Shown one piece after another: positions 1-64,000 of a stretch of 64,000 bases of DNA. Under the pieces are notes generated by a model that worked only from the letters and a program-made list of their open reading frames with translations, did no database searches and was not told the origin of the DNA. The DNA lies in the NCBI GenBank assembly GCA_027452205.1, contig DAIDGV010000023.1:62001-126000 (forward strand), given 5' to 3'. The position numbers and the translations under genes were made by a program. The number at the start of each line of letters is the position of its first letter. Position 1 is the stretch's first letter. The stretch is from a candidate division FCPU426 bacterium. Its GTDB lineage: Bacteria > Oederibacteriota > Muellerivitia > Muellerivitales > Muellerivitaceae.

Positions 1-126
1 CCGACACCAGTGGGATGCGCGGTTTGGCTTGGGTCTTCATTGGCGGTCCCTATCAATGGATTGGTGGAACGTCTTTTGAATAGAAGCCTATCATAACCTA
101 ATGCCCCGAGGCACCGGTTACGCAAA

Positions 127-1290
127 TCAACGGGATAAGGCGGCCTTTAATACCCTCTCGTATTCGTCCATAGATGCCTGAAAGCTGACCTGCATCAGCA
201 ATGGCTTGACATGGGAAAGCGACTCCGGGGTCACTGGAGAGACCTTTTCTAGCCATTCCTCATAGGCTGCCGTAACCTCCGGAAGATTGTTTGGATCGAC
301 CCGGGTGCCATTGAGCCCATTCTGGACCAAGACCGATGCCCCGGCGTATTTGGAACAGATGACCGGCAAACCGGAAATAAGGGCTTCGTTTACAACCGCG
401 CCAAAGGTTTCCCGGCGTGAGGTCAATGAAAACACTTGCCCAATTTGAAACCAAGCGTAGAGGGCTGTGCCTTCGCAGTGTCCAGCGAATATGACCTTGT
501 TCTCGATGCCCAAAGAAACGCTTAAATCCTTCAAACGTTGGCGTTCAGGTCCCTCTCCGACCAAGACCAAGGTCGTATTTTTTAAACGGGACTGTACTTG
601 AGAAAAACCCTCTAATAAGACCCCAAGCCGCTTCAATTCAGCTAAACGACCGACATAAAGAAGTACTCTTTGGCCATATAAGTTCCATTTTTGAGCGAGC
701 TTATCCGCTTCGGGTATGGCAATTTCCAATTGTTGGCGAAAATAGGCATCTTCTTGGAGAATGGGCACGCAGCCCATGGGAAGTTTCGCGCCAAACCGGG
801 TCCGATAAATTTCGGCCATCGGTTCTAACAGTAGGACCAAGCCGTCCAAGCGAGGTAATAGGATACGTCGAAGTAGTTTGCGCAAGATGACATCCTTTTT
901 GATCCATTCGGGGTTGTCGTCGGTCATGATCACGTGCTTGTACCGGGCCCCGGTGAAGAGCCTTTTGGCCCAAACGGCCACTGAAGCGGGACAGTATTCA
1001 AAGGTGACGACCACATCGGGTTTAAAACGGTCGATTTCTTTTCCGACGCCAAAGCGAAAGACGCGATTCATGATCTCGAAACCGTTTAACAAATGAGCGT
1101 GGTCAGCCGTTAGCCGTTTCAATAATTCGTTTTGGTCGTATGCGTAATAATCCAAGTTCCAATTGGTGAAGAGGACCTTGAAATCGAACCGCTCGGCCAA
1201 CGTGTTGAACATGGGCAGCCGATAGCCGATCAATGCGGGATAGATCATGAGCACGCGGGGTTTATCGCGGGGCTCTAACGTGGCGTTCAT
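127..1290 (-). CDS. Glycosyltransferase family 4-like (GT-B fold)
   Basis: 387 aa; GT4-like C-terminal motif region VLVGEGPERQRLKDLSVSLGIENKVIFAGHCEGTALYAWFQIGQVFSLTSRRETFGAVVNEALISGLPVI. Confidence 0.85.
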   Translation of the reverse strand: MNATLEPRDKPRVLMIYPALIGYRLPMFNTLAERFDFKVLFTNWNLDYYAYDQNELLKRLTADHAHLLNGFEIMNRVFRFGVGKEIDRFKPDVVVTFEYCPASVAVWAKRLFTGARYKHVIMTDDNPEWIKKDVILRKLLRRILLPRLDGLVLLLEPMAEIYRTRFGAKLPMGCVPILQEDAYFRQQLEIAIPEADKLAQKWNLYGQRVLLYVGRLAELKRLGVLLEGFSQVQSRLKNTTLVLVGEGPERQRLKDLSVSLGIENKVIFAGHCEGTALYAWFQIGQVFSLTSRRETFGAVVNEALISGLPVICSKYAGASVLVQNGLNGTRVDPNNLPEVTAAYEEWLEKVSPVTPESLSHVKPLLMQVSFQASMDEYERVLKAALSR

Positions 1291-1416
1291 TTGCTATTTC
1301 CTTAAATATTCAAGTCTGAATAGAGATCAAGAGGCTATCGATAGTTCGATTTGCCCCAAAAACAAGCTATATCTTACATTTTTTGGAGGGATTTGCGTAG
1401 CGGACAAATGACTAGG

Positions 1417-4392
1417 TTAGCGAAGGATCAGCAATTTAGAGATCGAGTTTTTTCCATTAATGACAACAGAGACATAGTAAAGACCGTCGGCTAGTTGGGC
1501 TCCCATGCGGTCCAAGAGCCGCACAGCCACGGATTGACCGGGCATGACCAATTGAGAAGGCGAATCATAGACCATGCGGAAAGCCAAGGTATATATCTTG
1601 ATCTTCACGTTCACGGGGGTCTCGAGACCAGGATAGATCGAGATAGTGGAACCAGTGCAGGGATTAGGATAAATGACGGGCGCGGGCAGGCCCAGCGGAG
1701 TCGGGGTAGCGGTGAAGGGCGCCGTGGCGGTGCCGGTAGGAGTGGTCGTTGAAGTGGTTGAAAAGGTATTGGTGAGTATGGGTGTGGCGGTACCGGTGGA
1801 GGTGTTGATTATCTTAACGGTATTTGTCGCAGTCGCGGTCGTTGTGTAAGTCTGTGTGTTGGTGGCGGTGAGGGTGACGGTTTGAGTGTTTGTGACCGTT
1901 TGGCTATTGGTGACCGTGGGTGTACTGGTCAGGGTCTGGGTCGAGCTTTGGGTCGGGCTGAGGGTAGAGGTAGAGGTGTTGAGCGGCGTGTTAGTGATCG
2001 TGAAGGTTTGAGTGACGGTGTTGGTCGCGGTCGAAGTCTTGGTCGAAGTGGTCGTGGGGGTACTGGTTCCGGTCATGGTATTGGGCGCCGTATTGGTCGT
2101 GGTGGGCGTATAGGTCACGGTGTGGGTAGCGCTGTTGGTGGCGCTATTGGTAACGGTCGCGGTATTGGCCAAAGTCGCTGTCGATGTGGCTGTTGAAGTG
2201 ACCGTTGAGGTGGAGCTTGCGGTGGGGCTATTGGTCAAGGTTTGAGTGGAAGTGTCGGTTTGGGTATTGCCGATGGTCGGGGTGGAGGTGTCGGTATAGG
2301 TACTGGCCGGGGTCAAAGTAGATGTCGAGGTAGCGGTGTTAGTGTGAGCGGCGGTAAAGGTCATGGTAGGAGTAGCTGTTTGTGTGGCGGTGCTGGTGGA
2401 TGTATTGGCAGGAGTACTCGTAGAGGTTGAGGTGGCTGTGTTAGTGGAGGTACGTGTTGCGGTGGATGTAGAGCTGTTCGTGGCGGTCGAAGTGGCGCTG
2501 GCGGTGGCCGTGGAGGTCGCGGAGGCGGTCCTTGTTTCTGTGGAAGTAGCGGTGGTGGTGGCGGTGGGGGCGGTCAGACAGCTGTTCGTGACCAGATCGA
2601 CATCATCGATCCATAAATAAGCGGCTCCATTGGTCTGCGGCTGAAAGACCAATTGAGTGGCGTTCTGCAAATTCTGCGCGAAGGTACCGCTATTGCCATT
2701 AGGGTTGGAAAACGTGGTGGAGTTCAGGTTGAGGGTAACCTGGGTCCAACCCATGGAAGTGACGTTAAAAGGAGCCTGCCACCAGGAATAGCCGGCCCCG
2801 CCATAGGTTTGGGTGGAGGCCACCTTGAACCAATAGGCGCCGGGGACCGTTGCCACGACCCAGAAAGATACTTGTCCATAATTCGAGAGATTGACCATTC
2901 CAGTGCCGGCGCCCGTGGGATTGGCCGTGGCGCTGAGCCCGGTGAAACATTCGCCGTAACTTCCGCTGGCAATACTCCAACTAAATTGCATGCTGTAACC
3001 CGAATAACCGGGGGAAGTGTAATTGAGCGCCCCGCCGCTGCCGGATCCGAAAGAAGTGGACCAAGTACCGTTGAATGTATTCGTTCCCCCCGCGGCGTTA
3101 TTGAAATCGTCGACCACCGTAACGCAACCCGCGCCGTAGGTGGGGGCGGGAGTCGGACTGAAGGTGGGGGAAGGGGTGGGGCTTAAACTGCAGTCCGCCG
3201 GTACGGTTGTGTTATATGGAGAGTTGGTCCAGAAGGACTGCAAGGTATTGTAAGCCGTTCGATAGGTTCGAGGTCCGGTGCTTCCGATGGCTAGAGCGGT
3301 GCTCAAGCCGAACCATTCCTCGTTGGCGTAATTGTCCGGAAGGACATTGAGGGTTTCCCCGCAGGAATCGTGGGTGCTATCCCCGCCACATTTCCACCAT
3401 TCGTCGCACCACTCAAAGACGCATCCACCTAAAAGTTTATTGGAAGAGTTCAAGGCGCTTAGGTTGTTGCCGATCGCATTGGGCCACACGTCGCTATAAA
3501 AGGATGATTGGTCCGCATCATCCTCAGTGCCCGTATTGTTGTTGTAGGCGTCGTTTCCGAATTCGGTGATCAATAAGGGTTTGGTCAGTGAATAAGGTGA
3601 GATGATGTTGCTGGTCCAAGTGGAGGAAGCGGCCAGATAGACATTTACGGACCAGAGGTCGATAGAAGAAACCAAGCCGGTCAAACTGCCGTTATTGATA
3701 TCGTTGTTGTTCACTAGAACGGCGGTATAGGGGTGGCTGGTATCCGCGTTGGCTTTTTCATAAGCGATGACATTCTGATAGAACTGGAACATTTGGGTAT
3801 CGCTCATGGGTGTCAGGTTGGTCGAACTGTTGTTCTCGTCGCCCAGTGCCCACATGAGAATGTTGGGGTAAGTATTCAGGTCCTTGAAAAGGTTGATGAC
3901 GGCGGCGAATTGGGTCTCGATCTGGGTTAGGTTGGCGGAGACGGTGTAGTCCACGTTATAGGGAACCCAAAAGTCAGGGATCACGTAAATGCCGTCCGCG
4001 GCGGCGGCCGCGAGAAGGCGGTCGTAGTTAGCTTTCATAGCGGCATTCACACTACCGTCCGTATCGATCAAGGCTGCGTAGTTAAAATAGACGCGAATGG
4101 TGTTCACCCCCATTAATTTCATCTGAGCTAGATCCGCTAGGGTGACGTTGTATCCGTAGGCCCATTCTTGGTCATTGTCGGCGATGGGGACAGGGTTGTA
4201 GTTAACACCCCGAACCATAAAGGGGGAACAGTTGACCAGCAATTGATGCCCCGAAACACTGACGGAGGCGGCATGGGTTAGACCGGGCATTAGCCAGAGA
4301 CTCAATAGAAACGTTCCAAGGATGGAACGCAACGTAACGACGGTCGTTCGTGAAATGGGGTGGATTTGTTGGTTATTCACGGGCCTTTTCAC
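1417..4392 (-). CDS. Secreted clan GH-A (GH5-like) glycoside hydrolase with CBM11-like beta-sandwich, Thr-rich linker and C-terminal sorting-like domain
   Basis: Signal peptide; FMVRGVNYNP, GVNTIRVYFNY, ILMWALGDEN, LLITEFGNDA motifs; DDFNNAAGG...AYLWIDDVDLV beta-sandwich; long Thr/Ser linker; C-term YPNPCTGS...GLYYVSVVINGKNSISKLLILR. Confidence 0.75.
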   Translation of the reverse strand: MKRPVNNQQIHPISRTTVVTLRSILGTFLLSLWLMPGLTHAASVSVSGHQLLVNCSPFMVRGVNYNPVPIADNDQEWAYGYNVTLADLAQMKLMGVNTIRVYFNYAALIDTDGSVNAAMKANYDRLLAAAAADGIYVIPDFWVPYNVDYTVSANLTQIETQFAAVINLFKDLNTYPNILMWALGDENNSSTNLTPMSDTQMFQFYQNVIAYEKANADTSHPYTAVLVNNNDINNGSLTGLVSSIDLWSVNVYLAASSTWTSNIISPYSLTKPLLITEFGNDAYNNNTGTEDDADQSSFYSDVWPNAIGNNLSALNSSNKLLGGCVFEWCDEWWKCGGDSTHDSCGETLNVLPDNYANEEWFGLSTALAIGSTGPRTYRTAYNTLQSFWTNSPYNTTVPADCSLSPTPSPTFSPTPAPTYGAGCVTVVDDFNNAAGGTNTFNGTWSTSFGSGSGGALNYTSPGYSGYSMQFSWSIASGSYGECFTGLSATANPTGAGTGMVNLSNYGQVSFWVVATVPGAYWFKVASTQTYGGAGYSWWQAPFNVTSMGWTQVTLNLNSTTFSNPNGNSGTFAQNLQNATQLVFQPQTNGAAYLWIDDVDLVTNSCLTAPTATTTATSTETRTASATSTATASATSTATNSSTSTATRTSTNTATSTSTSTPANTSTSTATQTATPTMTFTAAHTNTATSTSTLTPASTYTDTSTPTIGNTQTDTSTQTLTNSPTASSTSTVTSTATSTATLANTATVTNSATNSATHTVTYTPTTTNTAPNTMTGTSTPTTTSTKTSTATNTVTQTFTITNTPLNTSTSTLSPTQSSTQTLTSTPTVTNSQTVTNTQTVTLTATNTQTYTTTATATNTVKIINTSTGTATPILTNTFSTTSTTTPTGTATAPFTATPTPLGLPAPVIYPNPCTGSTISIYPGLETPVNVKIKIYTLAFRMVYDSPSQLVMPGQSVAVRLLDRMGAQLADGLYYVSVVINGKNSISKLLILR
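1700..2580 (-). repeat. Low-complexity Thr/Ser/Ala/Asn linker-coding repeat
   Basis: ACN/TCN-codon repeat (reverse strand) encoding TSTATxTxTxT; produces spurious Val/Gly/Arg-rich ORFs on the other strand. Confidence 0.85.
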
Positions 4393-4449
4393 TTAATTCA
4401 CTCAATTAGGGCGGAATTTGAAGGGTGAGGAGCCATTGGGATGATTAAA

Positions 4450-4465
4450 TTGAGAACGTTCTCAA
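4450..4465. promoter_or_regulatory. 16-bp perfect palindrome TTGAGAACGTTCTCAA, LacI/GalR-type operator candidate
   Basis: Perfect dyad with central CG in the divergent intergenic region between the GH5-like and Kelch genes, about 58 bp upstream of the GH5-like start. Confidence 0.5.
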
Positions 4466-4718
4466 AATTGTATCAGGTTCTTTTTAGATTGCCACTTATT
4501 GTTCAAACGAAAGGGATTGTCGGTAAAAAAACGAAAAGGAATTGCTTTATCGACGCGGGTTAAACGTCCTCATTGAAAGGCGTAAAAAAATTGTAAACCC
4601 ATGATGAAAGGAGAGTTTGAGGCCCCGCAGATGTGATTAATTCCTTCGACTGTTTCTTTCTCTTTGTATGATATTTAAAGTCAGTAGGTTGTTCATTTTG
4701 AACAGCGAAGGACGGGCG

Positions 4719-6140
4719 ATGAAAAAATATACTTTGCTCCCTTATATCACCTTCTTCGGCCTGGGTTTGTCCACGGTGGTTTGGGGACAAACGCTGACAC
4801 CGACGACCGCACCAACGACGCTCCCCGTACCCTCAGCCTCATACACGCTCAATTGGGATAATTCAGGTCAAGGTTACAAGATGGGCGGAAGGCATTTTCA
4901 ATCATCCGAGGTAATGAATCAGCGTTTGTGGATCATTGCGGGCGAGAGCAATAATCTGCCCACGGCGGATGTTTGGTCATCAGGGGATGGCTTGAGCTGG
5001 TCGGCCGCCACGACCCAAGCTGCTTTTGGTGGCCGGTGGGGACAAGCGACCGTGGTTTTCGACGGGGGACAAGGCCAGGCCCTTTGGGTCATCGGTGGTT
5101 CGGACAATAAAACCTTTTTCAATGATGTCTGGCAATCCAAGGATGGCGCCATTTGGACCTCAGTCACTACCGCGGCGGCTTTTTCGCAAAGAGTGCGCGA
5201 GAGTGCGGTTGTGTTCAATCACAAAATGTGGGTCGTCGGCGGAAGGAATGCTACCGCGGTCCTGAACGATGTTTGGTGTTCGACGGACGGTAAAACTTGG
5301 ACTCAAGTGACGCCCGCGGCGGCTTTTCCGGCCAGATATTCGGCCTCACTGGTCGTCTATAAAAACGCTCTTTATTTAATGGCGGGGCAAGGAAATGCGG
5401 GAGCATTGAACGATGTTTGGACCTCGACCGATGGGGCTGCTTGGACCAATGTGACGGTTGATCCCGGCTTCCCGGCCCGTGCCAGCCAATCGGCGGTCGT
5501 CTACAACGGCCTTTTGTGGGTCCTGGGAGGACACGATGTCTCGTCCCAGACGGTCTTCGCAGATGCCTGGTGGAGTAATAATGGCAGCCAATGGTATCAA
5601 GCGGCCACTTCTAAGACTTACACCCCTCGATGGGGTCAAACGAGCGAAGTGTTCGAACAATCGCTTTGGATGATCACAGGAGCTAGCGGTACTCAAATGA
5701 AGCCGGTGGACTATTCCGATATTTGGAGCGGGACGCTTTCGACCGGCTCGGGTTTTGTGAGTGCGTTGGTCGGCAGCACGGGTTCGAAACCGACAGCCAC
5801 CGCAACCCAAACCTTAACGGGTACTCCGGCACCGATCGCACCGACACAGACACCTACCGCGACTATTGGAACAGTTCCGGTCGCTTATCCTAATCCTTGC
5901 ATGAGCGACCACGTGAGTTTGAACCTGCCGCTTCACCAGGTGGGCGACGTGAAAGTGGAGATCTTCACGGTCGGGTCCCGCCATGTGAGGACCTGTGTCT
6001 ATCATCAGCAGGCTGTTGGACAGGACGTGACACTGACCCTGGCCGATGATGCGGGTATCGCTTTGGCGAACGGTCTTTATTTTGTCCGGGTGACGACCCC
6101 GGAAGGGAGTCATATCGTCAAACTGTTGGTGATCCGGTAA
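4719..6140 (+). CDS. Secreted Kelch-repeat beta-propeller protein with C-terminal sorting-like domain
   Basis: Signal peptide MKKYTLLPYITFFGLGLSTVVWG (ORF track start 4668); repeated WxxxxxAAFxxRxxxxxVVxxxxLWVxGG units; C-term VAYPNPCMSD...GLYFVRVTTPEGSHIVKLLVIR. Confidence 0.8.
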   Translation: MKKYTLLPYITFFGLGLSTVVWGQTLTPTTAPTTLPVPSASYTLNWDNSGQGYKMGGRHFQSSEVMNQRLWIIAGESNNLPTADVWSSGDGLSWSAATTQAAFGGRWGQATVVFDGGQGQALWVIGGSDNKTFFNDVWQSKDGAIWTSVTTAAAFSQRVRESAVVFNHKMWVVGGRNATAVLNDVWCSTDGKTWTQVTPAAAFPARYSASLVVYKNALYLMAGQGNAGALNDVWTSTDGAAWTNVTVDPGFPARASQSAVVYNGLLWVLGGHDVSSQTVFADAWWSNNGSQWYQAATSKTYTPRWGQTSEVFEQSLWMITGASGTQMKPVDYSDIWSGTLSTGSGFVSALVGSTGSKPTATATQTLTGTPAPIAPTQTPTATIGTVPVAYPNPCMSDHVSLNLPLHQVGDVKVEIFTVGSRHVRTCVYHQQAVGQDVTLTLADDAGIALANGLYFVRVTTPEGSHIVKLLVIR

Positions 6141-6163
6141 ATTTGATCTTGAGCTTGCTGAGT

Positions 6164-6197
6164 AAAAAGTCTAGGCCTCAAGGTTCTCGACTTTTTT
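6164..6197 (+). terminator. Candidate Rho-independent terminator
   Basis: AAAAAGTC ... GACTTTTTT 25 bp after the Kelch gene stop. Confidence 0.5.
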
Positions 6198-6507
6198 CGG
6201 ATACGGGTGACTTACTCTGGCGATGTTTTCTTCGGGCTGGTTGCCAAAGTGCTTCATTTGAGAAGGCTGGCGTGAAAGGTTGATGGTAGAAATCGGGCGC
6301 AAAAAATGATCTGCCTTGTTGAATGAAAGATTTTTACCTTGAAAATTGGTAAAAAGTTGTGATTTTTCAGTAAAAATGACCCTTTAATACAATCGTTTGT
6401 ATTTTTGTGTTGAGTTTACAAAATGACCGTAAATCGTTATCCTTGTTTTAAGGCCAATGCTCTAACATCGCCCTATGAAACCGCTTTTATGCTGAATTGA
6501 GAGACGC

Positions 6508-9500
6508 TTGTCGAATCGTCTGAAAACGATTACAGCTCTAAAACGAAGGATCTGCGCCACCCTGGTGCTATGGTTCTTTGTGGCCGCTCAACCCCTTTGG
6601 GCGGGGTTGAATGTGACTGTGACGGGTTGTCCCTGCACCAGTGGAAACTGGCCGGGTCTTGTTTTTAACGTTTGCAATACAACCTCGGCAGTTTACCAAG
6701 TAACAGGAGTTCAATTTCAAACTCCATCCTTTAAGATCCCGGCAGGTAATTTTTACAACAGCGCTCCGGTGACCGAATGGGGCACAGGCCCTTATAACTA
6801 TCAGGTGTGGCTGGCTAATACGGTCCAAGTTTTTCCACCGACCCATTGCGACACATCGGACCTTAACGGGAGTTTCAGTGTAACTTCCGGCGATGGTACG
6901 CCCTACAACGTGCAAGTGATGTACAAGACTGGATCTTGCGTCCAACCCCCGACGCCGGCCACGCCGACTCCCATTCCTAATTCCAGTTGCGCCGCGATGG
7001 ATACGGCCTTGACCACACTGACTTCGCAGCCCAGCTATTACAGCACGACCTGCGTACCTTGGGCCTATAACGGCGGGATCGACGGCGGGGGATTCATCAA
7101 CACCTTCGAAAATCAAGGGACCATGACCCCCTATACCCAGATCCAAATCGGATATTCCAACACGCCTATCGCGATCAACGGCACTTGCACTTTCGATCCC
7201 ACCAGCATGGGTGGGCCTCAATACATGATGGCGGTAGCGGCGGGCCAGGAATATTTCAATATGGACATGATCAATTTGTTGGCTATCGGCGCCCGTGAGA
7301 ACGCGGCGGCTTTGCAGGGTGGCGATTATTTTGTGGGTAATGCAGGCAATGAATGTCCGGCTTTGGGTGTAGGTGGTGTATTCAATGTCGAGGATTCCAC
7401 TTTCATGCGGGATATCCAAGGTTTCCCGGAACTGTATCCTCAGTATGGGACCTGCGTGGCCTCTTATACCAGCGTGGCCGGGGCTCTCGCGGGTTGTCCG
7501 GGTGTAGGGCCGAGCGGCGACACTTACCTCTACTTCTTCACCCATACGGCCGGCTTCAGCCCGGGCGGCGGGAACTGTTTATCAGGCGACTCGGCCCAAA
7601 TGATCAATTCAGTGGTCTTGGCGGGTTGCGATCTGTGGTTCACCTATGACCTGTTGGGTCAAGCCAACGGGTTGTGCTTCAAAGAACAAATGGAGAACGG
7701 CGCCGATCAATATGCCGCTATTAAAATGATCGACGGGGCTTATAACAGCGGTGTTCACGCTGGTATTGAAGCGCCTATCTTGCCGCCGACAGTGAGCAGT
7801 TTGGCTAACCCCAATTTGGGTTCACCCAATGGCGCTTACACGAACACACTGATCAATTTCATCACTCAAGTCCGGACGGACTCCTCTTGTAACGGTTCTA
7901 CTATCTATGACGGACAGATATCCTGGGCGGAAGTGGAAAAGTTCTTTTTTGGTAACGGCGGGACCGCTGCGGCCCAGGGTGATGGCGGTCTCTTACTTCA
8001 TTTCAATCTGACCAACGCCCAAAGAACGGCTTTGGAGAATGACCTACTATGCGCTTTCACCAAATTGTCAGCTCATTGGGGCGGGTCTTATGTCAGCTAC
8101 CGCTATGACTGGTTGACCATGATGCGGGTCGCCAAGAACTATCTCAACACCACACTGCCGATCCCCACCTCGACCGAGTTCAATCAGGACCTGGCCAATT
8201 TTGGTGGCTACACTGTGGCCAATCCGACCTGTCCGGGGGTGGTCAATGAAACAACATATCCAAGCATGACCATTACCTCGCCGGCGACGGGCCTAGCTTT
8301 GAACAACCCTGTTACGGTTTGCCCGCCCTTTAATCTGTCGATGAGCGCTACGGATAGCAGCTCGGTCTCCATCGCCCAATGGACGTTGGACCCCACTTGG
8401 ACCACATGGACCCCTTTTGCGGGCACGGGACCTGCCTATACCGCCTCGCTTACATCCACTACACCAGGAATGCCCGCTTCTGGGCCAGTCACGGCTTGGG
8501 TGATGGTGGGAAACCCTTGCTATAACGATATCGTTCAAGAGGTCTATCTTTATGTGCAGTGTTCTGTGAACACGGCCACTTCCACCATGACCAGTACTCC
8601 GACCCAAACGGCCACAAAGACCAGTACTCAAACGCCGACGAATTCGCCGACAAATTCGGCTACCCAAACGCCCAGCAATACGCCGACGAACTCGGCCACT
8701 CAAACGCTAACCGAGAGCTCTACCTCGACACCGACGGTGACGAATACCCAAACCTCCACCGCTACAGTGGCCAGCACTTCGACTTTTACGAGCACCTTAA
8801 GCCCCACTTTAAGCGCGACCATGACGAATACGGCAACGGTCTTGAACACCGCTACGGCCACAGCGACCCAAACGGCCTCGTCCAGCTTTACGCCGACAGC
8901 TGTTAACAGCTATACCTCCACGGCCACCTTGAGCAGTACGGCCACTCTAGCGGATTCGGCCACCAGCACTCAGACAGAAACTTCCACATTGACCTTGGCC
9001 GATACAGCTACCAACACCCAGACCGAAACCTCGACGGCTACCTTGGTCGATACCGCGACGCCTACCGCCACCCTGACCTCAACATTCACCTTGGCGGATA
9101 CAGCTACTTACACCCAGACCGAAACTTCCACGGTGACCTTGGCCGATACGGCCACCAGCTCCCAGACCGAAACGGCTACCAGCACCTCCACTTCCACCGG
9201 GGTTGCCACCAACACGCACACCATGACCCAGACGGCGACCGTCACCCCCACGGTCACTTTTACCCAAACCTGCACCTCCACGAACACTTGGGAACCGACC
9301 TGGACCTTTACGGTGACCCCGACCCCAGTGAACTTCTTCATCGGCGAGAACCTATACCGCTCCTCGGGACCTGACCTGCCGATCCATCTCTCGGTCAAGG
9401 AATACCCGGGTAAGGTAGGGTTATATATCTTCAATTCGGCGGGAGAACATGTCCGGACCCTCATTGAAACGAATATTACGGGTCCCTACGAGAATACTTT

Positions 9501-9612
9501 TGGGTGGGATGGAAAGAACAAATATGGCGCCAAATGCGCCTCTGGTATCTACGTCATTTATGCGTTAGAACCGGCCAGGACCCTTAAAGGCCGGGTGGTC
9601 CTGATCCGTTAA
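6508..9612 (+). CDS. Large secreted protein of unknown function with Thr-rich linker and FlgD-like C-terminal domain
   Basis: Probable TTG start, signal peptide LVLWFFVAAQPLWA; Cys-rich N-terminal region; linker about 8568-9330; C-term ...FNSAGEHVRTLIETNITGPYENTFGWDGKNKYGAKCASGIYVIYALEPARTLKGRVVLIR. Confidence 0.75.
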   Translation: MSNRLKTITALKRRICATLVLWFFVAAQPLWAGLNVTVTGCPCTSGNWPGLVFNVCNTTSAVYQVTGVQFQTPSFKIPAGNFYNSAPVTEWGTGPYNYQVWLANTVQVFPPTHCDTSDLNGSFSVTSGDGTPYNVQVMYKTGSCVQPPTPATPTPIPNSSCAAMDTALTTLTSQPSYYSTTCVPWAYNGGIDGGGFINTFENQGTMTPYTQIQIGYSNTPIAINGTCTFDPTSMGGPQYMMAVAAGQEYFNMDMINLLAIGARENAAALQGGDYFVGNAGNECPALGVGGVFNVEDSTFMRDIQGFPELYPQYGTCVASYTSVAGALAGCPGVGPSGDTYLYFFTHTAGFSPGGGNCLSGDSAQMINSVVLAGCDLWFTYDLLGQANGLCFKEQMENGADQYAAIKMIDGAYNSGVHAGIEAPILPPTVSSLANPNLGSPNGAYTNTLINFITQVRTDSSCNGSTIYDGQISWAEVEKFFFGNGGTAAAQGDGGLLLHFNLTNAQRTALENDLLCAFTKLSAHWGGSYVSYRYDWLTMMRVAKNYLNTTLPIPTSTEFNQDLANFGGYTVANPTCPGVVNETTYPSMTITSPATGLALNNPVTVCPPFNLSMSATDSSSVSIAQWTLDPTWTTWTPFAGTGPAYTASLTSTTPGMPASGPVTAWVMVGNPCYNDIVQEVYLYVQCSVNTATSTMTSTPTQTATKTSTQTPTNSPTNSATQTPSNTPTNSATQTLTESSTSTPTVTNTQTSTATVASTSTFTSTLSPTLSATMTNTATVLNTATATATQTASSSFTPTAVNSYTSTATLSSTATLADSATSTQTETSTLTLADTATNTQTETSTATLVDTATPTATLTSTFTLADTATYTQTETSTVTLADTATSSQTETATSTSTSTGVATNTHTMTQTATVTPTVTFTQTCTSTNTWEPTWTFTVTPTPVNFFIGENLYRSSGPDLPIHLSVKEYPGKVGLYIFNSAGEHVRTLIETNITGPYENTFGWDGKNKYGAKCASGIYVIYALEPARTLKGRVVLIR

Positions 9613-9682
9613 AATTCTCGAAACAAGTGCTGAAAAAATGTGCTTTTCAACACCCCGCAAATAGCGGGTCAGGATCGTTATG

Positions 9683-10099
9683 CTATTTTCCGATCGAAAC
9701 CGTTGTTGCGGGTTGAGGTAGGGCATTTGCAACCGTTGGTGTTACGTTGGCCGGTGTGGTGACAGGCGTGGTATTGGGAATGAGGGCGGTGATGGTGGAC
9801 TGCATCGTCTCCAAGCTCACCGGCGTGGCTGTTCCATCGGCGGGTGAAGCTCCCTTCGGCATGGCCATGAGACCCATATCGTCGCCAATGGGTTCATCGG
9901 TGGGTGGTTGGATATCTTCTTCAATGGGGTTGACCCGCAGTACGGCTGTTGGTGTCCCTTGGATCACGGTCGTGATGACCGGCGTGGGCACATTATTCAG
10001 GATTGGGATCGTTGGCTGGGCCAGGATATTTAAAGGTAAAAATGCCATCGCCAGGATAACCAGCAGAGAAAAAACATTTTTCATGGTCGTACCATCCAT
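9683..10099 (-). CDS. Small secreted Pro/Thr-rich hypothetical protein
   Basis: Signal peptide MKNVFSLLVILAMAFLPLNILAQ; 138 aa; no recognised domain. Confidence 0.55.
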   Translation of the reverse strand: MDGTTMKNVFSLLVILAMAFLPLNILAQPTIPILNNVPTPVITTVIQGTPTAVLRVNPIEEDIQPPTDEPIGDDMGLMAMPKGASPADGTATPVSLETMQSTITALIPNTTPVTTPANVTPTVANALPQPATTVSIGK

Positions 10100-10296
10100 T
10101 TAAAGATGCCGTATTTTACGGCTATCCGAGTCCTGGATATAGTGGAAATAGAGTTTCGAATAAAGGCTTTAGCCCAAGATCGGGAAAATCGTTAGTGACA
10201 ATGCCTTGTCGCGGTTTTGCGCTAACCGAATCCAGGACATCGTTTTAAAATATAAGGCGCATTGATGATCGCCGGACGCTCCAGGAAAGGCTGACG

Positions 10297-10950
10297 ATGC
10301 TCTATCTACGCTTACTTTTAACACTTTTGCTGGTGTTGTTCTTCTGCAATAAGCATTCTTGGGCGGAGAAACCTGTTTTCTACGCTTTCACGTCCGAGGA
10401 CGGGCATTACAATTTCGACGGTGGTTTCAGCATCAAGGCCGACCCCAGTGTGGTCTGGGATGTATTGACGGACTATAACCATTACAACCGTTATATCAGC
10501 AACATTAAGGCCAAGGTCATCCGGGAAAAGCCCGGGGAGGACCTGATCGTGGAACAAGACGCGGGTGGTGGCTTCCTTTTCATCCAAGAACACATCAAGG
10601 CCCGGCTGGATGTCCATGAAGTCGCGGAACAATCCATTTCTTTCCAAGATATCGACCATGAGCATTTCCTTCTTTATGCCGGCGTTTGGACACTGCGTTT
10701 TGATCCTGAACAAGATGAAGTGGTGGTGGGCTATGCCTTGCAGGCGACCCGGTCCCCTCAAACGCCGAAGTTTCTCACCTCGGACCTTTTCGGGTCCAGT
10801 TTGGGAGATCTTTTGTCCGAAATGAAAAAGGAAATGGTCCGGCGGGAAGCGAAGCGAGAGAAGCAGTTGAATTTGGCCGTTAAGACTAATCCGTCCCCGG
10901 TTGCCACGCTTATCAACAGCACTGCTACACCCATTGTTTTGAACGAATAA
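10297..10950 (+). CDS. Exported SRPBCC/START-like (polyketide cyclase-type) protein
   Basis: Signal peptide; FSIKADPSVVWDVLTDYNHYNRYISNIKAKVIRE typical SRPBCC start; basic C-terminus. Confidence 0.65.
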   Translation: MLYLRLLLTLLLVLFFCNKHSWAEKPVFYAFTSEDGHYNFDGGFSIKADPSVVWDVLTDYNHYNRYISNIKAKVIREKPGEDLIVEQDAGGGFLFIQEHIKARLDVHEVAEQSISFQDIDHEHFLLYAGVWTLRFDPEQDEVVVGYALQATRSPQTPKFLTSDLFGSSLGDLLSEMKKEMVRREAKREKQLNLAVKTNPSPVATLINSTATPIVLNE

Positions 10951-11018
10951 GTATCTCGATCGCTAGTGTAGATCCATTCTTTGGGTCACGATTGGCAGAT
11001 ATAATTTTTCTGTCGGTG

Positions 11019-12638
11019 TCAATTCCTGAACTCGCTGGGACTGCGCTTGACCAACTTATGGAACAAACGGCTGAAATGGTCCCGGTTCTTATAGCCCACC
11101 TGATAAGCGATCTCCCCGATGGACAGGGAACTTTTCTTTAAAAGGACCTTGGCACGCTCCATTTTGGTCTCGTTAATGTATTGCAGGGGGGTCTGACGGG
11201 TGCTTTCCTTGAAGATCCGGATGAAATGCTCGGGTGTGACATTGAGGTATTTGGCAATCTCCTCGACTTTGATGGTCTTTTCCAGGTTGGTCTGGATATA
11301 CCCAATGGCTTTGGCGGTCAGGCCTGAATAAAGCTGTTGGGGTAATAGGGAAGCGAACCGATCTTCCATTCGGTCGATGGTCTCGGCGGAGGAAGCTTTT
11401 CCTTCCAGGAAAAAGGTCAACTCTTGGCCTCCGATGGAGAGCCAATCCAAATAATCCCCCTGAAAATAGCCGCATTCCTCCATGATCTTTCCGTGCCGCA
11501 GGAAGAACTCCGCCTGGTCTAGATAAGGCCGCTTTTGCCGCAGCAATTTCTCCAAATAGACGGATTTCATTCCGGGAAAGGGCGTTCCCAGATTTCCCGC
11601 GTACCAGTTCTGGAAGGGATCTTCCATGATCTTGACCAGCGCCTTGGAAGCGGCCTCGGGATAGCGGGTGTTCTTGGGAATGACGTAATTCAGGCCGCCG
11701 ACCATGGACTTGCCCGGTGTCTTGAAACTGGCGGAGGGGAGGGGACACCAGCCGAACTTGTCCCTTTCGCTTGCGGGTAATTGATTGATCATCTCGATCC
11801 CGTCGGACCAATGGTGCATGAAGACGCAATGGCCTTCCAGGAAGGCGCGGTAGGGGTTCGAATAATCCCAGGTCAGGACATAAGGCGGGATCATCCCATT
11901 CTTGAAAAAACGCTCAATTTGCTTGAGGGCGGTCTCCAGGGCTTTTCGGTTCAATACCCAGTTGGGGCCGTTCTCATAAAGGTCCGCGCCCTGGGACCAA
12001 AGATAGTCCAGGAAGACCGAGAAACGAATAGGGGCGTTGAAGTTGATCAGTAGTCCGAGCAATTCCGCGCTGTTCTCGCCCTTGAGGATCGTGAGGGTTT
12101 GTTCCTCCAGGTCGTCCCAGGTCTGTGGGGGCTCAAAAAAATATTTCTTCAAAAGGTCTCGGCGATAAAAAAGAAGGCGGATCGAAACGTGCTGGGGCAC
12201 GCTGAAGAGATTGTTACCGACCACGCCCTTGCGCCAACCCATATCCAGGAAAGTATATTGATAGCTGGGGAAGAGATTCTCCAGAGGTTGTAAAAGTCCT
12301 TGCCGCCCATAGTGCGCGGCGGCACCCAAATTGGTGATGGCCAATAGTCCTAGATGGGTCTCAGAGGCGTAAAGTGAGGCGGGTTTAGCGTCTTTTGCCG
12401 GTTCCCACTGGATCTCTTTCTTGCCTTGAAAGAGCCTGTCCTTTTCCAAATGCCGCCGCAACGCTTTGGTATAGATGGATTTTTGCGCTTCATCGGGGAA
12501 GAAGGGATAGCCCAGTTCCATGATGTTCGTCTTTTTGTTCTTGGGTACGCCCGGTCTTTTTGAACTCAAGTTGGATCCCTCTGGCCATGCCTTGAAACGA
12601 TTTTTCGGGTTACCGTTTTCCTCAAAAAAGAACATCAA
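11019..12638 (-). CDS. One-component regulator: family-1-like extracellular solute-binding-protein domain fused to C-terminal AraC HTH
   Basis: SBP-like ITNLGAAAHYGRQGLLQPLE...FLEGHCVFMHHWSDGIEMINQL...GGLNYVIPKNTRYPEAASKALVKIMEDP; AraC HTH EEIAKYLNVTPEHFIRIFKESTRQTPLQYINETKMERAKVLLKKSSLSIGEIAYQVGYKNRDHFSRLFHKLVKRSPSEFRN; no signal peptide. Start may be ATG at 12635 or Met40 at 12521. Confidence 0.85.
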   Translation of the reverse strand: MMFFFEENGNPKNRFKAWPEGSNLSSKRPGVPKNKKTNIMELGYPFFPDEAQKSIYTKALRRHLEKDRLFQGKKEIQWEPAKDAKPASLYASETHLGLLAITNLGAAAHYGRQGLLQPLENLFPSYQYTFLDMGWRKGVVGNNLFSVPQHVSIRLLFYRRDLLKKYFFEPPQTWDDLEEQTLTILKGENSAELLGLLINFNAPIRFSVFLDYLWSQGADLYENGPNWVLNRKALETALKQIERFFKNGMIPPYVLTWDYSNPYRAFLEGHCVFMHHWSDGIEMINQLPASERDKFGWCPLPSASFKTPGKSMVGGLNYVIPKNTRYPEAASKALVKIMEDPFQNWYAGNLGTPFPGMKSVYLEKLLRQKRPYLDQAEFFLRHGKIMEECGYFQGDYLDWLSIGGQELTFFLEGKASSAETIDRMEDRFASLLPQQLYSGLTAKAIGYIQTNLEKTIKVEEIAKYLNVTPEHFIRIFKESTRQTPLQYINETKMERAKVLLKKSSLSIGEIAYQVGYKNRDHFSRLFHKLVKRSPSEFRN

Positions 12639-12668
12639 CTTTAGTCATATCATATCAAGAATGGTCAT
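12635..12668. promoter_or_regulatory. Tandem 14-bp direct repeat (20-bp period), AraC-type operator candidate
   Basis: TCAACTTTAGTCAT (12635-12648) and TCAAGAATGGTCAT (12655-12668); closely matches 34382-34415. Confidence 0.65.
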
Positions 12669-12711
12669 GTGATTTAAATACTTCTTCCAGGTACCAAAGG
12701 CTAAGCTTTCT

Positions 12712-15700
12712 ATGGTTTCGAAGGGCATCAATCCCTGTGCCCGGGAAAGCCTATTATCCCCTGAATGTTGTGTGTTTAAGGGCATTTTCGGTCTTCGGAC
12801 GGAGGGTTCTTTGAAGAGAACTGATCACATGTCTCATATCGTTCGTTGTTCCATGAAAACGGTTTCAGTGGTGATTTTCGCTTTCCTCCTCCTCTTCACC
12901 CGGCAAGCCTTGGCGGATTACAGTTATGAAAACATCCCGGCGGGCTATGGCCTGGCTTGGAGCGACGAGTTCAACGGTGCCGTCGGCAGTTTGCCTAACT
13001 CCGCCAATTGGTCCTATGACACGGGGATCAATCAACCCAACAACGAACTGGAAAACTACACCAACAGCACTAATAACGTCCATGTGATCAGCGATCCCAA
13101 CGCTGTGGATGGTAAGTCCCTCGTCATCATCGCCCAAGATCCGGGCGGTAATAACGATCAAATGGGAAACTACACTTCAGCCCGCATCGATACCGCGGAC
13201 AAACAAACCTTCACCTACGGCTATATGGAAGCGCGCGTGCGCATGTCTTATGGGCAGGGAATCTGGCCCGCCTTTTGGATGCTGGGCAATGACATCAACC
13301 ACGGCACCAACTGGCCCTATTGCGATGAGATCGACATCATGGAAAACATCGGCAATACCGGTGACCAAGGAACCAACCACATGTCGCTTCACGATGGAAA
13401 CGACACTACCTTCTATCCGGCGCTTCCGGGTGGACAGCTTTATCACAATGCTTATCACACCTTCGCGGCCTTGTGGCAACCCAACCAGATCCAGTTCTTT
13501 GTGGACGGAAATCTGATGGTGACCGATACGCCGGCCAGCATGGGCAATAACTGGGCTTTCAACAACAATCCGAATTTCTTCCTCTTGAACTGTGCCGTGG
13601 GCGGCGCTTGGCCCGGCAACCCCGACAGCAGCACGTCTTTCCCGCAGACCATGTATGTGGACTATGTGCGCGCTTACCAGACCGGGTTCGCCACCCCCAC
13701 GCCGGTGGTCCAATCCACCTGGCGCGTGCGTTGCGGCGGCGACAACTATACGGATAGTCAAGGCAATCTTTGGACGGCGGATAGCAATTTCACCGGCGGT
13801 TGGCCCGCGGCCAACACCGGCACCGCTGTGTCCGGCGCTTTGCCCGCATCTTCGGACGGCACTTTATACCAATGGGAACGCTACGGTAATACTACCGGCG
13901 GCCAGACGCTGACCTATACCTTCAATGTCCCTACTGGTTCCAATTACCAGGTCACGATGAAGTTCGCGGAAGACTACTGGACCGCAGCGGGCCAACGTTT
14001 ATTCAACTACGCGATCAATGGCACGACCGAAGCCACCAATTTTGATATCTTTGCCAACGCAGGCGGACAGTTCAAAGCCCTCGACAAGGTCTATAACAAC
14101 ATCACCCCGAATTCGAACGGACAGATCGTCATCACCTTGTCCCCGGGCAGCGCAGACAATCCGAAAGTCGACGCCATTCAAGTCGTCCCCATGGCGGGCG
14201 GTGCCACCAACACAGCTACTTATACCCCGACCGCTTTAGCCACCAATACGCCCACCGCCACCGCGACCCAAGTTGCCGGGAACAGTGTTTGGCGCGTGCG
14301 CGCCGGTGGACCTGCCTATACGGATAGCCAAGGTAATGTTTGGGCAGCCGATGAGAACTTCACCGGCGGTACTGCCGCTACCGGCACCAACGCCATTTCA
14401 GGCGCCTTGCCCAATTCGGGCGATCAAGCCCTGTACCAAGACCAGCGCTATGCCTCCACGTTCAGCTATAGCTTTGCCGTGCCGACGGGTTCCTATCAAG
14501 TGCTCCTCAAGTTCGCGGAAACCTATTGGACCGCCTCGGGTCAACGGGTCTTTAATGTGGGCATCAACGGTTCCACGGTCTTGACCAATTTCGACATCTT
14601 CGCCACCGCAGGTGGCGCCAATATCGCCGTGGATAAGGTGTTCAATAACATCTCGCCGGTGAATGGCGTCATTACGCTTAATTTTGGCCCCGCCAGCGCG
14701 GACCAGGCCATGATCACGGCCATCCAGATCGCGCCTCAGTCCCAAGCCCAAGCCACACCGACACGCACCTTTACGGCCACACCGACCACGGGCTCCTCCG
14801 GGGGTAAATTGCCCTATCAAGTGGTGGGTTACTGCTATACGGGCAATAAGGCCAGCGTCTCCAGCCTGACCGGGTCCGGCGGCAGCATCAATTGGAGTAC
14901 CGACGTTCCTTGGCAGGACCTGACGGTGGCGGTGGACGCTTTCATGATCCCCAACACCAATAACACCTTCAGCAACGGGGGCGCCAAGAACGCGGCCCTG
15001 ATCAGCGCGGCCCACGCCCATGGCGTACGTTGTATCGTCTCCATCGGCGGCGGCGGGCAGGACGGCGCTTTTCCGACCGTCTGTACCTCGGCTAACCGGC
15101 AAAATTTCGCCTCGGCGGTCACCGCTTTGATCGCCCAATATGGTTATGACGGCGCGGATATCGACTGGGAAAGCCCGAATTCGGCGGCCCAGTCTGACGC
15201 GACGGTCATGATGCAGGACATCTACACCAAGATCAAAGCCATGGCGCCCTCCAGCGTGGACGGCCTGCCCCGTACGTTGTCTTTCGCCACGGTGGATTAT
15301 GTGTTCGGTATCTACAACATGACCACTTTGGCCAATTACACGGACTGGCTCTTCTATATGGGTTACGACTGGTACGACTGTCCGAACCTCTATAACGGTC
15401 CCTTGAACCTGGAAAAGAGCGGTATCGCCAGCATCACCAATGGCACCACCTGGAGTTACCCGATCAACAAGGTGGTCCTGGGCTGCCCGCTCTATACGAA
15501 CGACTACAACACGTCCAATTGCACGGCCAGCGAATATAACGTCCTGTCCATCCTGCATTTGGGCACGCCGGGTTCCTATAACAGCACCTACGCCGAACAG
15601 GCCTATACGGCGCCCAACGGCCATACGGTCTATGTGGATACGGCTCAAAGCTATTGCGACAAGATCAATTACGCTTATAGCAACCACCTGAAAGGCATCG

Positions 15701-17595
15701 GCATGTGGGATGTGGGTATGGCCCTGCCTTATACCGACAGCGCTGTCTCGGGTATCTGGAATACCATCGGAGCTCAAGCGAGCTGTTTGAACATCGGCCC
15801 TACAGCTACCCCGACTAGGACGGCTACCCCGGTGATCGCCTCCACTTGGCGCGTCAACGCGGGAGGTCCCCAATATACGGACAGCCTGGGCAATGTCTGG
15901 GCGGCGGACGAGAATTTCACCGGCGGCACCGCCGCAGTGACGACCTCGACCATTACCGGTGCCTTGCCCACGGGGGCCCAGACGCTGTATCAATCGCAGC
16001 GCTATGGCAACCCCTTTAGCTACAGCTTCAACGTGCCAGCGGGGAACTATCAGGTCACTTTGAAGTTCACTGAGACCTACTGGACCGCGGCGGGCCAGAG
16101 AGTGTTCAACGTCTCGGTCAACGGTTCGACCGTTCTGACGAACTTTGACATCCTGAAGACGGCGGGATCGCAGAACAAGGCCATCGACGAGGTGTTCAAT
16201 AACATCGCCCCGTCTGGCGGGACCGTCACCATCACTTTGGGACCTGCCAGCGTGGATAACGCGATGGTGGACGCTATCCAGATCGTCCCGCAGCCTTCCA
16301 CCCCAACTTTTACGCCGTCCAACACCACCACCAAGCCGTTCACGGCCACCAATACGGTGACGTCAACGCAGACCTCGACGATGTCATCCACGATGATCTC
16401 AACGAACACCCTGACCGATACGGCCACGGTGGCGAGTACATCGACGAACACGTCGACCATGACCAACACCAGCACTGTCTCCAATACCGCTACGAATAGT
16501 TCTACGGTGACGGCCCCTAACACGGCTACGGAAACTTCGACGCTGACGCCGGTGTTGACCAGTACGCCCACCAACACCAATACGGCAGCTAATACGGCCA
16601 CGTCCACGAACACAGCGGGCAACACCGCTACCTCGACGAATACGGTCATCAATAGTGCCACCAATACCAGCACGCCGCCCAATACGGCGACCAATACCAA
16701 TACGGCCTTGAACACGGCGACCAGCACCAGTACGTCCGTGAACACCGCCACGAACACGTTGACCAGCACGAATACGGCCCCTAACACGGCCACTTCGAGC
16801 AATACACCGGTCAATACGGCCACTTCAACGTTGTCCTTCACCTCGACGGCAACCCGGACCAATACGGCGCTCAACACCGCGACCGCGACGGCCTCGTCGA
16901 CGAAGACCTGGACCGCGGTATTCACCAACACTTCGACGCCGACGCTGACCTTGTCGCCGACGAAGACGAATACCTTCACCTTTACCGCGACCAAGACCAA
17001 CACCGGCACACCGACCAAGACGGCCACGCCGTCCGGTCCTTGCGCGGGGGTCCCGGCTTGGAACGGCAATATGGTCTATTACGCCATCGGGGCAAAGGTG
17101 ACTTATAACGGGGAACTGTACCAATGTATCCAGGCCCATACGTCTCTTTCGACCTGGATGCCCTCGGTTACCCCCGCTTTGTGGCAAGACCTGGGCACTT
17201 GCGGGGCCACGGGCAATGTGGTGCAGATGGCACAGGTGCCGGGCCAAGCTTTAATCCAAAGCGCGAACCCCAAGACGCCGGTGGAAACGCCTCAAGTGCC
17301 CACTTCGACGCCGACGGTCGCCATCGGCAACCATCCTTTGGTCGTCCCGAATCCGGTCACTTCGGATACGGCGAACCTGCGCCTGCCCATGACGATGGCG
17401 CAGGACGTGTCGGTAAAGATCTACACGGTGTCCATGCGGTTGGTACAGACGGTGAACTACGGAACCGTGAACTCGGGTAGCGTGCCTGTGAAACTGAACG
17501 ATAAGAACAACATCCAGTTGTCGAACGGACTTTATTACTTCCGTGTCCAAGCGAACGGCATTTCTTGGATCGTGAAAGTGCTCGTATTGCGCTGA
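12712..17595 (+). CDS. Secreted multimodular GH16 - malectin - malectin - GH18 - malectin - Thr linker - CBM5/12-like - sorting domain enzyme
   Basis: GH16 motif DEIDIMENIG; three STWRV(R/N)xGGxxYTDSxGNxWxAD...FDIF malectin/CBM57-like modules; GH18 motif DGADIDWE; CBM5-like AWNGNMVYYAIGAKVTYNGELYQCIQAHTSLSTWMPS..P..W; C-term GLYYFRVQANGISWIVKVLVLR. Real start probably ATG 12829 or 12853 (signal peptide MKTVSVVIFAFLLLFTRQALA). Confidence 0.85.
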   Translation: MVSKGINPCARESLLSPECCVFKGIFGLRTEGSLKRTDHMSHIVRCSMKTVSVVIFAFLLLFTRQALADYSYENIPAGYGLAWSDEFNGAVGSLPNSANWSYDTGINQPNNELENYTNSTNNVHVISDPNAVDGKSLVIIAQDPGGNNDQMGNYTSARIDTADKQTFTYGYMEARVRMSYGQGIWPAFWMLGNDINHGTNWPYCDEIDIMENIGNTGDQGTNHMSLHDGNDTTFYPALPGGQLYHNAYHTFAALWQPNQIQFFVDGNLMVTDTPASMGNNWAFNNNPNFFLLNCAVGGAWPGNPDSSTSFPQTMYVDYVRAYQTGFATPTPVVQSTWRVRCGGDNYTDSQGNLWTADSNFTGGWPAANTGTAVSGALPASSDGTLYQWERYGNTTGGQTLTYTFNVPTGSNYQVTMKFAEDYWTAAGQRLFNYAINGTTEATNFDIFANAGGQFKALDKVYNNITPNSNGQIVITLSPGSADNPKVDAIQVVPMAGGATNTATYTPTALATNTPTATATQVAGNSVWRVRAGGPAYTDSQGNVWAADENFTGGTAATGTNAISGALPNSGDQALYQDQRYASTFSYSFAVPTGSYQVLLKFAETYWTASGQRVFNVGINGSTVLTNFDIFATAGGANIAVDKVFNNISPVNGVITLNFGPASADQAMITAIQIAPQSQAQATPTRTFTATPTTGSSGGKLPYQVVGYCYTGNKASVSSLTGSGGSINWSTDVPWQDLTVAVDAFMIPNTNNTFSNGGAKNAALISAAHAHGVRCIVSIGGGGQDGAFPTVCTSANRQNFASAVTALIAQYGYDGADIDWESPNSAAQSDATVMMQDIYTKIKAMAPSSVDGLPRTLSFATVDYVFGIYNMTTLANYTDWLFYMGYDWYDCPNLYNGPLNLEKSGIASITNGTTWSYPINKVVLGCPLYTNDYNTSNCTASEYNVLSILHLGTPGSYNSTYAEQAYTAPNGHTVYVDTAQSYCDKINYAYSNHLKGIGMWDVGMALPYTDSAVSGIWNTIGAQASCLNIGPTATPTRTATPVIASTWRVNAGGPQYTDSLGNVWAADENFTGGTAAVTTSTITGALPTGAQTLYQSQRYGNPFSYSFNVPAGNYQVTLKFTETYWTAAGQRVFNVSVNGSTVLTNFDILKTAGSQNKAIDEVFNNIAPSGGTVTITLGPASVDNAMVDAIQIVPQPSTPTFTPSNTTTKPFTATNTVTSTQTSTMSSTMISTNTLTDTATVASTSTNTSTMTNTSTVSNTATNSSTVTAPNTATETSTLTPVLTSTPTNTNTAANTATSTNTAGNTATSTNTVINSATNTSTPPNTATNTNTALNTATSTSTSVNTATNTLTSTNTAPNTATSSNTPVNTATSTLSFTSTATRTNTALNTATATASSTKTWTAVFTNTSTPTLTLSPTKTNTFTFTATKTNTGTPTKTATPSGPCAGVPAWNGNMVYYAIGAKVTYNGELYQCIQAHTSLSTWMPSVTPALWQDLGTCGATGNVVQMAQVPGQALIQSANPKTPVETPQVPTSTPTVAIGNHPLVVPNPVTSDTANLRLPMTMAQDVSVKIYTVSMRLVQTVNYGTVNSGSVPVKLNDKNNIQLSNGLYYFRVQANGISWIVKVLVLR

Positions 17596-17612
17596 TCGTT
17601 ACCCGCAATGAG

Positions 17613-17646
17613 TCCGGGTTCCTTAGGAACTCGGGCTTTTTTGTTT
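17613..17646 (+). terminator. Rho-independent terminator
   Basis: CCGGGTTCC-TTA-GGAACTCGG followed by a T-run. Confidence 0.7.
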
Positions 17647-17706
17647 TAGGCCACTGGGGCCGGTCCGTAGGGCAATATTGAGGTTTAGAGAAGCCGGGCT
17701 CTCTAA

Positions 17707-20595
17707 TTACCGCAATACCATCACTTTGTGGCGCTCGGTGCGGATCGTCCCGCCGACCGAATTGAAAACGGTGGTCGCCGACACATAGATCCCGCTGGCG
17801 ATCCCCGCCGCGTTCCAAGAGACCTGAGGTTGTCCTGTAGGCGAGGTCAAAGTGGCCACCCTTTCCCCTGATAAGGTATAGAGCTGTACCCGGATGGAAA
17901 AGGACTCGGCGATGGAAGACGCGTCAAAGAACGCTGTCGTGCCGTACTTCACGCCCAGCACGTTGGGGGCGATAGCCACTCCTCCTGCCTGTCCCTGGGG
18001 CGACAGCACCATGACTTCCCGGACGACAGTCCTTTCCTGACTTTCCCCTCCGGACCAATGGATCTGCACCGAATAACCACCCGGCGTGACGTAGGTTCCC
18101 TGGTTGTTACTGCCGTCCCATAATAGGGTCACGGGCCCGGAGCCACTATCCACCACGATGGAGATATCCGGCACCGCGTCCTGGGAAGTGGTGGCAGTAG
18201 CCCCGGGCTTCAGGACATTCGGTCCCAAGACCGCTCCCGCCGTGTTCGCCCCGGCGGCATTCGCGTCCGCGACAGAGGCGTAAAGGTTCCTCACCAGCTC
18301 TCCGGCGGAGTTGAAGATGTTGACCGTCAACGTCCCCAAGTCCCGGTTGACGATGGCCTGTTGGGATACGCTGGTCACGGTGCCCGCGCCGCTGATGCTG
18401 TCCACTTGCACACGGTAGGTCCCATTCGAGACCGGCTGACCGGAATTATTGCTCCCGTTCCAAGTCCCGATGATGACCCCTTGGAAAAGGATATCGATGG
18501 TGCTGCCCGGCCCCTGCAGGGTGGTGATTCGGTTGGTCGCGCTCAGGGAAATATTGTTGATCGGTTGGCCGAACCGTTGGATGGCGATGGTCTTCACTAC
18601 CTCACCCGCGCTGTTATAGATATTCACGTCGATCGTGTACTGGCCCAGCACGGTGACCGGTACGCTGGCAGTCACCGGCCGGGAAGCGCCGGTGAAGACC
18701 CCCTGGGCGAAATTGACGAGGTGAGCGTTGGCCGGGGCCGAGGCGGCTACCTGGGTTCGATAGAGCAATTGATAGACGCCCGTGGATAGGGGCGAGGGAA
18801 GGGCCCACCGCAGTTGATCCGTGGCCGTATTGAAGACCGACTGGGTTCCATTGGGGCTGGAGACGAAAGAAACAAAGGTCATGGAAGGCGGCAAGTCGTC
18901 CGTCACGACCACTCCGCCCAGGCTGCCGCCGGTGACCGTGACCGCGATGTCGTAGGTCAGGATGTCCCCGCCCGCGACCTGGGGTTGGCTGACAATTTTG
19001 CCGATCGACATAACTCCGGTAGGTGTGGCGGTGGGGGAAAAGGTCGGCGAGGCGGTGCAAGTGTTGGTGGCGGTCCGGGTCATGGTCGAACTGGCAGTGG
19101 AAGTGGAGCTCTGGGTAGCCGTATCCGTATAGGTTTGGGTGTGGGTCCAGGTGTGGGTGGCGCTGGGGGTGTAAGTATTGGTGCTGGTCGGGGTCGTAGT
19201 GGCGGTAGCAGTGCTGGTCCGCGTGTTGGTAAAAGTTTCGGTCACGGTCGATGTGGCGGTGTTCACGTTCGTGTTGGTGTTGGTCGGGGTATTGGTGCTG
19301 GTGTTTGCCACGGTCTGAGTGTTGGTACAAGTATTGGTGGCCGTATGGGTGAAGGTATTCGTCACGGTGTTCGTCCGGGTCGAGGTAGACGTGTTCGTGG
19401 AGGTGAAAGTGTTGGTGGGTGTGTTCGTTTGCGTCGATGTGTTCGTGGGGACCGAAGTTGATGTATTGGTCATGGTGGAGGTGTTCGTTGGCGTAGGGGT
19501 ACAGGTCCATACCTGGTTGATGACCAGGTTCGATAACAGGTCCCCGCCGTCCAGATCGGTCTCTTTGGCAATGTTCGTGACCGGGCCTTGCGAACAACCG
19601 GGCGACTTCACCGCGAAGCTTACCGATCCGGACGCGCCGGGCCCCAGGTACCCGACGTTCCAAATGATGTCACTGCCGATCTGGTTGGTGAAAGGCAAGG
19701 GAGGATTTGCGCCGATGGACCCCGCCACCAAATTGGTTCCTGTGGGTATGGTGTCGTTCACTTCCACTCCGGCCACGCCCTGGGTTCCCGGGTTCGAGTA
19801 AGACAAAGTGTAAGTAATGGTTCCCCCCGGCGCCACCGCGCCCGTGGGGTTGTGCGACTTGGTCAATTGCACCGTCGAGGGCACGCAGGTCGACCAGGAA
19901 ACATTGTCCAGGTAAGCCACGCCATAATGCCCGCCCGCGTCGCAGTCATACATGGTCGCGCGCAGTGTCGCTTGCTGGCCCGCGTAAGCGGATAAATTGA
20001 TCGTGTAATTGGTCCAGGGGACATAACCCCAATCGAAATTGCCCGAAGCATTGCAGGCCGCGTAGTTGCCATTGCCTGTCAAACCGCTATAAAGGATCTG
20101 AGCCAAATTATTGGGCCAGTTGTAATTGATGGTCGCCACGACCGTGCCACCGATCAATATATCTATCTGCAATTTAGAGTCGCCGTAAATATCGCCTTGT
20201 AGGTAGTGGTAATCCTCAAAGATGCCCGCGAACCAAAAAGAAAGACAGGACGCACCGGCGGGGACCGTGTCGGTCTGGGAGACCTGTGCCCAATCCTGAT
20301 AGTTGCTATCGCCCCGGCCTGAAAAAAGTTGTACCGCGTTCACGCCGCTTTGAACTTCATTCAACTGTCCGGCGACCGTATTGATGGCAGGACCAGGCCC
20401 CACAACGGAAACGCTCGGGGGACAGGCCACGTTGCCGCCCGAATTGGTCGCGCTGGTCCAACCCGCCAGATTGCCGGTCTCGAACCCCGGGTTGACCCAG
20501 GCGAAAAGGTTATGGGTCATTCCCCAAAAAAGAAAGACTGCTATGGGTTTGATCGCCGCTCGTCGAAGAACATAACCGAACTTCGTCTTGAACAT
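17707..20595 (-). CDS. Large secreted DUF11-repeat protein with FlgD-like Ig modules and sorting-like C-terminus
   Basis: LTKSHNPTGAVAPGGTITYTLSYSNPGTQGVAGVEVNDTIPTGTNLV (DUF11); second DUF11-like region; two NIFNSAGE(V/L)V modules with WDGSNNQG; C-term GIYVSATTVFNSVGGTIRTERHKVMVLR. Confidence 0.75.
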   Translation of the reverse strand: MFKTKFGYVLRRAAIKPIAVFLFWGMTHNLFAWVNPGFETGNLAGWTSATNSGGNVACPPSVSVVGPGPAINTVAGQLNEVQSGVNAVQLFSGRGDSNYQDWAQVSQTDTVPAGASCLSFWFAGIFEDYHYLQGDIYGDSKLQIDILIGGTVVATINYNWPNNLAQILYSGLTGNGNYAACNASGNFDWGYVPWTNYTINLSAYAGQQATLRATMYDCDAGGHYGVAYLDNVSWSTCVPSTVQLTKSHNPTGAVAPGGTITYTLSYSNPGTQGVAGVEVNDTIPTGTNLVAGSIGANPPLPFTNQIGSDIIWNVGYLGPGASGSVSFAVKSPGCSQGPVTNIAKETDLDGGDLLSNLVINQVWTCTPTPTNTSTMTNTSTSVPTNTSTQTNTPTNTFTSTNTSTSTRTNTVTNTFTHTATNTCTNTQTVANTSTNTPTNTNTNVNTATSTVTETFTNTRTSTATATTTPTSTNTYTPSATHTWTHTQTYTDTATQSSTSTASSTMTRTATNTCTASPTFSPTATPTGVMSIGKIVSQPQVAGGDILTYDIAVTVTGGSLGGVVVTDDLPPSMTFVSFVSSPNGTQSVFNTATDQLRWALPSPLSTGVYQLLYRTQVAASAPANAHLVNFAQGVFTGASRPVTASVPVTVLGQYTIDVNIYNSAGEVVKTIAIQRFGQPINNISLSATNRITTLQGPGSTIDILFQGVIIGTWNGSNNSGQPVSNGTYRVQVDSISGAGTVTSVSQQAIVNRDLGTLTVNIFNSAGELVRNLYASVADANAAGANTAGAVLGPNVLKPGATATTSQDAVPDISIVVDSGSGPVTLLWDGSNNQGTYVTPGGYSVQIHWSGGESQERTVVREVMVLSPQGQAGGVAIAPNVLGVKYGTTAFFDASSIAESFSIRVQLYTLSGERVATLTSPTGQPQVSWNAAGIASGIYVSATTVFNSVGGTIRTERHKVMVLR

Positions 20596-21302
20596 CGATA
20601 CCCTCTAAGGAAGGGGGTGAATAGCGAAGTGTTGATTAATGAATTTTATTGATCGCTCGTGAAAGCGTTTTTATGAATAGGCCCAGTTGTACCCTTGTGG
20701 GAATTGAGCCGGGTAAAGTTTATGAAATGGGGGAAAAGGGACTTAAAAGGATTCGCTCAATCTCATTGAACAAATCGTGTCGATCGTTTCTTTGAATTCA
20801 AATTTGAATTTTCCATCATTTGAGATTACGCACGTTTAACCCTATGCATTTCAAGGAACGAAAGGGTGAAAATACAAAAAGATGAAAAACTTGTTCGAAA
20901 TTTAATACAACATTGGCGTTTTTTTATATGTCCAATTCGATGGATAAAATAATGAAAAGCCAGCGCATATTCTGTCTTCGGTTCATTTTGGAATGGTGTT
21001 TTGTTTGTGGATCCGCTCCCGTTTTTGGGTGACCCTTTTTGTTCGATATTTTTTCACAGCGGCCAGGATGAAAGACGGTATCCTCCACTGAAATCCGAAG
21101 GATAGTTCCTTCTTGTTCTTGCGGGTCCTGCGGTGGTCGCCACGGTAGGGCTAGGCTGATATTTGTTTTTTTGACACAATTCCCTTAAAAACAGGGCCAA
21201 AAATATCATGTATATGACGATTCCAGGGTTTATTCGAGGTTGGAGGTCCGATATATTCACCGTCGGTTCAAGAAAGAACTGAAATTGAAGAGTGAGAAAA
21301 TA

Positions 21303-22250
21303 ATGGGATTTAAAATGAGCTTCTTTACTTCTTGGAAGGGCGTGCTCTTTTTTTTGTTGGCGCTACTTCCATTGATCATCGGCGGCTGGATGGGCTGCGG
21401 TAAACCGGGCCAAGACGCGCCGGTGGAACCCAGCACGGGCATGAATCTTTCGGTCCATTTGCAAACCACCGGGGCGGCCCGGGCCCAGCTTTTAGGCGCC
21501 GGTTCCAATGAGGTTTATTACAGCGTGACAGGACGGGCGATGTCGCCGGTCACCGGGGTCGTGGGTCCTTTTTCCACCACCAGTGACTCGGGTACGGTCA
21601 GTTTATCCCTCTTGGTGCCCCAGGGCTCGGCCCGGTTGATGGCCTTTCAGATCAATAACGCGTCCACTCACCAACCCTTGGCGATCGGGGCGGTCCAAAT
21701 GGACATCGGCGCCCAAGGCGTGAACCAGACGGTGGAAATGGGATCTTTGGTTCGCAATTGCTACAACCAAAGCGGGTACTTTGATTCCGACGGGCTTTAT
21801 TTCGCTTTTCAATCCGAGACCTTGACGGACGCGGGAGCGGTAGGTTCGACTACCGGTTATGACATCGATTTTCTGCCGAACGGCGCCACTTATAAGTTGA
21901 ATACCCTCAATGGCGACAGCCTCACTTATATGGGGAACAAAAATTTGGTCAATGACGCCATGGCGCCTTCCTCGGGCTATGTGGCCGATTCCGCCACCGC
22001 GAAATCGGCGGCTGGCGTGTCGGTGACCGACCCCGTAGCGGGGGACGTCTTCTGCGTCAAATTAGGGTCGAATGGATTCGCTTGGGTCTACATTACCAAT
22101 ATGGGTGGCGGCCCGGGATTATCGGGCCCGACTTTCGAGTTCCGGACCAATAGCACGCTTAATTATTACGGTTATCAGCAAACTACCGGTGATCTGGCGG
22201 GACCCTGCCCGACGCAAGTACCAACACCGACGCCGTGCCCCCTCTGTTGA
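21303..22250 (+). CDS. Putative lipoprotein, unknown function
   Basis: N-terminal hydrophobic segment with Cys (IGGWMGC); ORF track start 21240 but ATG at 21303 fits better. Confidence 0.6.
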   Translation: MGFKMSFFTSWKGVLFFLLALLPLIIGGWMGCGKPGQDAPVEPSTGMNLSVHLQTTGAARAQLLGAGSNEVYYSVTGRAMSPVTGVVGPFSTTSDSGTVSLSLLVPQGSARLMAFQINNASTHQPLAIGAVQMDIGAQGVNQTVEMGSLVRNCYNQSGYFDSDGLYFAFQSETLTDAGAVGSTTGYDIDFLPNGATYKLNTLNGDSLTYMGNKNLVNDAMAPSSGYVADSATAKSAAGVSVTDPVAGDVFCVKLGSNGFAWVYITNMGGGPGLSGPTFEFRTNSTLNYYGYQQTTGDLAGPCPTQVPTPTPCPLC

Positions 22251-22283
22251 GCAGGTCTTAAAAAAACAGTTAAAGGAAAAAGA

Positions 22284-23078
22284 ATGCAAGCCACGATCCT
22301 GATGTTAGGTTGGATGCTCTTGGCCGGTCAGCCGCTTTGGGCGGACAACATCTCCTCGACCTCGCAGCCGAACCAGGCAATCTTCGTTTCGGTGGATGGC
22401 GATGTGGAGGTGATCTTGGACAATGGAAAAAAGACCATCGCGGCCAAAAAAGACCTGACAGTAATCGAAGGTGCCCGGATCATCGCGAAGACCGATTCCT
22501 CGGCGGTATTGCGCTTGTTCGACGGATCTGAACTGACGGTCTCACCCCAGACCGAGTTCGCGCTGACGAAAATGCAAAAGCCCTCGGCCCAGGATAAGGC
22601 CTTCAAATTCGACCTTTTCATAGGCAAACTCGAAGCGGTAGTAAAGGCATTGACGACGGCCAACTCCTCCTTCGAGATCGAGGCGGGCGGCGTGGTTTGC
22701 GGCGTGCGGGGAACCCGGTTCTGGATGGAGTGCGATCCGCGCATCCGCGAGGTGCTTTTGAACGTGGATGAAGGAAAAGTGGCGGTTCAGCAGAAGGGCC
22801 ATCCGACCCAATTGGTCAAGGCGGGGGAGCATCGTATCTTCAATGATCTTCACATGACGGCCCCCAAAGGAACCACCCCGCAGGAATTGCCCAGCGAGGT
22901 AGGCTCGGCGCCGGTCTCAGCAGGTACTTCCACGAGCCCGCTGAACAATCCGGCCTTGAAGAGCATGGTCCATAATTCCCAAGAAGTGAACCAGACCAAC
23001 AAGAACAATTTGGTCCATACGATCCAACAGAACTCCAATCTTAATCTGCATGTAGGCTCGGGTGAGACAGCTCCGTGA
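22284..23078 (+). CDS. FecR-domain protein, exported
   Basis: Signal peptide; VSVDGDVEVILDNGKKTIAAKKDLTVIEGARIIAKTDSSAVLRLFDGSELTVSPQTEFALTKM; GVVCGVRGTRFWME. Confidence 0.8.
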   Translation: MQATILMLGWMLLAGQPLWADNISSTSQPNQAIFVSVDGDVEVILDNGKKTIAAKKDLTVIEGARIIAKTDSSAVLRLFDGSELTVSPQTEFALTKMQKPSAQDKAFKFDLFIGKLEAVVKALTTANSSFEIEAGGVVCGVRGTRFWMECDPRIREVLLNVDEGKVAVQQKGHPTQLVKAGEHRIFNDLHMTAPKGTTPQELPSEVGSAPVSAGTSTSPLNNPALKSMVHNSQEVNQTNKNNLVHTIQQNSNLNLHVGSGETAP

Positions 23079-24694
23079 AAAGATCTGTCCGCATCCTCTT
23101 TTGTCTTGTCCTTATTTTCCTGACCGCCGCTTCGGCCGGGGCCCAGACCCCTCCGGTGGATGGCGCGCCGGTTACTTTATCTACCCAGCGCCGGTATGAC
23201 CTGGCTTTGAGGGCCCAAAGCCTTTGGTTGATGATCCAGATGACCTTTGACGCGAAGAATCGGTGGGTCTATGAAAAGGAATTGAGCGATTGTTACGCCC
23301 AGTTAGGCGAGATGGACAAGGCCCAGGAAGAATTAAAAGCCTCGATCGCGGATAATCCCAATGGAGTACCCGCGCCCGAACCGACGATGCGAAAGATCCG
23401 TAGACACCGCAAAAAAGTCGGATTGGCCGTGACCCCCGAGCCTACAGTTGAAACCCCGGTGTCCACGAAGACCATGGCCACCTCGACGCCGCGGGGGAAA
23501 GTGACTTTAACTCCTACCCACATACCAACGGATACCCCCGCTGATGAAGTGGCGACCGCACCCGCGACTGAAAGCGATACAACCTCGTCGAACGCCGCTG
23601 TCACGCCCACCGAACAACCTACCGCCGCTCCGGTGACGATCGGTACTTTGACCCTGGGATCCTATTTCGGTCTCTGGAGCGTCAATTATGCCGACCCGAC
23701 CAATGGGGCGGAGATCCTGTTCCCGGTCTCGGCTTCGGTCAATTTGGCCAGTGATATCGCTTTGACCGCTTCCACGAACTATCTGGTGGGTTATTACCAA
23801 TATCAGGCAGGAGATACCCTGGATCTGAACAGCTTTTCGGACACGACCGTCGCGGTCCAATACGGCTTCAAAACCCTGGACCTGGACACAGTGCTGTCAG
23901 AGACCGTTAACATCCCCACCGGGGAACCTTCCTGGACCAGCCAGTCCTCCGGGTCCGACCTGCCGATCTTTTTGGTGGATCCGCGTTATAGCGCGGCGGC
24001 CCTTTCCTTTAACACGCTGTACGCTATTTCTATCCCGGTGGATTCGTCCAAGTGGGGCCTGGGGATGGGCTATGTGTTGAACACCGATTACAACTCCAAT
24101 GGAGGTTGGGCGGTCGACGCGGTCGATGTCAGACCGGGCGATTCGCTTTACTTCAGCATGAACCGGGTGACCCCGACGGGAAGCAACCAGTCCGATGTTT
24201 TCCAAGCGTCGGTCTATTTCTCATTCGTTACGACGGAGTCGGGCATCCCCTTTACCTGTCCGGGGCCCAACATCAACTTTTCCTATGCTTGGAACAATCC
24301 GACCGCTTTTTCCTTTGAATTGGGCAGCCAGTTCTACCTGCCGGGACAGACTGCGGTGAACGGCGTTCTCGCGCCGGACCCTACTTATTCTTCCGGGCCC
24401 CGTCTTTATCTCAAACCAAGCTATGTCATCGATAACCTAACACTGGCCGGTCAGGTGAAATACGTGTTGCCGAACGGCTATGACGCTTCGGACCTGAATT
24501 ATGTCGAAGGCGGTCTTCTTCTCTCGGTGGGTCCCAATTACAACCTGAAGCTGGACGGTCAAGCCTTCTTGACCCTGACCGCTTCTTATAACTTCGTCGA
24601 CAGCCTAGGCGGGGGATTCGACGCCAATGGCAACCGTGTTGATCTTCTTTATAACTGGTTCAACTGCTCGGCCAGCTATAGTTTTACGTTTTAA
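23075..24694 (+). CDS. Outer-membrane beta-barrel-like protein with N-terminal TPR-like segment
   Basis: GTG start overlapping the previous stop; signal peptide; alternating beta-strand C-terminal half ending in aromatic ASYSFTF. Confidence 0.6.
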   Translation: MKRSVRILFCLVLIFLTAASAGAQTPPVDGAPVTLSTQRRYDLALRAQSLWLMIQMTFDAKNRWVYEKELSDCYAQLGEMDKAQEELKASIADNPNGVPAPEPTMRKIRRHRKKVGLAVTPEPTVETPVSTKTMATSTPRGKVTLTPTHIPTDTPADEVATAPATESDTTSSNAAVTPTEQPTAAPVTIGTLTLGSYFGLWSVNYADPTNGAEILFPVSASVNLASDIALTASTNYLVGYYQYQAGDTLDLNSFSDTTVAVQYGFKTLDLDTVLSETVNIPTGEPSWTSQSSGSDLPIFLVDPRYSAAALSFNTLYAISIPVDSSKWGLGMGYVLNTDYNSNGGWAVDAVDVRPGDSLYFSMNRVTPTGSNQSDVFQASVYFSFVTTESGIPFTCPGPNINFSYAWNNPTAFSFELGSQFYLPGQTAVNGVLAPDPTYSSGPRLYLKPSYVIDNLTLAGQVKYVLPNGYDASDLNYVEGGLLLSVGPNYNLKLDGQAFLTLTASYNFVDSLGGGFDANGNRVDLLYNWFNCSASYSFTF

Positions 24695-24759
24695 AAGGTC
24701 TTGTTTCGGTGGAGTTGGCCCTGGGTTGTTATCTTACCGAGTAGACCTGATAGGACCCT

Positions 24760-27700
24760 TTAGTTCTCGACCAACCTCAACTTCGGCGCGAAGTGGTCCT
24801 TCTTGATCAAAAGCTCGGTCGCCTTTTCAGCGCTCAAAGGCTGGCTAAAGTAATAGCCCTGCACTTCGTCACAGTCCCGCTCCCTCAAAAAGGCAACTTG
24901 GTCCTCGGTCTCTACTCCTTCGGCGATGACCTGCAACTGTAAATTCCGCGCCATGGCGATGATGGTGCCGGTGATGGCGGCGTTATCCAGGTCGTTCGGG
25001 ACGTTCTTCAAGAACGATTGATCGATCTTCAAGGTCGTAGCGGGCGACCGCTTGAGCGAACTTAAAGAAGAATAACCCGTTCCGAAGTCGTCAATGGCGA
25101 TGGGGATGCCCATGAAGTTGAACTTAAAGAGGGTCTCGAATCCGGGGTCGGATTTCATGGCGATGCTTTCGGTGATCTCCAGGATCAGGGTCTTGGCGTT
25201 CATGTGGGTATCCCAGAGGATATTCTGGATCATCTTCAAAGGGTCGGGGTGCTGCAACTGCCGCGCGGAAAAATTGACGGATAGTTTCAGGTGGGGGAAC
25301 CCCATCAACTGCCAGGCGCGGTTCTGGGCGCAGGCGGCCTTGAGCAGCCATTCTCCCATGGGCAGGATGAGTCCCGTTTCCTCGGCCAGAGGGATGAACT
25401 CGCTCGGCGGCAGGAAACCCTTTTCGGGGTGCTGCCAGCGCATCAGGGCCTCAAAGCCGGTGATGGCCCCGGTCTTCAGGGAGAGGATCGGCTGGTAATA
25501 AATGACGAATTCCTGGTGCTCAATGGCCCGCCACAGGTCGTTCTCCATCTGCAGTAAGGCCACCGCCCGGGTATGCATGTCCGTATCAAAGACCTCGTAG
25601 CGCGCCTTGCCGTTGGCCTTGGCCCGGTACATGGCGGTGTCGGCGTCGCGCAACAGTTCCTCAGGTTTAGAATAGTCCGGGGTATTCATCGCGATGCCCA
25701 CGCTGGCGGTGGCGAAAACCTCCTGATCGTTCAGGTGGTAGGGCATGGACAGTTCTTTTAGGATACGGGCGGTGATCTGGACCGCTTCCCGGGCATCCTT
25801 GATGTCCTCCAACAGAACGGTGAACTCGTCCCCGCCCAACCGGGCGGCCATATCCATGGGTCTCAAACATCTTTCCAGCCGCCGCCCGGTTTCCTTCAAC
25901 AACTCATCGCCCATCATGTGGCCCAGGCTGTCGTTGACGCCCTTGAAGCGGTCCAGGTCCAGGAAGAGCACAGCGAACCGCATATTCTTGCGCCGCTTAC
26001 ACAGGTCGATATTGTGCTGAAGCTGGTTCAAGAATAGGGTGCGATTGGGCAGGCCGGTCAGGGCGTCGTAATGGGCCTGTTGGCGGAACAGTTCCTCCGA
26101 ATTCTTGCGGGCCGATATGTCGATCAACGAGCCGGCGACCCGGGTGGACTTGCCCGAGGCGTTTCGTACGGCCAGGCCGCGGCAGAAAACCCAAAGATAA
26201 TTGCCGTCCTTGGCCCGGATGCGGTGCTCGTTCTCCAAAAAGGGAGTGGTCCCGTTCAGGTGGGCGGTCAAGGCGTTCTCCAAGGCTTCCCGGTCATCCT
26301 CGTGTACCCGGTCCAGCCATTCCCCGGGCGTTGCGCCGATCTCCTCATCGTTGTGGCCTAAAATGGCTTTCCAACGGGGGGAATAATAAACCTCGTCGGT
26401 CAGCAGGTTCCAATCCCAAATGCCGCCGTTGGTCCCCCGGGCCACCAATTCATAACGCTCCATGTTCTCGACCAGGGCCCTTTCGATCTTTTTGGCCTCG
26501 GTCACGTCGCGAAAGTTCGCAACGATACCGCCAACCGCGTGAACATCCAGGAGGTTCCTGAGGGTAATTTCCATCAATTGCCAAGTGCCGTTCTTGTTCC
26601 GCATCCGCAGGTTGGTCAGGGAGTGGGCGGACCGCCGAAGGGTTTCGTGAAAGTAACGCTGATAACCGCTGAAATCATCGGGATGGACCATCTCGACGAA
26701 CCGCTTGCCAATCACTTCCTGGGGGTGGAATCCCAGGCCGGTCTCAAAGGAAGGGCTGGCGTCCAGCAAGCAGCCTTCTGCGTCCAGCAAGGCGGCCAAT
26801 TCGTGGGTGTCCCCGTAAAGGGAAAGGTAATATTTCTGGCGGTCGGCGAGTTTGCCTTCCCACTCTTTCCGCTCGGCTATATCGCGGATGACGCAAACCA
26901 GAGAATCCCGGGTGCCATCGGTCATCTTCCGGCAATTCACGAGCAAGGAAAGGTTCTTCCCGTTCTTGTGACAGCCGGACAACTCGACCGGATTCTCGGC
27001 GGCGTTCTTGATCGAGGCGGACATTAAATGGGAAAGGGGCTTGCCCAACAGCTCGTTGTTCTCGTAACCGAAAAGTTTGGCGGCGCGGGCGTTGGAAAAG
27101 ACGATCTTCTCTTCCTCGTCGACGGCCAGAACGCCCTCGTCGGCGGCCTGGGCGATACTTTGTCCCTGCTGCAAGCTCCAATTGGCGATTTCCTCCCGAT
27201 GGGCTTGGAAGTAATTTTTGAACAGGCCGATCAGGGTCAGCAGATAGGCCGAAAACTTGAGGCCGTGGGCCAGGTCAAACCCATTGCTTAAAAATTGGGT
27301 GCCGCCCAGGCAGATATAAAGCTGAGCCAAGGCCTGGGGCCAAAGGGCCGCCAGGAAGTAGATCAAAAAGGAATTATTGGGCGTGGCTTGATAGGCCTGC
27401 CAGGCCAAGGGCGCGCAAGCTGCGTATAAAAAGAGCGCCGACAGGTCCAGGGGCAGGTCCTGTTTGAAAGCCGCGTCGCCCGAAAGCGGGAAAAAGAAAC
27501 CCCATTGGGCCAGCAGGAAAAATGCGATCCCGATCCCAAAAAGACCGAAGGGCATGAAGCGGTAGGAAAAGGATTTGGTCGATAGCGGGCGGGATAGGAT
27601 GGAAAAAGTCGCCCATAGTCCCAGGGCATTGAAAAGGCGGCTTAGGCTCCAGGTCCAGGCGATGGCATCCACCCGGGGGCCCCAATCGCCGCCGGGCTCC

Positions 27701-28050
27701 ACTGCCATGCTGGCGTGGAGGAAATCCAGCAGACCCGTGGCCCAAAAGACCGCGCAGGTCAGGGCCATCAAGGGGCTGCGGATCAAATGCCAATGGCGCC
27801 AGGCCAGCCAGCCGATCCAAAAGGCCATGCCGCAACAGACCGCGTTGAGGATCAGATAGGCTAGGCCCACTGTGACGAATTGGGAAAGGATATGGGGATC
27901 GGTCACGGGCTGGATGGGGTAATGAAAACCGAAAGAAAAACCGAAGGAGTTCAGTAGCAGCGGCGTGAAACAGATAACGAATACGGCCCAGCGCAACCGC
28001 CGGTGATCCAGTTTCTGGTTCAAGGTCGTAAGGAGCAGGAAGTTAGGCAT
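24760..28050 (-). CDS. Membrane PAS-GGDEF-EAL c-di-GMP turnover protein
   Basis: Seven-TM MASE3-like N-terminus; at least three PAS regions; intact GGDEF (RLGGDEFTVLL); intact EAL (GFEALMRWQHP, DDFGTGYSS, AEGVET). Confidence 0.9.
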   Translation of the reverse strand: MPNFLLLTTLNQKLDHRRLRWAVFVICFTPLLLNSFGFSFGFHYPIQPVTDPHILSQFVTVGLAYLILNAVCCGMAFWIGWLAWRHWHLIRSPLMALTCAVFWATGLLDFLHASMAVEPGGDWGPRVDAIAWTWSLSRLFNALGLWATFSILSRPLSTKSFSYRFMPFGLFGIGIAFFLLAQWGFFFPLSGDAAFKQDLPLDLSALFLYAACAPLAWQAYQATPNNSFLIYFLAALWPQALAQLYICLGGTQFLSNGFDLAHGLKFSAYLLTLIGLFKNYFQAHREEIANWSLQQGQSIAQAADEGVLAVDEEEKIVFSNARAAKLFGYENNELLGKPLSHLMSASIKNAAENPVELSGCHKNGKNLSLLVNCRKMTDGTRDSLVCVIRDIAERKEWEGKLADRQKYYLSLYGDTHELAALLDAEGCLLDASPSFETGLGFHPQEVIGKRFVEMVHPDDFSGYQRYFHETLRRSAHSLTNLRMRNKNGTWQLMEITLRNLLDVHAVGGIVANFRDVTEAKKIERALVENMERYELVARGTNGGIWDWNLLTDEVYYSPRWKAILGHNDEEIGATPGEWLDRVHEDDREALENALTAHLNGTTPFLENEHRIRAKDGNYLWVFCRGLAVRNASGKSTRVAGSLIDISARKNSEELFRQQAHYDALTGLPNRTLFLNQLQHNIDLCKRRKNMRFAVLFLDLDRFKGVNDSLGHMMGDELLKETGRRLERCLRPMDMAARLGGDEFTVLLEDIKDAREAVQITARILKELSMPYHLNDQEVFATASVGIAMNTPDYSKPEELLRDADTAMYRAKANGKARYEVFDTDMHTRAVALLQMENDLWRAIEHQEFVIYYQPILSLKTGAITGFEALMRWQHPEKGFLPPSEFIPLAEETGLILPMGEWLLKAACAQNRAWQLMGFPHLKLSVNFSARQLQHPDPLKMIQNILWDTHMNAKTLILEITESIAMKSDPGFETLFKFNFMGIPIAIDDFGTGYSSLSSLKRSPATTLKIDQSFLKNVPNDLDNAAITGTIIAMARNLQLQVIAEGVETEDQVAFLRERDCDEVQGYYFSQPLSAEKATELLIKKDHFAPKLRLVEN

Positions 28051-28285
28051 GGTTTCCGTCCTGTCGGGGGCCAGTTTTTTGTTTTTGCTCTAGAAAAAGT
28101 GTAAGTAAGAATTTTTTGAATGGAAAGAGGGCCACTGAAGAAAGTGGGAGTGCTTGGAGAAGGGGAAGGAACGGAAATGAGTTAAGAGATAAATGAAAAC
28201 GATTGCAAATAAAACGGGAAAAGAATTATTTTTCGGTCATTCGGTCAATGATTTCTGATCTTTCGTTTCAAGACCATAAATCCTA

Positions 28286-28789
28286 TCAAAACTTGAACCA
28301 ACTTCCACTGTGTGCCGCCAAAAAATAGCCGATGGCAAAATAGAGACAAACGTAAAGCGTGGACCCCAAAAAATTGTAGACCAAAAAGGGCCAGGCGGGG
28401 GTCCCACCCGTGCCCGCCACGAAACCGGTAAAAGGGTGAACCAAAGAGATGAAACGAGCCAGAAAAACCGCTTTGGCCCCGTATTTCTGGAAAAAGTCTT
28501 CCACTCGCTTCAACCTTTGGGGTGTCAAATGTGGCGATTTGACATGACCGAGAAGCGGATGACCATAACGAACGCCAAGCCAGTAAGTGGCGTTGCAGCC
28601 CATAAAACAACCTAACGCGGCCATGGCGAGGGTGCCTTCCCAGGGTAGATCGCCTTTGGCGGCCAAAAAGCCAGAGGCTATCAAAATGGTGTCGCCGGGC
28701 AGGATTAAGCCGAAGTTGTTGATGAAGAGGATCAAACCCAACAACCAGTAACCATATTGAAGAAGCAGTGATTGCAGCCAATGGATCAT
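28286..28789 (-). CDS. DedA family membrane protein
   Basis: NNFGLILPGDTILIASGFLAAKG ... FLARFISLVHPFTGFVAGTGG. Confidence 0.85.
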   Translation of the reverse strand: MIHWLQSLLLQYGYWLLGLILFINNFGLILPGDTILIASGFLAAKGDLPWEGTLAMAALGCFMGCNATYWLGVRYGHPLLGHVKSPHLTPQRLKRVEDFFQKYGAKAVFLARFISLVHPFTGFVAGTGGTPAWPFLVYNFLGSTLYVCLYFAIGYFLAAHSGSWFKF

Positions 28790-28809
28790 GTTTTTGCCTT
28801 ATCTGAAGA

Positions 28810-30081
28810 TCAAAACCAGAACCGAAAACGGAAGAACAACCAAGATAAGAAGCGGATGGACAGGGGTCTTTGTCGGACCATCTGGGCGGTGACCTCTTTC
28901 GAGAGCGACAGATCCTTCCGGAATCGGTCCTCTAACTTTTTTTTTGTTCTTTCACTTTGCGGCAGAACGTTGACCTCTAGGTCCATTCGAAGGCTCCGGT
29001 AATCGAGGTTGCTGGAGCCTACCAATATCCAAGAATCCAAGAACAGGGTTTTGGCGTGCAGGATATTTTTTTGATATTCATATAAACGACAACCGGCCCG
29101 GATTAGGGGGGCGTAAAAAGCGCTGGAAACCCATTGGACCATCGGCACATCGGAAAGGCCGGGAAGGACAACCCTCACATCGCACCCGCGCCGGGCGGCT
29201 TGCGCCAGCGCTTTGAGCAAAGCTCGATTCGGAACGAAATAGGGGATGAGGATCCAAATATGCTTTTTCGCCGTCCGAAAATGTTCCAGAAGCTCGTGAC
29301 GGTAGGCAACCCGCAATCGCCGGGTTGCGGTCATTCGAATGGGCATACCTGATAAGTGGCTGTACAACTGTTGTTCGAGGAGGTATTTGTATCCTATTCC
29401 CAATCGGCGGGGCCAACTGTCTTCCCAAGCCAATTCAAAAGCCAAACGAAAGACTGGATTACTGACCCCGCCCAGTTCGATCCCTGTGTCCCTCCAGGGC
29501 CGTTTTTGGGGAGGCCGGGAGATATGATCGTCGTTGATGTTGAAGCTTCCGATCCACACTCGGCCGTCGTCCACGATATAAAGCTTGCGGTGATCCCGGT
29601 GGTTACCACCCCGCAATAAAATCTGGAACCAGCGTCGGCTTTCGATCAGGCGGTACAAATGAAAATGATGGAACGCATGGGTGAAGAACACCGGCCAGGA
29701 CCGGTAAATCTTGAAGGCTATCCCGTTTTTGTCCAGCCTGGAACCATAATGATCGGCAAAATCCGGCGAACCTACCCCGTCAACAAGAATTCGGACTCGA
29801 ACACCCCGGGCAGATGCTTTTTCTAAGGCTGACATGAAATGATCGGCCACCCGGCCCTTCTCGAAAATGTAAGTTTCCAGGTCAATGGTATGGCGGGCCC
29901 GATGAATGGCCTGGATAAGGCCACGAAAATAGGCGGCTCCCTCGAAATAGACCTTTTCAGTTCTCCACGGGTTACCGTGGGAAAGACCGGTAGGCCGGGT
30001 AGACCGACGTGAGGTTGATCCTGGTTTTTGAAGGGTTCTCAAAATACGCCTCGAACCATTGCTCGAAGTGTGGCGGAACAT
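28810..30081 (-). CDS. Phospholipase D-family phosphatidyltransferase / cardiolipin synthase-like
   Basis: Two HxKxxxxD motifs: HRKLYIVDD and HAKTLFLDSWILVGSSN. Confidence 0.85.
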   Translation of the reverse strand: MFRHTSSNGSRRILRTLQKPGSTSRRSTRPTGLSHGNPWRTEKVYFEGAAYFRGLIQAIHRARHTIDLETYIFEKGRVADHFMSALEKASARGVRVRILVDGVGSPDFADHYGSRLDKNGIAFKIYRSWPVFFTHAFHHFHLYRLIESRRWFQILLRGGNHRDHRKLYIVDDGRVWIGSFNINDDHISRPPQKRPWRDTGIELGGVSNPVFRLAFELAWEDSWPRRLGIGYKYLLEQQLYSHLSGMPIRMTATRRLRVAYRHELLEHFRTAKKHIWILIPYFVPNRALLKALAQAARRGCDVRVVLPGLSDVPMVQWVSSAFYAPLIRAGCRLYEYQKNILHAKTLFLDSWILVGSSNLDYRSLRMDLEVNVLPQSERTKKKLEDRFRKDLSLSKEVTAQMVRQRPLSIRFLSWLFFRFRFWF

Positions 30082-30370
30082 TAGGGTTCAGGAACATACT
30101 ACAGGATTAGATGGCGGGTTGCCGGTTTTCCGGGCCAAAGGGAAATGCATTATTGATCTTTTTTGGAAAAACTGGGTCACTTTTACATATTGTGGCAACT
30201 TTGAATAGCCGGGTTTATTGTGGTTTCAAAAATTCAACTGATGTGCAACTTTTTAATGTCCTCGTTCGTCCAAGAAAATGAGCCCCTTTTATAGCGATTT
30301 TCCAAGGGCTTGATTCATAGGCCCGAATTCTTCCATGATTTGGGCCGATGCTATTCCAGGGATGAGGCCG

Positions 30371-30697
30371 ATGCGTCAAAAGCTTCGAATATTCGCCCAA
30401 ATTTTGCTATTCGTCAGCCTGCCAGCCTTTGTCCTAAGACCGGTATTGGTCACTGTGCAAAGTGGTGTCCAGTTGGCGAAAGTTGCTCCAGTCCAGAAAT
30501 CTCTCGATAATATTCAAGTTTCCTTGGTCGGGACTCACACCATCTTACATTCGGTCTCGCGGGAAGATTTTCAGTCTCCCCTTTTGGTGCCTTGTATCAC
30601 CCGGATGATCCTTTCTTCGTCCGTCTGTCGTGTCGTAGATAGTGGTTCTCAAGTCGTCAGCCGTACCTCCCGTAGTCCCCTCATTCTCCGCATTTAA
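30371..30697 (+). CDS. Small hypothetical protein with N-terminal hydrophobic segment
   Basis: ATG at 30371 inside the 30335-30697 ORF; MRQKLRIFAQILLFVSLPAFVL. Confidence 0.3.
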   Translation: MRQKLRIFAQILLFVSLPAFVLRPVLVTVQSGVQLAKVAPVQKSLDNIQVSLVGTHTILHSVSREDFQSPLLVPCITRMILSSSVCRVVDSGSQVVSRTSRSPLILRI

Positions 30698-30792
30698 AAA
30701 TCCTTTCTAAACGAGTTTTTTGACCGTTGCTTTGCGCGGTCATCGGTTTGGGCCCTTTTGCGCCCAAAATCACTCAAAAGAAAGGAGTTCCC

Positions 30793-31077
30793 ATGTATCG
30801 TCAAGAATTTTGGATCGGTTTCGTCATCTTAGCTATTTTAATCTCAAAGGGTTTTTTGATCCCGGTTAGTGAAAGGATTGACCGATCCTTTCTGGATATT
30901 CCCGTCATTCCTCGGGTCGGGTCCATTCTTGAAACCGAACAAAAGCGGTTTGGTACATGGATCCGAACGGCCCTGGATCATGAACAGGCCGTTTTGACCC
31001 GCCGTCAACCTTCCGTCATTCCGTCGCTCATCCAATCGCATCGGGTTCCGGCAAGGGAAGAGTGGAAGCGCGGTTAG
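30793..31077 (+). CDS. Small single-TM hypothetical protein
   Basis: RBS AAAGGAG upstream of ATG 30793; hydrophobic N-terminus. Confidence 0.55.
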   Translation: MYRQEFWIGFVILAILISKGFLIPVSERIDRSFLDIPVIPRVGSILETEQKRFGTWIRTALDHEQAVLTRRQPSVIPSLIQSHRVPAREEWKRG

Positions 31078-31147
31078 TTTATGAAGTGATCTGTTGTGTT
31101 ACCCGCGCCGATCGGGTTCGGCGCGGAAAAAATTAAGGAGAGTCGTT

Positions 31148-31573
31148 ATGTTCAACACCAAGAAGATTTATTGTTTATTCGCTTTTGTGGCTCTGGGCGC
31201 TTTGTCCACGGGCTGTGCTGGTAACAAGCAGATCAGTAGCACGCAAATGCCGGGAGAAGGTTCGTCGGACCAGGCGACCGCGAAGTCTTCGTTGAAGCAC
31301 GCGGACCATTACGTGGTGAAACGCCATGACACGCTCTGGGCCATCGCCGGGAAGTCGAGTGTTTATGGTGATCCGTTCGAATGGCCCCTGCTTTTCAAGG
31401 CCAACCGGGACAAGATCCAGGACCCGGACCTGATCTATCCGAAGCAGAAGTTCAGCGTGGTAAGGACCGTCACTTCGGCTGAAAAAGCGAAAGCCGAAGA
31501 GTTAGCGGACCAAACGCCTAAATATCAGCCGCATGATAAACCTAAGGAGAAACTGGCCGTTTCGTATTTCTAA
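31148..31573 (+). CDS. LysM-domain lipoprotein
   Basis: RBS AAGGAG; lipobox ALSTGC; LysM HYVVKRHDTLWAIAGKSSVYGDPFEWPLLFKANRDKIQDPDLIYPKQKFSV. Confidence 0.85.
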   Translation: MFNTKKIYCLFAFVALGALSTGCAGNKQISSTQMPGEGSSDQATAKSSLKHADHYVVKRHDTLWAIAGKSSVYGDPFEWPLLFKANRDKIQDPDLIYPKQKFSVVRTVTSAEKAKAEELADQTPKYQPHDKPKEKLAVSYF

Positions 31574-31585
31574 CCTCCTACCCGA

Positions 31586-31612
31586 AAGTTTCGCCCGGCA
31601 GCGGCGAAACTT
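31586..31612 (+). terminator. Perfect 10-bp-stem intercistronic hairpin
   Basis: AAGTTTCGCC-CGGCAGC-GGCGAAACTT directly after the LysM gene; no T-run. Confidence 0.5.
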
Positions 31613-31618
31613 GGACGT

Positions 31619-31711
31619 CCGGTGCCCCAGCCCGGGCGTTTCCACCAGTCCCGGTCCTTGACCGTGGAAATGGGGAACGGTGGTGTCTGTTCGGACCTGA
31701 ATGGGCACCGG
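31619..31711 (+). promoter_or_regulatory. Nested-stem candidate structured leader RNA
   Basis: CCGGTGCCC/GGGCACCGG outer stem, TTTCCAC/GTGGAAA and CGGTC/GACCG inner stems, ending 27 nt before ATG 31739. Confidence 0.4.
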
Positions 31712-31738
31712 GCCGTTCAATTCAATTAAGGAGTTGTT

Positions 31739-31945
31739 ATGAAAAAGTCGTTAGCTGTTCTTTTGTCGGTTTTGTTCTTCAGTGCGTTGTCCGGCGCCAC
31801 TTTCGCCGCGACCACGACTGCCGCGACCACGCCGGTCGCGAAAAAGAAGATGACCCGGAAGATCCACAAGGGCAAGAAAAAGATGACGAAGGCCGCGAAA
31901 ACCGCGAAGCCCGTTAAACCCACTACCACACCTAAGGCTAAGTAA
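31739..31945 (+). CDS. Small secreted Lys/Thr-rich basic protein (acid-shock Asr-like composition)
   Basis: Signal peptide MKKSLAVLLSVLFFSALSGATFAA then TTTAATTPVAKKKMTRKIHKGKKKMTKAAKTAKPVKPTTTPKAK; RBS AAGGAG. Confidence 0.6.
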   Translation: MKKSLAVLLSVLFFSALSGATFAATTTAATTPVAKKKMTRKIHKGKKKMTKAAKTAKPVKPTTTPKAK

Positions 31946-32037
31946 GGCAGGCCAGGACCCGTCCCTTGGAAGAACAGATCTTCTTTGGGCGGGTTCATCA
32001 TCCGGCAGTCCGGGGGCATGAAAAAAAGGAGGTTTTT

Positions 32038-32559
32038 ATGAAGGGATATTGGTTATTGGCGTTCATGGGTTGGCTCCTATTTTTGACGAGCTGTGGTACG
32101 ACCCACTCGATGGTCAAGGGTTCCACAAGTCCTCAAAAAAACCCACAGATGCAGGCTTTTTTGGGGTTGGGAGAAGTTGAGCAGACGATGAAAGGTATTC
32201 AGGTCACGGTGAGCGCGGACGCGATCTTCAAGAAACATAGCAGCCGTTTGAGCCACGATGGAACGGTAAACGTGGATGCCATTGCAGCGGCTTTGTTGAA
32301 ATATCCAAACGACCAAGTGATCGTTGTGGGCTATACGGATAACAGCGGAACGGACATGAAGAACGTCGCCTTTTCCCAGCGTCGCGCGGATTCGGTCAAG
32401 AAGGAATTGATCAGGCAAGGCCTGCTGGCGTCCAACCTGAGCGCGGTGGGCAATGGGCCGGCCGAGCCGGTGGCTCCGAATGATACGGCCGAGAATAAAA
32501 AGAAGAACCGTCGGATCCTTTTCTTGATCAGCTCGCCTGAAACGGCGGCGGAAAGATAG
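32038..32559 (+). CDS. OmpA-family peptidoglycan-binding lipoprotein
   Basis: RBS AAAGGAGG; lipobox FLTSC; OmpA C-terminal IFKKHSSRLSHDGTVNVDAIAAALLKYPNDQVIVVGYTDNSGTDMKNVAFSQRRADSVKKELI. Confidence 0.85.
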   Translation: MKGYWLLAFMGWLLFLTSCGTTHSMVKGSTSPQKNPQMQAFLGLGEVEQTMKGIQVTVSADAIFKKHSSRLSHDGTVNVDAIAAALLKYPNDQVIVVGYTDNSGTDMKNVAFSQRRADSVKKELIRQGLLASNLSAVGNGPAEPVAPNDTAENKKKNRRILFLISSPETAAER

Positions 32560-32630
32560 TGATGGATGCGTACCGGGAAAGTGAATGACCTTTCGCTTTC
32601 CCGCCTTTTCGTCGATGTAAGGAGGGCTTT

Positions 32631-33023
32631 ATGTCACGAAAGATAAAGAACGATCCAATGGAGGAGAGGCGGTTCCGGTTGTTCTGCCTCACGGGTGGCA
32701 TGGCCACTTGTTTGGTATTCATGGACCGCTCTATTCCCTACGACGCCGTTTGGAACACCAAGCTATGTCTGCTTCTCGGGCCTTTTATATTTGGGTTCAT
32801 TTACCGGTTCGAGTTTTTTGCCATCTCGTTTTGGCTCATGGTGATATTGGGTATCACCGATCTTCTGATGGGACCCAACCTGAGCGTGACCGGAGCCAGT
32901 TGTTGGAGCGGGTTCGAGGTTTGGGCCCTGACCCTGCCGGCGGGGTTTGCGGGATGTCTGATCTCCTATTTAGTGCCCCAGGGCCATAAAACCCGGGACA
33001 ACATCGTTCAACTCCATCACTAA
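32631..33023 (+). CDS. Small integral membrane protein, unknown
   Basis: RBS AAGGAGG; several predicted TM segments; no known motif. Confidence 0.6.
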   Translation: MSRKIKNDPMEERRFRLFCLTGGMATCLVFMDRSIPYDAVWNTKLCLLLGPFIFGFIYRFEFFAISFWLMVILGITDLLMGPNLSVTGASCWSGFEVWALTLPAGFAGCLISYLVPQGHKTRDNIVQLHH

Positions 33024-33107
33024 ATGAAAAGAGCTTAAAACACAGGTACAAAAAGGATCGTTTTGCGGGGGGATCGCTCAAGCGGGACCCGCGGTTGGAT
33101 CTTAAGG

Positions 33108-33710
33108 ATGGGATCGATGAGGAATACAAAAATAACTTTTGGAACGTTGGATCGCCTTTGGAAAAGGGACCTGGTCCCCAAGGACCTGGAACGGCACTAT
33201 TTCCTCTATTGGTTCGCGCTTCACTCGGGCGATGTGGACCACATCGCCGAAACGCTTCAGGTGCACCGTAACACGATCCAGTTCCAATTCGATCGGCTGG
33301 GTCTGTCGGAAAGGTCGGAGGCTTTACGCAAGTTCTGGCTGATCCTCGCCCAGGGCCGGCAAAAGAACCCGTTCGAAGCGGACTTTTTGAAGTTCCTCCA
33401 TATGGACGAGTCGCAGGTGTTGTTCACTTTGGACGAAAACGGGGCATTGATCGAACTGTGGAGGTCCGGGTTTCCCTTCAGGGCGCTGAGCGCCCATTAC
33501 ATCCTTTGGGCCCTTCGGAACGGCAGGTCCAAATTGTGGGTCCAGAAGCGGGTGGGCTTTTCCTCGCACCACTGTATGCGCCTCTTGGTCTCGATCCTGG
33601 ATCCGCGCACGGAAAATGGCCGCTGGTTGGCGCCGCTTAAACCCATGCCCGATGAGATCTATGTCCGGGGTCCCAAACGGGGCTACCGGATGAAGGTAAA
33701 GATGTCGTAG
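33108..33710 (+). CDS. Putative DNA-binding protein with Fis-like HTH and C-terminal winged-helix-like segment
   Basis: HSGDVDHIAETLQVHRNTIQFQFDRLGL (Fis-type HTH); C-term DEIYVRGPKRGYRMKV resembles the OmpR wing. Confidence 0.5.
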   Translation: MGSMRNTKITFGTLDRLWKRDLVPKDLERHYFLYWFALHSGDVDHIAETLQVHRNTIQFQFDRLGLSERSEALRKFWLILAQGRQKNPFEADFLKFLHMDESQVLFTLDENGALIELWRSGFPFRALSAHYILWALRNGRSKLWVQKRVGFSSHHCMRLLVSILDPRTENGRWLAPLKPMPDEIYVRGPKRGYRMKVKMS

Positions 33711-33827
33711 GTGACCAAAGGGTCTGGCTCATACCCTGTATCCTATCCCGCCTTTTGCGGGGTAGACCTTGTCTTCCCTGGCGATCCATCCATAAGTTGA
33801 AAATAAAGGGAAAGGGGAGGTGAGACT

Positions 33828-34205
33828 ATGGCACTGATGAAGGAAATGTTACGAGAAAAGATGAAAGATCCGCGTGTCGTGGTGTTGAACGTTCTTCCAA
33901 CGGCAGAATTCGAGAAACTTCACATTACGGGTTCGAAAAGCCTTCCCTTGGCGGGGGATCTGGTCGGTTTTGTGGAGGCTGTGGAAAAGAAGTTTGGTAG
34001 GGACCACTTTTTCGTCACGCATTGCAGTGGTTATGGCTGCAGCGCGGGGCCTAACGCCGCCCGGGCGTTAAAAGAAAAGGGTTTTGAAGCGGAATATTAT
34101 GGCGGCGGTATCGAGGAGTGGTCCGCGGCGGGCTATCCTACCGAAGGCACTGTTGCTCGGGCACCGGAGACGGGTAAAACGACCGCTACGGGTCGTACTC
34201 GCTGA
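33828..34205 (+). CDS. Rhodanese-like domain protein
   Basis: VVVLNVLPTAEFEKLHITGSKSLP ... FVTHCSGYGCSAGPNAARALKEKGFEAEYYGGGIEEWSAAGYPTEG. Confidence 0.85.
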   Translation: MALMKEMLREKMKDPRVVVLNVLPTAEFEKLHITGSKSLPLAGDLVGFVEAVEKKFGRDHFFVTHCSGYGCSAGPNAARALKEKGFEAEYYGGGIEEWSAAGYPTEGTVARAPETGKTTATGRTR

Positions 34206-34381
34206 TCTGTCTTAAAAGACGGAGCGGTATCGATAGAGCGTAAAATCGATCTTGAAAGGCGTCGGAATGGATTTCCGGCGCTTTTTTATTTTCAAACGAT
34301 CGGAATAAAAGAAAATGGAACGGATCGCTACCACCAGCGACAAATACTCTGTTCGTGTCTTTTTCATATCGTTCCAGAGCG

Positions 34382-34415
34382 TCAATTTTAGTCATGACAT
34401 ATCAATTTTAGTCAT
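34382..34415. promoter_or_regulatory. Perfect tandem 14-bp direct repeat (20-bp period), AraC-type operator candidate
   Basis: TCAATTTTAGTCAT at 34382-34395 and again at 34402-34415. Confidence 0.7.
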
Positions 34416-34421
34416 TTCATT

Positions 34422-36992
34422 TTGGACCCGGAAAAACAATTGCGCGATAAGCTTTTTATCGGTCCAGAAGCGACGCGTTTGTGGGGTGAAGTTCATTTTG
34501 CCGCAAGCTGGAACTATCTGCTGGGGGGATTTTTGACAAGACGAGGGAAATCGACTCATAACGTTCGCCGAGTCCTAAAAGCGCTTTTGCCGCTCTGGGT
34601 CCTCCTCTATACTCCCGCCTTCGTCCAGGCCGCTCCGCCTTACGCGGTGATCTGTTACGCCTCTACCGGTAATGAATCCAGCGCCACCAACATCAACGCC
34701 GGCGCGGGGCCGGGTATCAATTGGACCACCGACGTTCCCTGGAACGATATTACGGTCGTCGCCGACGCGTTCCTGCTGCCCAACGCCAACTATACCTTCA
34801 GTAATGGCGGGGCCAGGGAAGCCGCGCTCATCATTCCTGCTCACGCCAATGGGGTGCGTTGTATCGTCGCCCTCAGCGCCGGAGCCTTTTCCACCCTTTG
34901 TCAGCCGGGCAATACGGGGCCTTTCGCCTCGGCGGTCACCGCCATGATGATGCAGTATGGCTATGACGGCGTGGAGGTGGACTGGGAACAGACGGGGGTC
35001 GCCAGCCAAGCCAATGCCACTGCCATGATGCAGGCCATGTATACGGCTATCAAAGCCCTGCCCAATTCCACCGTGGACAATCTGCCTCGGACGCTTTCCT
35101 TCACCACCAATCCGTCCTATTCCCAGATCTACAACATGACCACCCTGGGCAGTTATACCGACTGGTGCTTTTTTATGGGCTACGACTGGTATGACACCCC
35201 CGCCACTTACGCCAATGGGCCCCTGAACGGGGTCAATCCATCCATCGCCGGGACAATCGCCAGCATGACCAACGGCAGCCAGTGGAGCTATCCCATCAGC
35301 AAAATGGTGGTGGGCTGTCCGCTCTATACGAACGACTATAACGCGGGGGTCTATTACGACACCCTCTCGATCCTTCACCTGGGTACCGCCCAGGGCTATA
35401 ACGCTTCTTACGCCGAACAGGCCTACACCGCCCCCAATGGCAACACCGTTTATGTGGATACGGCCCAAAGCTTTTGTGACAAGATCAATTGGTCTTTGAC
35501 CTCGGGCTGCAAGGGCATCGGTTTGTGGGACATGGGCCAAGCCCTGCCTTATACGGATAGCGCGGTGACGGCGATCTGGAACACCATCGGCGGCCAAGCT
35601 TCTTGCCTCAATTTGGGTCCCACCAATACGCCCACCAAAACACCCACCCCGGTGGTAGCTTCCACATGGCGTGTGGTGGCGGGCGGCCCCGCTCATACGG
35701 ATTGCAACGGCAATGTTTGGGCGGCGGACGAAAATTATGTCGGCGGTTTGCCAGCCACCTCGACAAATACGATCACTGGCGCTTTGCCTTGCACCACCGA
35801 CCAGGCCCTTTACCAGGACCAACGCTACGGCAATCCCTTTAGCTATGTCTTTAATGTACCGGCGGGGTCATATCAGGTCACGCTCAAGTTCGCCGAAACC
35901 TATTGGACGGCGGCGGGGGCCCGGCAATTCAATGTGTCCATCAACGGCACGACCGAACTGACCAATTTTGATGTTTACGCCACCGCGGGCGGGCAAAACA
36001 TCGCGGTCGACCGGGTATTCAATAATATCGCGCCCTCGGGCGGGGCCATCACCATCACCTTGGGGCCCGCCAGCGTGGACAATGCTTTGGTCTCCTCACT
36101 CCAGATCATCCCGCAGCCTGCCACCGCCACGGCCACTTCCACCCATACCTCTACGGCGGCCTCGACCCATACCGCCACCTCAACCTCCACCGCGACCTCG
36201 ACGGCCACCCACAGTTCGACCTCCACCTCGACCAGCGTGGTCAGTTCCACAGCGACCCAAACCAGCACCCAGACCCCCTCCAACAGCCCCACTGCGTCCG
36301 CGACCGCCAGTTCAACGCCCACCGCCACCGCCTCGGGCACCTTAACGCCGGTCAATACCAACACAGCGGCGAATACGGCTTCATCCACAGCGACCGCCAC
36401 TTCGTCCAATACCGCCACCTCAACGTCCACGTCCAGCATGACGCAGACCTCTACGGCCACGCTGACCAATACGGCCACCAGCACGCCGGCCGTTCCCACG
36501 GCGACCCAGACCAACAGCTCGACCCTCAACAATCCCGCGACCCATACGTCGACCGCGACCGCCAGCTCGACCAACACCCGAACGCCGTCCTCAACGGCGA
36601 CCGCCGCTTTCAGCAATACGGCGACGGCTACGGCCAAAGCGCCGACGGCCACCTGTACCACTACTGCCACCCCGACGCTGACCTCCACCACCGCGCCGCC
36701 GACGCTTACCTCCACGCCTAGCCTGGGTCACCCGGTGGTCTATCCCAATCCGGTCACCTCGGACAATGCCACCCTTCAATTACCGGTGATGAACGCAACC
36801 CATGTCACGGTCGAGATCCTTACCCTGGCGATGCGTAAAGTGCAGACCATATCGGTCGCGCGGGTGGAAGGGAATACCCTGCCGGTCCGGTTGGCCGATA
36901 AGGGGGGGACGACGCTGGCCAATGGGCTTTATTACTTCCTGATCCAAGCCAATGGGCAGAGGTGGATCACCAAGGTCCTGGTCCTGAGATGA
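34422..36992 (+). CDS. Secreted GH18 (chitinase-like) - malectin - Thr linker - sorting-domain protein
   Basis: GH18 YDGVEVDWE; STWRVVAGGPAHTDCNGNVWAADEN malectin module; CTD HPVVYPNPVTSD...GLYYFLIQANGQRWITKVLVLR. Translation probably starts near 34532 (signal peptide RRVLKALLPLWVLLYTPAFVQA). Confidence 0.85.
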   Translation: MDPEKQLRDKLFIGPEATRLWGEVHFAASWNYLLGGFLTRRGKSTHNVRRVLKALLPLWVLLYTPAFVQAAPPYAVICYASTGNESSATNINAGAGPGINWTTDVPWNDITVVADAFLLPNANYTFSNGGAREAALIIPAHANGVRCIVALSAGAFSTLCQPGNTGPFASAVTAMMMQYGYDGVEVDWEQTGVASQANATAMMQAMYTAIKALPNSTVDNLPRTLSFTTNPSYSQIYNMTTLGSYTDWCFFMGYDWYDTPATYANGPLNGVNPSIAGTIASMTNGSQWSYPISKMVVGCPLYTNDYNAGVYYDTLSILHLGTAQGYNASYAEQAYTAPNGNTVYVDTAQSFCDKINWSLTSGCKGIGLWDMGQALPYTDSAVTAIWNTIGGQASCLNLGPTNTPTKTPTPVVASTWRVVAGGPAHTDCNGNVWAADENYVGGLPATSTNTITGALPCTTDQALYQDQRYGNPFSYVFNVPAGSYQVTLKFAETYWTAAGARQFNVSINGTTELTNFDVYATAGGQNIAVDRVFNNIAPSGGAITITLGPASVDNALVSSLQIIPQPATATATSTHTSTAASTHTATSTSTATSTATHSSTSTSTSVVSSTATQTSTQTPSNSPTASATASSTPTATASGTLTPVNTNTAANTASSTATATSSNTATSTSTSSMTQTSTATLTNTATSTPAVPTATQTNSSTLNNPATHTSTATASSTNTRTPSSTATAAFSNTATATAKAPTATCTTTATPTLTSTTAPPTLTSTPSLGHPVVYPNPVTSDNATLQLPVMNATHVTVEILTLAMRKVQTISVARVEGNTLPVRLADKGGTTLANGLYYFLIQANGQRWITKVLVLR

Positions 36993-37048
36993 CGAATGAA
37001 GCAGCTCTGTGTATTTAAAATAGCTAGCCGGGTTAGATAAGGGCGATC

Positions 37049-37081
37049 AAAAGGGCCCTCTGATAAACCCAGGGCCCTTTT
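37049..37081. terminator. Bidirectional Rho-independent terminator
   Basis: AAAAGGGCCCT ... AGGGCCCTTTT 11-bp stem between convergent genes. Confidence 0.8.
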
Positions 37082-37100
37082 AATAGGGAGATGTCCGCCG

Positions 37101-37616
37101 TTAGGAAGCCACTAAGGGAAGGTCCAGTTTCTTCTGGGCCTGCACATACTGCCGAACAGATTCCCGGTCCTCAGGGCTGATGCCCAAAAAGCGGAAGCCC
37201 GCCGAATTGCCGCGGGCCCAGATCTTTTTCAGGAAGGCCCGATGGTCGGTCTCTTTCCGGTGGAAACGGAAGCTCACCGTCAGGTAGTGGCATTCTTGCA
37301 GATCCGGGGGAAGGAACAGCCGGATGCCGCTCTCGCTGATATCCCATCCCCGCGCCCAATGGACCGGCGAGGGTATTTCCCAGTTGTTCTCTTTTTCGTT
37401 CAGCAAAAGGGGAGCAACCCTGACTTTAAGATCCAGATAGACCCGATTGTATTTCCGCTTGTCATTGGAACGATCAGCGTAGTTCAAAGTGTTGTTTGTC
37501 ACGATTATTTTCTCCTGTGCGCACAGTTTTTTCTGTGCGGAAATGAATGACCAAAAATTGAAAGATTTGGATGAAAAAAGGGCCGGCTGGATCTGGTGAT
37601 GAATGGGTTCGGCCAT
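37101..37616 (-). CDS. PilZ-domain protein (c-di-GMP receptor candidate)
   Basis: DKRKYNRVYLDLKVRV (RxxxR) and WDISESGIRLFLP (DxSxxG). Confidence 0.75.
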   Translation of the reverse strand: MAEPIHHQIQPALFSSKSFNFWSFISAQKKLCAQEKIIVTNNTLNYADRSNDKRKYNRVYLDLKVRVAPLLLNEKENNWEIPSPVHWARGWDISESGIRLFLPPDLQECHYLTVSFRFHRKETDHRAFLKKIWARGNSAGFRFLGISPEDRESVRQYVQAQKKLDLPLVAS

Positions 37617-37980
37617 TCGACCGCCGGTTGGGTATTACGATTGTCCCTGAAATGATTCCATGAAGAAGGGTACTGCGCAATCCCCCGGCCTAAGAAAGTC
37701 GGTGTTTTTTTAGGGACTTAAATGATGTGTTAATAGCTATTTTTGGGTAATATCTGGCTCCTTTAGGTTTTATATTATGTGTTAAGTTTCCCGTGATACC
37801 TTATTTTCATGCCCGTTCAGGGGCGGATAACCCGAAGGGGTCCCGCTTATCGTCTTTGGTCATGCCGTAATAATTTCGGTCATTTCGTTTGATCCCTCAG
37901 CCCGGATCGCGCGCGAGGTTGTCCCGCGCTGAAAAAACGCGCGGGCTGCGCGTTGGAACGGAGGGCTCAAGGGATCGTTC

Positions 37981-38361
37981 ATGCAAAAATTCACCATCAC
38001 GACGCGGGCCGCGGCATCGGATCCGGCTCTTTCGATCCTGGACCTGGCGGGCGTCCTGGACGTCAATACGGTCGGGGACCTGGAAACGGGATTTGAGCAG
38101 TTGTGGAGGGAAAAGCGGCACAAGGTCATCCTTAATTTTGAAAAGCTGACCTATGTTTCCAGCGCGGGCATCTGGCTGCTGCTTGACCGGGCCCAGGATA
38201 TCCGGAAAAAACGCGGGGACCTGATGCTTGTCGGTTTGCGCCCCGACATTTACAAACTGTTCGATCTTTTGGAACTTCCGATGTTGTTCTATATCCTGGA
38301 GACCGAGCAAGAGGCCGTCACGGCCTTTGGGACAGGCAACTTCCGAACGGATCGACCTTAA
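37981..38361 (+). CDS. STAS-domain anti-sigma-factor antagonist-like protein
   Basis: LSILDLAGVLDVNTVGDLETGFEQL ... VILNFEKLTYVSSAGIWLLLDRAQDIRKKRGDLML. Confidence 0.85.
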   Translation: MQKFTITTRAAASDPALSILDLAGVLDVNTVGDLETGFEQLWREKRHKVILNFEKLTYVSSAGIWLLLDRAQDIRKKRGDLMLVGLRPDIYKLFDLLELPMLFYILETEQEAVTAFGTGNFRTDRP

Positions 38362-40154
38362 GGTTTCGAGCAGGTCGGGTCGAACATCAAAGAACAAGCG
38401 GGTAGATAATCGTTCTCGGTCTTGCCTCCCGGTTGCACGCTCAAGTAAGTCACCAAACCGCCCATTTCAGGGATCTTTTTATCAGAACCGTCCCCGCCGG
38501 GACCGGGATTGATCATGTGATCCAAAATATGGCAGTGGAACATCCAAGTGCCCGGGTTATTGGCAACCAAGACAACGTCCGCCGTTTGCGAAGGGGCCAA
38601 GGAAACCGTATTGACCGAAATGGGGGTCGCCAAGGGATTGCCGTCCAAGGCGACGATCTTGAAAGTGTATCCGTGCAAATGCATCACGTGGGACGATTCG
38701 GCGCTGGCATTGACCAAGCGCAACCGCACCTTGGCGCCCAAGGGCACCCGCAAAGCGGGGGCTTCGGGATAGGCCTTTCCGTCCAACAAGAACAGGTTCT
38801 CGACCTCCGAATCCATGACCTTCCAAGAAGCGATCTCGTAAGTGGCGTCGACGGTATTCGGCTCCGGTTTGGCCGCGGCGGGGTCCACGATCAGCACCCC
38901 GTGCAGCCCCTGGTTGACCTGAAAGTCGTCATTGACGTGGCTGTGGTAAAGATGGGTGCCGATCATTTGGGGCGTCACGACAAAATGATAAGTGTAGGTC
39001 TGGCCGGGCTCGATGGCCTTTTGGGTGACCCGGGGCACGCCGTCCGCTTGGTTTGGTACGGCTAAACCGTGCCAGTGAACGCTGGTGGGCTGGGGAAGCC
39101 GGTTGGTCACGACGATGGAGACCTTGTCGCCCACCTTAAAGCGCAGGATGGGGCCGGGCACCTGGCCGTTATAGCCCCAAGCGGTCACGCGGGCATTGTC
39201 GTAAAGCTGCCAGGTGAAGGCGGAGGCGGTGAGGTCGTATTCCTTGGTCCCGTCCGGCAATAATTTGGGCCGCATGGCTTTTTCGTGAAGCACGTCATTG
39301 GAAGCTTCGTCCTGGTCTTTCACGTCGCCGGGTAACAGCGGCAGCCAGGGAAGGGCCCTGAAGTTCTTGTCGCCATCCGGATCCCCGATCTTGCTCAGGA
39401 CGGGGCGGGTGTTGATCGGAACGGATTCGACATACCAGCCGAACAGGAACCCAACGGCCAATAGGGCGAGGAGACCCTCTTTGAAAAGTTCGGGATCGGC
39501 TTTTTTAAGAATGTCGATCAAAACGTACAAAAGGATGCCGCTGGTGACGGAGAGGTAAAGAACGGGGTCAGGGGAAGCGGTCCAAAAAACGCCGCCAAAA
39601 AGTTTATAGCAGTAGGGCGCGGTGGCGATGAGAGCGAAAGAAATAAGCTGCCGGGTCCGAGGGTGTTTTTCTTTGGGGGAGAAGGCGGGTAGGACGGCCA
39701 GGCTTAGGGCCAAACTATGGAGGATGAGAACGGAAAGCGATCTGGGTGAGATCTGGTAATAGGGGGGGATATAAAGACGGTCCGAAGTGAAACATTGGCT
39801 GAGGTTGTAAAAACCCATGCCCAGGGCCGCCCAAAAAGTGGTCGAGGCGGGGTTTTTGGAACGGAAAAGGACCGCGGGTGCGGCCAACCCCAAGAAAAGA
39901 CCGACTACCAAGGTCCCGGCGATCGAAAGCCATTGCTGATCTTGCGCCCAAGAATCCAACTTAAAAGGAAGCTCGAAAACCGATTGGTTGCCCGCCTCAC
40001 TGAGGGATTTGATCAAAAAACAGATCAAAGTACCCAGAGCCAGCATCTTGACGTAGTTCCTAATCGAAAGGGGTATTTGACCGTTGAGCTTGAAGATCCC
40101 GAAGGGGATGGCGATCGAGAGGGCCCCAATCAGGGCAAGAAGTAGAAGGCTCAT
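38358..40154 (-). CDS. Membrane-anchored two-domain multicopper oxidase
   Basis: HWHGLAVP, HLYHSHV, HVMHLHGYTF, HCHILDHMINPG copper motifs after a multi-TM N-terminal region. Confidence 0.85.
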   Translation of the reverse strand: MSLLLLALIGALSIAIPFGIFKLNGQIPLSIRNYVKMLALGTLICFLIKSLSEAGNQSVFELPFKLDSWAQDQQWLSIAGTLVVGLFLGLAAPAVLFRSKNPASTTFWAALGMGFYNLSQCFTSDRLYIPPYYQISPRSLSVLILHSLALSLAVLPAFSPKEKHPRTRQLISFALIATAPYCYKLFGGVFWTASPDPVLYLSVTSGILLYVLIDILKKADPELFKEGLLALLAVGFLFGWYVESVPINTRPVLSKIGDPDGDKNFRALPWLPLLPGDVKDQDEASNDVLHEKAMRPKLLPDGTKEYDLTASAFTWQLYDNARVTAWGYNGQVPGPILRFKVGDKVSIVVTNRLPQPTSVHWHGLAVPNQADGVPRVTQKAIEPGQTYTYHFVVTPQMIGTHLYHSHVNDDFQVNQGLHGVLIVDPAAAKPEPNTVDATYEIASWKVMDSEVENLFLLDGKAYPEAPALRVPLGAKVRLRLVNASAESSHVMHLHGYTFKIVALDGNPLATPISVNTVSLAPSQTADVVLVANNPGTWMFHCHILDHMINPGPGGDGSDKKIPEMGGLVTYLSVQPGGKTENDYLPACSLMFDPTCSKP

Positions 40155-40338
40155 GAAACCCTTTTTTGAAAAGAGTGTGAAAGAAGTGTGTAAAACTTCA
40201 GATATTTTAAGTTGTTTGCCATTTGAAGCCTATCAAATTCAAGGATCGGAACTATTACCAAGGCGGTCTCCGGTAAAATGGGGGTGGGTTCAAGCGGCGC
40301 AGTTGGCGGGGAACCGAAAAAAATGGTGGAGGGGAGTC

Positions 40339-40941
40339 ATGAGAAAGCTCATCGCGCTGGAACAACTCTCGCTGGACGGCGTCATGCAGGGCCCCGGCGG
40401 CCCGGCGGAGGATCCAAGGAATGGCTTCACCCTGGGTGGTTGGGCGATGGCCTTTGGGGACGAGGTCTTGGGCCGGGAGATCGACAAGATCATGGCCAGA
40501 AAATTCGACCTGCTTTTGGGACATTACACCTATAACATCTGGGCCAAATATTGGCCGCATGAGACCAACGGCATCGCCAAGGCCTTCAACCAGGCCACCA
40601 AGTATGTCGCGACCCGTGGGCAGGACAAACTGGATTGGGAAAAGTCCGTGCGCCTCAGCGGCGATGTGGCGCAAGAGGTACGCCAGCTGAAGACTTCGGA
40701 TGGGCCGGACCTGCATATTTGGGGCAGTGGTGTCCTGATGCAAAGGCTGATGGTCGCCGAACTCATCGACGAATACCGCTTCTGGGTCTGTCCGGTAATG
40801 CTGGGTCAAGGAAAACGGCTGTTCGAGAAGTCCCTTCCGCCGGGCCGCTTTACCCTGGCCGAGTCGATCAAGACCTCCACAGGGGTTCTGCTCAATACCT
40901 ATCGCTTTGTAGGGCCGGTCAAGCCCGGGGATTTCGCCTAG
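40339..40941 (+). CDS. Dihydrofolate reductase / RibD C-terminal family protein
   Basis: MRKLIALEQLSLDGVMQGPGGPAEDP...FDLLLGHYTYNIWAKYWP...DLHIWGSGVLMQRLMVAELIDEYRFWVCPVMLGQGKRLFE. Confidence 0.85.
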   Translation: MRKLIALEQLSLDGVMQGPGGPAEDPRNGFTLGGWAMAFGDEVLGREIDKIMARKFDLLLGHYTYNIWAKYWPHETNGIAKAFNQATKYVATRGQDKLDWEKSVRLSGDVAQEVRQLKTSDGPDLHIWGSGVLMQRLMVAELIDEYRFWVCPVMLGQGKRLFEKSLPPGRFTLAESIKTSTGVLLNTYRFVGPVKPGDFA

Positions 40942-40961
40942 TCCAGACATCCAAGTGTCAT

Positions 40962-41000
40962 AAAAAAAGGGACCCTTCGAAAGAGGGGGTCCCTTTTTTA
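40962..41000 (+). terminator. Rho-independent terminator
   Basis: AAAAAAAGGGACCC ... GGGTCCCTTTTTT. Confidence 0.75.
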
Positions 41001-41028
41001 TTGTTCGAAACCGTCAAAGACTTTTTCG

Positions 41029-41877
41029 TTACCAGCCGTTCGAGTTGCCCGACGACGAAAAGTTGGTGGTAATACCCGGCTGCCCGTTGGCCGGCGGCGG
41101 GGCGCTGGGTTGGAAGTGGTCCACCAGACCGGGAGACAGCGACGAGGTGGCATGTTGCGGCAAGGGCTGGGAATGGTTCACCGGCTGGATCGCCGGGGGC
41201 TGGGCGACCACGTTCATCGCGCGGTCCGAGCTGTCCACCGGCGGAGCGTTGCCGGAGGGGGGCTGGGAACCGGAGTTCAACGAGGTTTTTTGTCCAGCCG
41301 AGGTGATCAAATTGGGGGACCCGATCTGCGAAATTAGTGCGGGTTGGTTCGAGGGAGAGTTGGGCGCGTTGGGCGATGAGCCCGAGGTCGAGTTGGCGGG
41401 CGACTTCGCGATAGTAGTCCCGGTTTTCGAGCCGGTGGAAGGCGCGGAAGCTTGGAACAGCGAGCCGCTTGCCGGGGGCGCGGCGCTCAAGCCGGCGGGA
41501 GGCGCCGAGGCCGAGGACTTCGTAACAGGAGGCGCGGAAGCCAAAGACGGCTGCGAATTACCCGCGGGGGCGGACGGCTTCACGCTCGCCGGGGGCGCCT
41601 GAGCGGTCTTCGTCGTCGGTTTCGGGGCGGAAGTGGTACCGGTCGTCACCACTGTTTTATTGTGCTTGTGACCCGTGTGGTTCTTGACAGTGATCACAGG
41701 CTTTTTGCCCGTCACCGGTTTGGGTTTGATCGAGGTGGTCTTGGGCAAAGTGTTCGGTTTTGCCTTTGTAGGCGGCGCTAAGACGGGGGCAGGGGCGGTC
41801 GTCGCGGCAAAACATAAAGAATTCGCGGCCACAAATAGAACAGCACACAAACTGACGACAAAATTTTTCAAATCCAT
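41029..41877 (-). CDS. Secreted Pro/Ser/Ala-rich low-complexity protein
   Basis: Signal peptide MDLKNFVVSLCAVLFVAANSLCFAA followed by Pro/Ser/Ala-rich sequence. Confidence 0.55.
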   Translation of the reverse strand: MDLKNFVVSLCAVLFVAANSLCFAATTAPAPVLAPPTKAKPNTLPKTTSIKPKPVTGKKPVITVKNHTGHKHNKTVVTTGTTSAPKPTTKTAQAPPASVKPSAPAGNSQPSLASAPPVTKSSASAPPAGLSAAPPASGSLFQASAPSTGSKTGTTIAKSPANSTSGSSPNAPNSPSNQPALISQIGSPNLITSAGQKTSLNSGSQPPSGNAPPVDSSDRAMNVVAQPPAIQPVNHSQPLPQHATSSLSPGLVDHFQPSAPPPANGQPGITTNFSSSGNSNGW

Positions 41878-42082
41878 GCTCCTTGGTTTAATGACGAACG
41901 ACTATGGCGGGCCAGGATCGAACTGTATCCATGAATATTGATATCGGCCGGGTTAAATGAAGGGATTTACATACTTAATTCCCTCGTAATGTTTCGTTTA
42001 GTGATTTTTTCTTTTTCGACCTTCTCCACTCAGACCGCCATCCATCATCGATTTGGGATAATGTCCGGTCAAACAATAGCCC

Positions 42083-42337
42083 CGCTCCACCCATCCCCCA
42101 ATGGGTCCCTTTCGCTCGGTTTTCAAAGATCCGAACCTGCTCTTGGTCGGGGTCTTCGTTGGAGAAGGTCGGGATTTTTAAAGACTTTAAAAAAACACTC
42201 TGCCCCTTCCTTCGAAAACCCCTGCCGCGTGGCCCGCTGGGGTTTTCTCAAGTGAGCGAAAGGGATGCCTTTTGGTTTTGCGGGTACACAGGGGTACTTC
42301 CCTGTGAGGCCTTTTCCCACGGGGGATGGGTGGAGCG
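42083..42337. repeat. Nested inverted-repeat element (MITE-like or structured RNA)
   Basis: 17-bp perfect terminal inverted repeats CGCTCCACCCATCCCCC / GGGGGATGGGTGGAGCG enclosing four further co-nested stems. Confidence 0.6.
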
Positions 42338-42699
42338 AAACAATGTTCCTCATCTCATTTCCCAGGCCCCGCTGACGGATGAGGGCTTGAGATGGAAGGG
42401 ACAAAAAAAGAAAGCTGGTAGGCATTTAATATATAAGTCCCTAAATGAATGGGGTTCTGTAAAAGGTGTGTAACTTGAGACGACCGATCGGAGATGGGAG
42501 TCGCGGCCTCGCGGACCGGCCCGTCATAAAATTTTTGTCGATATTCTGTCTGAACTAATCCTTTAACCCCCTCTAAATACCCGTGCATACTTGCCAGTTC
42601 GCCGCGCTCCTCTAAAGATATCCCGGTCGAAGATCGTTGAGCATTGCGCCTGATCGTTTTGGATCGGTTTTGCGGCGCAAAACTAAATCCTGGATCGAC

Positions 42700-43617
42700 A
42701 TGGAGGATCCTTTGAACAAGTTCGAAAAGTTGCAGCGACAGGTCGAAATATTGATGGTGGAGGATAATGTCGCGGATCTTCTTTTGATGATGAAGTTCTT
42801 CAAGGAGTCGCCGGTCAAAAACCGCGTCAATGTAGTCCGGGAGGGGATGGCGGCCATGGACTATTTGAATCGCGTCAATGGCTTTGAAGATGCCGTTAGG
42901 CCGGACCTGATCCTTTTGGACCTGAATTTACCGGGTAAAGACGGTCGTGAGGTTTTACGCGAAGTGAAAAAGGATCCGGCTCTCCAAGCCATTCCGGTGG
43001 TGATCGTGACCGATTCCAACGATCCGGAAGAAGTTACAAAAGCTTATGAAAATAAAGCTAATTTTTACATGATCAAGCCGTCCGACATGGAGCAATTCTT
43101 GACGTCCATGAAATATCTTGAACTGGTCTGGGTGAAAAAAGCCGAAGCGCAAGAACCTGAAAGGGCAAAAACGCGGCGCCAAGTCGCTGTCCATGAAAAA
43201 AAGGGGGATATGGTCCGTGTTTTCATGGTGGAAGAGAACATGGGCGATGTTAGCTGGATGAGGGAGGCGTTAAATATCCACTCCCGGTTCATCGAATTGA
43301 ACATGGTGAAAAGCTGGGGAGAGATGGTCGAACGGTTCAGCGGTTTTCAAGACGGGTCATCCCTGCCCGACGTGGTCCTAATGGACCTGAGCGAGCCTCA
43401 AACGCCCGATTGGAAACTTTTGACCCGGATCCGGTTTAACGGAGCGCTCGCGGATATTCCGGTGGTCATTTTGACGAGCCCGGGATCGGAGGCTGAGATC
43501 CGCCGGACGCTGGACGACCCTTCCATTTTTTGCGTCAGGAAAACAAGGAAACCGGATGAGTTGTTCGGGGCGATCCACCACATCATCACCTACAACGTGA
43601 AGAAAGTCCTCGTATGA
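42700..43617 (+). CDS. Tandem receiver-domain response regulator (REC-REC)
   Basis: First REC MVEDNVADLL...LILLDLNLPGKDG...YMIKPSD; second VFMVEENMGDVSWM...VVLMDLSEPQ...VVILTSPGS. Confidence 0.85.
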   Translation: MEDPLNKFEKLQRQVEILMVEDNVADLLLMMKFFKESPVKNRVNVVREGMAAMDYLNRVNGFEDAVRPDLILLDLNLPGKDGREVLREVKKDPALQAIPVVIVTDSNDPEEVTKAYENKANFYMIKPSDMEQFLTSMKYLELVWVKKAEAQEPERAKTRRQVAVHEKKGDMVRVFMVEENMGDVSWMREALNIHSRFIELNMVKSWGEMVERFSGFQDGSSLPDVVLMDLSEPQTPDWKLLTRIRFNGALADIPVVILTSPGSEAEIRRTLDDPSIFCVRKTRKPDELFGAIHHIITYNVKKVLV

Positions 43618-44102
43618 CCATGGATCCGGGAAAAGAGAGAGTGGGGATGAACGCGCGGGCGCCCAAGAGGCCGCTCGAGATCCTTCTGGTAGAGGATAGT
43701 TTGCCGGACGTCCTGTTGATGAAAAATGAATTTGACCGGTTCGGACACCCGGTGAACTTGCGTATCCTGACCGACGGCGAGCAGGCGCTCTCCTTTTTAA
43801 AGCGGGAGGGCAAATACCTTCTCGCGCCCGTTCCCGATCTGGTCATCTTGGACCTGAACCTGCCCCGTATGGATGGTCGGGCCCTGTTGCGCAGCATTAA
43901 ATGCGTGGACCGGCTCAGTGATCTTAAGATCATTGTGGTGACGGGTTCCCGGTCGGATTCGGATATCCGCGAAATGAACGAAATGCGGATCAGCGGCTAT
44001 CTGATCAAGCCGAGGGATCTATACGGTCTTCGCCAACTGATGCGCGAGATCAAGAATTTCTTACTGAACGATCAGCAACTGCCCATCGTAAAGGGTTGTT
44101 GA
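43614..44102 (+). CDS. Rcp1-like single-domain response regulator
   Basis: ILLVEDSLPDVLLMKNEF...LVILDLNLPRMDGRALL...VVTGS...YLIKPRDL; ATGA overlap with the preceding gene. Confidence 0.9.
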   Translation: MTMDPGKERVGMNARAPKRPLEILLVEDSLPDVLLMKNEFDRFGHPVNLRILTDGEQALSFLKREGKYLLAPVPDLVILDLNLPRMDGRALLRSIKCVDRLSDLKIIVVTGSRSDSDIREMNEMRISGYLIKPRDLYGLRQLMREIKNFLLNDQQLPIVKGC

Positions 44103-44660
44103 ATCCCTAAAAGTCCCTCGTCCGATTCAATACCGAGAATCCAAAAAGATCCGCACAGAGCGACTGACGGCTAAAGGTTCGTTGCATCGTTCCTTAAAAC
44201 GCTTTTCAGTTCGATTTTGGTCATCAATATCCGCCTCAAGCCCATCCCGATCCTGATCCGACCTTGTGTTTTGAATCATGTCTTATTCCTTTAAAGAACG
44301 GGTAAAGCCCGGTTTCGAAAGAAGGCGAGTTTTTTACCAGTTTGGATCGTTGTTTTCCCATAGGGTTCGAACTTTAAATCGATTTCTGTTCGGCCCTTCA
44401 AGACCCTTTTGATGTCCGGTGTGTTTTTCCGATAAAACGAGGGTGCCTAGGTTTCAAACACCTCTCAATCGTAGTAATTTAAATCCTCGTAAAGTCGTTC
44501 CGGCAGGTTTGGCGGGACCGGACAAAAATGCTACAAAAATAAATTCCTGAAATTAAGGGACGCGCTCAAAATTAAGTTATAGTCGAGGTCGTTCCAGCCG
44601 GGTCGCCGATATAAAGAAATAAATCGCAACTAAAATTCAAACGAGAACTCCAAACACAAA

Positions 44661-46079
44661 ATGGCGATCTCCCAAAACAAAGATACCTTAATTGTCTGCC
44701 GCAACAGCCAAGGCATGGAGTTCCGCGCGACCCTTCTTCGGCTCTCCCGCTACCTAGTCGTCTTCGAGGTCTACAATCCCTACAGCATCCTGCAGCTGTC
44801 CGAGGTCTTGGTCGATTTTCGCATCATCATGAACGACCGGATGATCTATTCGGGCCGGGCGGTGGTCAGCAATCTGGTGAATACCGGTACTGTCCTGGTC
44901 TGCGAAGCGACCTTGAACGATTCCTGGCTGGACGTGGACATCTTCACGTCGATGTTCACCGCCAAGAATTTAAAGACCGAATTCACCGACTTCCTCAAAG
45001 AGTGGGAGAAGTTCCGGATGGTCGTTCCGGATTTTAAGATCGTAGTCGCGGATATGCAGACGTTGTTGATGGACCTGAGGGGTTGGTTGGAACAAGTGGA
45101 ACTGGGCATCCGTTCGGAACCGTCCAAGAACAGGGACGAGATGGAACGGGAGATCGTCCAGGAATTGAAAGCGCCGGTAATGCAAACGGCGGAGCGCCTG
45201 TTCAAACGCTTCGAGGACGTGTCCAGCAAGATCGACGATGACATCCAACCGATCCACCGCGCCTACGTGAAACGCCAGCTTCATCCACTGGTACTCTGTT
45301 CCCCCTTCTTATACCGAACGTTCCAAAAGCCCCTGGGTTACGCGGGGGACTACGAGATGGTCAACATGATGCTGAGGGACCCCTTCGAGGGCAGCTCGGT
45401 CTTCGCGAAGATGTTGAATGTTTTCTTCCTGGATATCGCGCCCTGCGTGGCCCACCGGAACCGTATCGTTTACCTGAATGAAAGGCTCAAGGACGAGGTT
45501 CGCCGAGTTGCTCCAACGGGGCGAAGCGCCCGGATACTGAACTTAGGATGCGGCCCCGCCGGAGAGATCCAGAAATTCATCGCCGAAGAGGAGGTGGCGG
45601 ACCAGGCGGATCTCCTGTTGCTGGATTTCAACGACGAAACCCTGGTCCACACCAACAAGGTTTTGGAGGACGTCCGATGGAAGCACGGGCGAAAGACCCG
45701 GATCCAGACGGTCAAAAAATCCGTGAACCAGATCCTAAAAGAGACCCTCAAATCTTTCGCGGCCGATCCCGGGCAACGGTACGACCTGATCTATTGCGCG
45801 GGGTTGTTCGATTATCTCTCGGACCGGATCTGCAAAAGACTGATGGGCCATTTTTATGAGGTGCTGGCGCCGGGCGGACTTTTGATCGCGACGAACGTGG
45901 ATATCTCCAACCCCAACCGGGGATTGATGGAGTTCATCTCGGAATGGCATTTGGTTTACCGCAATTCACAGCAGTTGAAAAGCCTGATACCGGACGGGGT
46001 CCGCCCGGAGGATGTGCAATTGCGGGCGGACGCCACCGGCGTCAACATCTTCATCGAAGTCAGAAAAAACAATGATTGA
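44661..46079 (+). CDS. SAM-dependent methyltransferase of the PhcB-like (3-hydroxy fatty acid methyl ester synthase) type
   Basis: Motif I ARILNLGCGPAGEIQKFI; CSPFLYRTFQKPLGYAGDYEMVNMMLRDPFEGSSVFAKMLN; downstream gene order HK then REC-HK as in phcBSR. Confidence 0.65.
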   Translation: MAISQNKDTLIVCRNSQGMEFRATLLRLSRYLVVFEVYNPYSILQLSEVLVDFRIIMNDRMIYSGRAVVSNLVNTGTVLVCEATLNDSWLDVDIFTSMFTAKNLKTEFTDFLKEWEKFRMVVPDFKIVVADMQTLLMDLRGWLEQVELGIRSEPSKNRDEMEREIVQELKAPVMQTAERLFKRFEDVSSKIDDDIQPIHRAYVKRQLHPLVLCSPFLYRTFQKPLGYAGDYEMVNMMLRDPFEGSSVFAKMLNVFFLDIAPCVAHRNRIVYLNERLKDEVRRVAPTGRSARILNLGCGPAGEIQKFIAEEEVADQADLLLLDFNDETLVHTNKVLEDVRWKHGRKTRIQTVKKSVNQILKETLKSFAADPGQRYDLIYCAGLFDYLSDRICKRLMGHFYEVLAPGGLLIATNVDISNPNRGLMEFISEWHLVYRNSQQLKSLIPDGVRPEDVQLRADATGVNIFIEVRKNND

Positions 46080-48729
46080 ACAAAGCCAGACCTTTCAGGC
46101 GGAACTCCACGACGCTTTCTTGAATTACCAGCGGGAAACCCGCATCCATAACACGAAAGTGGGATGTTGGCTGGCCTTTGTCCTGATGCCTGCGGGTTCG
46201 GTCCTGGATTATTTCGTTTATCCCGGTTCCTTTTTCCATTTTTTCAAATTGAGGCTTTTGTGCTCTTTTTTGATCCTCCTGGACCGGGTTTTTCTTGAAA
46301 CCCCCTGGGGAAAGAAATATTTCAACCTGCCCGGATTCATCCTGGTCTTTCTTCCGACCTTCTTCATTTCCTGGATGATCGGCGCCACCCAGGGGGCGGC
46401 CTCGCCCTATTACGCGGGCTTGAATTTGGTGTTGCTGGCCCTGGGGTTTGTCCTGCACTTCACCTTCATCGAGAACCTGATGGCGGGCGTGATGGTGATC
46501 ATCAATTACGCCTTGGCCTGCTGGGTGCAACGCGGCCCGGCTCCCGAATTCGCCGTCTTTTTCAACAACCTTTATTTCCTGGTCCTGACCGACATCTTCA
46601 TCGTCACGGGCAGCTATTTCAGCCACCGCCTGATGAAAAGGGAGTTCGCCGCCCGGTTCGAGCTGGACCGCAACCGGCAGCAGTTGGAGGAGTCGAACCG
46701 CAAATTGGTGGAATTGGACCAGATGAAGAGCCGTTTCTTCGCCAACATCAGCCACGAGCTTCGCACGCCCCTGACGCTCCTGATCTCGCCGCTGGAAACC
46801 CTCCAAAGGGAAAAGGCCCACCTGATGGACGAGGAATCCAGGGGCATCCTCCGCATGATGTCCAACAACGCGATGCGGCTTTTAAAGCTCATCAACGATC
46901 TTTTGGACCTGGTCAAGCTGGAATCGGGCCGGATGGAGATCAAAAAGGACGTGGTCCATATGCCCGAGATGGTAAGTGGGTTGGTCCAATCCATCCAGAA
47001 CACGACCCGCGACAAAAGGGTGCGTCTCTCCACCCTGGTGGAAAGCGAGGTGGATTGGCTGGTGTTGGACCGGGACAAGCTTGAGAAGATCATCTTGAAC
47101 CTGCTGTTCAACGCCTTGAAATTCACCCCCGCAGGGGGGCTGGTGGAACTGACCGTTCAAAAGGTCGACAACCAACTGGTGATGAAGGTGAAGGACACCG
47201 GAATGGGCATCGAGGAAGAGAATATTCCTTTTATTTTTGACCGTTTTTGGCAAGCGGATTCCAACTCGAACCGAAAGTACCAAGGAACTGGCATTGGGTT
47301 GGCCTTGGTGAAGGAACTGGTCGAGGTCCAGGGGGGCGTGGTGGAAGTGGAAAGCCGGGTATCGCGGGGAACGACCATGACCATCCGGCTTCCATATATG
47401 AAAGCCCATCATTCCCAAATTTTCGAGGAACAAAAGGGGCTGGTGGAAGAGATCAAACCCGAGGCGGAACCCGATGAGTGGCTGGCCAAACTTTACCGCC
47501 GGGCCGAGCTTTTCCCAACCCTGGTGTCCCCTCCGAACACGCCGTCCCTGGACCATTACGGCCACCGGCGAGCGCTCAAGTTGTTGGTGGCGGACGACGA
47601 ACCGGACATGCTGCGGTTCCTCAAATCCCAGTTGAAAAAGCATTACGAGATCATCGAGGCGGTCGACGGCAACCAGGCGGTGGCCAAGGCCAAGCAGTTC
47701 CTGCCCGACCTCATGCTGCTCGACATGATGATGCCCGAGAGGGACGGCATCGCCGCCTGCCGCGAATTGAAGGAGATCACTTCCACCCAAGCCATCCCGA
47801 TCATCCTTTTGACCGCCCGGGCCGACGACGCCACCAAACTTGAAGCCTTGAACGCGGGCGCCAACGATTTCCTGACGAAACCCTTTTCCACCACCGAACT
47901 GCACGTGCGCATCAAGAACCTGCTGGATACCCACCGGGCCCAGGCCGAGCTGATCCGCCAGAACCAGCGGTTGGAGGCGGCGTTGGAACAATTGAAGGAA
48001 ACCGAGGCCACCCTGGTCCAGACCGAGAAAATGTCCGCCCTGGGCCGCATGAGCGCGGGAATGATCCACGAGATCAACAACCCCCTCAATTACGCCCTGG
48101 CGGCCCTGGCCCTGTTGAAGAACATGCGGGAGAAATGGCCCGAGGCCGAAAGGCCGAAGCTGGACGACCTGGTGGCCGACATGCAGGAAGGCATGAAGCG
48201 GGTCAAAAATATCGTGTCCGACCTGAGGGGATTCAGCCATCCGGGCCACGCCGCCGACCTGGTGCCTTTGGAGGACGTGATCGCCGTGGCCCTTCGGTTC
48301 CTGGGACAGGAAACCAAGAACGGCACGCGGATCGAGGTGCGGGTGCCTCCTGACCTAAAAATCTTCGCCGTGAAGAACAATTTGATCCATGTGTTCGTCA
48401 ACCTGCTCCAGAACTCCATCGACGCTTTCAAGGGGAAACAATTCAACGGCGAGGGACCGGCCATCCTGATCCGCAGCGAGACCGACCGTGAAATGGTGAA
48501 GGTTTGGGTGAGGGACAATGGAACGGGGATCCCTCCGGAGTACCTGAACAAGGTTTTCGACCCGTTCTTTACGACCAAGGATGTGGGGCAGGGCATGGGG
48601 TTGGGGTTGAACATCTGTTATCGGGTGATGAAAGAGCAGGGCGGGAACATCTCGGTCCAAAGCGAGCCGGGTCAATTCACCGAATTCCTGCTGGAGTTGC
48701 CGTTGAAACCAAATGAGAAGGCGGGTTAG
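46072..48729 (+). CDS. Multi-TM hybrid histidine kinase (HK-REC-HK), PhcS-like position
   Basis: ATG overlaps the methyltransferase stop; TM region; FFANISHELRTPLTLLISPLETL; REC LLVADDEPDMLRFLKSQLKKHYEIIEA...LMLLDMMMPERDG...DFLTKPF; second kinase MSAGMIHEINNPLNYALAAL...GTGIPPEYLNKVFDPFFTTKDVGQGMGLGL. Confidence 0.9.
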   Translation: MIEQSQTFQAELHDAFLNYQRETRIHNTKVGCWLAFVLMPAGSVLDYFVYPGSFFHFFKLRLLCSFLILLDRVFLETPWGKKYFNLPGFILVFLPTFFISWMIGATQGAASPYYAGLNLVLLALGFVLHFTFIENLMAGVMVIINYALACWVQRGPAPEFAVFFNNLYFLVLTDIFIVTGSYFSHRLMKREFAARFELDRNRQQLEESNRKLVELDQMKSRFFANISHELRTPLTLLISPLETLQREKAHLMDEESRGILRMMSNNAMRLLKLINDLLDLVKLESGRMEIKKDVVHMPEMVSGLVQSIQNTTRDKRVRLSTLVESEVDWLVLDRDKLEKIILNLLFNALKFTPAGGLVELTVQKVDNQLVMKVKDTGMGIEEENIPFIFDRFWQADSNSNRKYQGTGIGLALVKELVEVQGGVVEVESRVSRGTTMTIRLPYMKAHHSQIFEEQKGLVEEIKPEAEPDEWLAKLYRRAELFPTLVSPPNTPSLDHYGHRRALKLLVADDEPDMLRFLKSQLKKHYEIIEAVDGNQAVAKAKQFLPDLMLLDMMMPERDGIAACRELKEITSTQAIPIILLTARADDATKLEALNAGANDFLTKPFSTTELHVRIKNLLDTHRAQAELIRQNQRLEAALEQLKETEATLVQTEKMSALGRMSAGMIHEINNPLNYALAALALLKNMREKWPEAERPKLDDLVADMQEGMKRVKNIVSDLRGFSHPGHAADLVPLEDVIAVALRFLGQETKNGTRIEVRVPPDLKIFAVKNNLIHVFVNLLQNSIDAFKGKQFNGEGPAILIRSETDREMVKVWVRDNGTGIPPEYLNKVFDPFFTTKDVGQGMGLGLNICYRVMKEQGGNISVQSEPGQFTEFLLELPLKPNEKAG

Positions 48730-48737
48730 GAGCGATC

Positions 48738-50000
48738 ATGGAATTTTTATATGACTACAAAAAGTTTTACATCCTTTACGTGGATGACGAGGAAAAATCC
48801 CTCAAATACTTCCGGGAAATTTTCGGCGGGACCTTCAACATCATGACCGCTTCCAGTGCGGAAGAGGGTTTTCGGATATTGAGGGAAAAGGCCGATCAGA
48901 TCGGCCTTTTAATGACCGATCAGCGCATGCCCGGGGAAAAGGGCGTCCAGTTCCTGGAAAAAGCCCGGCAGTTCCGGCCCCGGATCATCCGCGTCTTGAT
49001 CACCGCTTACTCGGATATGGAAACGGCCATCGAGTCCGTGAATACGGGCGCTATCTATAAGTATGTGAACAAACCCTGGGATATCCCCCAGCTGGAGATC
49101 ACCCTGAAGCGGGGCCTGGAGTTCTTCCTGGTCCAGGCCGAAAGGGACCAACTGCTGCGGGAAAAGATGTCGACCCTTTACAACGTTATGCTCACCGACC
49201 GCATCCTCAGCTTGGGCATCCTGGCGACGGGATTGAGCCACCATATTCGCAATTCCATGGTGGCGGTCAAGACCTTCCTGGACCTGACCCCCCAAAAAAT
49301 GAAAGAGGAAAACCTGGATTTTGAGCAGTTGCGCAACCCCGACTTTTGGAAGGATTACTACCAAAAAGTCCAGGGCCAGATGGACAAAGTGGCGCGCTTG
49401 TTGGGCGACTTGTGGGAATCCTCCGAAAAGTTCAAGGATCGGTTCACCGACAAGGTCCAATTGCACGAGGTGGTGGAAAGGGCCGTGGCCGCGGTGAAGC
49501 CTGATCTGGATAAAAAGGGGATCAAGGTCGAGAACCTGATCCCGAAGAACCTTCCGGAATTGAAAGTGGACCTTAAAAAGTTCGACCGCCTTTTTGAGAT
49601 GCTGGTCAAGGAGGAGGCGGTTACGCTGACCCGGGGTGGAAAACTGAAATTCACGACGGTGGTCCTCGGGCCGAAAGAAGGCCCCTCGGAGATCCAATTG
49701 GAACTCCAGGATGACGGTCCGGGCCTGCCCGCGGACGCGATGCGGTCCATTTTCGATCCCTTTTTCGTGCGTGGCGGCGATCCCCAGGAATTCGGCATCT
49801 ATTTGATGTCCTGTTTTTTCATCGTCTATCACCACGGCGGCCGTATCTCCGCCCAGAGCCTGGAAGGCAAGGGCAATGTGTTGACCCTGACCTTTCCCCT
49901 GGAACCGCAGGCCAAATTACCGATGGCCGAAGAGAAGGACTTCATCAGCAAGATCATGGTCAACGAATCTTTGTGGGAAAAAATATTATCAGGAAATTGA
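48738..50000 (+). CDS. Response regulator with C-terminal kinase-like module (PhcR-like)
   Basis: ILYVDDEEKSLKYFREIFGGTFNIMTASSAEEGFRILREKADQIGLLMTDQRMPGEKGVQFLEKAR...YKYVNKPWDIPQLEITLKRGLEFFLVQAERDQLLREK; LSHHIRNSMVAVKTFLDL. Confidence 0.8.
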   Translation: MEFLYDYKKFYILYVDDEEKSLKYFREIFGGTFNIMTASSAEEGFRILREKADQIGLLMTDQRMPGEKGVQFLEKARQFRPRIIRVLITAYSDMETAIESVNTGAIYKYVNKPWDIPQLEITLKRGLEFFLVQAERDQLLREKMSTLYNVMLTDRILSLGILATGLSHHIRNSMVAVKTFLDLTPQKMKEENLDFEQLRNPDFWKDYYQKVQGQMDKVARLLGDLWESSEKFKDRFTDKVQLHEVVERAVAAVKPDLDKKGIKVENLIPKNLPELKVDLKKFDRLFEMLVKEEAVTLTRGGKLKFTTVVLGPKEGPSEIQLELQDDGPGLPADAMRSIFDPFFVRGGDPQEFGIYLMSCFFIVYHHGGRISAQSLEGKGNVLTLTFPLEPQAKLPMAEEKDFISKIMVNESLWEKILSGN

Positions 50001-50016
50001 CCGGAGAGACCCCCTG

Positions 50017-51462
50017 ATGATCCCCCCGAACTTAACGTCAACGCGGTCCGTCCCCCCGGCGCGAAAAAAAACAGGCCCGGTGAGACCGGTCCTTTTCATC
50101 GTGGACGACGAGGAAAGCGTGCGCGAGTCCTTTCGCCTGATCCTCCAGGACGATCATGACCTGGTCTTCGCCAAGGACGCCAAGACCGCCTTACAGGCGA
50201 TCAAGGCCCAGACCTTCGACCTGTGCTTGCTGGACATCCTGCTGCCCGACGGATCGGGCCTGGACCTGTTGCGGCAGATCAAACGAAAGGACTCCTCGGC
50301 GGAAGTGATCATGGTGACGGCCCTGCAGGGCGTGGAGACCGCCTTGACCGCCATGAAAGGGGAAGCGCGGGATTACATCACCAAACCCTTCAAGGTGGAT
50401 GAACTGCGAGAGCTGATCCGGAAGGTGCTGGCCCGGCGGGCGGAACATTCCGCGAAGAACGGTCCGAAAAGCGGTTCCGGCGGGCCGGAGGCTTTGTGCC
50501 TCTTAGGGTCCAGCCCCAAAGTTCGCAAGTTCGCGAAGGAGATCAAGGCGGCGGCCCAAAGCCGTAAAACGATCTGCCTGGTCGGCGAAAAAGGATCGGG
50601 TATGGAAGAGGCGGCGCGGGAGATCCACCAGCTGAGCCCGCGCAGGGACGGGCCCTGGGTGGTCCTGGATGTTTCCCCCCGGAGCGAAAAGGAACTGGAA
50701 AGGGAATTGTGGGGCGATGAAAGGAAAGGGGAACTGCCGGAAGTGGGCAAACTGGAATTCGCCCACCGGGGGACCTTGTTCATCCAGCAAGTGGAGAAAC
50801 TGCCTTTGCGGCTCCAGGACAAGTTGACCCAAGCCTTCCTCCACCAAAGGATATTCCGGTCCGAGAAGGGGAACCGGCTCCCCCTGGATATCCGAGTGAT
50901 CCTGTCCTGGCGAGTCGATCCGGCACGGCCCCTGGCGAAGGGCGCTTTGTCAGAGACCTTATTCCGTTCCATCGGCCGGGATATCCTGACGGTGCCCGCG
51001 TTGAGGGACCGAAAAGAGGATATCCCGCTGTTGGTCCGCCGGGTCATCGACCGGACCAATCCCCATGCCCGGATACCGGTGAAAAGCGTGCATGCCGACG
51101 CGATGGGGCTCTTGACCCAATATCCCTGGCCCGGCAATATCCAGGAGCTGGAAAGCTGCGTGGAAAACATGGTGCTTTTCGCCCGGGAAGCCACCTTGAC
51201 CCTGGACGACGTCCCCATGGATATCCTGGTCCAAATGATGGGTGTCGCCATCAGCCGGGAAAAAGTAAAATTGTCCCTCAAAGAGGTAAATCGCCAGTTC
51301 GAGCGTCAATATATCCAGATGATCCTGGGAAAAACCCAGGGTTACCAAACCCGGGCGGCTAAAATGCTGGGCCTGCACCGGACCACCCTGATCTTGAAAC
51401 TCAAGAATTTGGGCCTGGAATCGGACTACCGGAAGATCGTCCGAAAAAGACGCGGGAAATGA
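50017..51462 (+). CDS. NtrC-family response regulator with degenerate AAA+ domain (pseudo-enhancer-binding protein)
   Basis: Intact REC (FIVDDEESVRES, LCLLDILLPDGSG, YITKPFKV) and Fis HTH (AAKMLGLHRTTLILKLKNLGL); Walker A GEKGSGME, Walker B LFIQQV, no GAFTGA. Confidence 0.85.
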   Translation: MIPPNLTSTRSVPPARKKTGPVRPVLFIVDDEESVRESFRLILQDDHDLVFAKDAKTALQAIKAQTFDLCLLDILLPDGSGLDLLRQIKRKDSSAEVIMVTALQGVETALTAMKGEARDYITKPFKVDELRELIRKVLARRAEHSAKNGPKSGSGGPEALCLLGSSPKVRKFAKEIKAAAQSRKTICLVGEKGSGMEEAAREIHQLSPRRDGPWVVLDVSPRSEKELERELWGDERKGELPEVGKLEFAHRGTLFIQQVEKLPLRLQDKLTQAFLHQRIFRSEKGNRLPLDIRVILSWRVDPARPLAKGALSETLFRSIGRDILTVPALRDRKEDIPLLVRRVIDRTNPHARIPVKSVHADAMGLLTQYPWPGNIQELESCVENMVLFAREATLTLDDVPMDILVQMMGVAISREKVKLSLKEVNRQFERQYIQMILGKTQGYQTRAAKMLGLHRTTLILKLKNLGLESDYRKIVRKRRGK

Positions 51463-51487
51463 ACGGTCCTTTGAAAGAAGCCGCGAT

Positions 51488-52186
51488 TTGAAAAAAATAA
51501 AATGGGCGGGTTATAAAAATCCGCGCGACCTCCAGATCGCGGCGCTGATCCACGAATTCCGCGGGCCGCTGACGGCCTTGAACGCCCTGGTCCAGTTGTT
51601 CCCTGAAAAAAAGGGCGACCCGCGTTTCATGCGGTCCTTCCAACCCATGATGCTCCAGCAGATCGACCGTTTGATCGGCATGATGGAGGGTTTGGCGGAT
51701 ATGCGGCGGGCCCGGAAAAGGGCCGCCGATACGATCGATCTCTCGGAACTGGTGAGCAACTCGGTCCGGGAGTTGGAGATCCTCTTCGCGGCCAAGAACG
51801 TCCGGTTGAAGGTGAAGGCTGTTCCGGGGCTTTATTTAAGGGGCGACCAGGAACAACTGACAAGCCTGGTGTGGAACCTGGCGCAAAACGCCCTGGAATC
51901 GGTGGCCCCCCGGGGAAGGGTATGGGTCTCCACCAGCCGGGTCACCCGGCCGGGTCATTCCGGTCCCTGGTTGGAATTGAACGTGAGGGACGACGGCCCG
52001 GGGATACCGAAGAAATGGTTCAAGAAAATATTCGGCCCTTATTTTTCCACCAAGGGCCCGGGCAATGGACTGGGCCTGGCCATTTGCAAAAGGGTGGTGA
52101 AGCAGCACCGGGGGCACATCAAGGTCAGCTCTTCCCAAAAAGAAACGCTGTTCCAAGTCCGCCTTCCGGCGGCCCGGAAGGGTTGA
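51488..52186 (+). CDS. Soluble histidine kinase lacking a sensor domain
   Basis: LIHEFRGPLTALNALVQLF; LVWNLAQNALESV; VRDDGPGIPKKWFKKIFGPYFSTKGPGNGLGLAICKRVV. Confidence 0.85.
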   Translation: MKKIKWAGYKNPRDLQIAALIHEFRGPLTALNALVQLFPEKKGDPRFMRSFQPMMLQQIDRLIGMMEGLADMRRARKRAADTIDLSELVSNSVRELEILFAAKNVRLKVKAVPGLYLRGDQEQLTSLVWNLAQNALESVAPRGRVWVSTSRVTRPGHSGPWLELNVRDDGPGIPKKWFKKIFGPYFSTKGPGNGLGLAICKRVVKQHRGHIKVSSSQKETLFQVRLPAARKG

Positions 52187-52243
52187 CCGGAAAGCCCTTG
52201 GGGGCTTTCGGCGGCCGGTGAATGCATCCTTGAGGGAGCGCGC

Positions 52244-52825
52244 ATGAAGAAAAAAACTCATATCCTAATCCTGGAGAAACCCACCCCGTTCCGCGACCGG
52301 TTGAAAGCGGTTTGTGCCGAAGTGGGCAAGGCCTGGGTGGCGGATGACCTGAAAATGGCCCAAGGATTGATCTCGCGAAGGTCCTTCCGGCTTTTGCTCT
52401 TGGATTGGGACCTCATCCGGACGGACCTGGCCGATCTTTCCCGGGTGCTGGACATCTTCCAGCCCCATGCCCGGCGGATCGCCCTGTTCACCGCGCCCCA
52501 ACTCCACGAGGTCGTCGCGGCGATGAAATCGGGCATGGACGATGTCCTGTGGCTGGCGCAAAACTCCTCGGTGTTAAGGGACAAGCTGACCGCTTCGCTG
52601 GCCGCCCCCAAGCCGGTGGCGGCGCAGCATTTTCATATCCCGCAATTGACCCGGTCCCTGGCCGAGCGGGCGGCCTCCAAGAAGATCTCCCTGATCGCCG
52701 CCCGGAAGGAATTCTCAAAAACCTTCCTGAACCAGGTCCTTCTCCAGAAAAGGATGCGCAAATTCCAATTGGCCAACCTGATGAATGTGGCCACCCGCAC
52801 CCTGCGCCGTCATCTGATGAAATAA
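52244..52825 (+). CDS. Degenerate receiver-like protein with C-terminal HTH
   Basis: THILILEKPTPFRDRLKAV...LLLLDWDLIRTDL...IALFTAPQ; C-terminal KFQLANLMNVATRTLRRHLMK. Confidence 0.55.
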   Translation: MKKKTHILILEKPTPFRDRLKAVCAEVGKAWVADDLKMAQGLISRRSFRLLLLDWDLIRTDLADLSRVLDIFQPHARRIALFTAPQLHEVVAAMKSGMDDVLWLAQNSSVLRDKLTASLAAPKPVAAQHFHIPQLTRSLAERAASKKISLIAARKEFSKTFLNQVLLQKRMRKFQLANLMNVATRTLRRHLMK

Positions 52826-52870
52826 AACCTTAATATCGAACCCTCTTAAAATGATTTTTATCATTTCCCC

Positions 52871-53047
52871 CAAAACCCAAAACAAAGGCCGTTTGAACCA
52901 CAAAGGGCACCAAGTTCACCAAGAAGGCCAAGGCAAGATGGGATCAAAAGGGTTTTTAAACAATTGTCTTTCGTCGTTCTTGGTGCCCTTGGTGCCTTCG
53001 TGGTGAAATAGATTTTTCTAGTTCTAAGGTTTATCGGCTGTTGCTTT
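52871..53047. repeat. Dispersed palindromic repeat A, copy 1
   Basis: GAACCACAAAGGGCACCAAGTTCACCAAG ... TTCTTGGTGCCCTTGGTGCCTTCGTGGTGAAAT. Confidence 0.85.
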
Positions 53048-53059
53048 GCGGAAAGCGCC

Positions 53060-53848
53060 CTATTTGTCTTTCGCTTCCGCCGGGCCCCAGGTCCAATAAA
53101 GCCCCAAATAAGTAACGGTCGTATCCTGCCCGACGATCGAATGCCCGCCGGAGAACAGAAGACTGAAGTTCGGCGAGAAATTGAACTGACCGCCGATGTT
53201 GACCAGGAGGAATCCTTGGTTGCTGTCCATGTCCTGGCCCTGGGCGAAAAGTTCCCCTCCCAAGGTCAACGAACTATCCAGGTCCCTCTGCAGAAGCCAA
53301 CCGCCAAAGGGGTAGTTGCGCATCCCGGCGGCGGCATTGAAGGCGTAACCGCCCCCGCCATAGGTGGTCCAGGGGCCCCAGCTTTTTTGCATCCAAAGGG
53401 GGAACTTATACCAGGCCAGGCCGTTGCCCAATCCGTTGCCGGGGTTGCCGGTGGGGATCTCCACCATGGGGAAGATCCCCACTTGCGGGCTGTTGTCGCT
53501 TTCTTTAATGAAACGGAACTTGATCCCCATTTCGGTGTCGCCCAAACCATAAACGGAAGGGTTTCCGGGGGTCGATAGGGAGGTCAGTCCGCTAATGACA
53601 TGTAACTGAACATCGGACAGGGGACCCCAATTGAACTCCGCGGCGGGCCCCTGAATGGTGACGCTTCCCAGGGAAGCGAGCGAGGACTCGAAAATATAGA
53701 ATTCAAAGTGGTTCAGGTCCACCGGCTCCGGGTCGTCCGTTAAAAAGGGAGGTCCCGCCCATAGGGGGAAGGCGGTGAAGGTCAAAAAAACCGTGAGGAA
53801 AAGGAATTTCATCAAAGGTCCGAACCCCGATGTTTTTGCCCGACTCAT
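53060..53848 (-). CDS. Exported outer-membrane beta-barrel-like protein
   Basis: Signal peptide FLTVFLTFTAFPLWAGPPFLTDDPEPVDLNHFEFYIF; beta-rich with glycines; ends VTYLGLYWTWGPAEAKDK. Confidence 0.55.
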   Translation of the reverse strand: MSRAKTSGFGPLMKFLFLTVFLTFTAFPLWAGPPFLTDDPEPVDLNHFEFYIFESSLASLGSVTIQGPAAEFNWGPLSDVQLHVISGLTSLSTPGNPSVYGLGDTEMGIKFRFIKESDNSPQVGIFPMVEIPTGNPGNGLGNGLAWYKFPLWMQKSWGPWTTYGGGGYAFNAAAGMRNYPFGGWLLQRDLDSSLTLGGELFAQGQDMDSNQGFLLVNIGGQFNFSPNFSLLFSGGHSIVGQDTTVTYLGLYWTWGPAEAKDK

Positions 53849-53948
53849 TGAACCCTACCCCAGCTTCGATTTAAAACCCGGCCTAAAGTATAGGGGATTT
53901 CATATTTTAGCCATAGGGAAGGAGCCGTCATGAAAGTCGCTTATGGTC

Positions 53949-54062
53949 TTTTGCTTTCATCCCCTGTATCCCCCGCATCCGTGGCTAGAAATCCCTTTTA
54001 TCCTTTGCCTTTAACCCAAAACCAAAACTTGTTTAGCCACAGATTCATAGGATAAACAACAA
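53949..54062. repeat. Dispersed repeat B, copy 1
   Basis: TTTTGCTTTCATCCCCTGTATCC...CCGTGGCTAGAAATCC...GCCACAGATTCATAGGATAAACAAC; matched at 61296-61410, fragment near 54310-54370. Confidence 0.7.
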
Positions 54063-54530
54063 GATGGAATCGTTTTGGCCGCAGATCCACGCAAATGAAC
54101 GCAGATAAGCTTTTTGTTTTCGGCTTTAATGGCGTCGATCGGCGTCAATTTGTGGCTTGGGTTCATTCCATATATCCCCTGCATCCGTGGCTAGATCGGT
54201 TTTGCCTAGGCCGTTCTTCGTCTTTTGACGGCCTGCCTTTATTTTTAAAACCAAAGAGTTTTATTATTTATCTGCGTCCATCCGCGGCCAATTGGTTTTG
54301 CCTGGACCGTTCATCCCCTGTATCCCCTGCATCTGTGGCAAGAAATGCCTTTATCCTTTGCCTTGACCCCTTTGTTTTGTGTCCTTGCTGCTCGTGGGCG
54401 GGGCCGCTACGCGGCCGAATCCTGGTTGAAAGTGAAACCGAAATTGAAAAAGCGATTGCTGTTGGCGTAAGGGCCGGAGGGCCCTTCCTTCACGCGCTGT
54501 CCGGTTTTTTCACCCTTGAAAGAGGCGGGC

Positions 54531-56159
54531 TCAGATCACCAGGGAGTTGGTGAGGGGAAGGTCGGGGACGATCGAAGTGATCGCCGTTCTGACCCGGGGG
54601 TCGCCGTCCTTTTTCAAGATCGAGATCTCCGTATCCAGCCGGCCCAGCACGAAATCCTTGAAGGGCCCGAAATGCAAATAAAGGGCCATGAGGGAAACGG
54701 CGTTCCGCAGGACTTTGGGGTTCCTGAACAGGCAAACCAAAAAGACTTTCCAGAAATAAAAACGGGTCTTGGCGGGCATTCCCAGTTTGGCGATGAGCCG
54801 GGAAAAGGACCGCAAGTCCCGCAGTTGATGGCTCAGGGGCAGTCTCATCCGTTTTTTCGAGCAATCCTGCATCAGGGCCAGCCGCAGGATACGGTTGAAA
54901 TATTTGTCCGGGGCCAGGGATTCGCTCACCACCCGGCGGAAATCGTTCAGGATGTCGAACCGGGGCCGCAGGGTGGTGTAGTTCAGACCGGCCACGCATT
55001 GGCAGGCGGTCTGGTCCGGCGGGACCTCGAAATGATCGTCCAACCGGCCTTCCCGGGAAAGCCTTTTGGTCAACTGGGTGTTGGGCAGGGCGAACAACAG
55101 CCCCACCATGTTCACGGGGATCGAGGTGGCCTCGATGCTGTTCAAGATGGCCTGGGATACATCCCCCTTTTCGGCGTCGAAGCCGATGATGTAACCGGCG
55201 TTGACGATCATGCCGTGGCGCATGATCTTGTGGATGCTGTCCGCGATGGATCGGTGGGTGTTCTGGCGCTTTTGGGTGGAAAGCAGCGTCTCCTCATTGG
55301 GGTTCTCGATGCCCACGAAGAGCCAGTTGAATCCGGCCTCCTGCATCAGGTTCATCAAGTCCTCGTCGTCGGCCAGGTTCATCGAGGCCTCGGTGCTGAA
55401 CTCGAAGGGCCAACGGTGGTCCTGGAGCCATTGAATGATGTGGGGCAGCAGCAGTTTGACCTCTTTTTTGTTCCCGATGAAATTGTCGTCCACGATGTCG
55501 ATATGGCCCCGGTACCCCAGGTCATAAAGGCTTTGCAGTTCGGTCAGGACCTGGCGGGTGTTCTTGCCCCGGGGAACCCGGCCAAAAAGCTCGATGATGT
55601 CGCAGAACTCGCACATGAAGGGGCATCCGCGGTTCCATTGGATGCCCACATGAAGGTAATTCTCGAACTTCAGCAGGTCGAAGCGGGGCGTGGGACTTTC
55701 GGCCATGACGGCCCGGACCCCGCCTGATTCGTAACGGTGATGGGCCTCTCCCCGGGCCAGGTCGGCCAAAAAGGGCGGCATCGTCACCTCGGCCTCGCCC
55801 AGGATCAGGTAGTCCGCCTTGTCGTAAAGATGGGGGCTGGAGGTGGCGTCGGGCCCGCCGACGATCACGGTCTTGCCCAGGGCCTTGAAGTGGTCGATCA
55901 GGCGGATGTGGTCCGGTTGTTGGGAGATCATGCCGCCGAGAAAGACCATCTGGGCCCATTCGACGTCCTTGGGGTCCAACTCCTCGGCGTTCAGGTCGTT
56001 CAGCCGCACTTCCCAGTCGGGGGGAAGCATGGCGGCCACCGTGATGAGCCCCAGGGGGGAAGCGGGATATTTGGCCCCGGCGGCCTCGCAGGTCGCCCGG
56101 TAGTTCCAAAAGGATTGGGAGGTGAAGTGGGGGTAGACGAATAAACAGCGGGGCGCCAT
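54531..56159 (-). CDS. B12-binding-domain radical SAM protein (DUF4070-type)
   Basis: CPFMCEFCDI (CxxxCxxC); N-terminal VYPHFTSQSFW...VGGPDATSSPHLYDKADYLILGEAE. Confidence 0.85.
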   Translation of the reverse strand: MAPRCLFVYPHFTSQSFWNYRATCEAAGAKYPASPLGLITVAAMLPPDWEVRLNDLNAEELDPKDVEWAQMVFLGGMISQQPDHIRLIDHFKALGKTVIVGGPDATSSPHLYDKADYLILGEAEVTMPPFLADLARGEAHHRYESGGVRAVMAESPTPRFDLLKFENYLHVGIQWNRGCPFMCEFCDIIELFGRVPRGKNTRQVLTELQSLYDLGYRGHIDIVDDNFIGNKKEVKLLLPHIIQWLQDHRWPFEFSTEASMNLADDEDLMNLMQEAGFNWLFVGIENPNEETLLSTQKRQNTHRSIADSIHKIMRHGMIVNAGYIIGFDAEKGDVSQAILNSIEATSIPVNMVGLLFALPNTQLTKRLSREGRLDDHFEVPPDQTACQCVAGLNYTTLRPRFDILNDFRRVVSESLAPDKYFNRILRLALMQDCSKKRMRLPLSHQLRDLRSFSRLIAKLGMPAKTRFYFWKVFLVCLFRNPKVLRNAVSLMALYLHFGPFKDFVLGRLDTEISILKKDGDPRVRTAITSIVPDLPLTNSLVI

Positions 56160-56303
56160 GAAGTTTTTTTCTTTCGGAAGTCCGGGATGAGAAAGGGAAC
56201 TTTCGGGTCCCCATCGGCGGCGGGTTTGGAACGATTGGAGGATATTAGGGGGTCTTCCGGATATCCCTTTATGAGAAATGTCATAGAGGGCGGCTTTTCA
56301 ACT

Positions 56304-56484
56304 GCCCCAAAACCCAAAACAAAGGCCGTTTGAACCACAAAGGGCACCAAGTTCACCAAGAAAGGCCAAGGCAAGATGGGATTAAAAGGATTTTTTAACA
56401 ATTGTCTTTCGTTGTTCTTGGTGAACTTGGTGTCTTGGTGGTGAAATGGATTTTTCTAGTTCTAAGGTTTGTCGGCGGTTGCTT
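56304..56484. repeat. Dispersed palindromic repeat A, copy 2
   Basis: GAACCACAAAGGGCACCAAGTTCACCAAGAAAGG ... TTCTTGGTGAACTTGGTGTCTTGGTGGTGAAAT. Confidence 0.9.
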
Positions 56485-56500
56485 TTGATCTTTTGTCTTT

Positions 56501-56683
56501 ACCCCGAGAACCCAAAACAAAGGCCGTTTGAACCACCAAGGGCACCAAGTTCACCAAGAAAGGCCAAGGCAAGATGGGATTAAAAGGGTTTTTAAACAAT
56601 TGTCTTTCGTCGTTCTTGGTGAACTTGGTGTCTTGGTGGTGAAATGGATTTTTTAGTTCTAAGGTTTATCGGCGGTTGTTTTG
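56501..56683. repeat. Dispersed palindromic repeat A, copy 3 (tandem with copy 2)
   Basis: GAACCACCAAGGGCACCAAGTTCACCAAGAAAGG ... TTCTTGGTGAACTTGGTGTCTTGGTGGTGAAAT. Confidence 0.9.
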
Positions 56684-56694
56684 CCGCCGGTGAG

Positions 56695-57990
56695 TCAAAA
56701 ATGCGACCACTTTAAATGAAGCCGGATATCCGACAGGATCTTCTCCACGTTCAAAGACTCGAAACAGCGCACTTCCTCGCAGGTTTTCGCCATCTTGTTC
56801 ATGCAGGTGATATTGCGGCAGGAACTTTCCGAGACATAACAGCGCGAAGGGGCGTTCTGGTCCGCGGGCGGGAACCGCGGGTCGGTGGAGTCGTAACCCG
56901 ACATGCGGGCGTTGGTGGCCCCGAAGACCGAGACCACGAAGGTCCGGTTCCGGAAAGGAACGTTCCCGCTCCGGGACAACTTCTTGGCCGCGGCGATATG
57001 CAGGGGGCCCGTATCGCCGGAAATGAAGACATGGGCGAAATCCACTAAAGCCGCGTAAGCGTCCAGCGCCAGGGTCTTGGGGACGATGGTCAAGCGGGAC
57101 CTTTCCTCCCCGGTGAGCTGTTCCTCCAACTGCCGCTCGATGTCCTTGGCGGTAAAACCCGAGCCCAACAGCACATGGCCCCCCAGCGCCAGCAGGCCCC
57201 GCAGCAGGGCCAATTGGTATTTGAACAGCATGCGGTTGTAACGCGAAGCGGTGTCGGGGTTGAGGAAGAACAGTCGCTGGTCCCGGGGAACCCCGTTCTC
57301 CGCCAAAAAGCCTTGGGCCTGGTCAAAAGCCCCGTCGGAGAGGGTGACCGGGAAACCGGTGAAAGGTTTGGTCCTTTTTTTCACGGCGACCTGGCGCAGC
57401 AAATTCGCGGGCAGGTCATAGGTCTGGTACATGAAGTGGCAATAGCCCTCGTCGCGGGTCAGGTTCAAAAGCACATCGGGCGCGGCGGTGACCATGTTGA
57501 GCACCTTCCGGCCCCCGGGGGTTATTTGTTTGTCGCCGATGAAGGGGCAGCAGTTCAAATAAAGGTCATATTGGTTTTCACGGACCAGTGCCCGGACCGC
57601 CTCCAGGTCCGCCGGGTTGGGGAACCGCTCGCCGGTGAAGACCGGGTAAAGATGGGATATTTCCGGGTTGCCCTCGAAAAGGCAGGCCACGGACTTTTTG
57701 ACCACGTAATCGATCCGGGCGCCGGGGAAATAGTCCCGGAAGGCCGATACTCCCCCGGCGGCCAGGATGGAATCCCCGATGTGGATGTCCGAGATCACCA
57801 GGATCTTTTGGAACGACGGCACCGACCGGACGATCCGAAGGTTGTGCCTTTCGCTCAAACCCTTGACCAGTTTGTTGCCGATGGCGGGGATGAGGGTGTG
57901 GTCGAACAGCCAAGCGCCTTCCCGTGGGAATTGGGCGGTGAGCTTGCTGGTCAGGTCGAAAAAAGCGCTGGAGATCGAGTTGTCGAGCAT
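56695..57990 (-). CDS. Glycosyltransferase family 9 (heptosyltransferase-like)
   Basis: KILVISDIHIGDSILAAGGVSAFRDYFPGARIDYVV; FISGDTGPLHIAAA; Cys-rich C-terminus. Confidence 0.8.
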   Translation of the reverse strand: MLDNSISSAFFDLTSKLTAQFPREGAWLFDHTLIPAIGNKLVKGLSERHNLRIVRSVPSFQKILVISDIHIGDSILAAGGVSAFRDYFPGARIDYVVKKSVACLFEGNPEISHLYPVFTGERFPNPADLEAVRALVRENQYDLYLNCCPFIGDKQITPGGRKVLNMVTAAPDVLLNLTRDEGYCHFMYQTYDLPANLLRQVAVKKRTKPFTGFPVTLSDGAFDQAQGFLAENGVPRDQRLFFLNPDTASRYNRMLFKYQLALLRGLLALGGHVLLGSGFTAKDIERQLEEQLTGEERSRLTIVPKTLALDAYAALVDFAHVFISGDTGPLHIAAAKKLSRSGNVPFRNRTFVVSVFGATNARMSGYDSTDPRFPPADQNAPSRCYVSESSCRNITCMNKMAKTCEEVRCFESLNVEKILSDIRLHLKWSHF

Positions 57991-57994
57991 GGGC

Positions 57995-58636
57995 TTAACC
58001 TAACGCAAGAGGGGATCGGGCCGGGGCGGGCCGCAGTTGTCCGATGTGTTCCATCAGCCGGTCGGTGATCCGGTTGTAGGTGTTCTTTTCCGGTCCCTTC
58101 TCATACAGGTCCTCCAGGGGAATGGCCGGGCCGAAGGTGATGGAAACCCGGCCCGGGCCGGGGAAAGCCTTGCCCTTGGGATAGCACTCAAAGGTGCCGT
58201 CGATATAAGCGGGGATCACCGGGACCCGGGCGTTGTAAAGCAGCATTCCCGAACCTCTTTTGCCGGGCTGCAGCTCACCTGTCGGGGTCCGGGTGCCTTC
58301 AGGAAAAAATCCAACGGGTTTGCCGGACCGCAGCAAACGGTGAAAGGTCTGGATGGCGCTCTCGTCCAACACGCCCCTTTTCACCGGGAAGGCGTTGCAC
58401 TGGGTGAGGAACCATCCGAAGAACCAATTGCGGAAAAGTTCCGCCTTCGCCATGAAATAGAGCTCCCGTTTTTTACTGGCCCAGTCCACCAAAAAGGGGT
58501 CCAGGTAGCTGGCGTGATTGATGACCGTCACGAAGGGCCCGGTGGACGGGATGTTCCCGGCGCCATGGACTTTGACCCGCCAATAAAGAAGCACGAACCA
58601 AGTGGTGAGGAACCGGATCTTAGGGAATGAAGCCAT
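57995..58636 (-). CDS. 1-acylglycerol-3-phosphate acyltransferase (PlsC-like)
   Basis: NHASYLDP (HX4D) and FPEGTRTPTGELQPGKRG; ATG at 58636 preferred over the ORF-track start 58798. Confidence 0.85.
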   Translation of the reverse strand: MASFPKIRFLTTWFVLLYWRVKVHGAGNIPSTGPFVTVINHASYLDPFLVDWASKKRELYFMAKAELFRNWFFGWFLTQCNAFPVKRGVLDESAIQTFHRLLRSGKPVGFFPEGTRTPTGELQPGKRGSGMLLYNARVPVIPAYIDGTFECYPKGKAFPGPGRVSITFGPAIPLEDLYEKGPEKNTYNRITDRLMEHIGQLRPAPARSPLALG

Positions 58637-58893
58637 TCCAAATCCTTTCAAAGGGTTTGCGCGCCCGCCTGTCTGGAGAGCCGCTGGGCCGCCATTTTGA
58701 AAGGAAATTTGTAAAGGCTTTGTGATATTCGTCACATAGCATCCCGGAAAAATATTGTTTAATTCCGGGAGTTTCGCCGCGCGGGAAGCCGCTCTCAACC
58801 CTCTAAGTGGAAAAACGTTTCATTCCATCCATATAGAAGTGAGTCCCGCAAGATAGCTGTTGTTTTTGAATTCATCGACACCAAGGAGAAAGC

Positions 58894-60315
58894 ATGAAAG
58901 AACCGGTCGTTATTCAGGGTGGCATGGGCATCGGGGTGTCCAATTGGAGGCTGGCCCGGGCGGTTTCGCTTACCGGGCAATTGGGCGTGGTATCGGGCAC
59001 CATCCTTGAGACGATCCTGGCCCGCCGTCTCCAGCAGGGGGACCCGGAGGGCGCCATGCGCCGGGCGCTGCATCATTTCCCCAATCCCCAGATCGCCGAA
59101 AGGATCCTCAAGCGCTATTTCGTCGCCGGCGGCCTGCCCCCGGGCGCGTCCTTCAAGAACCCGCCGATGTATTCCGTCAATCCCTCCCAGGACCTGGTTG
59201 AACTGACCGTCGCCGCCAATTTCACGGAGGTCTACCTGGCCAAGGAAGGCCACTCCGGCCTGGTGGGCATTAATTACCTGGAAAAGATCCAATTGCCGAC
59301 CCTGCCGTCCCTTTACGGGGCCCTTTTGGCGGGGGTGGATTATGTGCTGATGGGGGCGGGCATTCCCAAGGCCATCCCCGCGCTGTTGGACCGGCTGGCC
59401 CTGCACCAGGCGGTCACCCTGAAGCTCAACGTGAAGGGGGCCATCTCGGCGGATGAAGACCTGGTCCGGTTCGATCCCCAGGTCATCCTGGACCCCAGCC
59501 CCGCGCCCTTGAAGCGGCCCAAGTTCCTGGCCATCGTTTCCTCAGAGGTGTTGGGCATCAACCTGGCGAAAAAGTCATCCAGCCATGTGGATGGTTTCGT
59601 CATCGAGGCGCCCACCGCCGGCGGGCACAATGCCCCGCCCCGGGGCCCGCTGCAATTGAGCGAAAAGGGCGAGCCGATTTACGGGCCCAAGGACGCGGTG
59701 GACTTCGCCACTTTCCGCGAGTTGGGCCTGCCTTTTTGGCTGGCCGGCAAGTACGGCGAACCGAACAAAGTGCAAGAAGCCCTGGCCCAGGGCGCGGCGG
59801 GGGTGCAGGTGGGGACCCTGTTCGCCTATTGCGACGAATCGGGCTTCACGGATGTCATCAAACGACAGGCCTTTGAGAAAGCCATGAGGGAAGAGGTGGA
59901 GGTTTTCACCGACCCCCTGGCCTCGCCCACGGGTTTTCCTTTCAAGGTCGTTCAGTTGGAAGGCACCCTGTCGGACCCGGAGGATTACCAGGCCCGGCCC
60001 CGCATGTGTGACCTGGGTTTACTGCGCACACTCTATAAAAGGGAAGACGGCTCGGTGGGTTACCGCTGTCCCGGCGAACCGGTGGATGCTTACCTGCAAA
60101 AGGACGGAAAGATCGAGGAAACCGCCGGGCGTAAATGTATCTGCAACGGGCTGGTGGCCGCGGTGGGATTGGAACAGAACCAAAGATCCGGCTACCGGGA
60201 AAAAGCCCTGGTGACCTCGGGGGACGATATCCCCCGCATCGCCTCGTTGTTGAAGGGCGGCGAGGTGTCTTATACCGCCGCCGACGTGGTGGATTACCTT
60301 CTGGGCCGTGGGTGA
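58894..60315 (+). CDS. Nitronate monooxygenase / NPD-like FMN enzyme
   Basis: VIQGGMGIGVSNWRLARAVS; APTAGGHNAPPRG; FWLAGKYGEPNKVQEALAQGAAGVQVGTLFAYC. Confidence 0.85.
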   Translation: MKEPVVIQGGMGIGVSNWRLARAVSLTGQLGVVSGTILETILARRLQQGDPEGAMRRALHHFPNPQIAERILKRYFVAGGLPPGASFKNPPMYSVNPSQDLVELTVAANFTEVYLAKEGHSGLVGINYLEKIQLPTLPSLYGALLAGVDYVLMGAGIPKAIPALLDRLALHQAVTLKLNVKGAISADEDLVRFDPQVILDPSPAPLKRPKFLAIVSSEVLGINLAKKSSSHVDGFVIEAPTAGGHNAPPRGPLQLSEKGEPIYGPKDAVDFATFRELGLPFWLAGKYGEPNKVQEALAQGAAGVQVGTLFAYCDESGFTDVIKRQAFEKAMREEVEVFTDPLASPTGFPFKVVQLEGTLSDPEDYQARPRMCDLGLLRTLYKREDGSVGYRCPGEPVDAYLQKDGKIEETAGRKCICNGLVAAVGLEQNQRSGYREKALVTSGDDIPRIASLLKGGEVSYTAADVVDYLLGRG

Positions 60316-60474
60316 GAATTCAGCGGGGCAGGGGCCTTTTTTTAAGGCCTCACGCGCTTGGAATGTTTTTTGAAGAAGACGGCGAGGGGGCATCCCCTTG
60401 ATGTCCAAGAAACGTCTGTGGTCATATGCCGTTCGGGCCTCCTTTTTTAGATCATCTCGAAAAACCCCTTTACC

Positions 60475-60490
60475 CCGGACTATAGTACGG
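60475..60490. promoter_or_regulatory. MerR-type operator/promoter dyad candidate
   Basis: CCGGACTATAGTACGG, dyad with one mismatched pair, 31 bp before the MerR ATG. Confidence 0.5.
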
Positions 60491-60520
60491 ACCTTATCCT
60501 TTTTCCTAAGGGAGGGAATC

Positions 60521-60949
60521 ATGACTTTTACCATCGGTTCCTTGGCAAAAGCCGCCAAGGTCAATCTGGAAACGCTGAGATATTACGAACGTAAAGGGTT
60601 GTTGAAACCCGTGCGGCGTACCGATTCAGCCTACCGGATCTATGATGAAGGGTCCCTTGAACGGCTCCAATTCATCCGCCGGACGCAAAGCCTGGGATTT
60701 TCCCTGCGGGAGATCTCGGAACTTTTGCGGCTGGAGGCGCTGACTCCCCGTGTTTGCGGCAAGGTCATGGCGAAAGCCAAGGCCAAGGTGTCGCAGATCC
60801 GGGAAAAGCGCGAAAGTTTGAAACGGATGGAAGAAACTTTGACCCGTTTGATCGGGGATTGCCAATGCGGTAAAACCAGCGGTTCCTGCCCCATGATGAG
60901 TTGTTTTACCGAAAGGGGTGAGTCGAATGGAAACTGTAAAGCCTGTTGA
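60521..60949 (+). CDS. MerR-family metal-responsive regulator
   Basis: FTIGSLAKAAKVNLETLRYYERKGLLKPVRRTDSAYRIYDEGSLERLQFIRRTQSLGFSLREISELL; Cys-rich C-term CQCGKTSGSCPMMSCFTERGESNGNCKAC. Confidence 0.9.
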   Translation: MTFTIGSLAKAAKVNLETLRYYERKGLLKPVRRTDSAYRIYDEGSLERLQFIRRTQSLGFSLREISELLRLEALTPRVCGKVMAKAKAKVSQIREKRESLKRMEETLTRLIGDCQCGKTSGSCPMMSCFTERGESNGNCKAC

Positions 60950-61013
60950 AGCGAATGAGGGCGGTTGTTGCGGCTGCGGTGAAGACTGCAAATGCGGCAA
61001 GGGTTGCTGCTAA
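60927..61013 (+). CDS. 28-aa Cys-rich metallothionein-like peptide (not in ORF track)
   Basis: Reads METVKPVEANEGGCCGCGEDCKCGKGCC*, overlaps the 3' end of the MerR gene in another frame, GGGGTG upstream, terminator downstream. Confidence 0.6.
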   Translation: METVKPVEANEGGCCGCGEDCKCGKGCC

Positions 61014-61022
61014 TTGGGAGTG

Positions 61023-61060
61023 AAAGGCCAGGCGGGAATTTTCCGCCTGGCCTTTTGTTT
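61023..61060 (+). terminator. Rho-independent terminator
   Basis: AAAGGCCAGGCGG ... CCGCCTGGCCTTT 13-bp perfect stem then TTTTGTTTT. Confidence 0.85.
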
Positions 61061-61122
61061 TAAGCCCGCCCGGAAAGCTTTTGGCGGTATTGATCGGCGG
61101 TTGCTTTTGATATTTTGTCTCT

Positions 61123-61292
61123 GCCCCCAGAAACCAAAACAAAGGCTATTTGAACCACAAAGGGCACCAAGTTCACCAAGAAAGGCCAAGGCGTAATGGG
61201 ATTAAAAGAGAGTTTTAAACAGTTGTCTTTCGTCGTTCTTGGTGTTCTTTGTGCCCTTCGTGGTGAAATGGATGGTTTATCGGTAGTTGCTT
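61123..61292. repeat. Dispersed palindromic repeat A, copy 4
   Basis: GAACCACAAAGGGCACCAAGTTCACCAAGAAAGG ... TTCTTGGTGTTCTTTGTGCCCTTCGTGGTGAAAT. Confidence 0.85.
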
Positions 61293-61295
61293 TTA

Positions 61296-61410
61296 ATCTT
61301 TTGCTTTCATCCCCTGCATCCGCGGCTAAAGATACCTTTATCCTTCGCCTTTACCCCGAAATCAAATCTTGTTTTGCCACAGATGCAGGGGATAAACAAC
61401 CAAGACAAAA
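61296..61410. repeat. Dispersed repeat B, copy 2
   Basis: TTTTGCTTTCATCCCCTGCATCCGCGGCTAAAGATACC...GCCACAGATGCAGGGGATAAACAAC. Confidence 0.7.
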
Positions 61411-61436
61411 TCTGTTTAACCGCCGATCGGGGGGGG

Positions 61437-61470
61437 AAGGCCGGGCGGCAATTTCCCATCCGGCCTTTTG
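61437..61470. terminator. Terminator-like hairpin, homologous to 61023-61060
   Basis: AAGGCCGG ... CCGGCCTTTTG. Confidence 0.55.
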
Positions 61471-61489
61471 CTTTATGCCCGCCGAAGGC

Positions 61490-61882
61490 TTAATTCAGGT
61501 CCCATTGTTCCAGGAAGGTGGGGATGTTCCTGACCAAGTCTTTCTGGTCCCGGGTCAGTCCACTCCAGTCTTTTTTCAAGGTCACCTGGTCATACTGCAG
61601 GTCCGCCCGATACCCGGTGATGGTCTCGTGATCCCCGGCCAGGATACCCACGTAAGAATCACGGTCGTTGCCGGTGAGGATCCAATCATCCAGTTTTTGG
61701 CGGGTGGTTTGCAGGTCCAGTTCCGCCTTTTGGATCTTCTTTTCCGCCTTGTTGAGGTCCACGATCCTGGCCTGGACACCCGTCAACTTTGGCGTCAAAT
61801 TTGACTGCGCGTGGACTCTCAAGGGCAGGGAAAGCGAGCCCGCCACAAGAATGCTGGTTAAGAATGCCGTTGATCTTTTCAT
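61490..61882 (-). CDS. Small exported hypothetical protein
   Basis: Signal peptide MKRSTAFLTSILVAGSLSLPLRVHAQ; helical 100-aa body. Confidence 0.6.
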   Translation of the reverse strand: MKRSTAFLTSILVAGSLSLPLRVHAQSNLTPKLTGVQARIVDLNKAEKKIQKAELDLQTTRQKLDDWILTGNDRDSYVGILAGDHETITGYRADLQYDQVTLKKDWSGLTRDQKDLVRNIPTFLEQWDLN

Positions 61883-62134
61883 AAGAACCTCCCTTGTTCC
61901 AACTGAGGGTCGATCCTGTGGCTCCCCCTTGTTTTAAGGGTCGGTCCTAGTCGAATACGGTTTCAATGGGAGTAAGGCAGATTCTGGGAAAGACACGTGG
62001 GTGGTGGGATCGGGTTGTATATAAAGAGGAGTGGCTTTAAGGTATCTCCCCAAAAACCCTTATTTGAATTGCCCCTCTGGGCTTCTGTGTTGAGGCCCGG
62101 CAGAGGGCCAGGCCTTAAATTCCCTTATTTTTCA

Positions 62135-62714
62135 ACTGCACCGGATGCAGTCGGAAAACAAGGCTTTTTTGAGGGTTGCTAAAGAAGTGGGTTCTTGCGT
62201 CCAATTCCGTCCACAATAAGTCGGGAATTGACCGGGTCCAATCCTTCGGCATACCCTTACGTCCCCCAAAATTACGAGTCGTAATTTTGGGCCTGTTCCA
62301 CCCTTTGGTTTATTCCGTCGGAATAAGATTACCTCCTCCGGGCACCTTAGGTTTATGCCGGCGGCATAAAACATTCGCTCCAGGCAGCCTAGGTTTATGC
62401 AGACTGCATAAAACAACTACCCAGATCGGGGTGGAATGGTCGAAGTTCGGGCAAATGGTCCCCCGAAAAGTTATTTGAAGTAACTTTTGAAGGTTGGGGA
62501 CGTGTGCCGCACAGGCGTTGTGTAGGCCTGCGCCAAGTTCACTTCTCTCAATTTCCCTTTGTTTTCGACATTCTTGTCTCCGAAGGAGACAAGACCATCA
62601 AAAAATAAGGCTTTTTCGAGATATCTGTGTGATAGGGGCTTTTGAGTCCAATAAAAGTGCTTCTGGCAATTTTTACCCGTCCCTTATCCCCCTAGTTTAT
62701 TCGGACCGAATAAA
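62135..62714. repeat. Noncoding array of short perfect palindromes with different cores
   Basis: At least eight dyads with arms of 6-13 bp, centres near 62143, 62216, 62278, 62318, 62361, 62403, 62477, 62583, 62705. Confidence 0.7.
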
Positions 62715-63101
62715 ACAGTCCTTTGGATCGGGCGGGGAGTCCTTTGGAGGCCGCGGGCCTGGCAAGGTATACCCGCCGGGGCTGGTTGGGTATGGGGTCG
62801 GATCTGGGTAATGGGACTGGCTTGCACGATGTGGAATTGGACATAGGCACTTCGCAAGATAAGAGTTAAAAGACGGTCTGCCATCCGAAGCCACAGAGGG
62901 GGGGCGTAGGATGGGAGAAATTTATAAAAACCCATTCCCGGGTGTAGAAAAAGCAGGATTTTGGATTTTCGTTAAACCTTGGCCTGTACCGTTTTAAGGT
63001 TTGGGTGTAGAAGGGAAACCCGGTAGGTTTGAAGGACGATGCGGACCCTTTGTGGACAAAGAAGCTAAGGGTTAATTTTCAAAACAGGAAATGGATCGCG
63101 A

Positions 63102-63518
63102 ATGGAATTAAGGGGCTTTCGATCTGAAGATGAAAAAAGCGTCATCCAACTTTGGCGGGATTGCGGGCTTGTGGTTCCCCAAAATGACCCGGCCAAGGAT
63201 ATCCAACGAAAGAAAAAGATACAGCCTGAATTATTTCTTGTCGCCGTTAGCGAAGGGGAAGTTGTTGGGACGGTTATGGGTGGCTATGAGGGCCACCGGG
63301 GTTGGATCAATTATTTGGCGGTCGCCCCCAACCGAAGAAAAGCCGGGATCGGGAAAATGCTCGTGAAAGAGATCGAAACGCGGTTATTGAAAATGGGTTG
63401 CCCTAAGATCAATCTCCAGGTCAGGGAAACGAACGCCGACGTCAGGGCTTTCTATGAAAAGATCGGTTATGCCCAAGACAAAGTTATCAGCTATGGGAAA
63501 CCGCTTCTCAAAGACTGA
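63102..63518 (+). CDS. ypeA: GNAT acetyltransferase, YpeA-like
   Basis: MELRGFRSEDEKSVIQLWRDCGLVVPQNDPAKDIQRK...VVGTVMGGYEGHRGWINYLAV...RKAGIGKMLVKEIETRLLKMGCPKINLQVRETN. Confidence 0.8.
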   Translation: MELRGFRSEDEKSVIQLWRDCGLVVPQNDPAKDIQRKKKIQPELFLVAVSEGEVVGTVMGGYEGHRGWINYLAVAPNRRKAGIGKMLVKEIETRLLKMGCPKINLQVRETNADVRAFYEKIGYAQDKVISYGKPLLKD

Positions 63519-63683
63519 AGAACCCCGTCAATGTGTAAAAGGGTCGGTACATTAGCGTGAAGCTGTCCGCAGCGGGAAGCTTTTCGATGCGCTTCGCTTA
63601 CTCAAGGCAACTGATAAGTTGTCCGATCTGGGGAGCTGGGTCGGACGGCAAAACAGCCGGTTGAATTGACCCCGATTTTGGCA

Positions 63684-63703
63684 TATTCTTACTAGTAAGA
63701 ATA
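63684..63703. promoter_or_regulatory. 20-bp perfect palindrome overlapping a putative -10
   Basis: TATTCTTACTAGTAAGAATA; TTGAAT-17 bp-TATTCT promoter-like spacing; 14 bp before ATG 63718. Confidence 0.6.
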
Positions 63704-63717
63704 CTGGGAGGTGACCT

Positions 63718-63981
63718 ATGACTGTAGCAACCACGAAGCTTTCCTCGAAAGGGCAGGTGGTTATTCCTGAATCCATCCGCAAGAGCCTGCATCTCAAAGA
63801 AGGCGATCAGTTTGTTGTGATGGGCCAAGGCGATTCGGTCATCTTTAAGGCGATCACGCCGCCCTCCTTGGATCAATTGGACGGCCTTTTGGCGAAGGTG
63901 CGTATCGAAGCCCGTAAAGCGGGACTCCGGCCATCGGACGCAAAGGCTGCCATCGCTTGGGCCCGGTCTCGGCGGAAATGA
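63718..63981 (+). CDS. AbrB/MazE-like (SpoVT-AbrB) antitoxin
   Basis: TTKLSSKGQVVIPESIRKSLHLKEGDQFVVMGQGDSVIFKAI. Confidence 0.85.
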   Translation: MTVATTKLSSKGQVVIPESIRKSLHLKEGDQFVVMGQGDSVIFKAITPPSLDQLDGLLAKVRIEARKAGLRPSDAKAAIAWARSRRK

Positions 63982-64000
63982 TTCGAGTTGTAGTCGATAC
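63978..64000 (+). CDS. Start of a PIN-domain-like toxin, truncated by the window edge
   Basis: ATGA overlap with the antitoxin; reads MIRVVVD(T), typical PIN-domain N-terminus. Confidence 0.5.

Follow-up and report, generated by a model that had tools for sequence, protein, structure and literature searches.

Domain architecture of the regulator

The window, the whole 64,000-nucleotide stretch of DNA analyzed here, carries on its reverse strand a gene (11019..12569) for a regulator in which a solute-binding protein (SBP) domain is followed by a C-terminal AraC helix-turn-helix (HTH) domain. The open reading frame (11019-12638, reverse strand) encodes 539 amino acids counted from the first TTG, and Pfam agreed with the domain arrangement that the first-pass annotation had read from it: the sensor part matched SBP_bac_1 (E = 5.6e-16) and SBP_bac_8 (E = 1e-15) over residues 105 to 363, and the C-terminal part matched HTH_18 (E = 1e-21; residues 461 to 539) and HTH_AraC (E = 3.8e-15). 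An AlphaFold model of the protein (mean pLDDT 86.7, pTM 0.75) shows a complete two-lobe SBP of ~400 residues plus the AraC domain, with the helices of the ~100-residue, two-HTH C-terminal domain that marks the AraC/XylS family visible in the model. The top PDB neighbors of the model in Foldseek were SmoF, Thermotoga maritima MalE3 and a Thermococcus trehalose/maltose-binding protein (TM 0.80 to 0.86 over the target), and by both Pfam and Foldseek the sensor has the two-lobe carbohydrate-binding fold of SBP_bac_1/8 proteins. Judged by eye, no signal peptide or lipobox is present: no hydrophobic N-terminal stretch was found from any candidate start, as had been noted at first reading.

SmoF binds sulfoquinovosyl glycerol and MalE3 binds maltose; a sequence profile of the regulator agreed with these fold neighbors and reached the chitin-oligosaccharide-binding proteins NagB1 and NagB2 at a lower score. 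Together, fold neighbors and profile suggest a di- or oligosaccharide as the probable ligand without narrowing it down further; a gluco- or chito-disaccharide or oligosaccharide would be a guess. Elsewhere in the same genome (C13, locus L065, 8113-16747) lies a likely chito-oligosaccharide catabolic cluster of genes for a GH18 enzyme, a ROK kinase, a PIG-L deacetylase, an SIS-like protein, an SBP lipoprotein and a PocR-domain AraC regulator, which does not carry the operator described below. The SBP of this cluster showed no similarity to that of the regulator in BLASTP, so the ligand of the regulator is not readable from the cluster.

Other regulators are known to combine a DNA-binding domain with a sensor of periplasmic type. 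Escherichia coli XylR senses through a LacI/GalR-like (type I PBP) domain, and in Bacillus subtilis Btr (YbbB) an AraC domain is fused to a transporter-type SBP, with the AraC part first, the siderophore SBP second and iron uptake as the target. The window protein resembles XylR (PDB 4fe4/4fe7) in being cytoplasmic and in placing a periplasmic-binding-protein-like sugar sensor before a C-terminal AraC domain, but it has no LacI/GalR-like sensor domain; its sensor is of the maltose-type SBP_bac_1/8 fold, and 4fe4/4fe7 match it through the HTH only (residues 406 to 503). Likewise, the NCBIfam model NF049932, which reflects the likeness to Btr, matches the window protein through its AraC part only. 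SgrR had initially been named as the precedent, and this was apt insofar as SgrR and DsvR, too, are cytoplasmic transcription factors that carry an SBP domain. In DsvR of Vibrio cholerae the HTH is N-terminal and an SBP_bac_5 domain C-terminal, and a putative box precedes the gene for the protein (PMC13060122). However, the window protein differs from both in its HTH, its SBP family and its domain order, having SBP_bac_1/8 first and the AraC HTH last in place of an N-terminal SgrR HTH and a C-terminal SBP_bac_5, and XylR rather than SgrR is the closest precedent for domain order.

Tandem half-sites upstream of two secreted enzymes

The gap between the regulator and a divergent gene holds a predicted operator of two direct half-sites on the forward strand, TCAACTTTAGTCAT (12635..12648) and, 20 bp after it, TCAAGAATGGTCAT (12655..12668). 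A second predicted operator carries one identical 14-mer twice on the same strand, TCAATTTTAGTCAT at 34382..34395 and again at 34402..34415. Both tandem pairs had been reported previously as exactly 20 bp apart and were found again at these positions; a recount of the two 41-bp blocks also reproduced the earlier figure of 32 identical positions out of 41. Searched as a dyad with up to three mismatches, the pattern matched the window twice, versus 0 matches in 100 shuffles.

Each operator precedes a gene for a secreted enzyme. Target 1 (12812..17595, forward strand; start by eye at TTG 12812 after a GGAGGG Shine-Dalgarno) begins 143 bp from the first operator and, by Pfam, contains GH16, GH18, three malectin stretches and CBM5/12, in keeping with its first description as a divergent GH16/GH18 gene. 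Target 2 (34533..36992, forward strand; start by eye at TTG 34533 after a GGGGGGA Shine-Dalgarno; full reading frame 34422-36992) begins 117 bp from the second operator; the GH18 domain previously assigned to it was found, along with malectin. Five window proteins (1417-4392, 6508-9612, 12712-17595, 17707-20595 and 34422-36992) are secreted and have very long Thr/Ser/Asn-rich linkers and a C-terminal domain resembling a sorting tail. Between the two chitinase loci lies a gene for a protein with a MASE3-like domain, PAS repeats, GGDEF and EAL (24760-28050, reverse strand).

The position of the first operator relative to the regulator depends on the start codon. Candidates are the first TTG (12638), TTG 12569, which is preceded by a GAGGGA Shine-Dalgarno, and an internal ATG (12521). 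Overlap between operator and predicted start, as originally proposed, holds only for TTG 12638; in an alignment with the paralog described below, TTG 12569 or ATG 12521 fits the N terminus better, TTG 12569 agrees with the paralog in length, and the preferred start (TTG 12569) lies ~65 bp away from the operator. A weak sigma-70-like promoter for the regulator (12649..12678, reverse strand; 9 of 12 matches, 0.6 expected by chance) overlaps the operator; this would be consistent with negative autoregulation, though the match is close to chance level.

Genome-wide distribution of the operator

A search of the whole 2.89-Mb genome for the dyad, allowing up to three mismatches, gave only three matches: both window sites and C26:15847-15880 (reverse strand). 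A gap of 22 bp separates the end of the C26 site from the start of a paralog of the regulator (C26:15902-17422, forward strand; 51% identical), and the two are the only SBP-AraC genes of the genome, each adjoining a predicted operator. As in the window, the C26 motif is directed away from the regulator and toward a divergent region of secreted genes. Directly downstream of it is a decayed secreted gene (L011:14380-14717, reverse strand) with a CBM5/12-like part, a sorting-tail remnant and in-frame stops. Beyond this remnant, a gene encodes a secreted protein that looks beta-helix-like by eye and carries CBM5/12 and a sorting tail.

A single half-site with up to one mismatch matched five times in the 2.89 Mb (0 times for a reversed control). 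Four of these matches belong to the three known dyads; the fifth, C10:3793, precedes a secreted malectin/GH18 gene, and exactly 20 bp before this match is a second half-site, which had not been selected for. A weight-matrix scan of all GH18 and CBM5/12 gene loci added one further site, C21:26905, between a cupin-AraC gene and a gene with DUF5060, GH18 and CBM5/12. Alignment of these five strong sites gave the consensus ATCAATTTTAGTCAnnTTATATCAATTTTAGTCAT. In a profile built from all five, they scored 35 to 38 bits, as sites used for building match by construction, and the next match scored 12.9 bits.

A leave-out test was made by running a sequence-only profile of the first three sites alone over the genome. 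After its own three sites it ranked C10:3771 (E = 0.011), C21:26903 (E = 0.025) and C10:95254 (E = 0.13). Both of the two best lie upstream of GH18 genes (the genome has eight in all); a rough estimate puts the probability that a random position is on the right strand and within 300 bp upstream of such a gene at P ∼ 0.0004, and that of two out of two at P ∼ 1e-7. C10:95254 keeps the 20-bp period and precedes a gene for a secreted protein with an Alginate_lyase2 domain (E = 9.5e-28). This alginate-lyase-fold gene occupies L078:7118-9217 (reverse strand), with its weaker, sixth operator at 9255-9288. The next match in the ranking, C19:89878 (E = 0.56), falls within a reading frame and was dismissed as noise. 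Contrary to the refuting case that the first-pass annotation had set, the motif is not scattered randomly: three dyads were found in 2.89 Mb, and a profile of these three predicts others.

All six loci carry direct half-sites with a period of 20 bp, and all six sites are oriented toward the enzyme gene, as would fit an activator in contact with RNA polymerase on one side. Distances from the end of the site to a start backed by a Shine-Dalgarno (by eye) are ~176 bp at C10, ~157 bp at C21 and ~136 bp at the alginate-lyase-fold gene. It might be argued that the matching blocks are not operators but what is left of a mobile repeat or of promoter-gene segments that were duplicated, since malectin, GH18 and CBM5/12 modules recur among the enzymes and gene duplication has therefore occurred. 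However, identity among the five strong promoters is ~0.8 to 0.9 in the half-site cores and about 0.25, the level of chance, outside the core, so that gene duplication does not account for the similarity of the promoters; moreover, the period is constant at 20 bp and the targets include unrelated enzymes as well as regulator genes. The duplicated-promoter reading was rejected on flank identity, and descent from a duplication or repeat of any kind appears extremely improbable.

Predicted regulon and mode of regulation

The proposal that one regulator controls both chitinase loci and itself gained from the finding of a site beside both SBP-AraC genes and upstream of four of the eight GH18 genes (the other four have no site), but it was too narrow. 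Because the targets also include the beta-helix/CBM5/12 and alginate-lyase-fold genes, the predicted regulon is one of secreted polysaccharide degradation and not of two chitinases alone. As the predicted operator is in the promoter region of both regulator genes, these are probably regulated through it too.

The account that we consider likely, from sequence and structural modeling, is that a cytoplasmic SBP-AraC one-component regulator binds the 20-bp-spaced dyad and activates genes for secreted polysaccharide-degrading enzymes. An SBP of the maltose/trehalose/glycoside type would have been converted from a transporter subunit into a cytoplasmic sensor, whose lobes would close on an imported oligosaccharide. 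Either a dimer or a pairing of the regulator with its paralog would then bind two direct half-sites ATCAATTTTAGTCAT spaced by 20 bp (two helical turns), and the bound protein would activate the enzyme genes 117 to 176 bp downstream. Such a mechanism would mean that a transporter-type sugar-binding domain has been reused as a cytoplasmic transcription sensor, and for a bacterial lineage about which little is known it puts forward a sugar-sensing regulator whose predicted operator and regulon are concrete enough to be tested.

Against this account stand the four GH18 genes without a site, the modest identity (56%) of the recognition helices of the two paralogs, and the lack of a second genome in which regulator and operator occur together. 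So does the C21 site, which adjoins a different AraC gene of cupin type; another AraC protein could thus bind some of the sites. Carried further, the dyad would be regulatory with another AraC protein (e.g., the C21 cupin-AraC) as its main binder, and the SBP-AraC genes would be mere members of the regulon. The placement of the C21 site between the cupin-AraC and GH18 genes is consistent with this, as is the fact that related AraC HTHs occur in no fewer than five other proteins of the genome. Yet two of the six sites adjoin the only two SBP-AraC genes, whereas only one adjoins the cupin-AraC gene, and that one is the weakest of the five strong sites; the recognition helices of the cupin-AraC also differ from those of the SBP-AraC pair. 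On this evidence, another main binder seems unlikely.

A further proposal concerns the paralogs themselves: they might both use the one operator yet respond to different sugars, and the operator would then integrate two inputs. Both adjoin the same type of operator, and their SBP parts are 50% identical. Their HTHs, however, are 55% identical, which is no higher conservation than in the SBP part, and shared specificity is therefore not proved; the recognition helices (56% identical) likewise do not stand out from the remainder of the chain. Integration of two inputs is accordingly put forward as a tentative idea, somewhat doubtful as it stands, and it is compatible with activation by a sugar-sensing SBP-AraC protein rather than exclusive of it.

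Relatives of the regulator in other genomes

A close ortholog of the regulator (59%) was found in only one of 45 genomes of the phylum, G018 (DBS1-3.bin31), where it is cut by the contig end at the point where the operator would lie; the G018 genome had no match to the operator profile. Run against the 44 other genomes of the phylum, the profile found no strong site and one weak match (G008, 18.4 bits), and the dyad pattern gave only two unconvincing matches with three mismatches in ten relatives. The lack of a strong site in the 44 genomes agrees with the absence of the short regulator from all of them but G018, although this sets absence beside absence. A search of plasmid records returned ordinary SBPs only.

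Remoter relatives are mostly proteins of 735 to 800 residues with a KaiC-like ATPase domain before the SBP and AraC domains. Their SBP and AraC parts align lengthwise with the window protein at 23 to 40% identity; unlike the window protein and its C26 paralog, which lack it, they have an extra N-terminal domain of KaiC/RecA type. Fusion matches numbered eight in G010, seven in G030 and one each in G018, G038, G171 and G306, and fusions of all six genomes had the KaiC-like domain with Walker A and PF06745 (up to E = 1.3e-33), the Pfam scan having taken in some, not all, of the G010 and G030 copies. A relative in G202 is of similar length and has a degenerate P-loop (GNPGTGRDS). No NCBIfam model reached its cutoff on a KaiC-SBP-AraC fusion, no Pfam family model exists for the fusion, and no account of KaiC-SBP-AraC or SBP_bac_1-AraC regulators was found in the literature searched, which is not proof of absence. 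Among eight KaiC-SBP-AraC genes tested, none had upstream tandem repeats clearly above shuffles.

These relatives raise the prospect, which we judge evenly balanced, that the window regulator belongs to a KaiC-less branch of an undescribed one-chain family of KaiC-like ATPase, carbohydrate SBP and AraC domains, with up to eight copies per genome and members in several phyla. Such proteins would sense sugars in the cytoplasm, full-length members might assemble on DNA in an ATP-dependent manner, and the window would supply the first predicted operator and regulon of the family. The KaiC-like ATPase lay beyond the reach of the first-pass annotation, which was based on the window sequence alone, and the window regulator leads to ATPase-SBP-AraC regulators that occur outside its own phylum and for which neither Pfam nor NCBIfam has a model. 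The fusion loci are L081-L087, L015, L016, L089, L090 and L096 (from G010, G030, G018, G171, G306 and G038); by eye, some of the neighbors of the G010 and G030 fusions resemble genes of sugar or polysaccharide metabolism.
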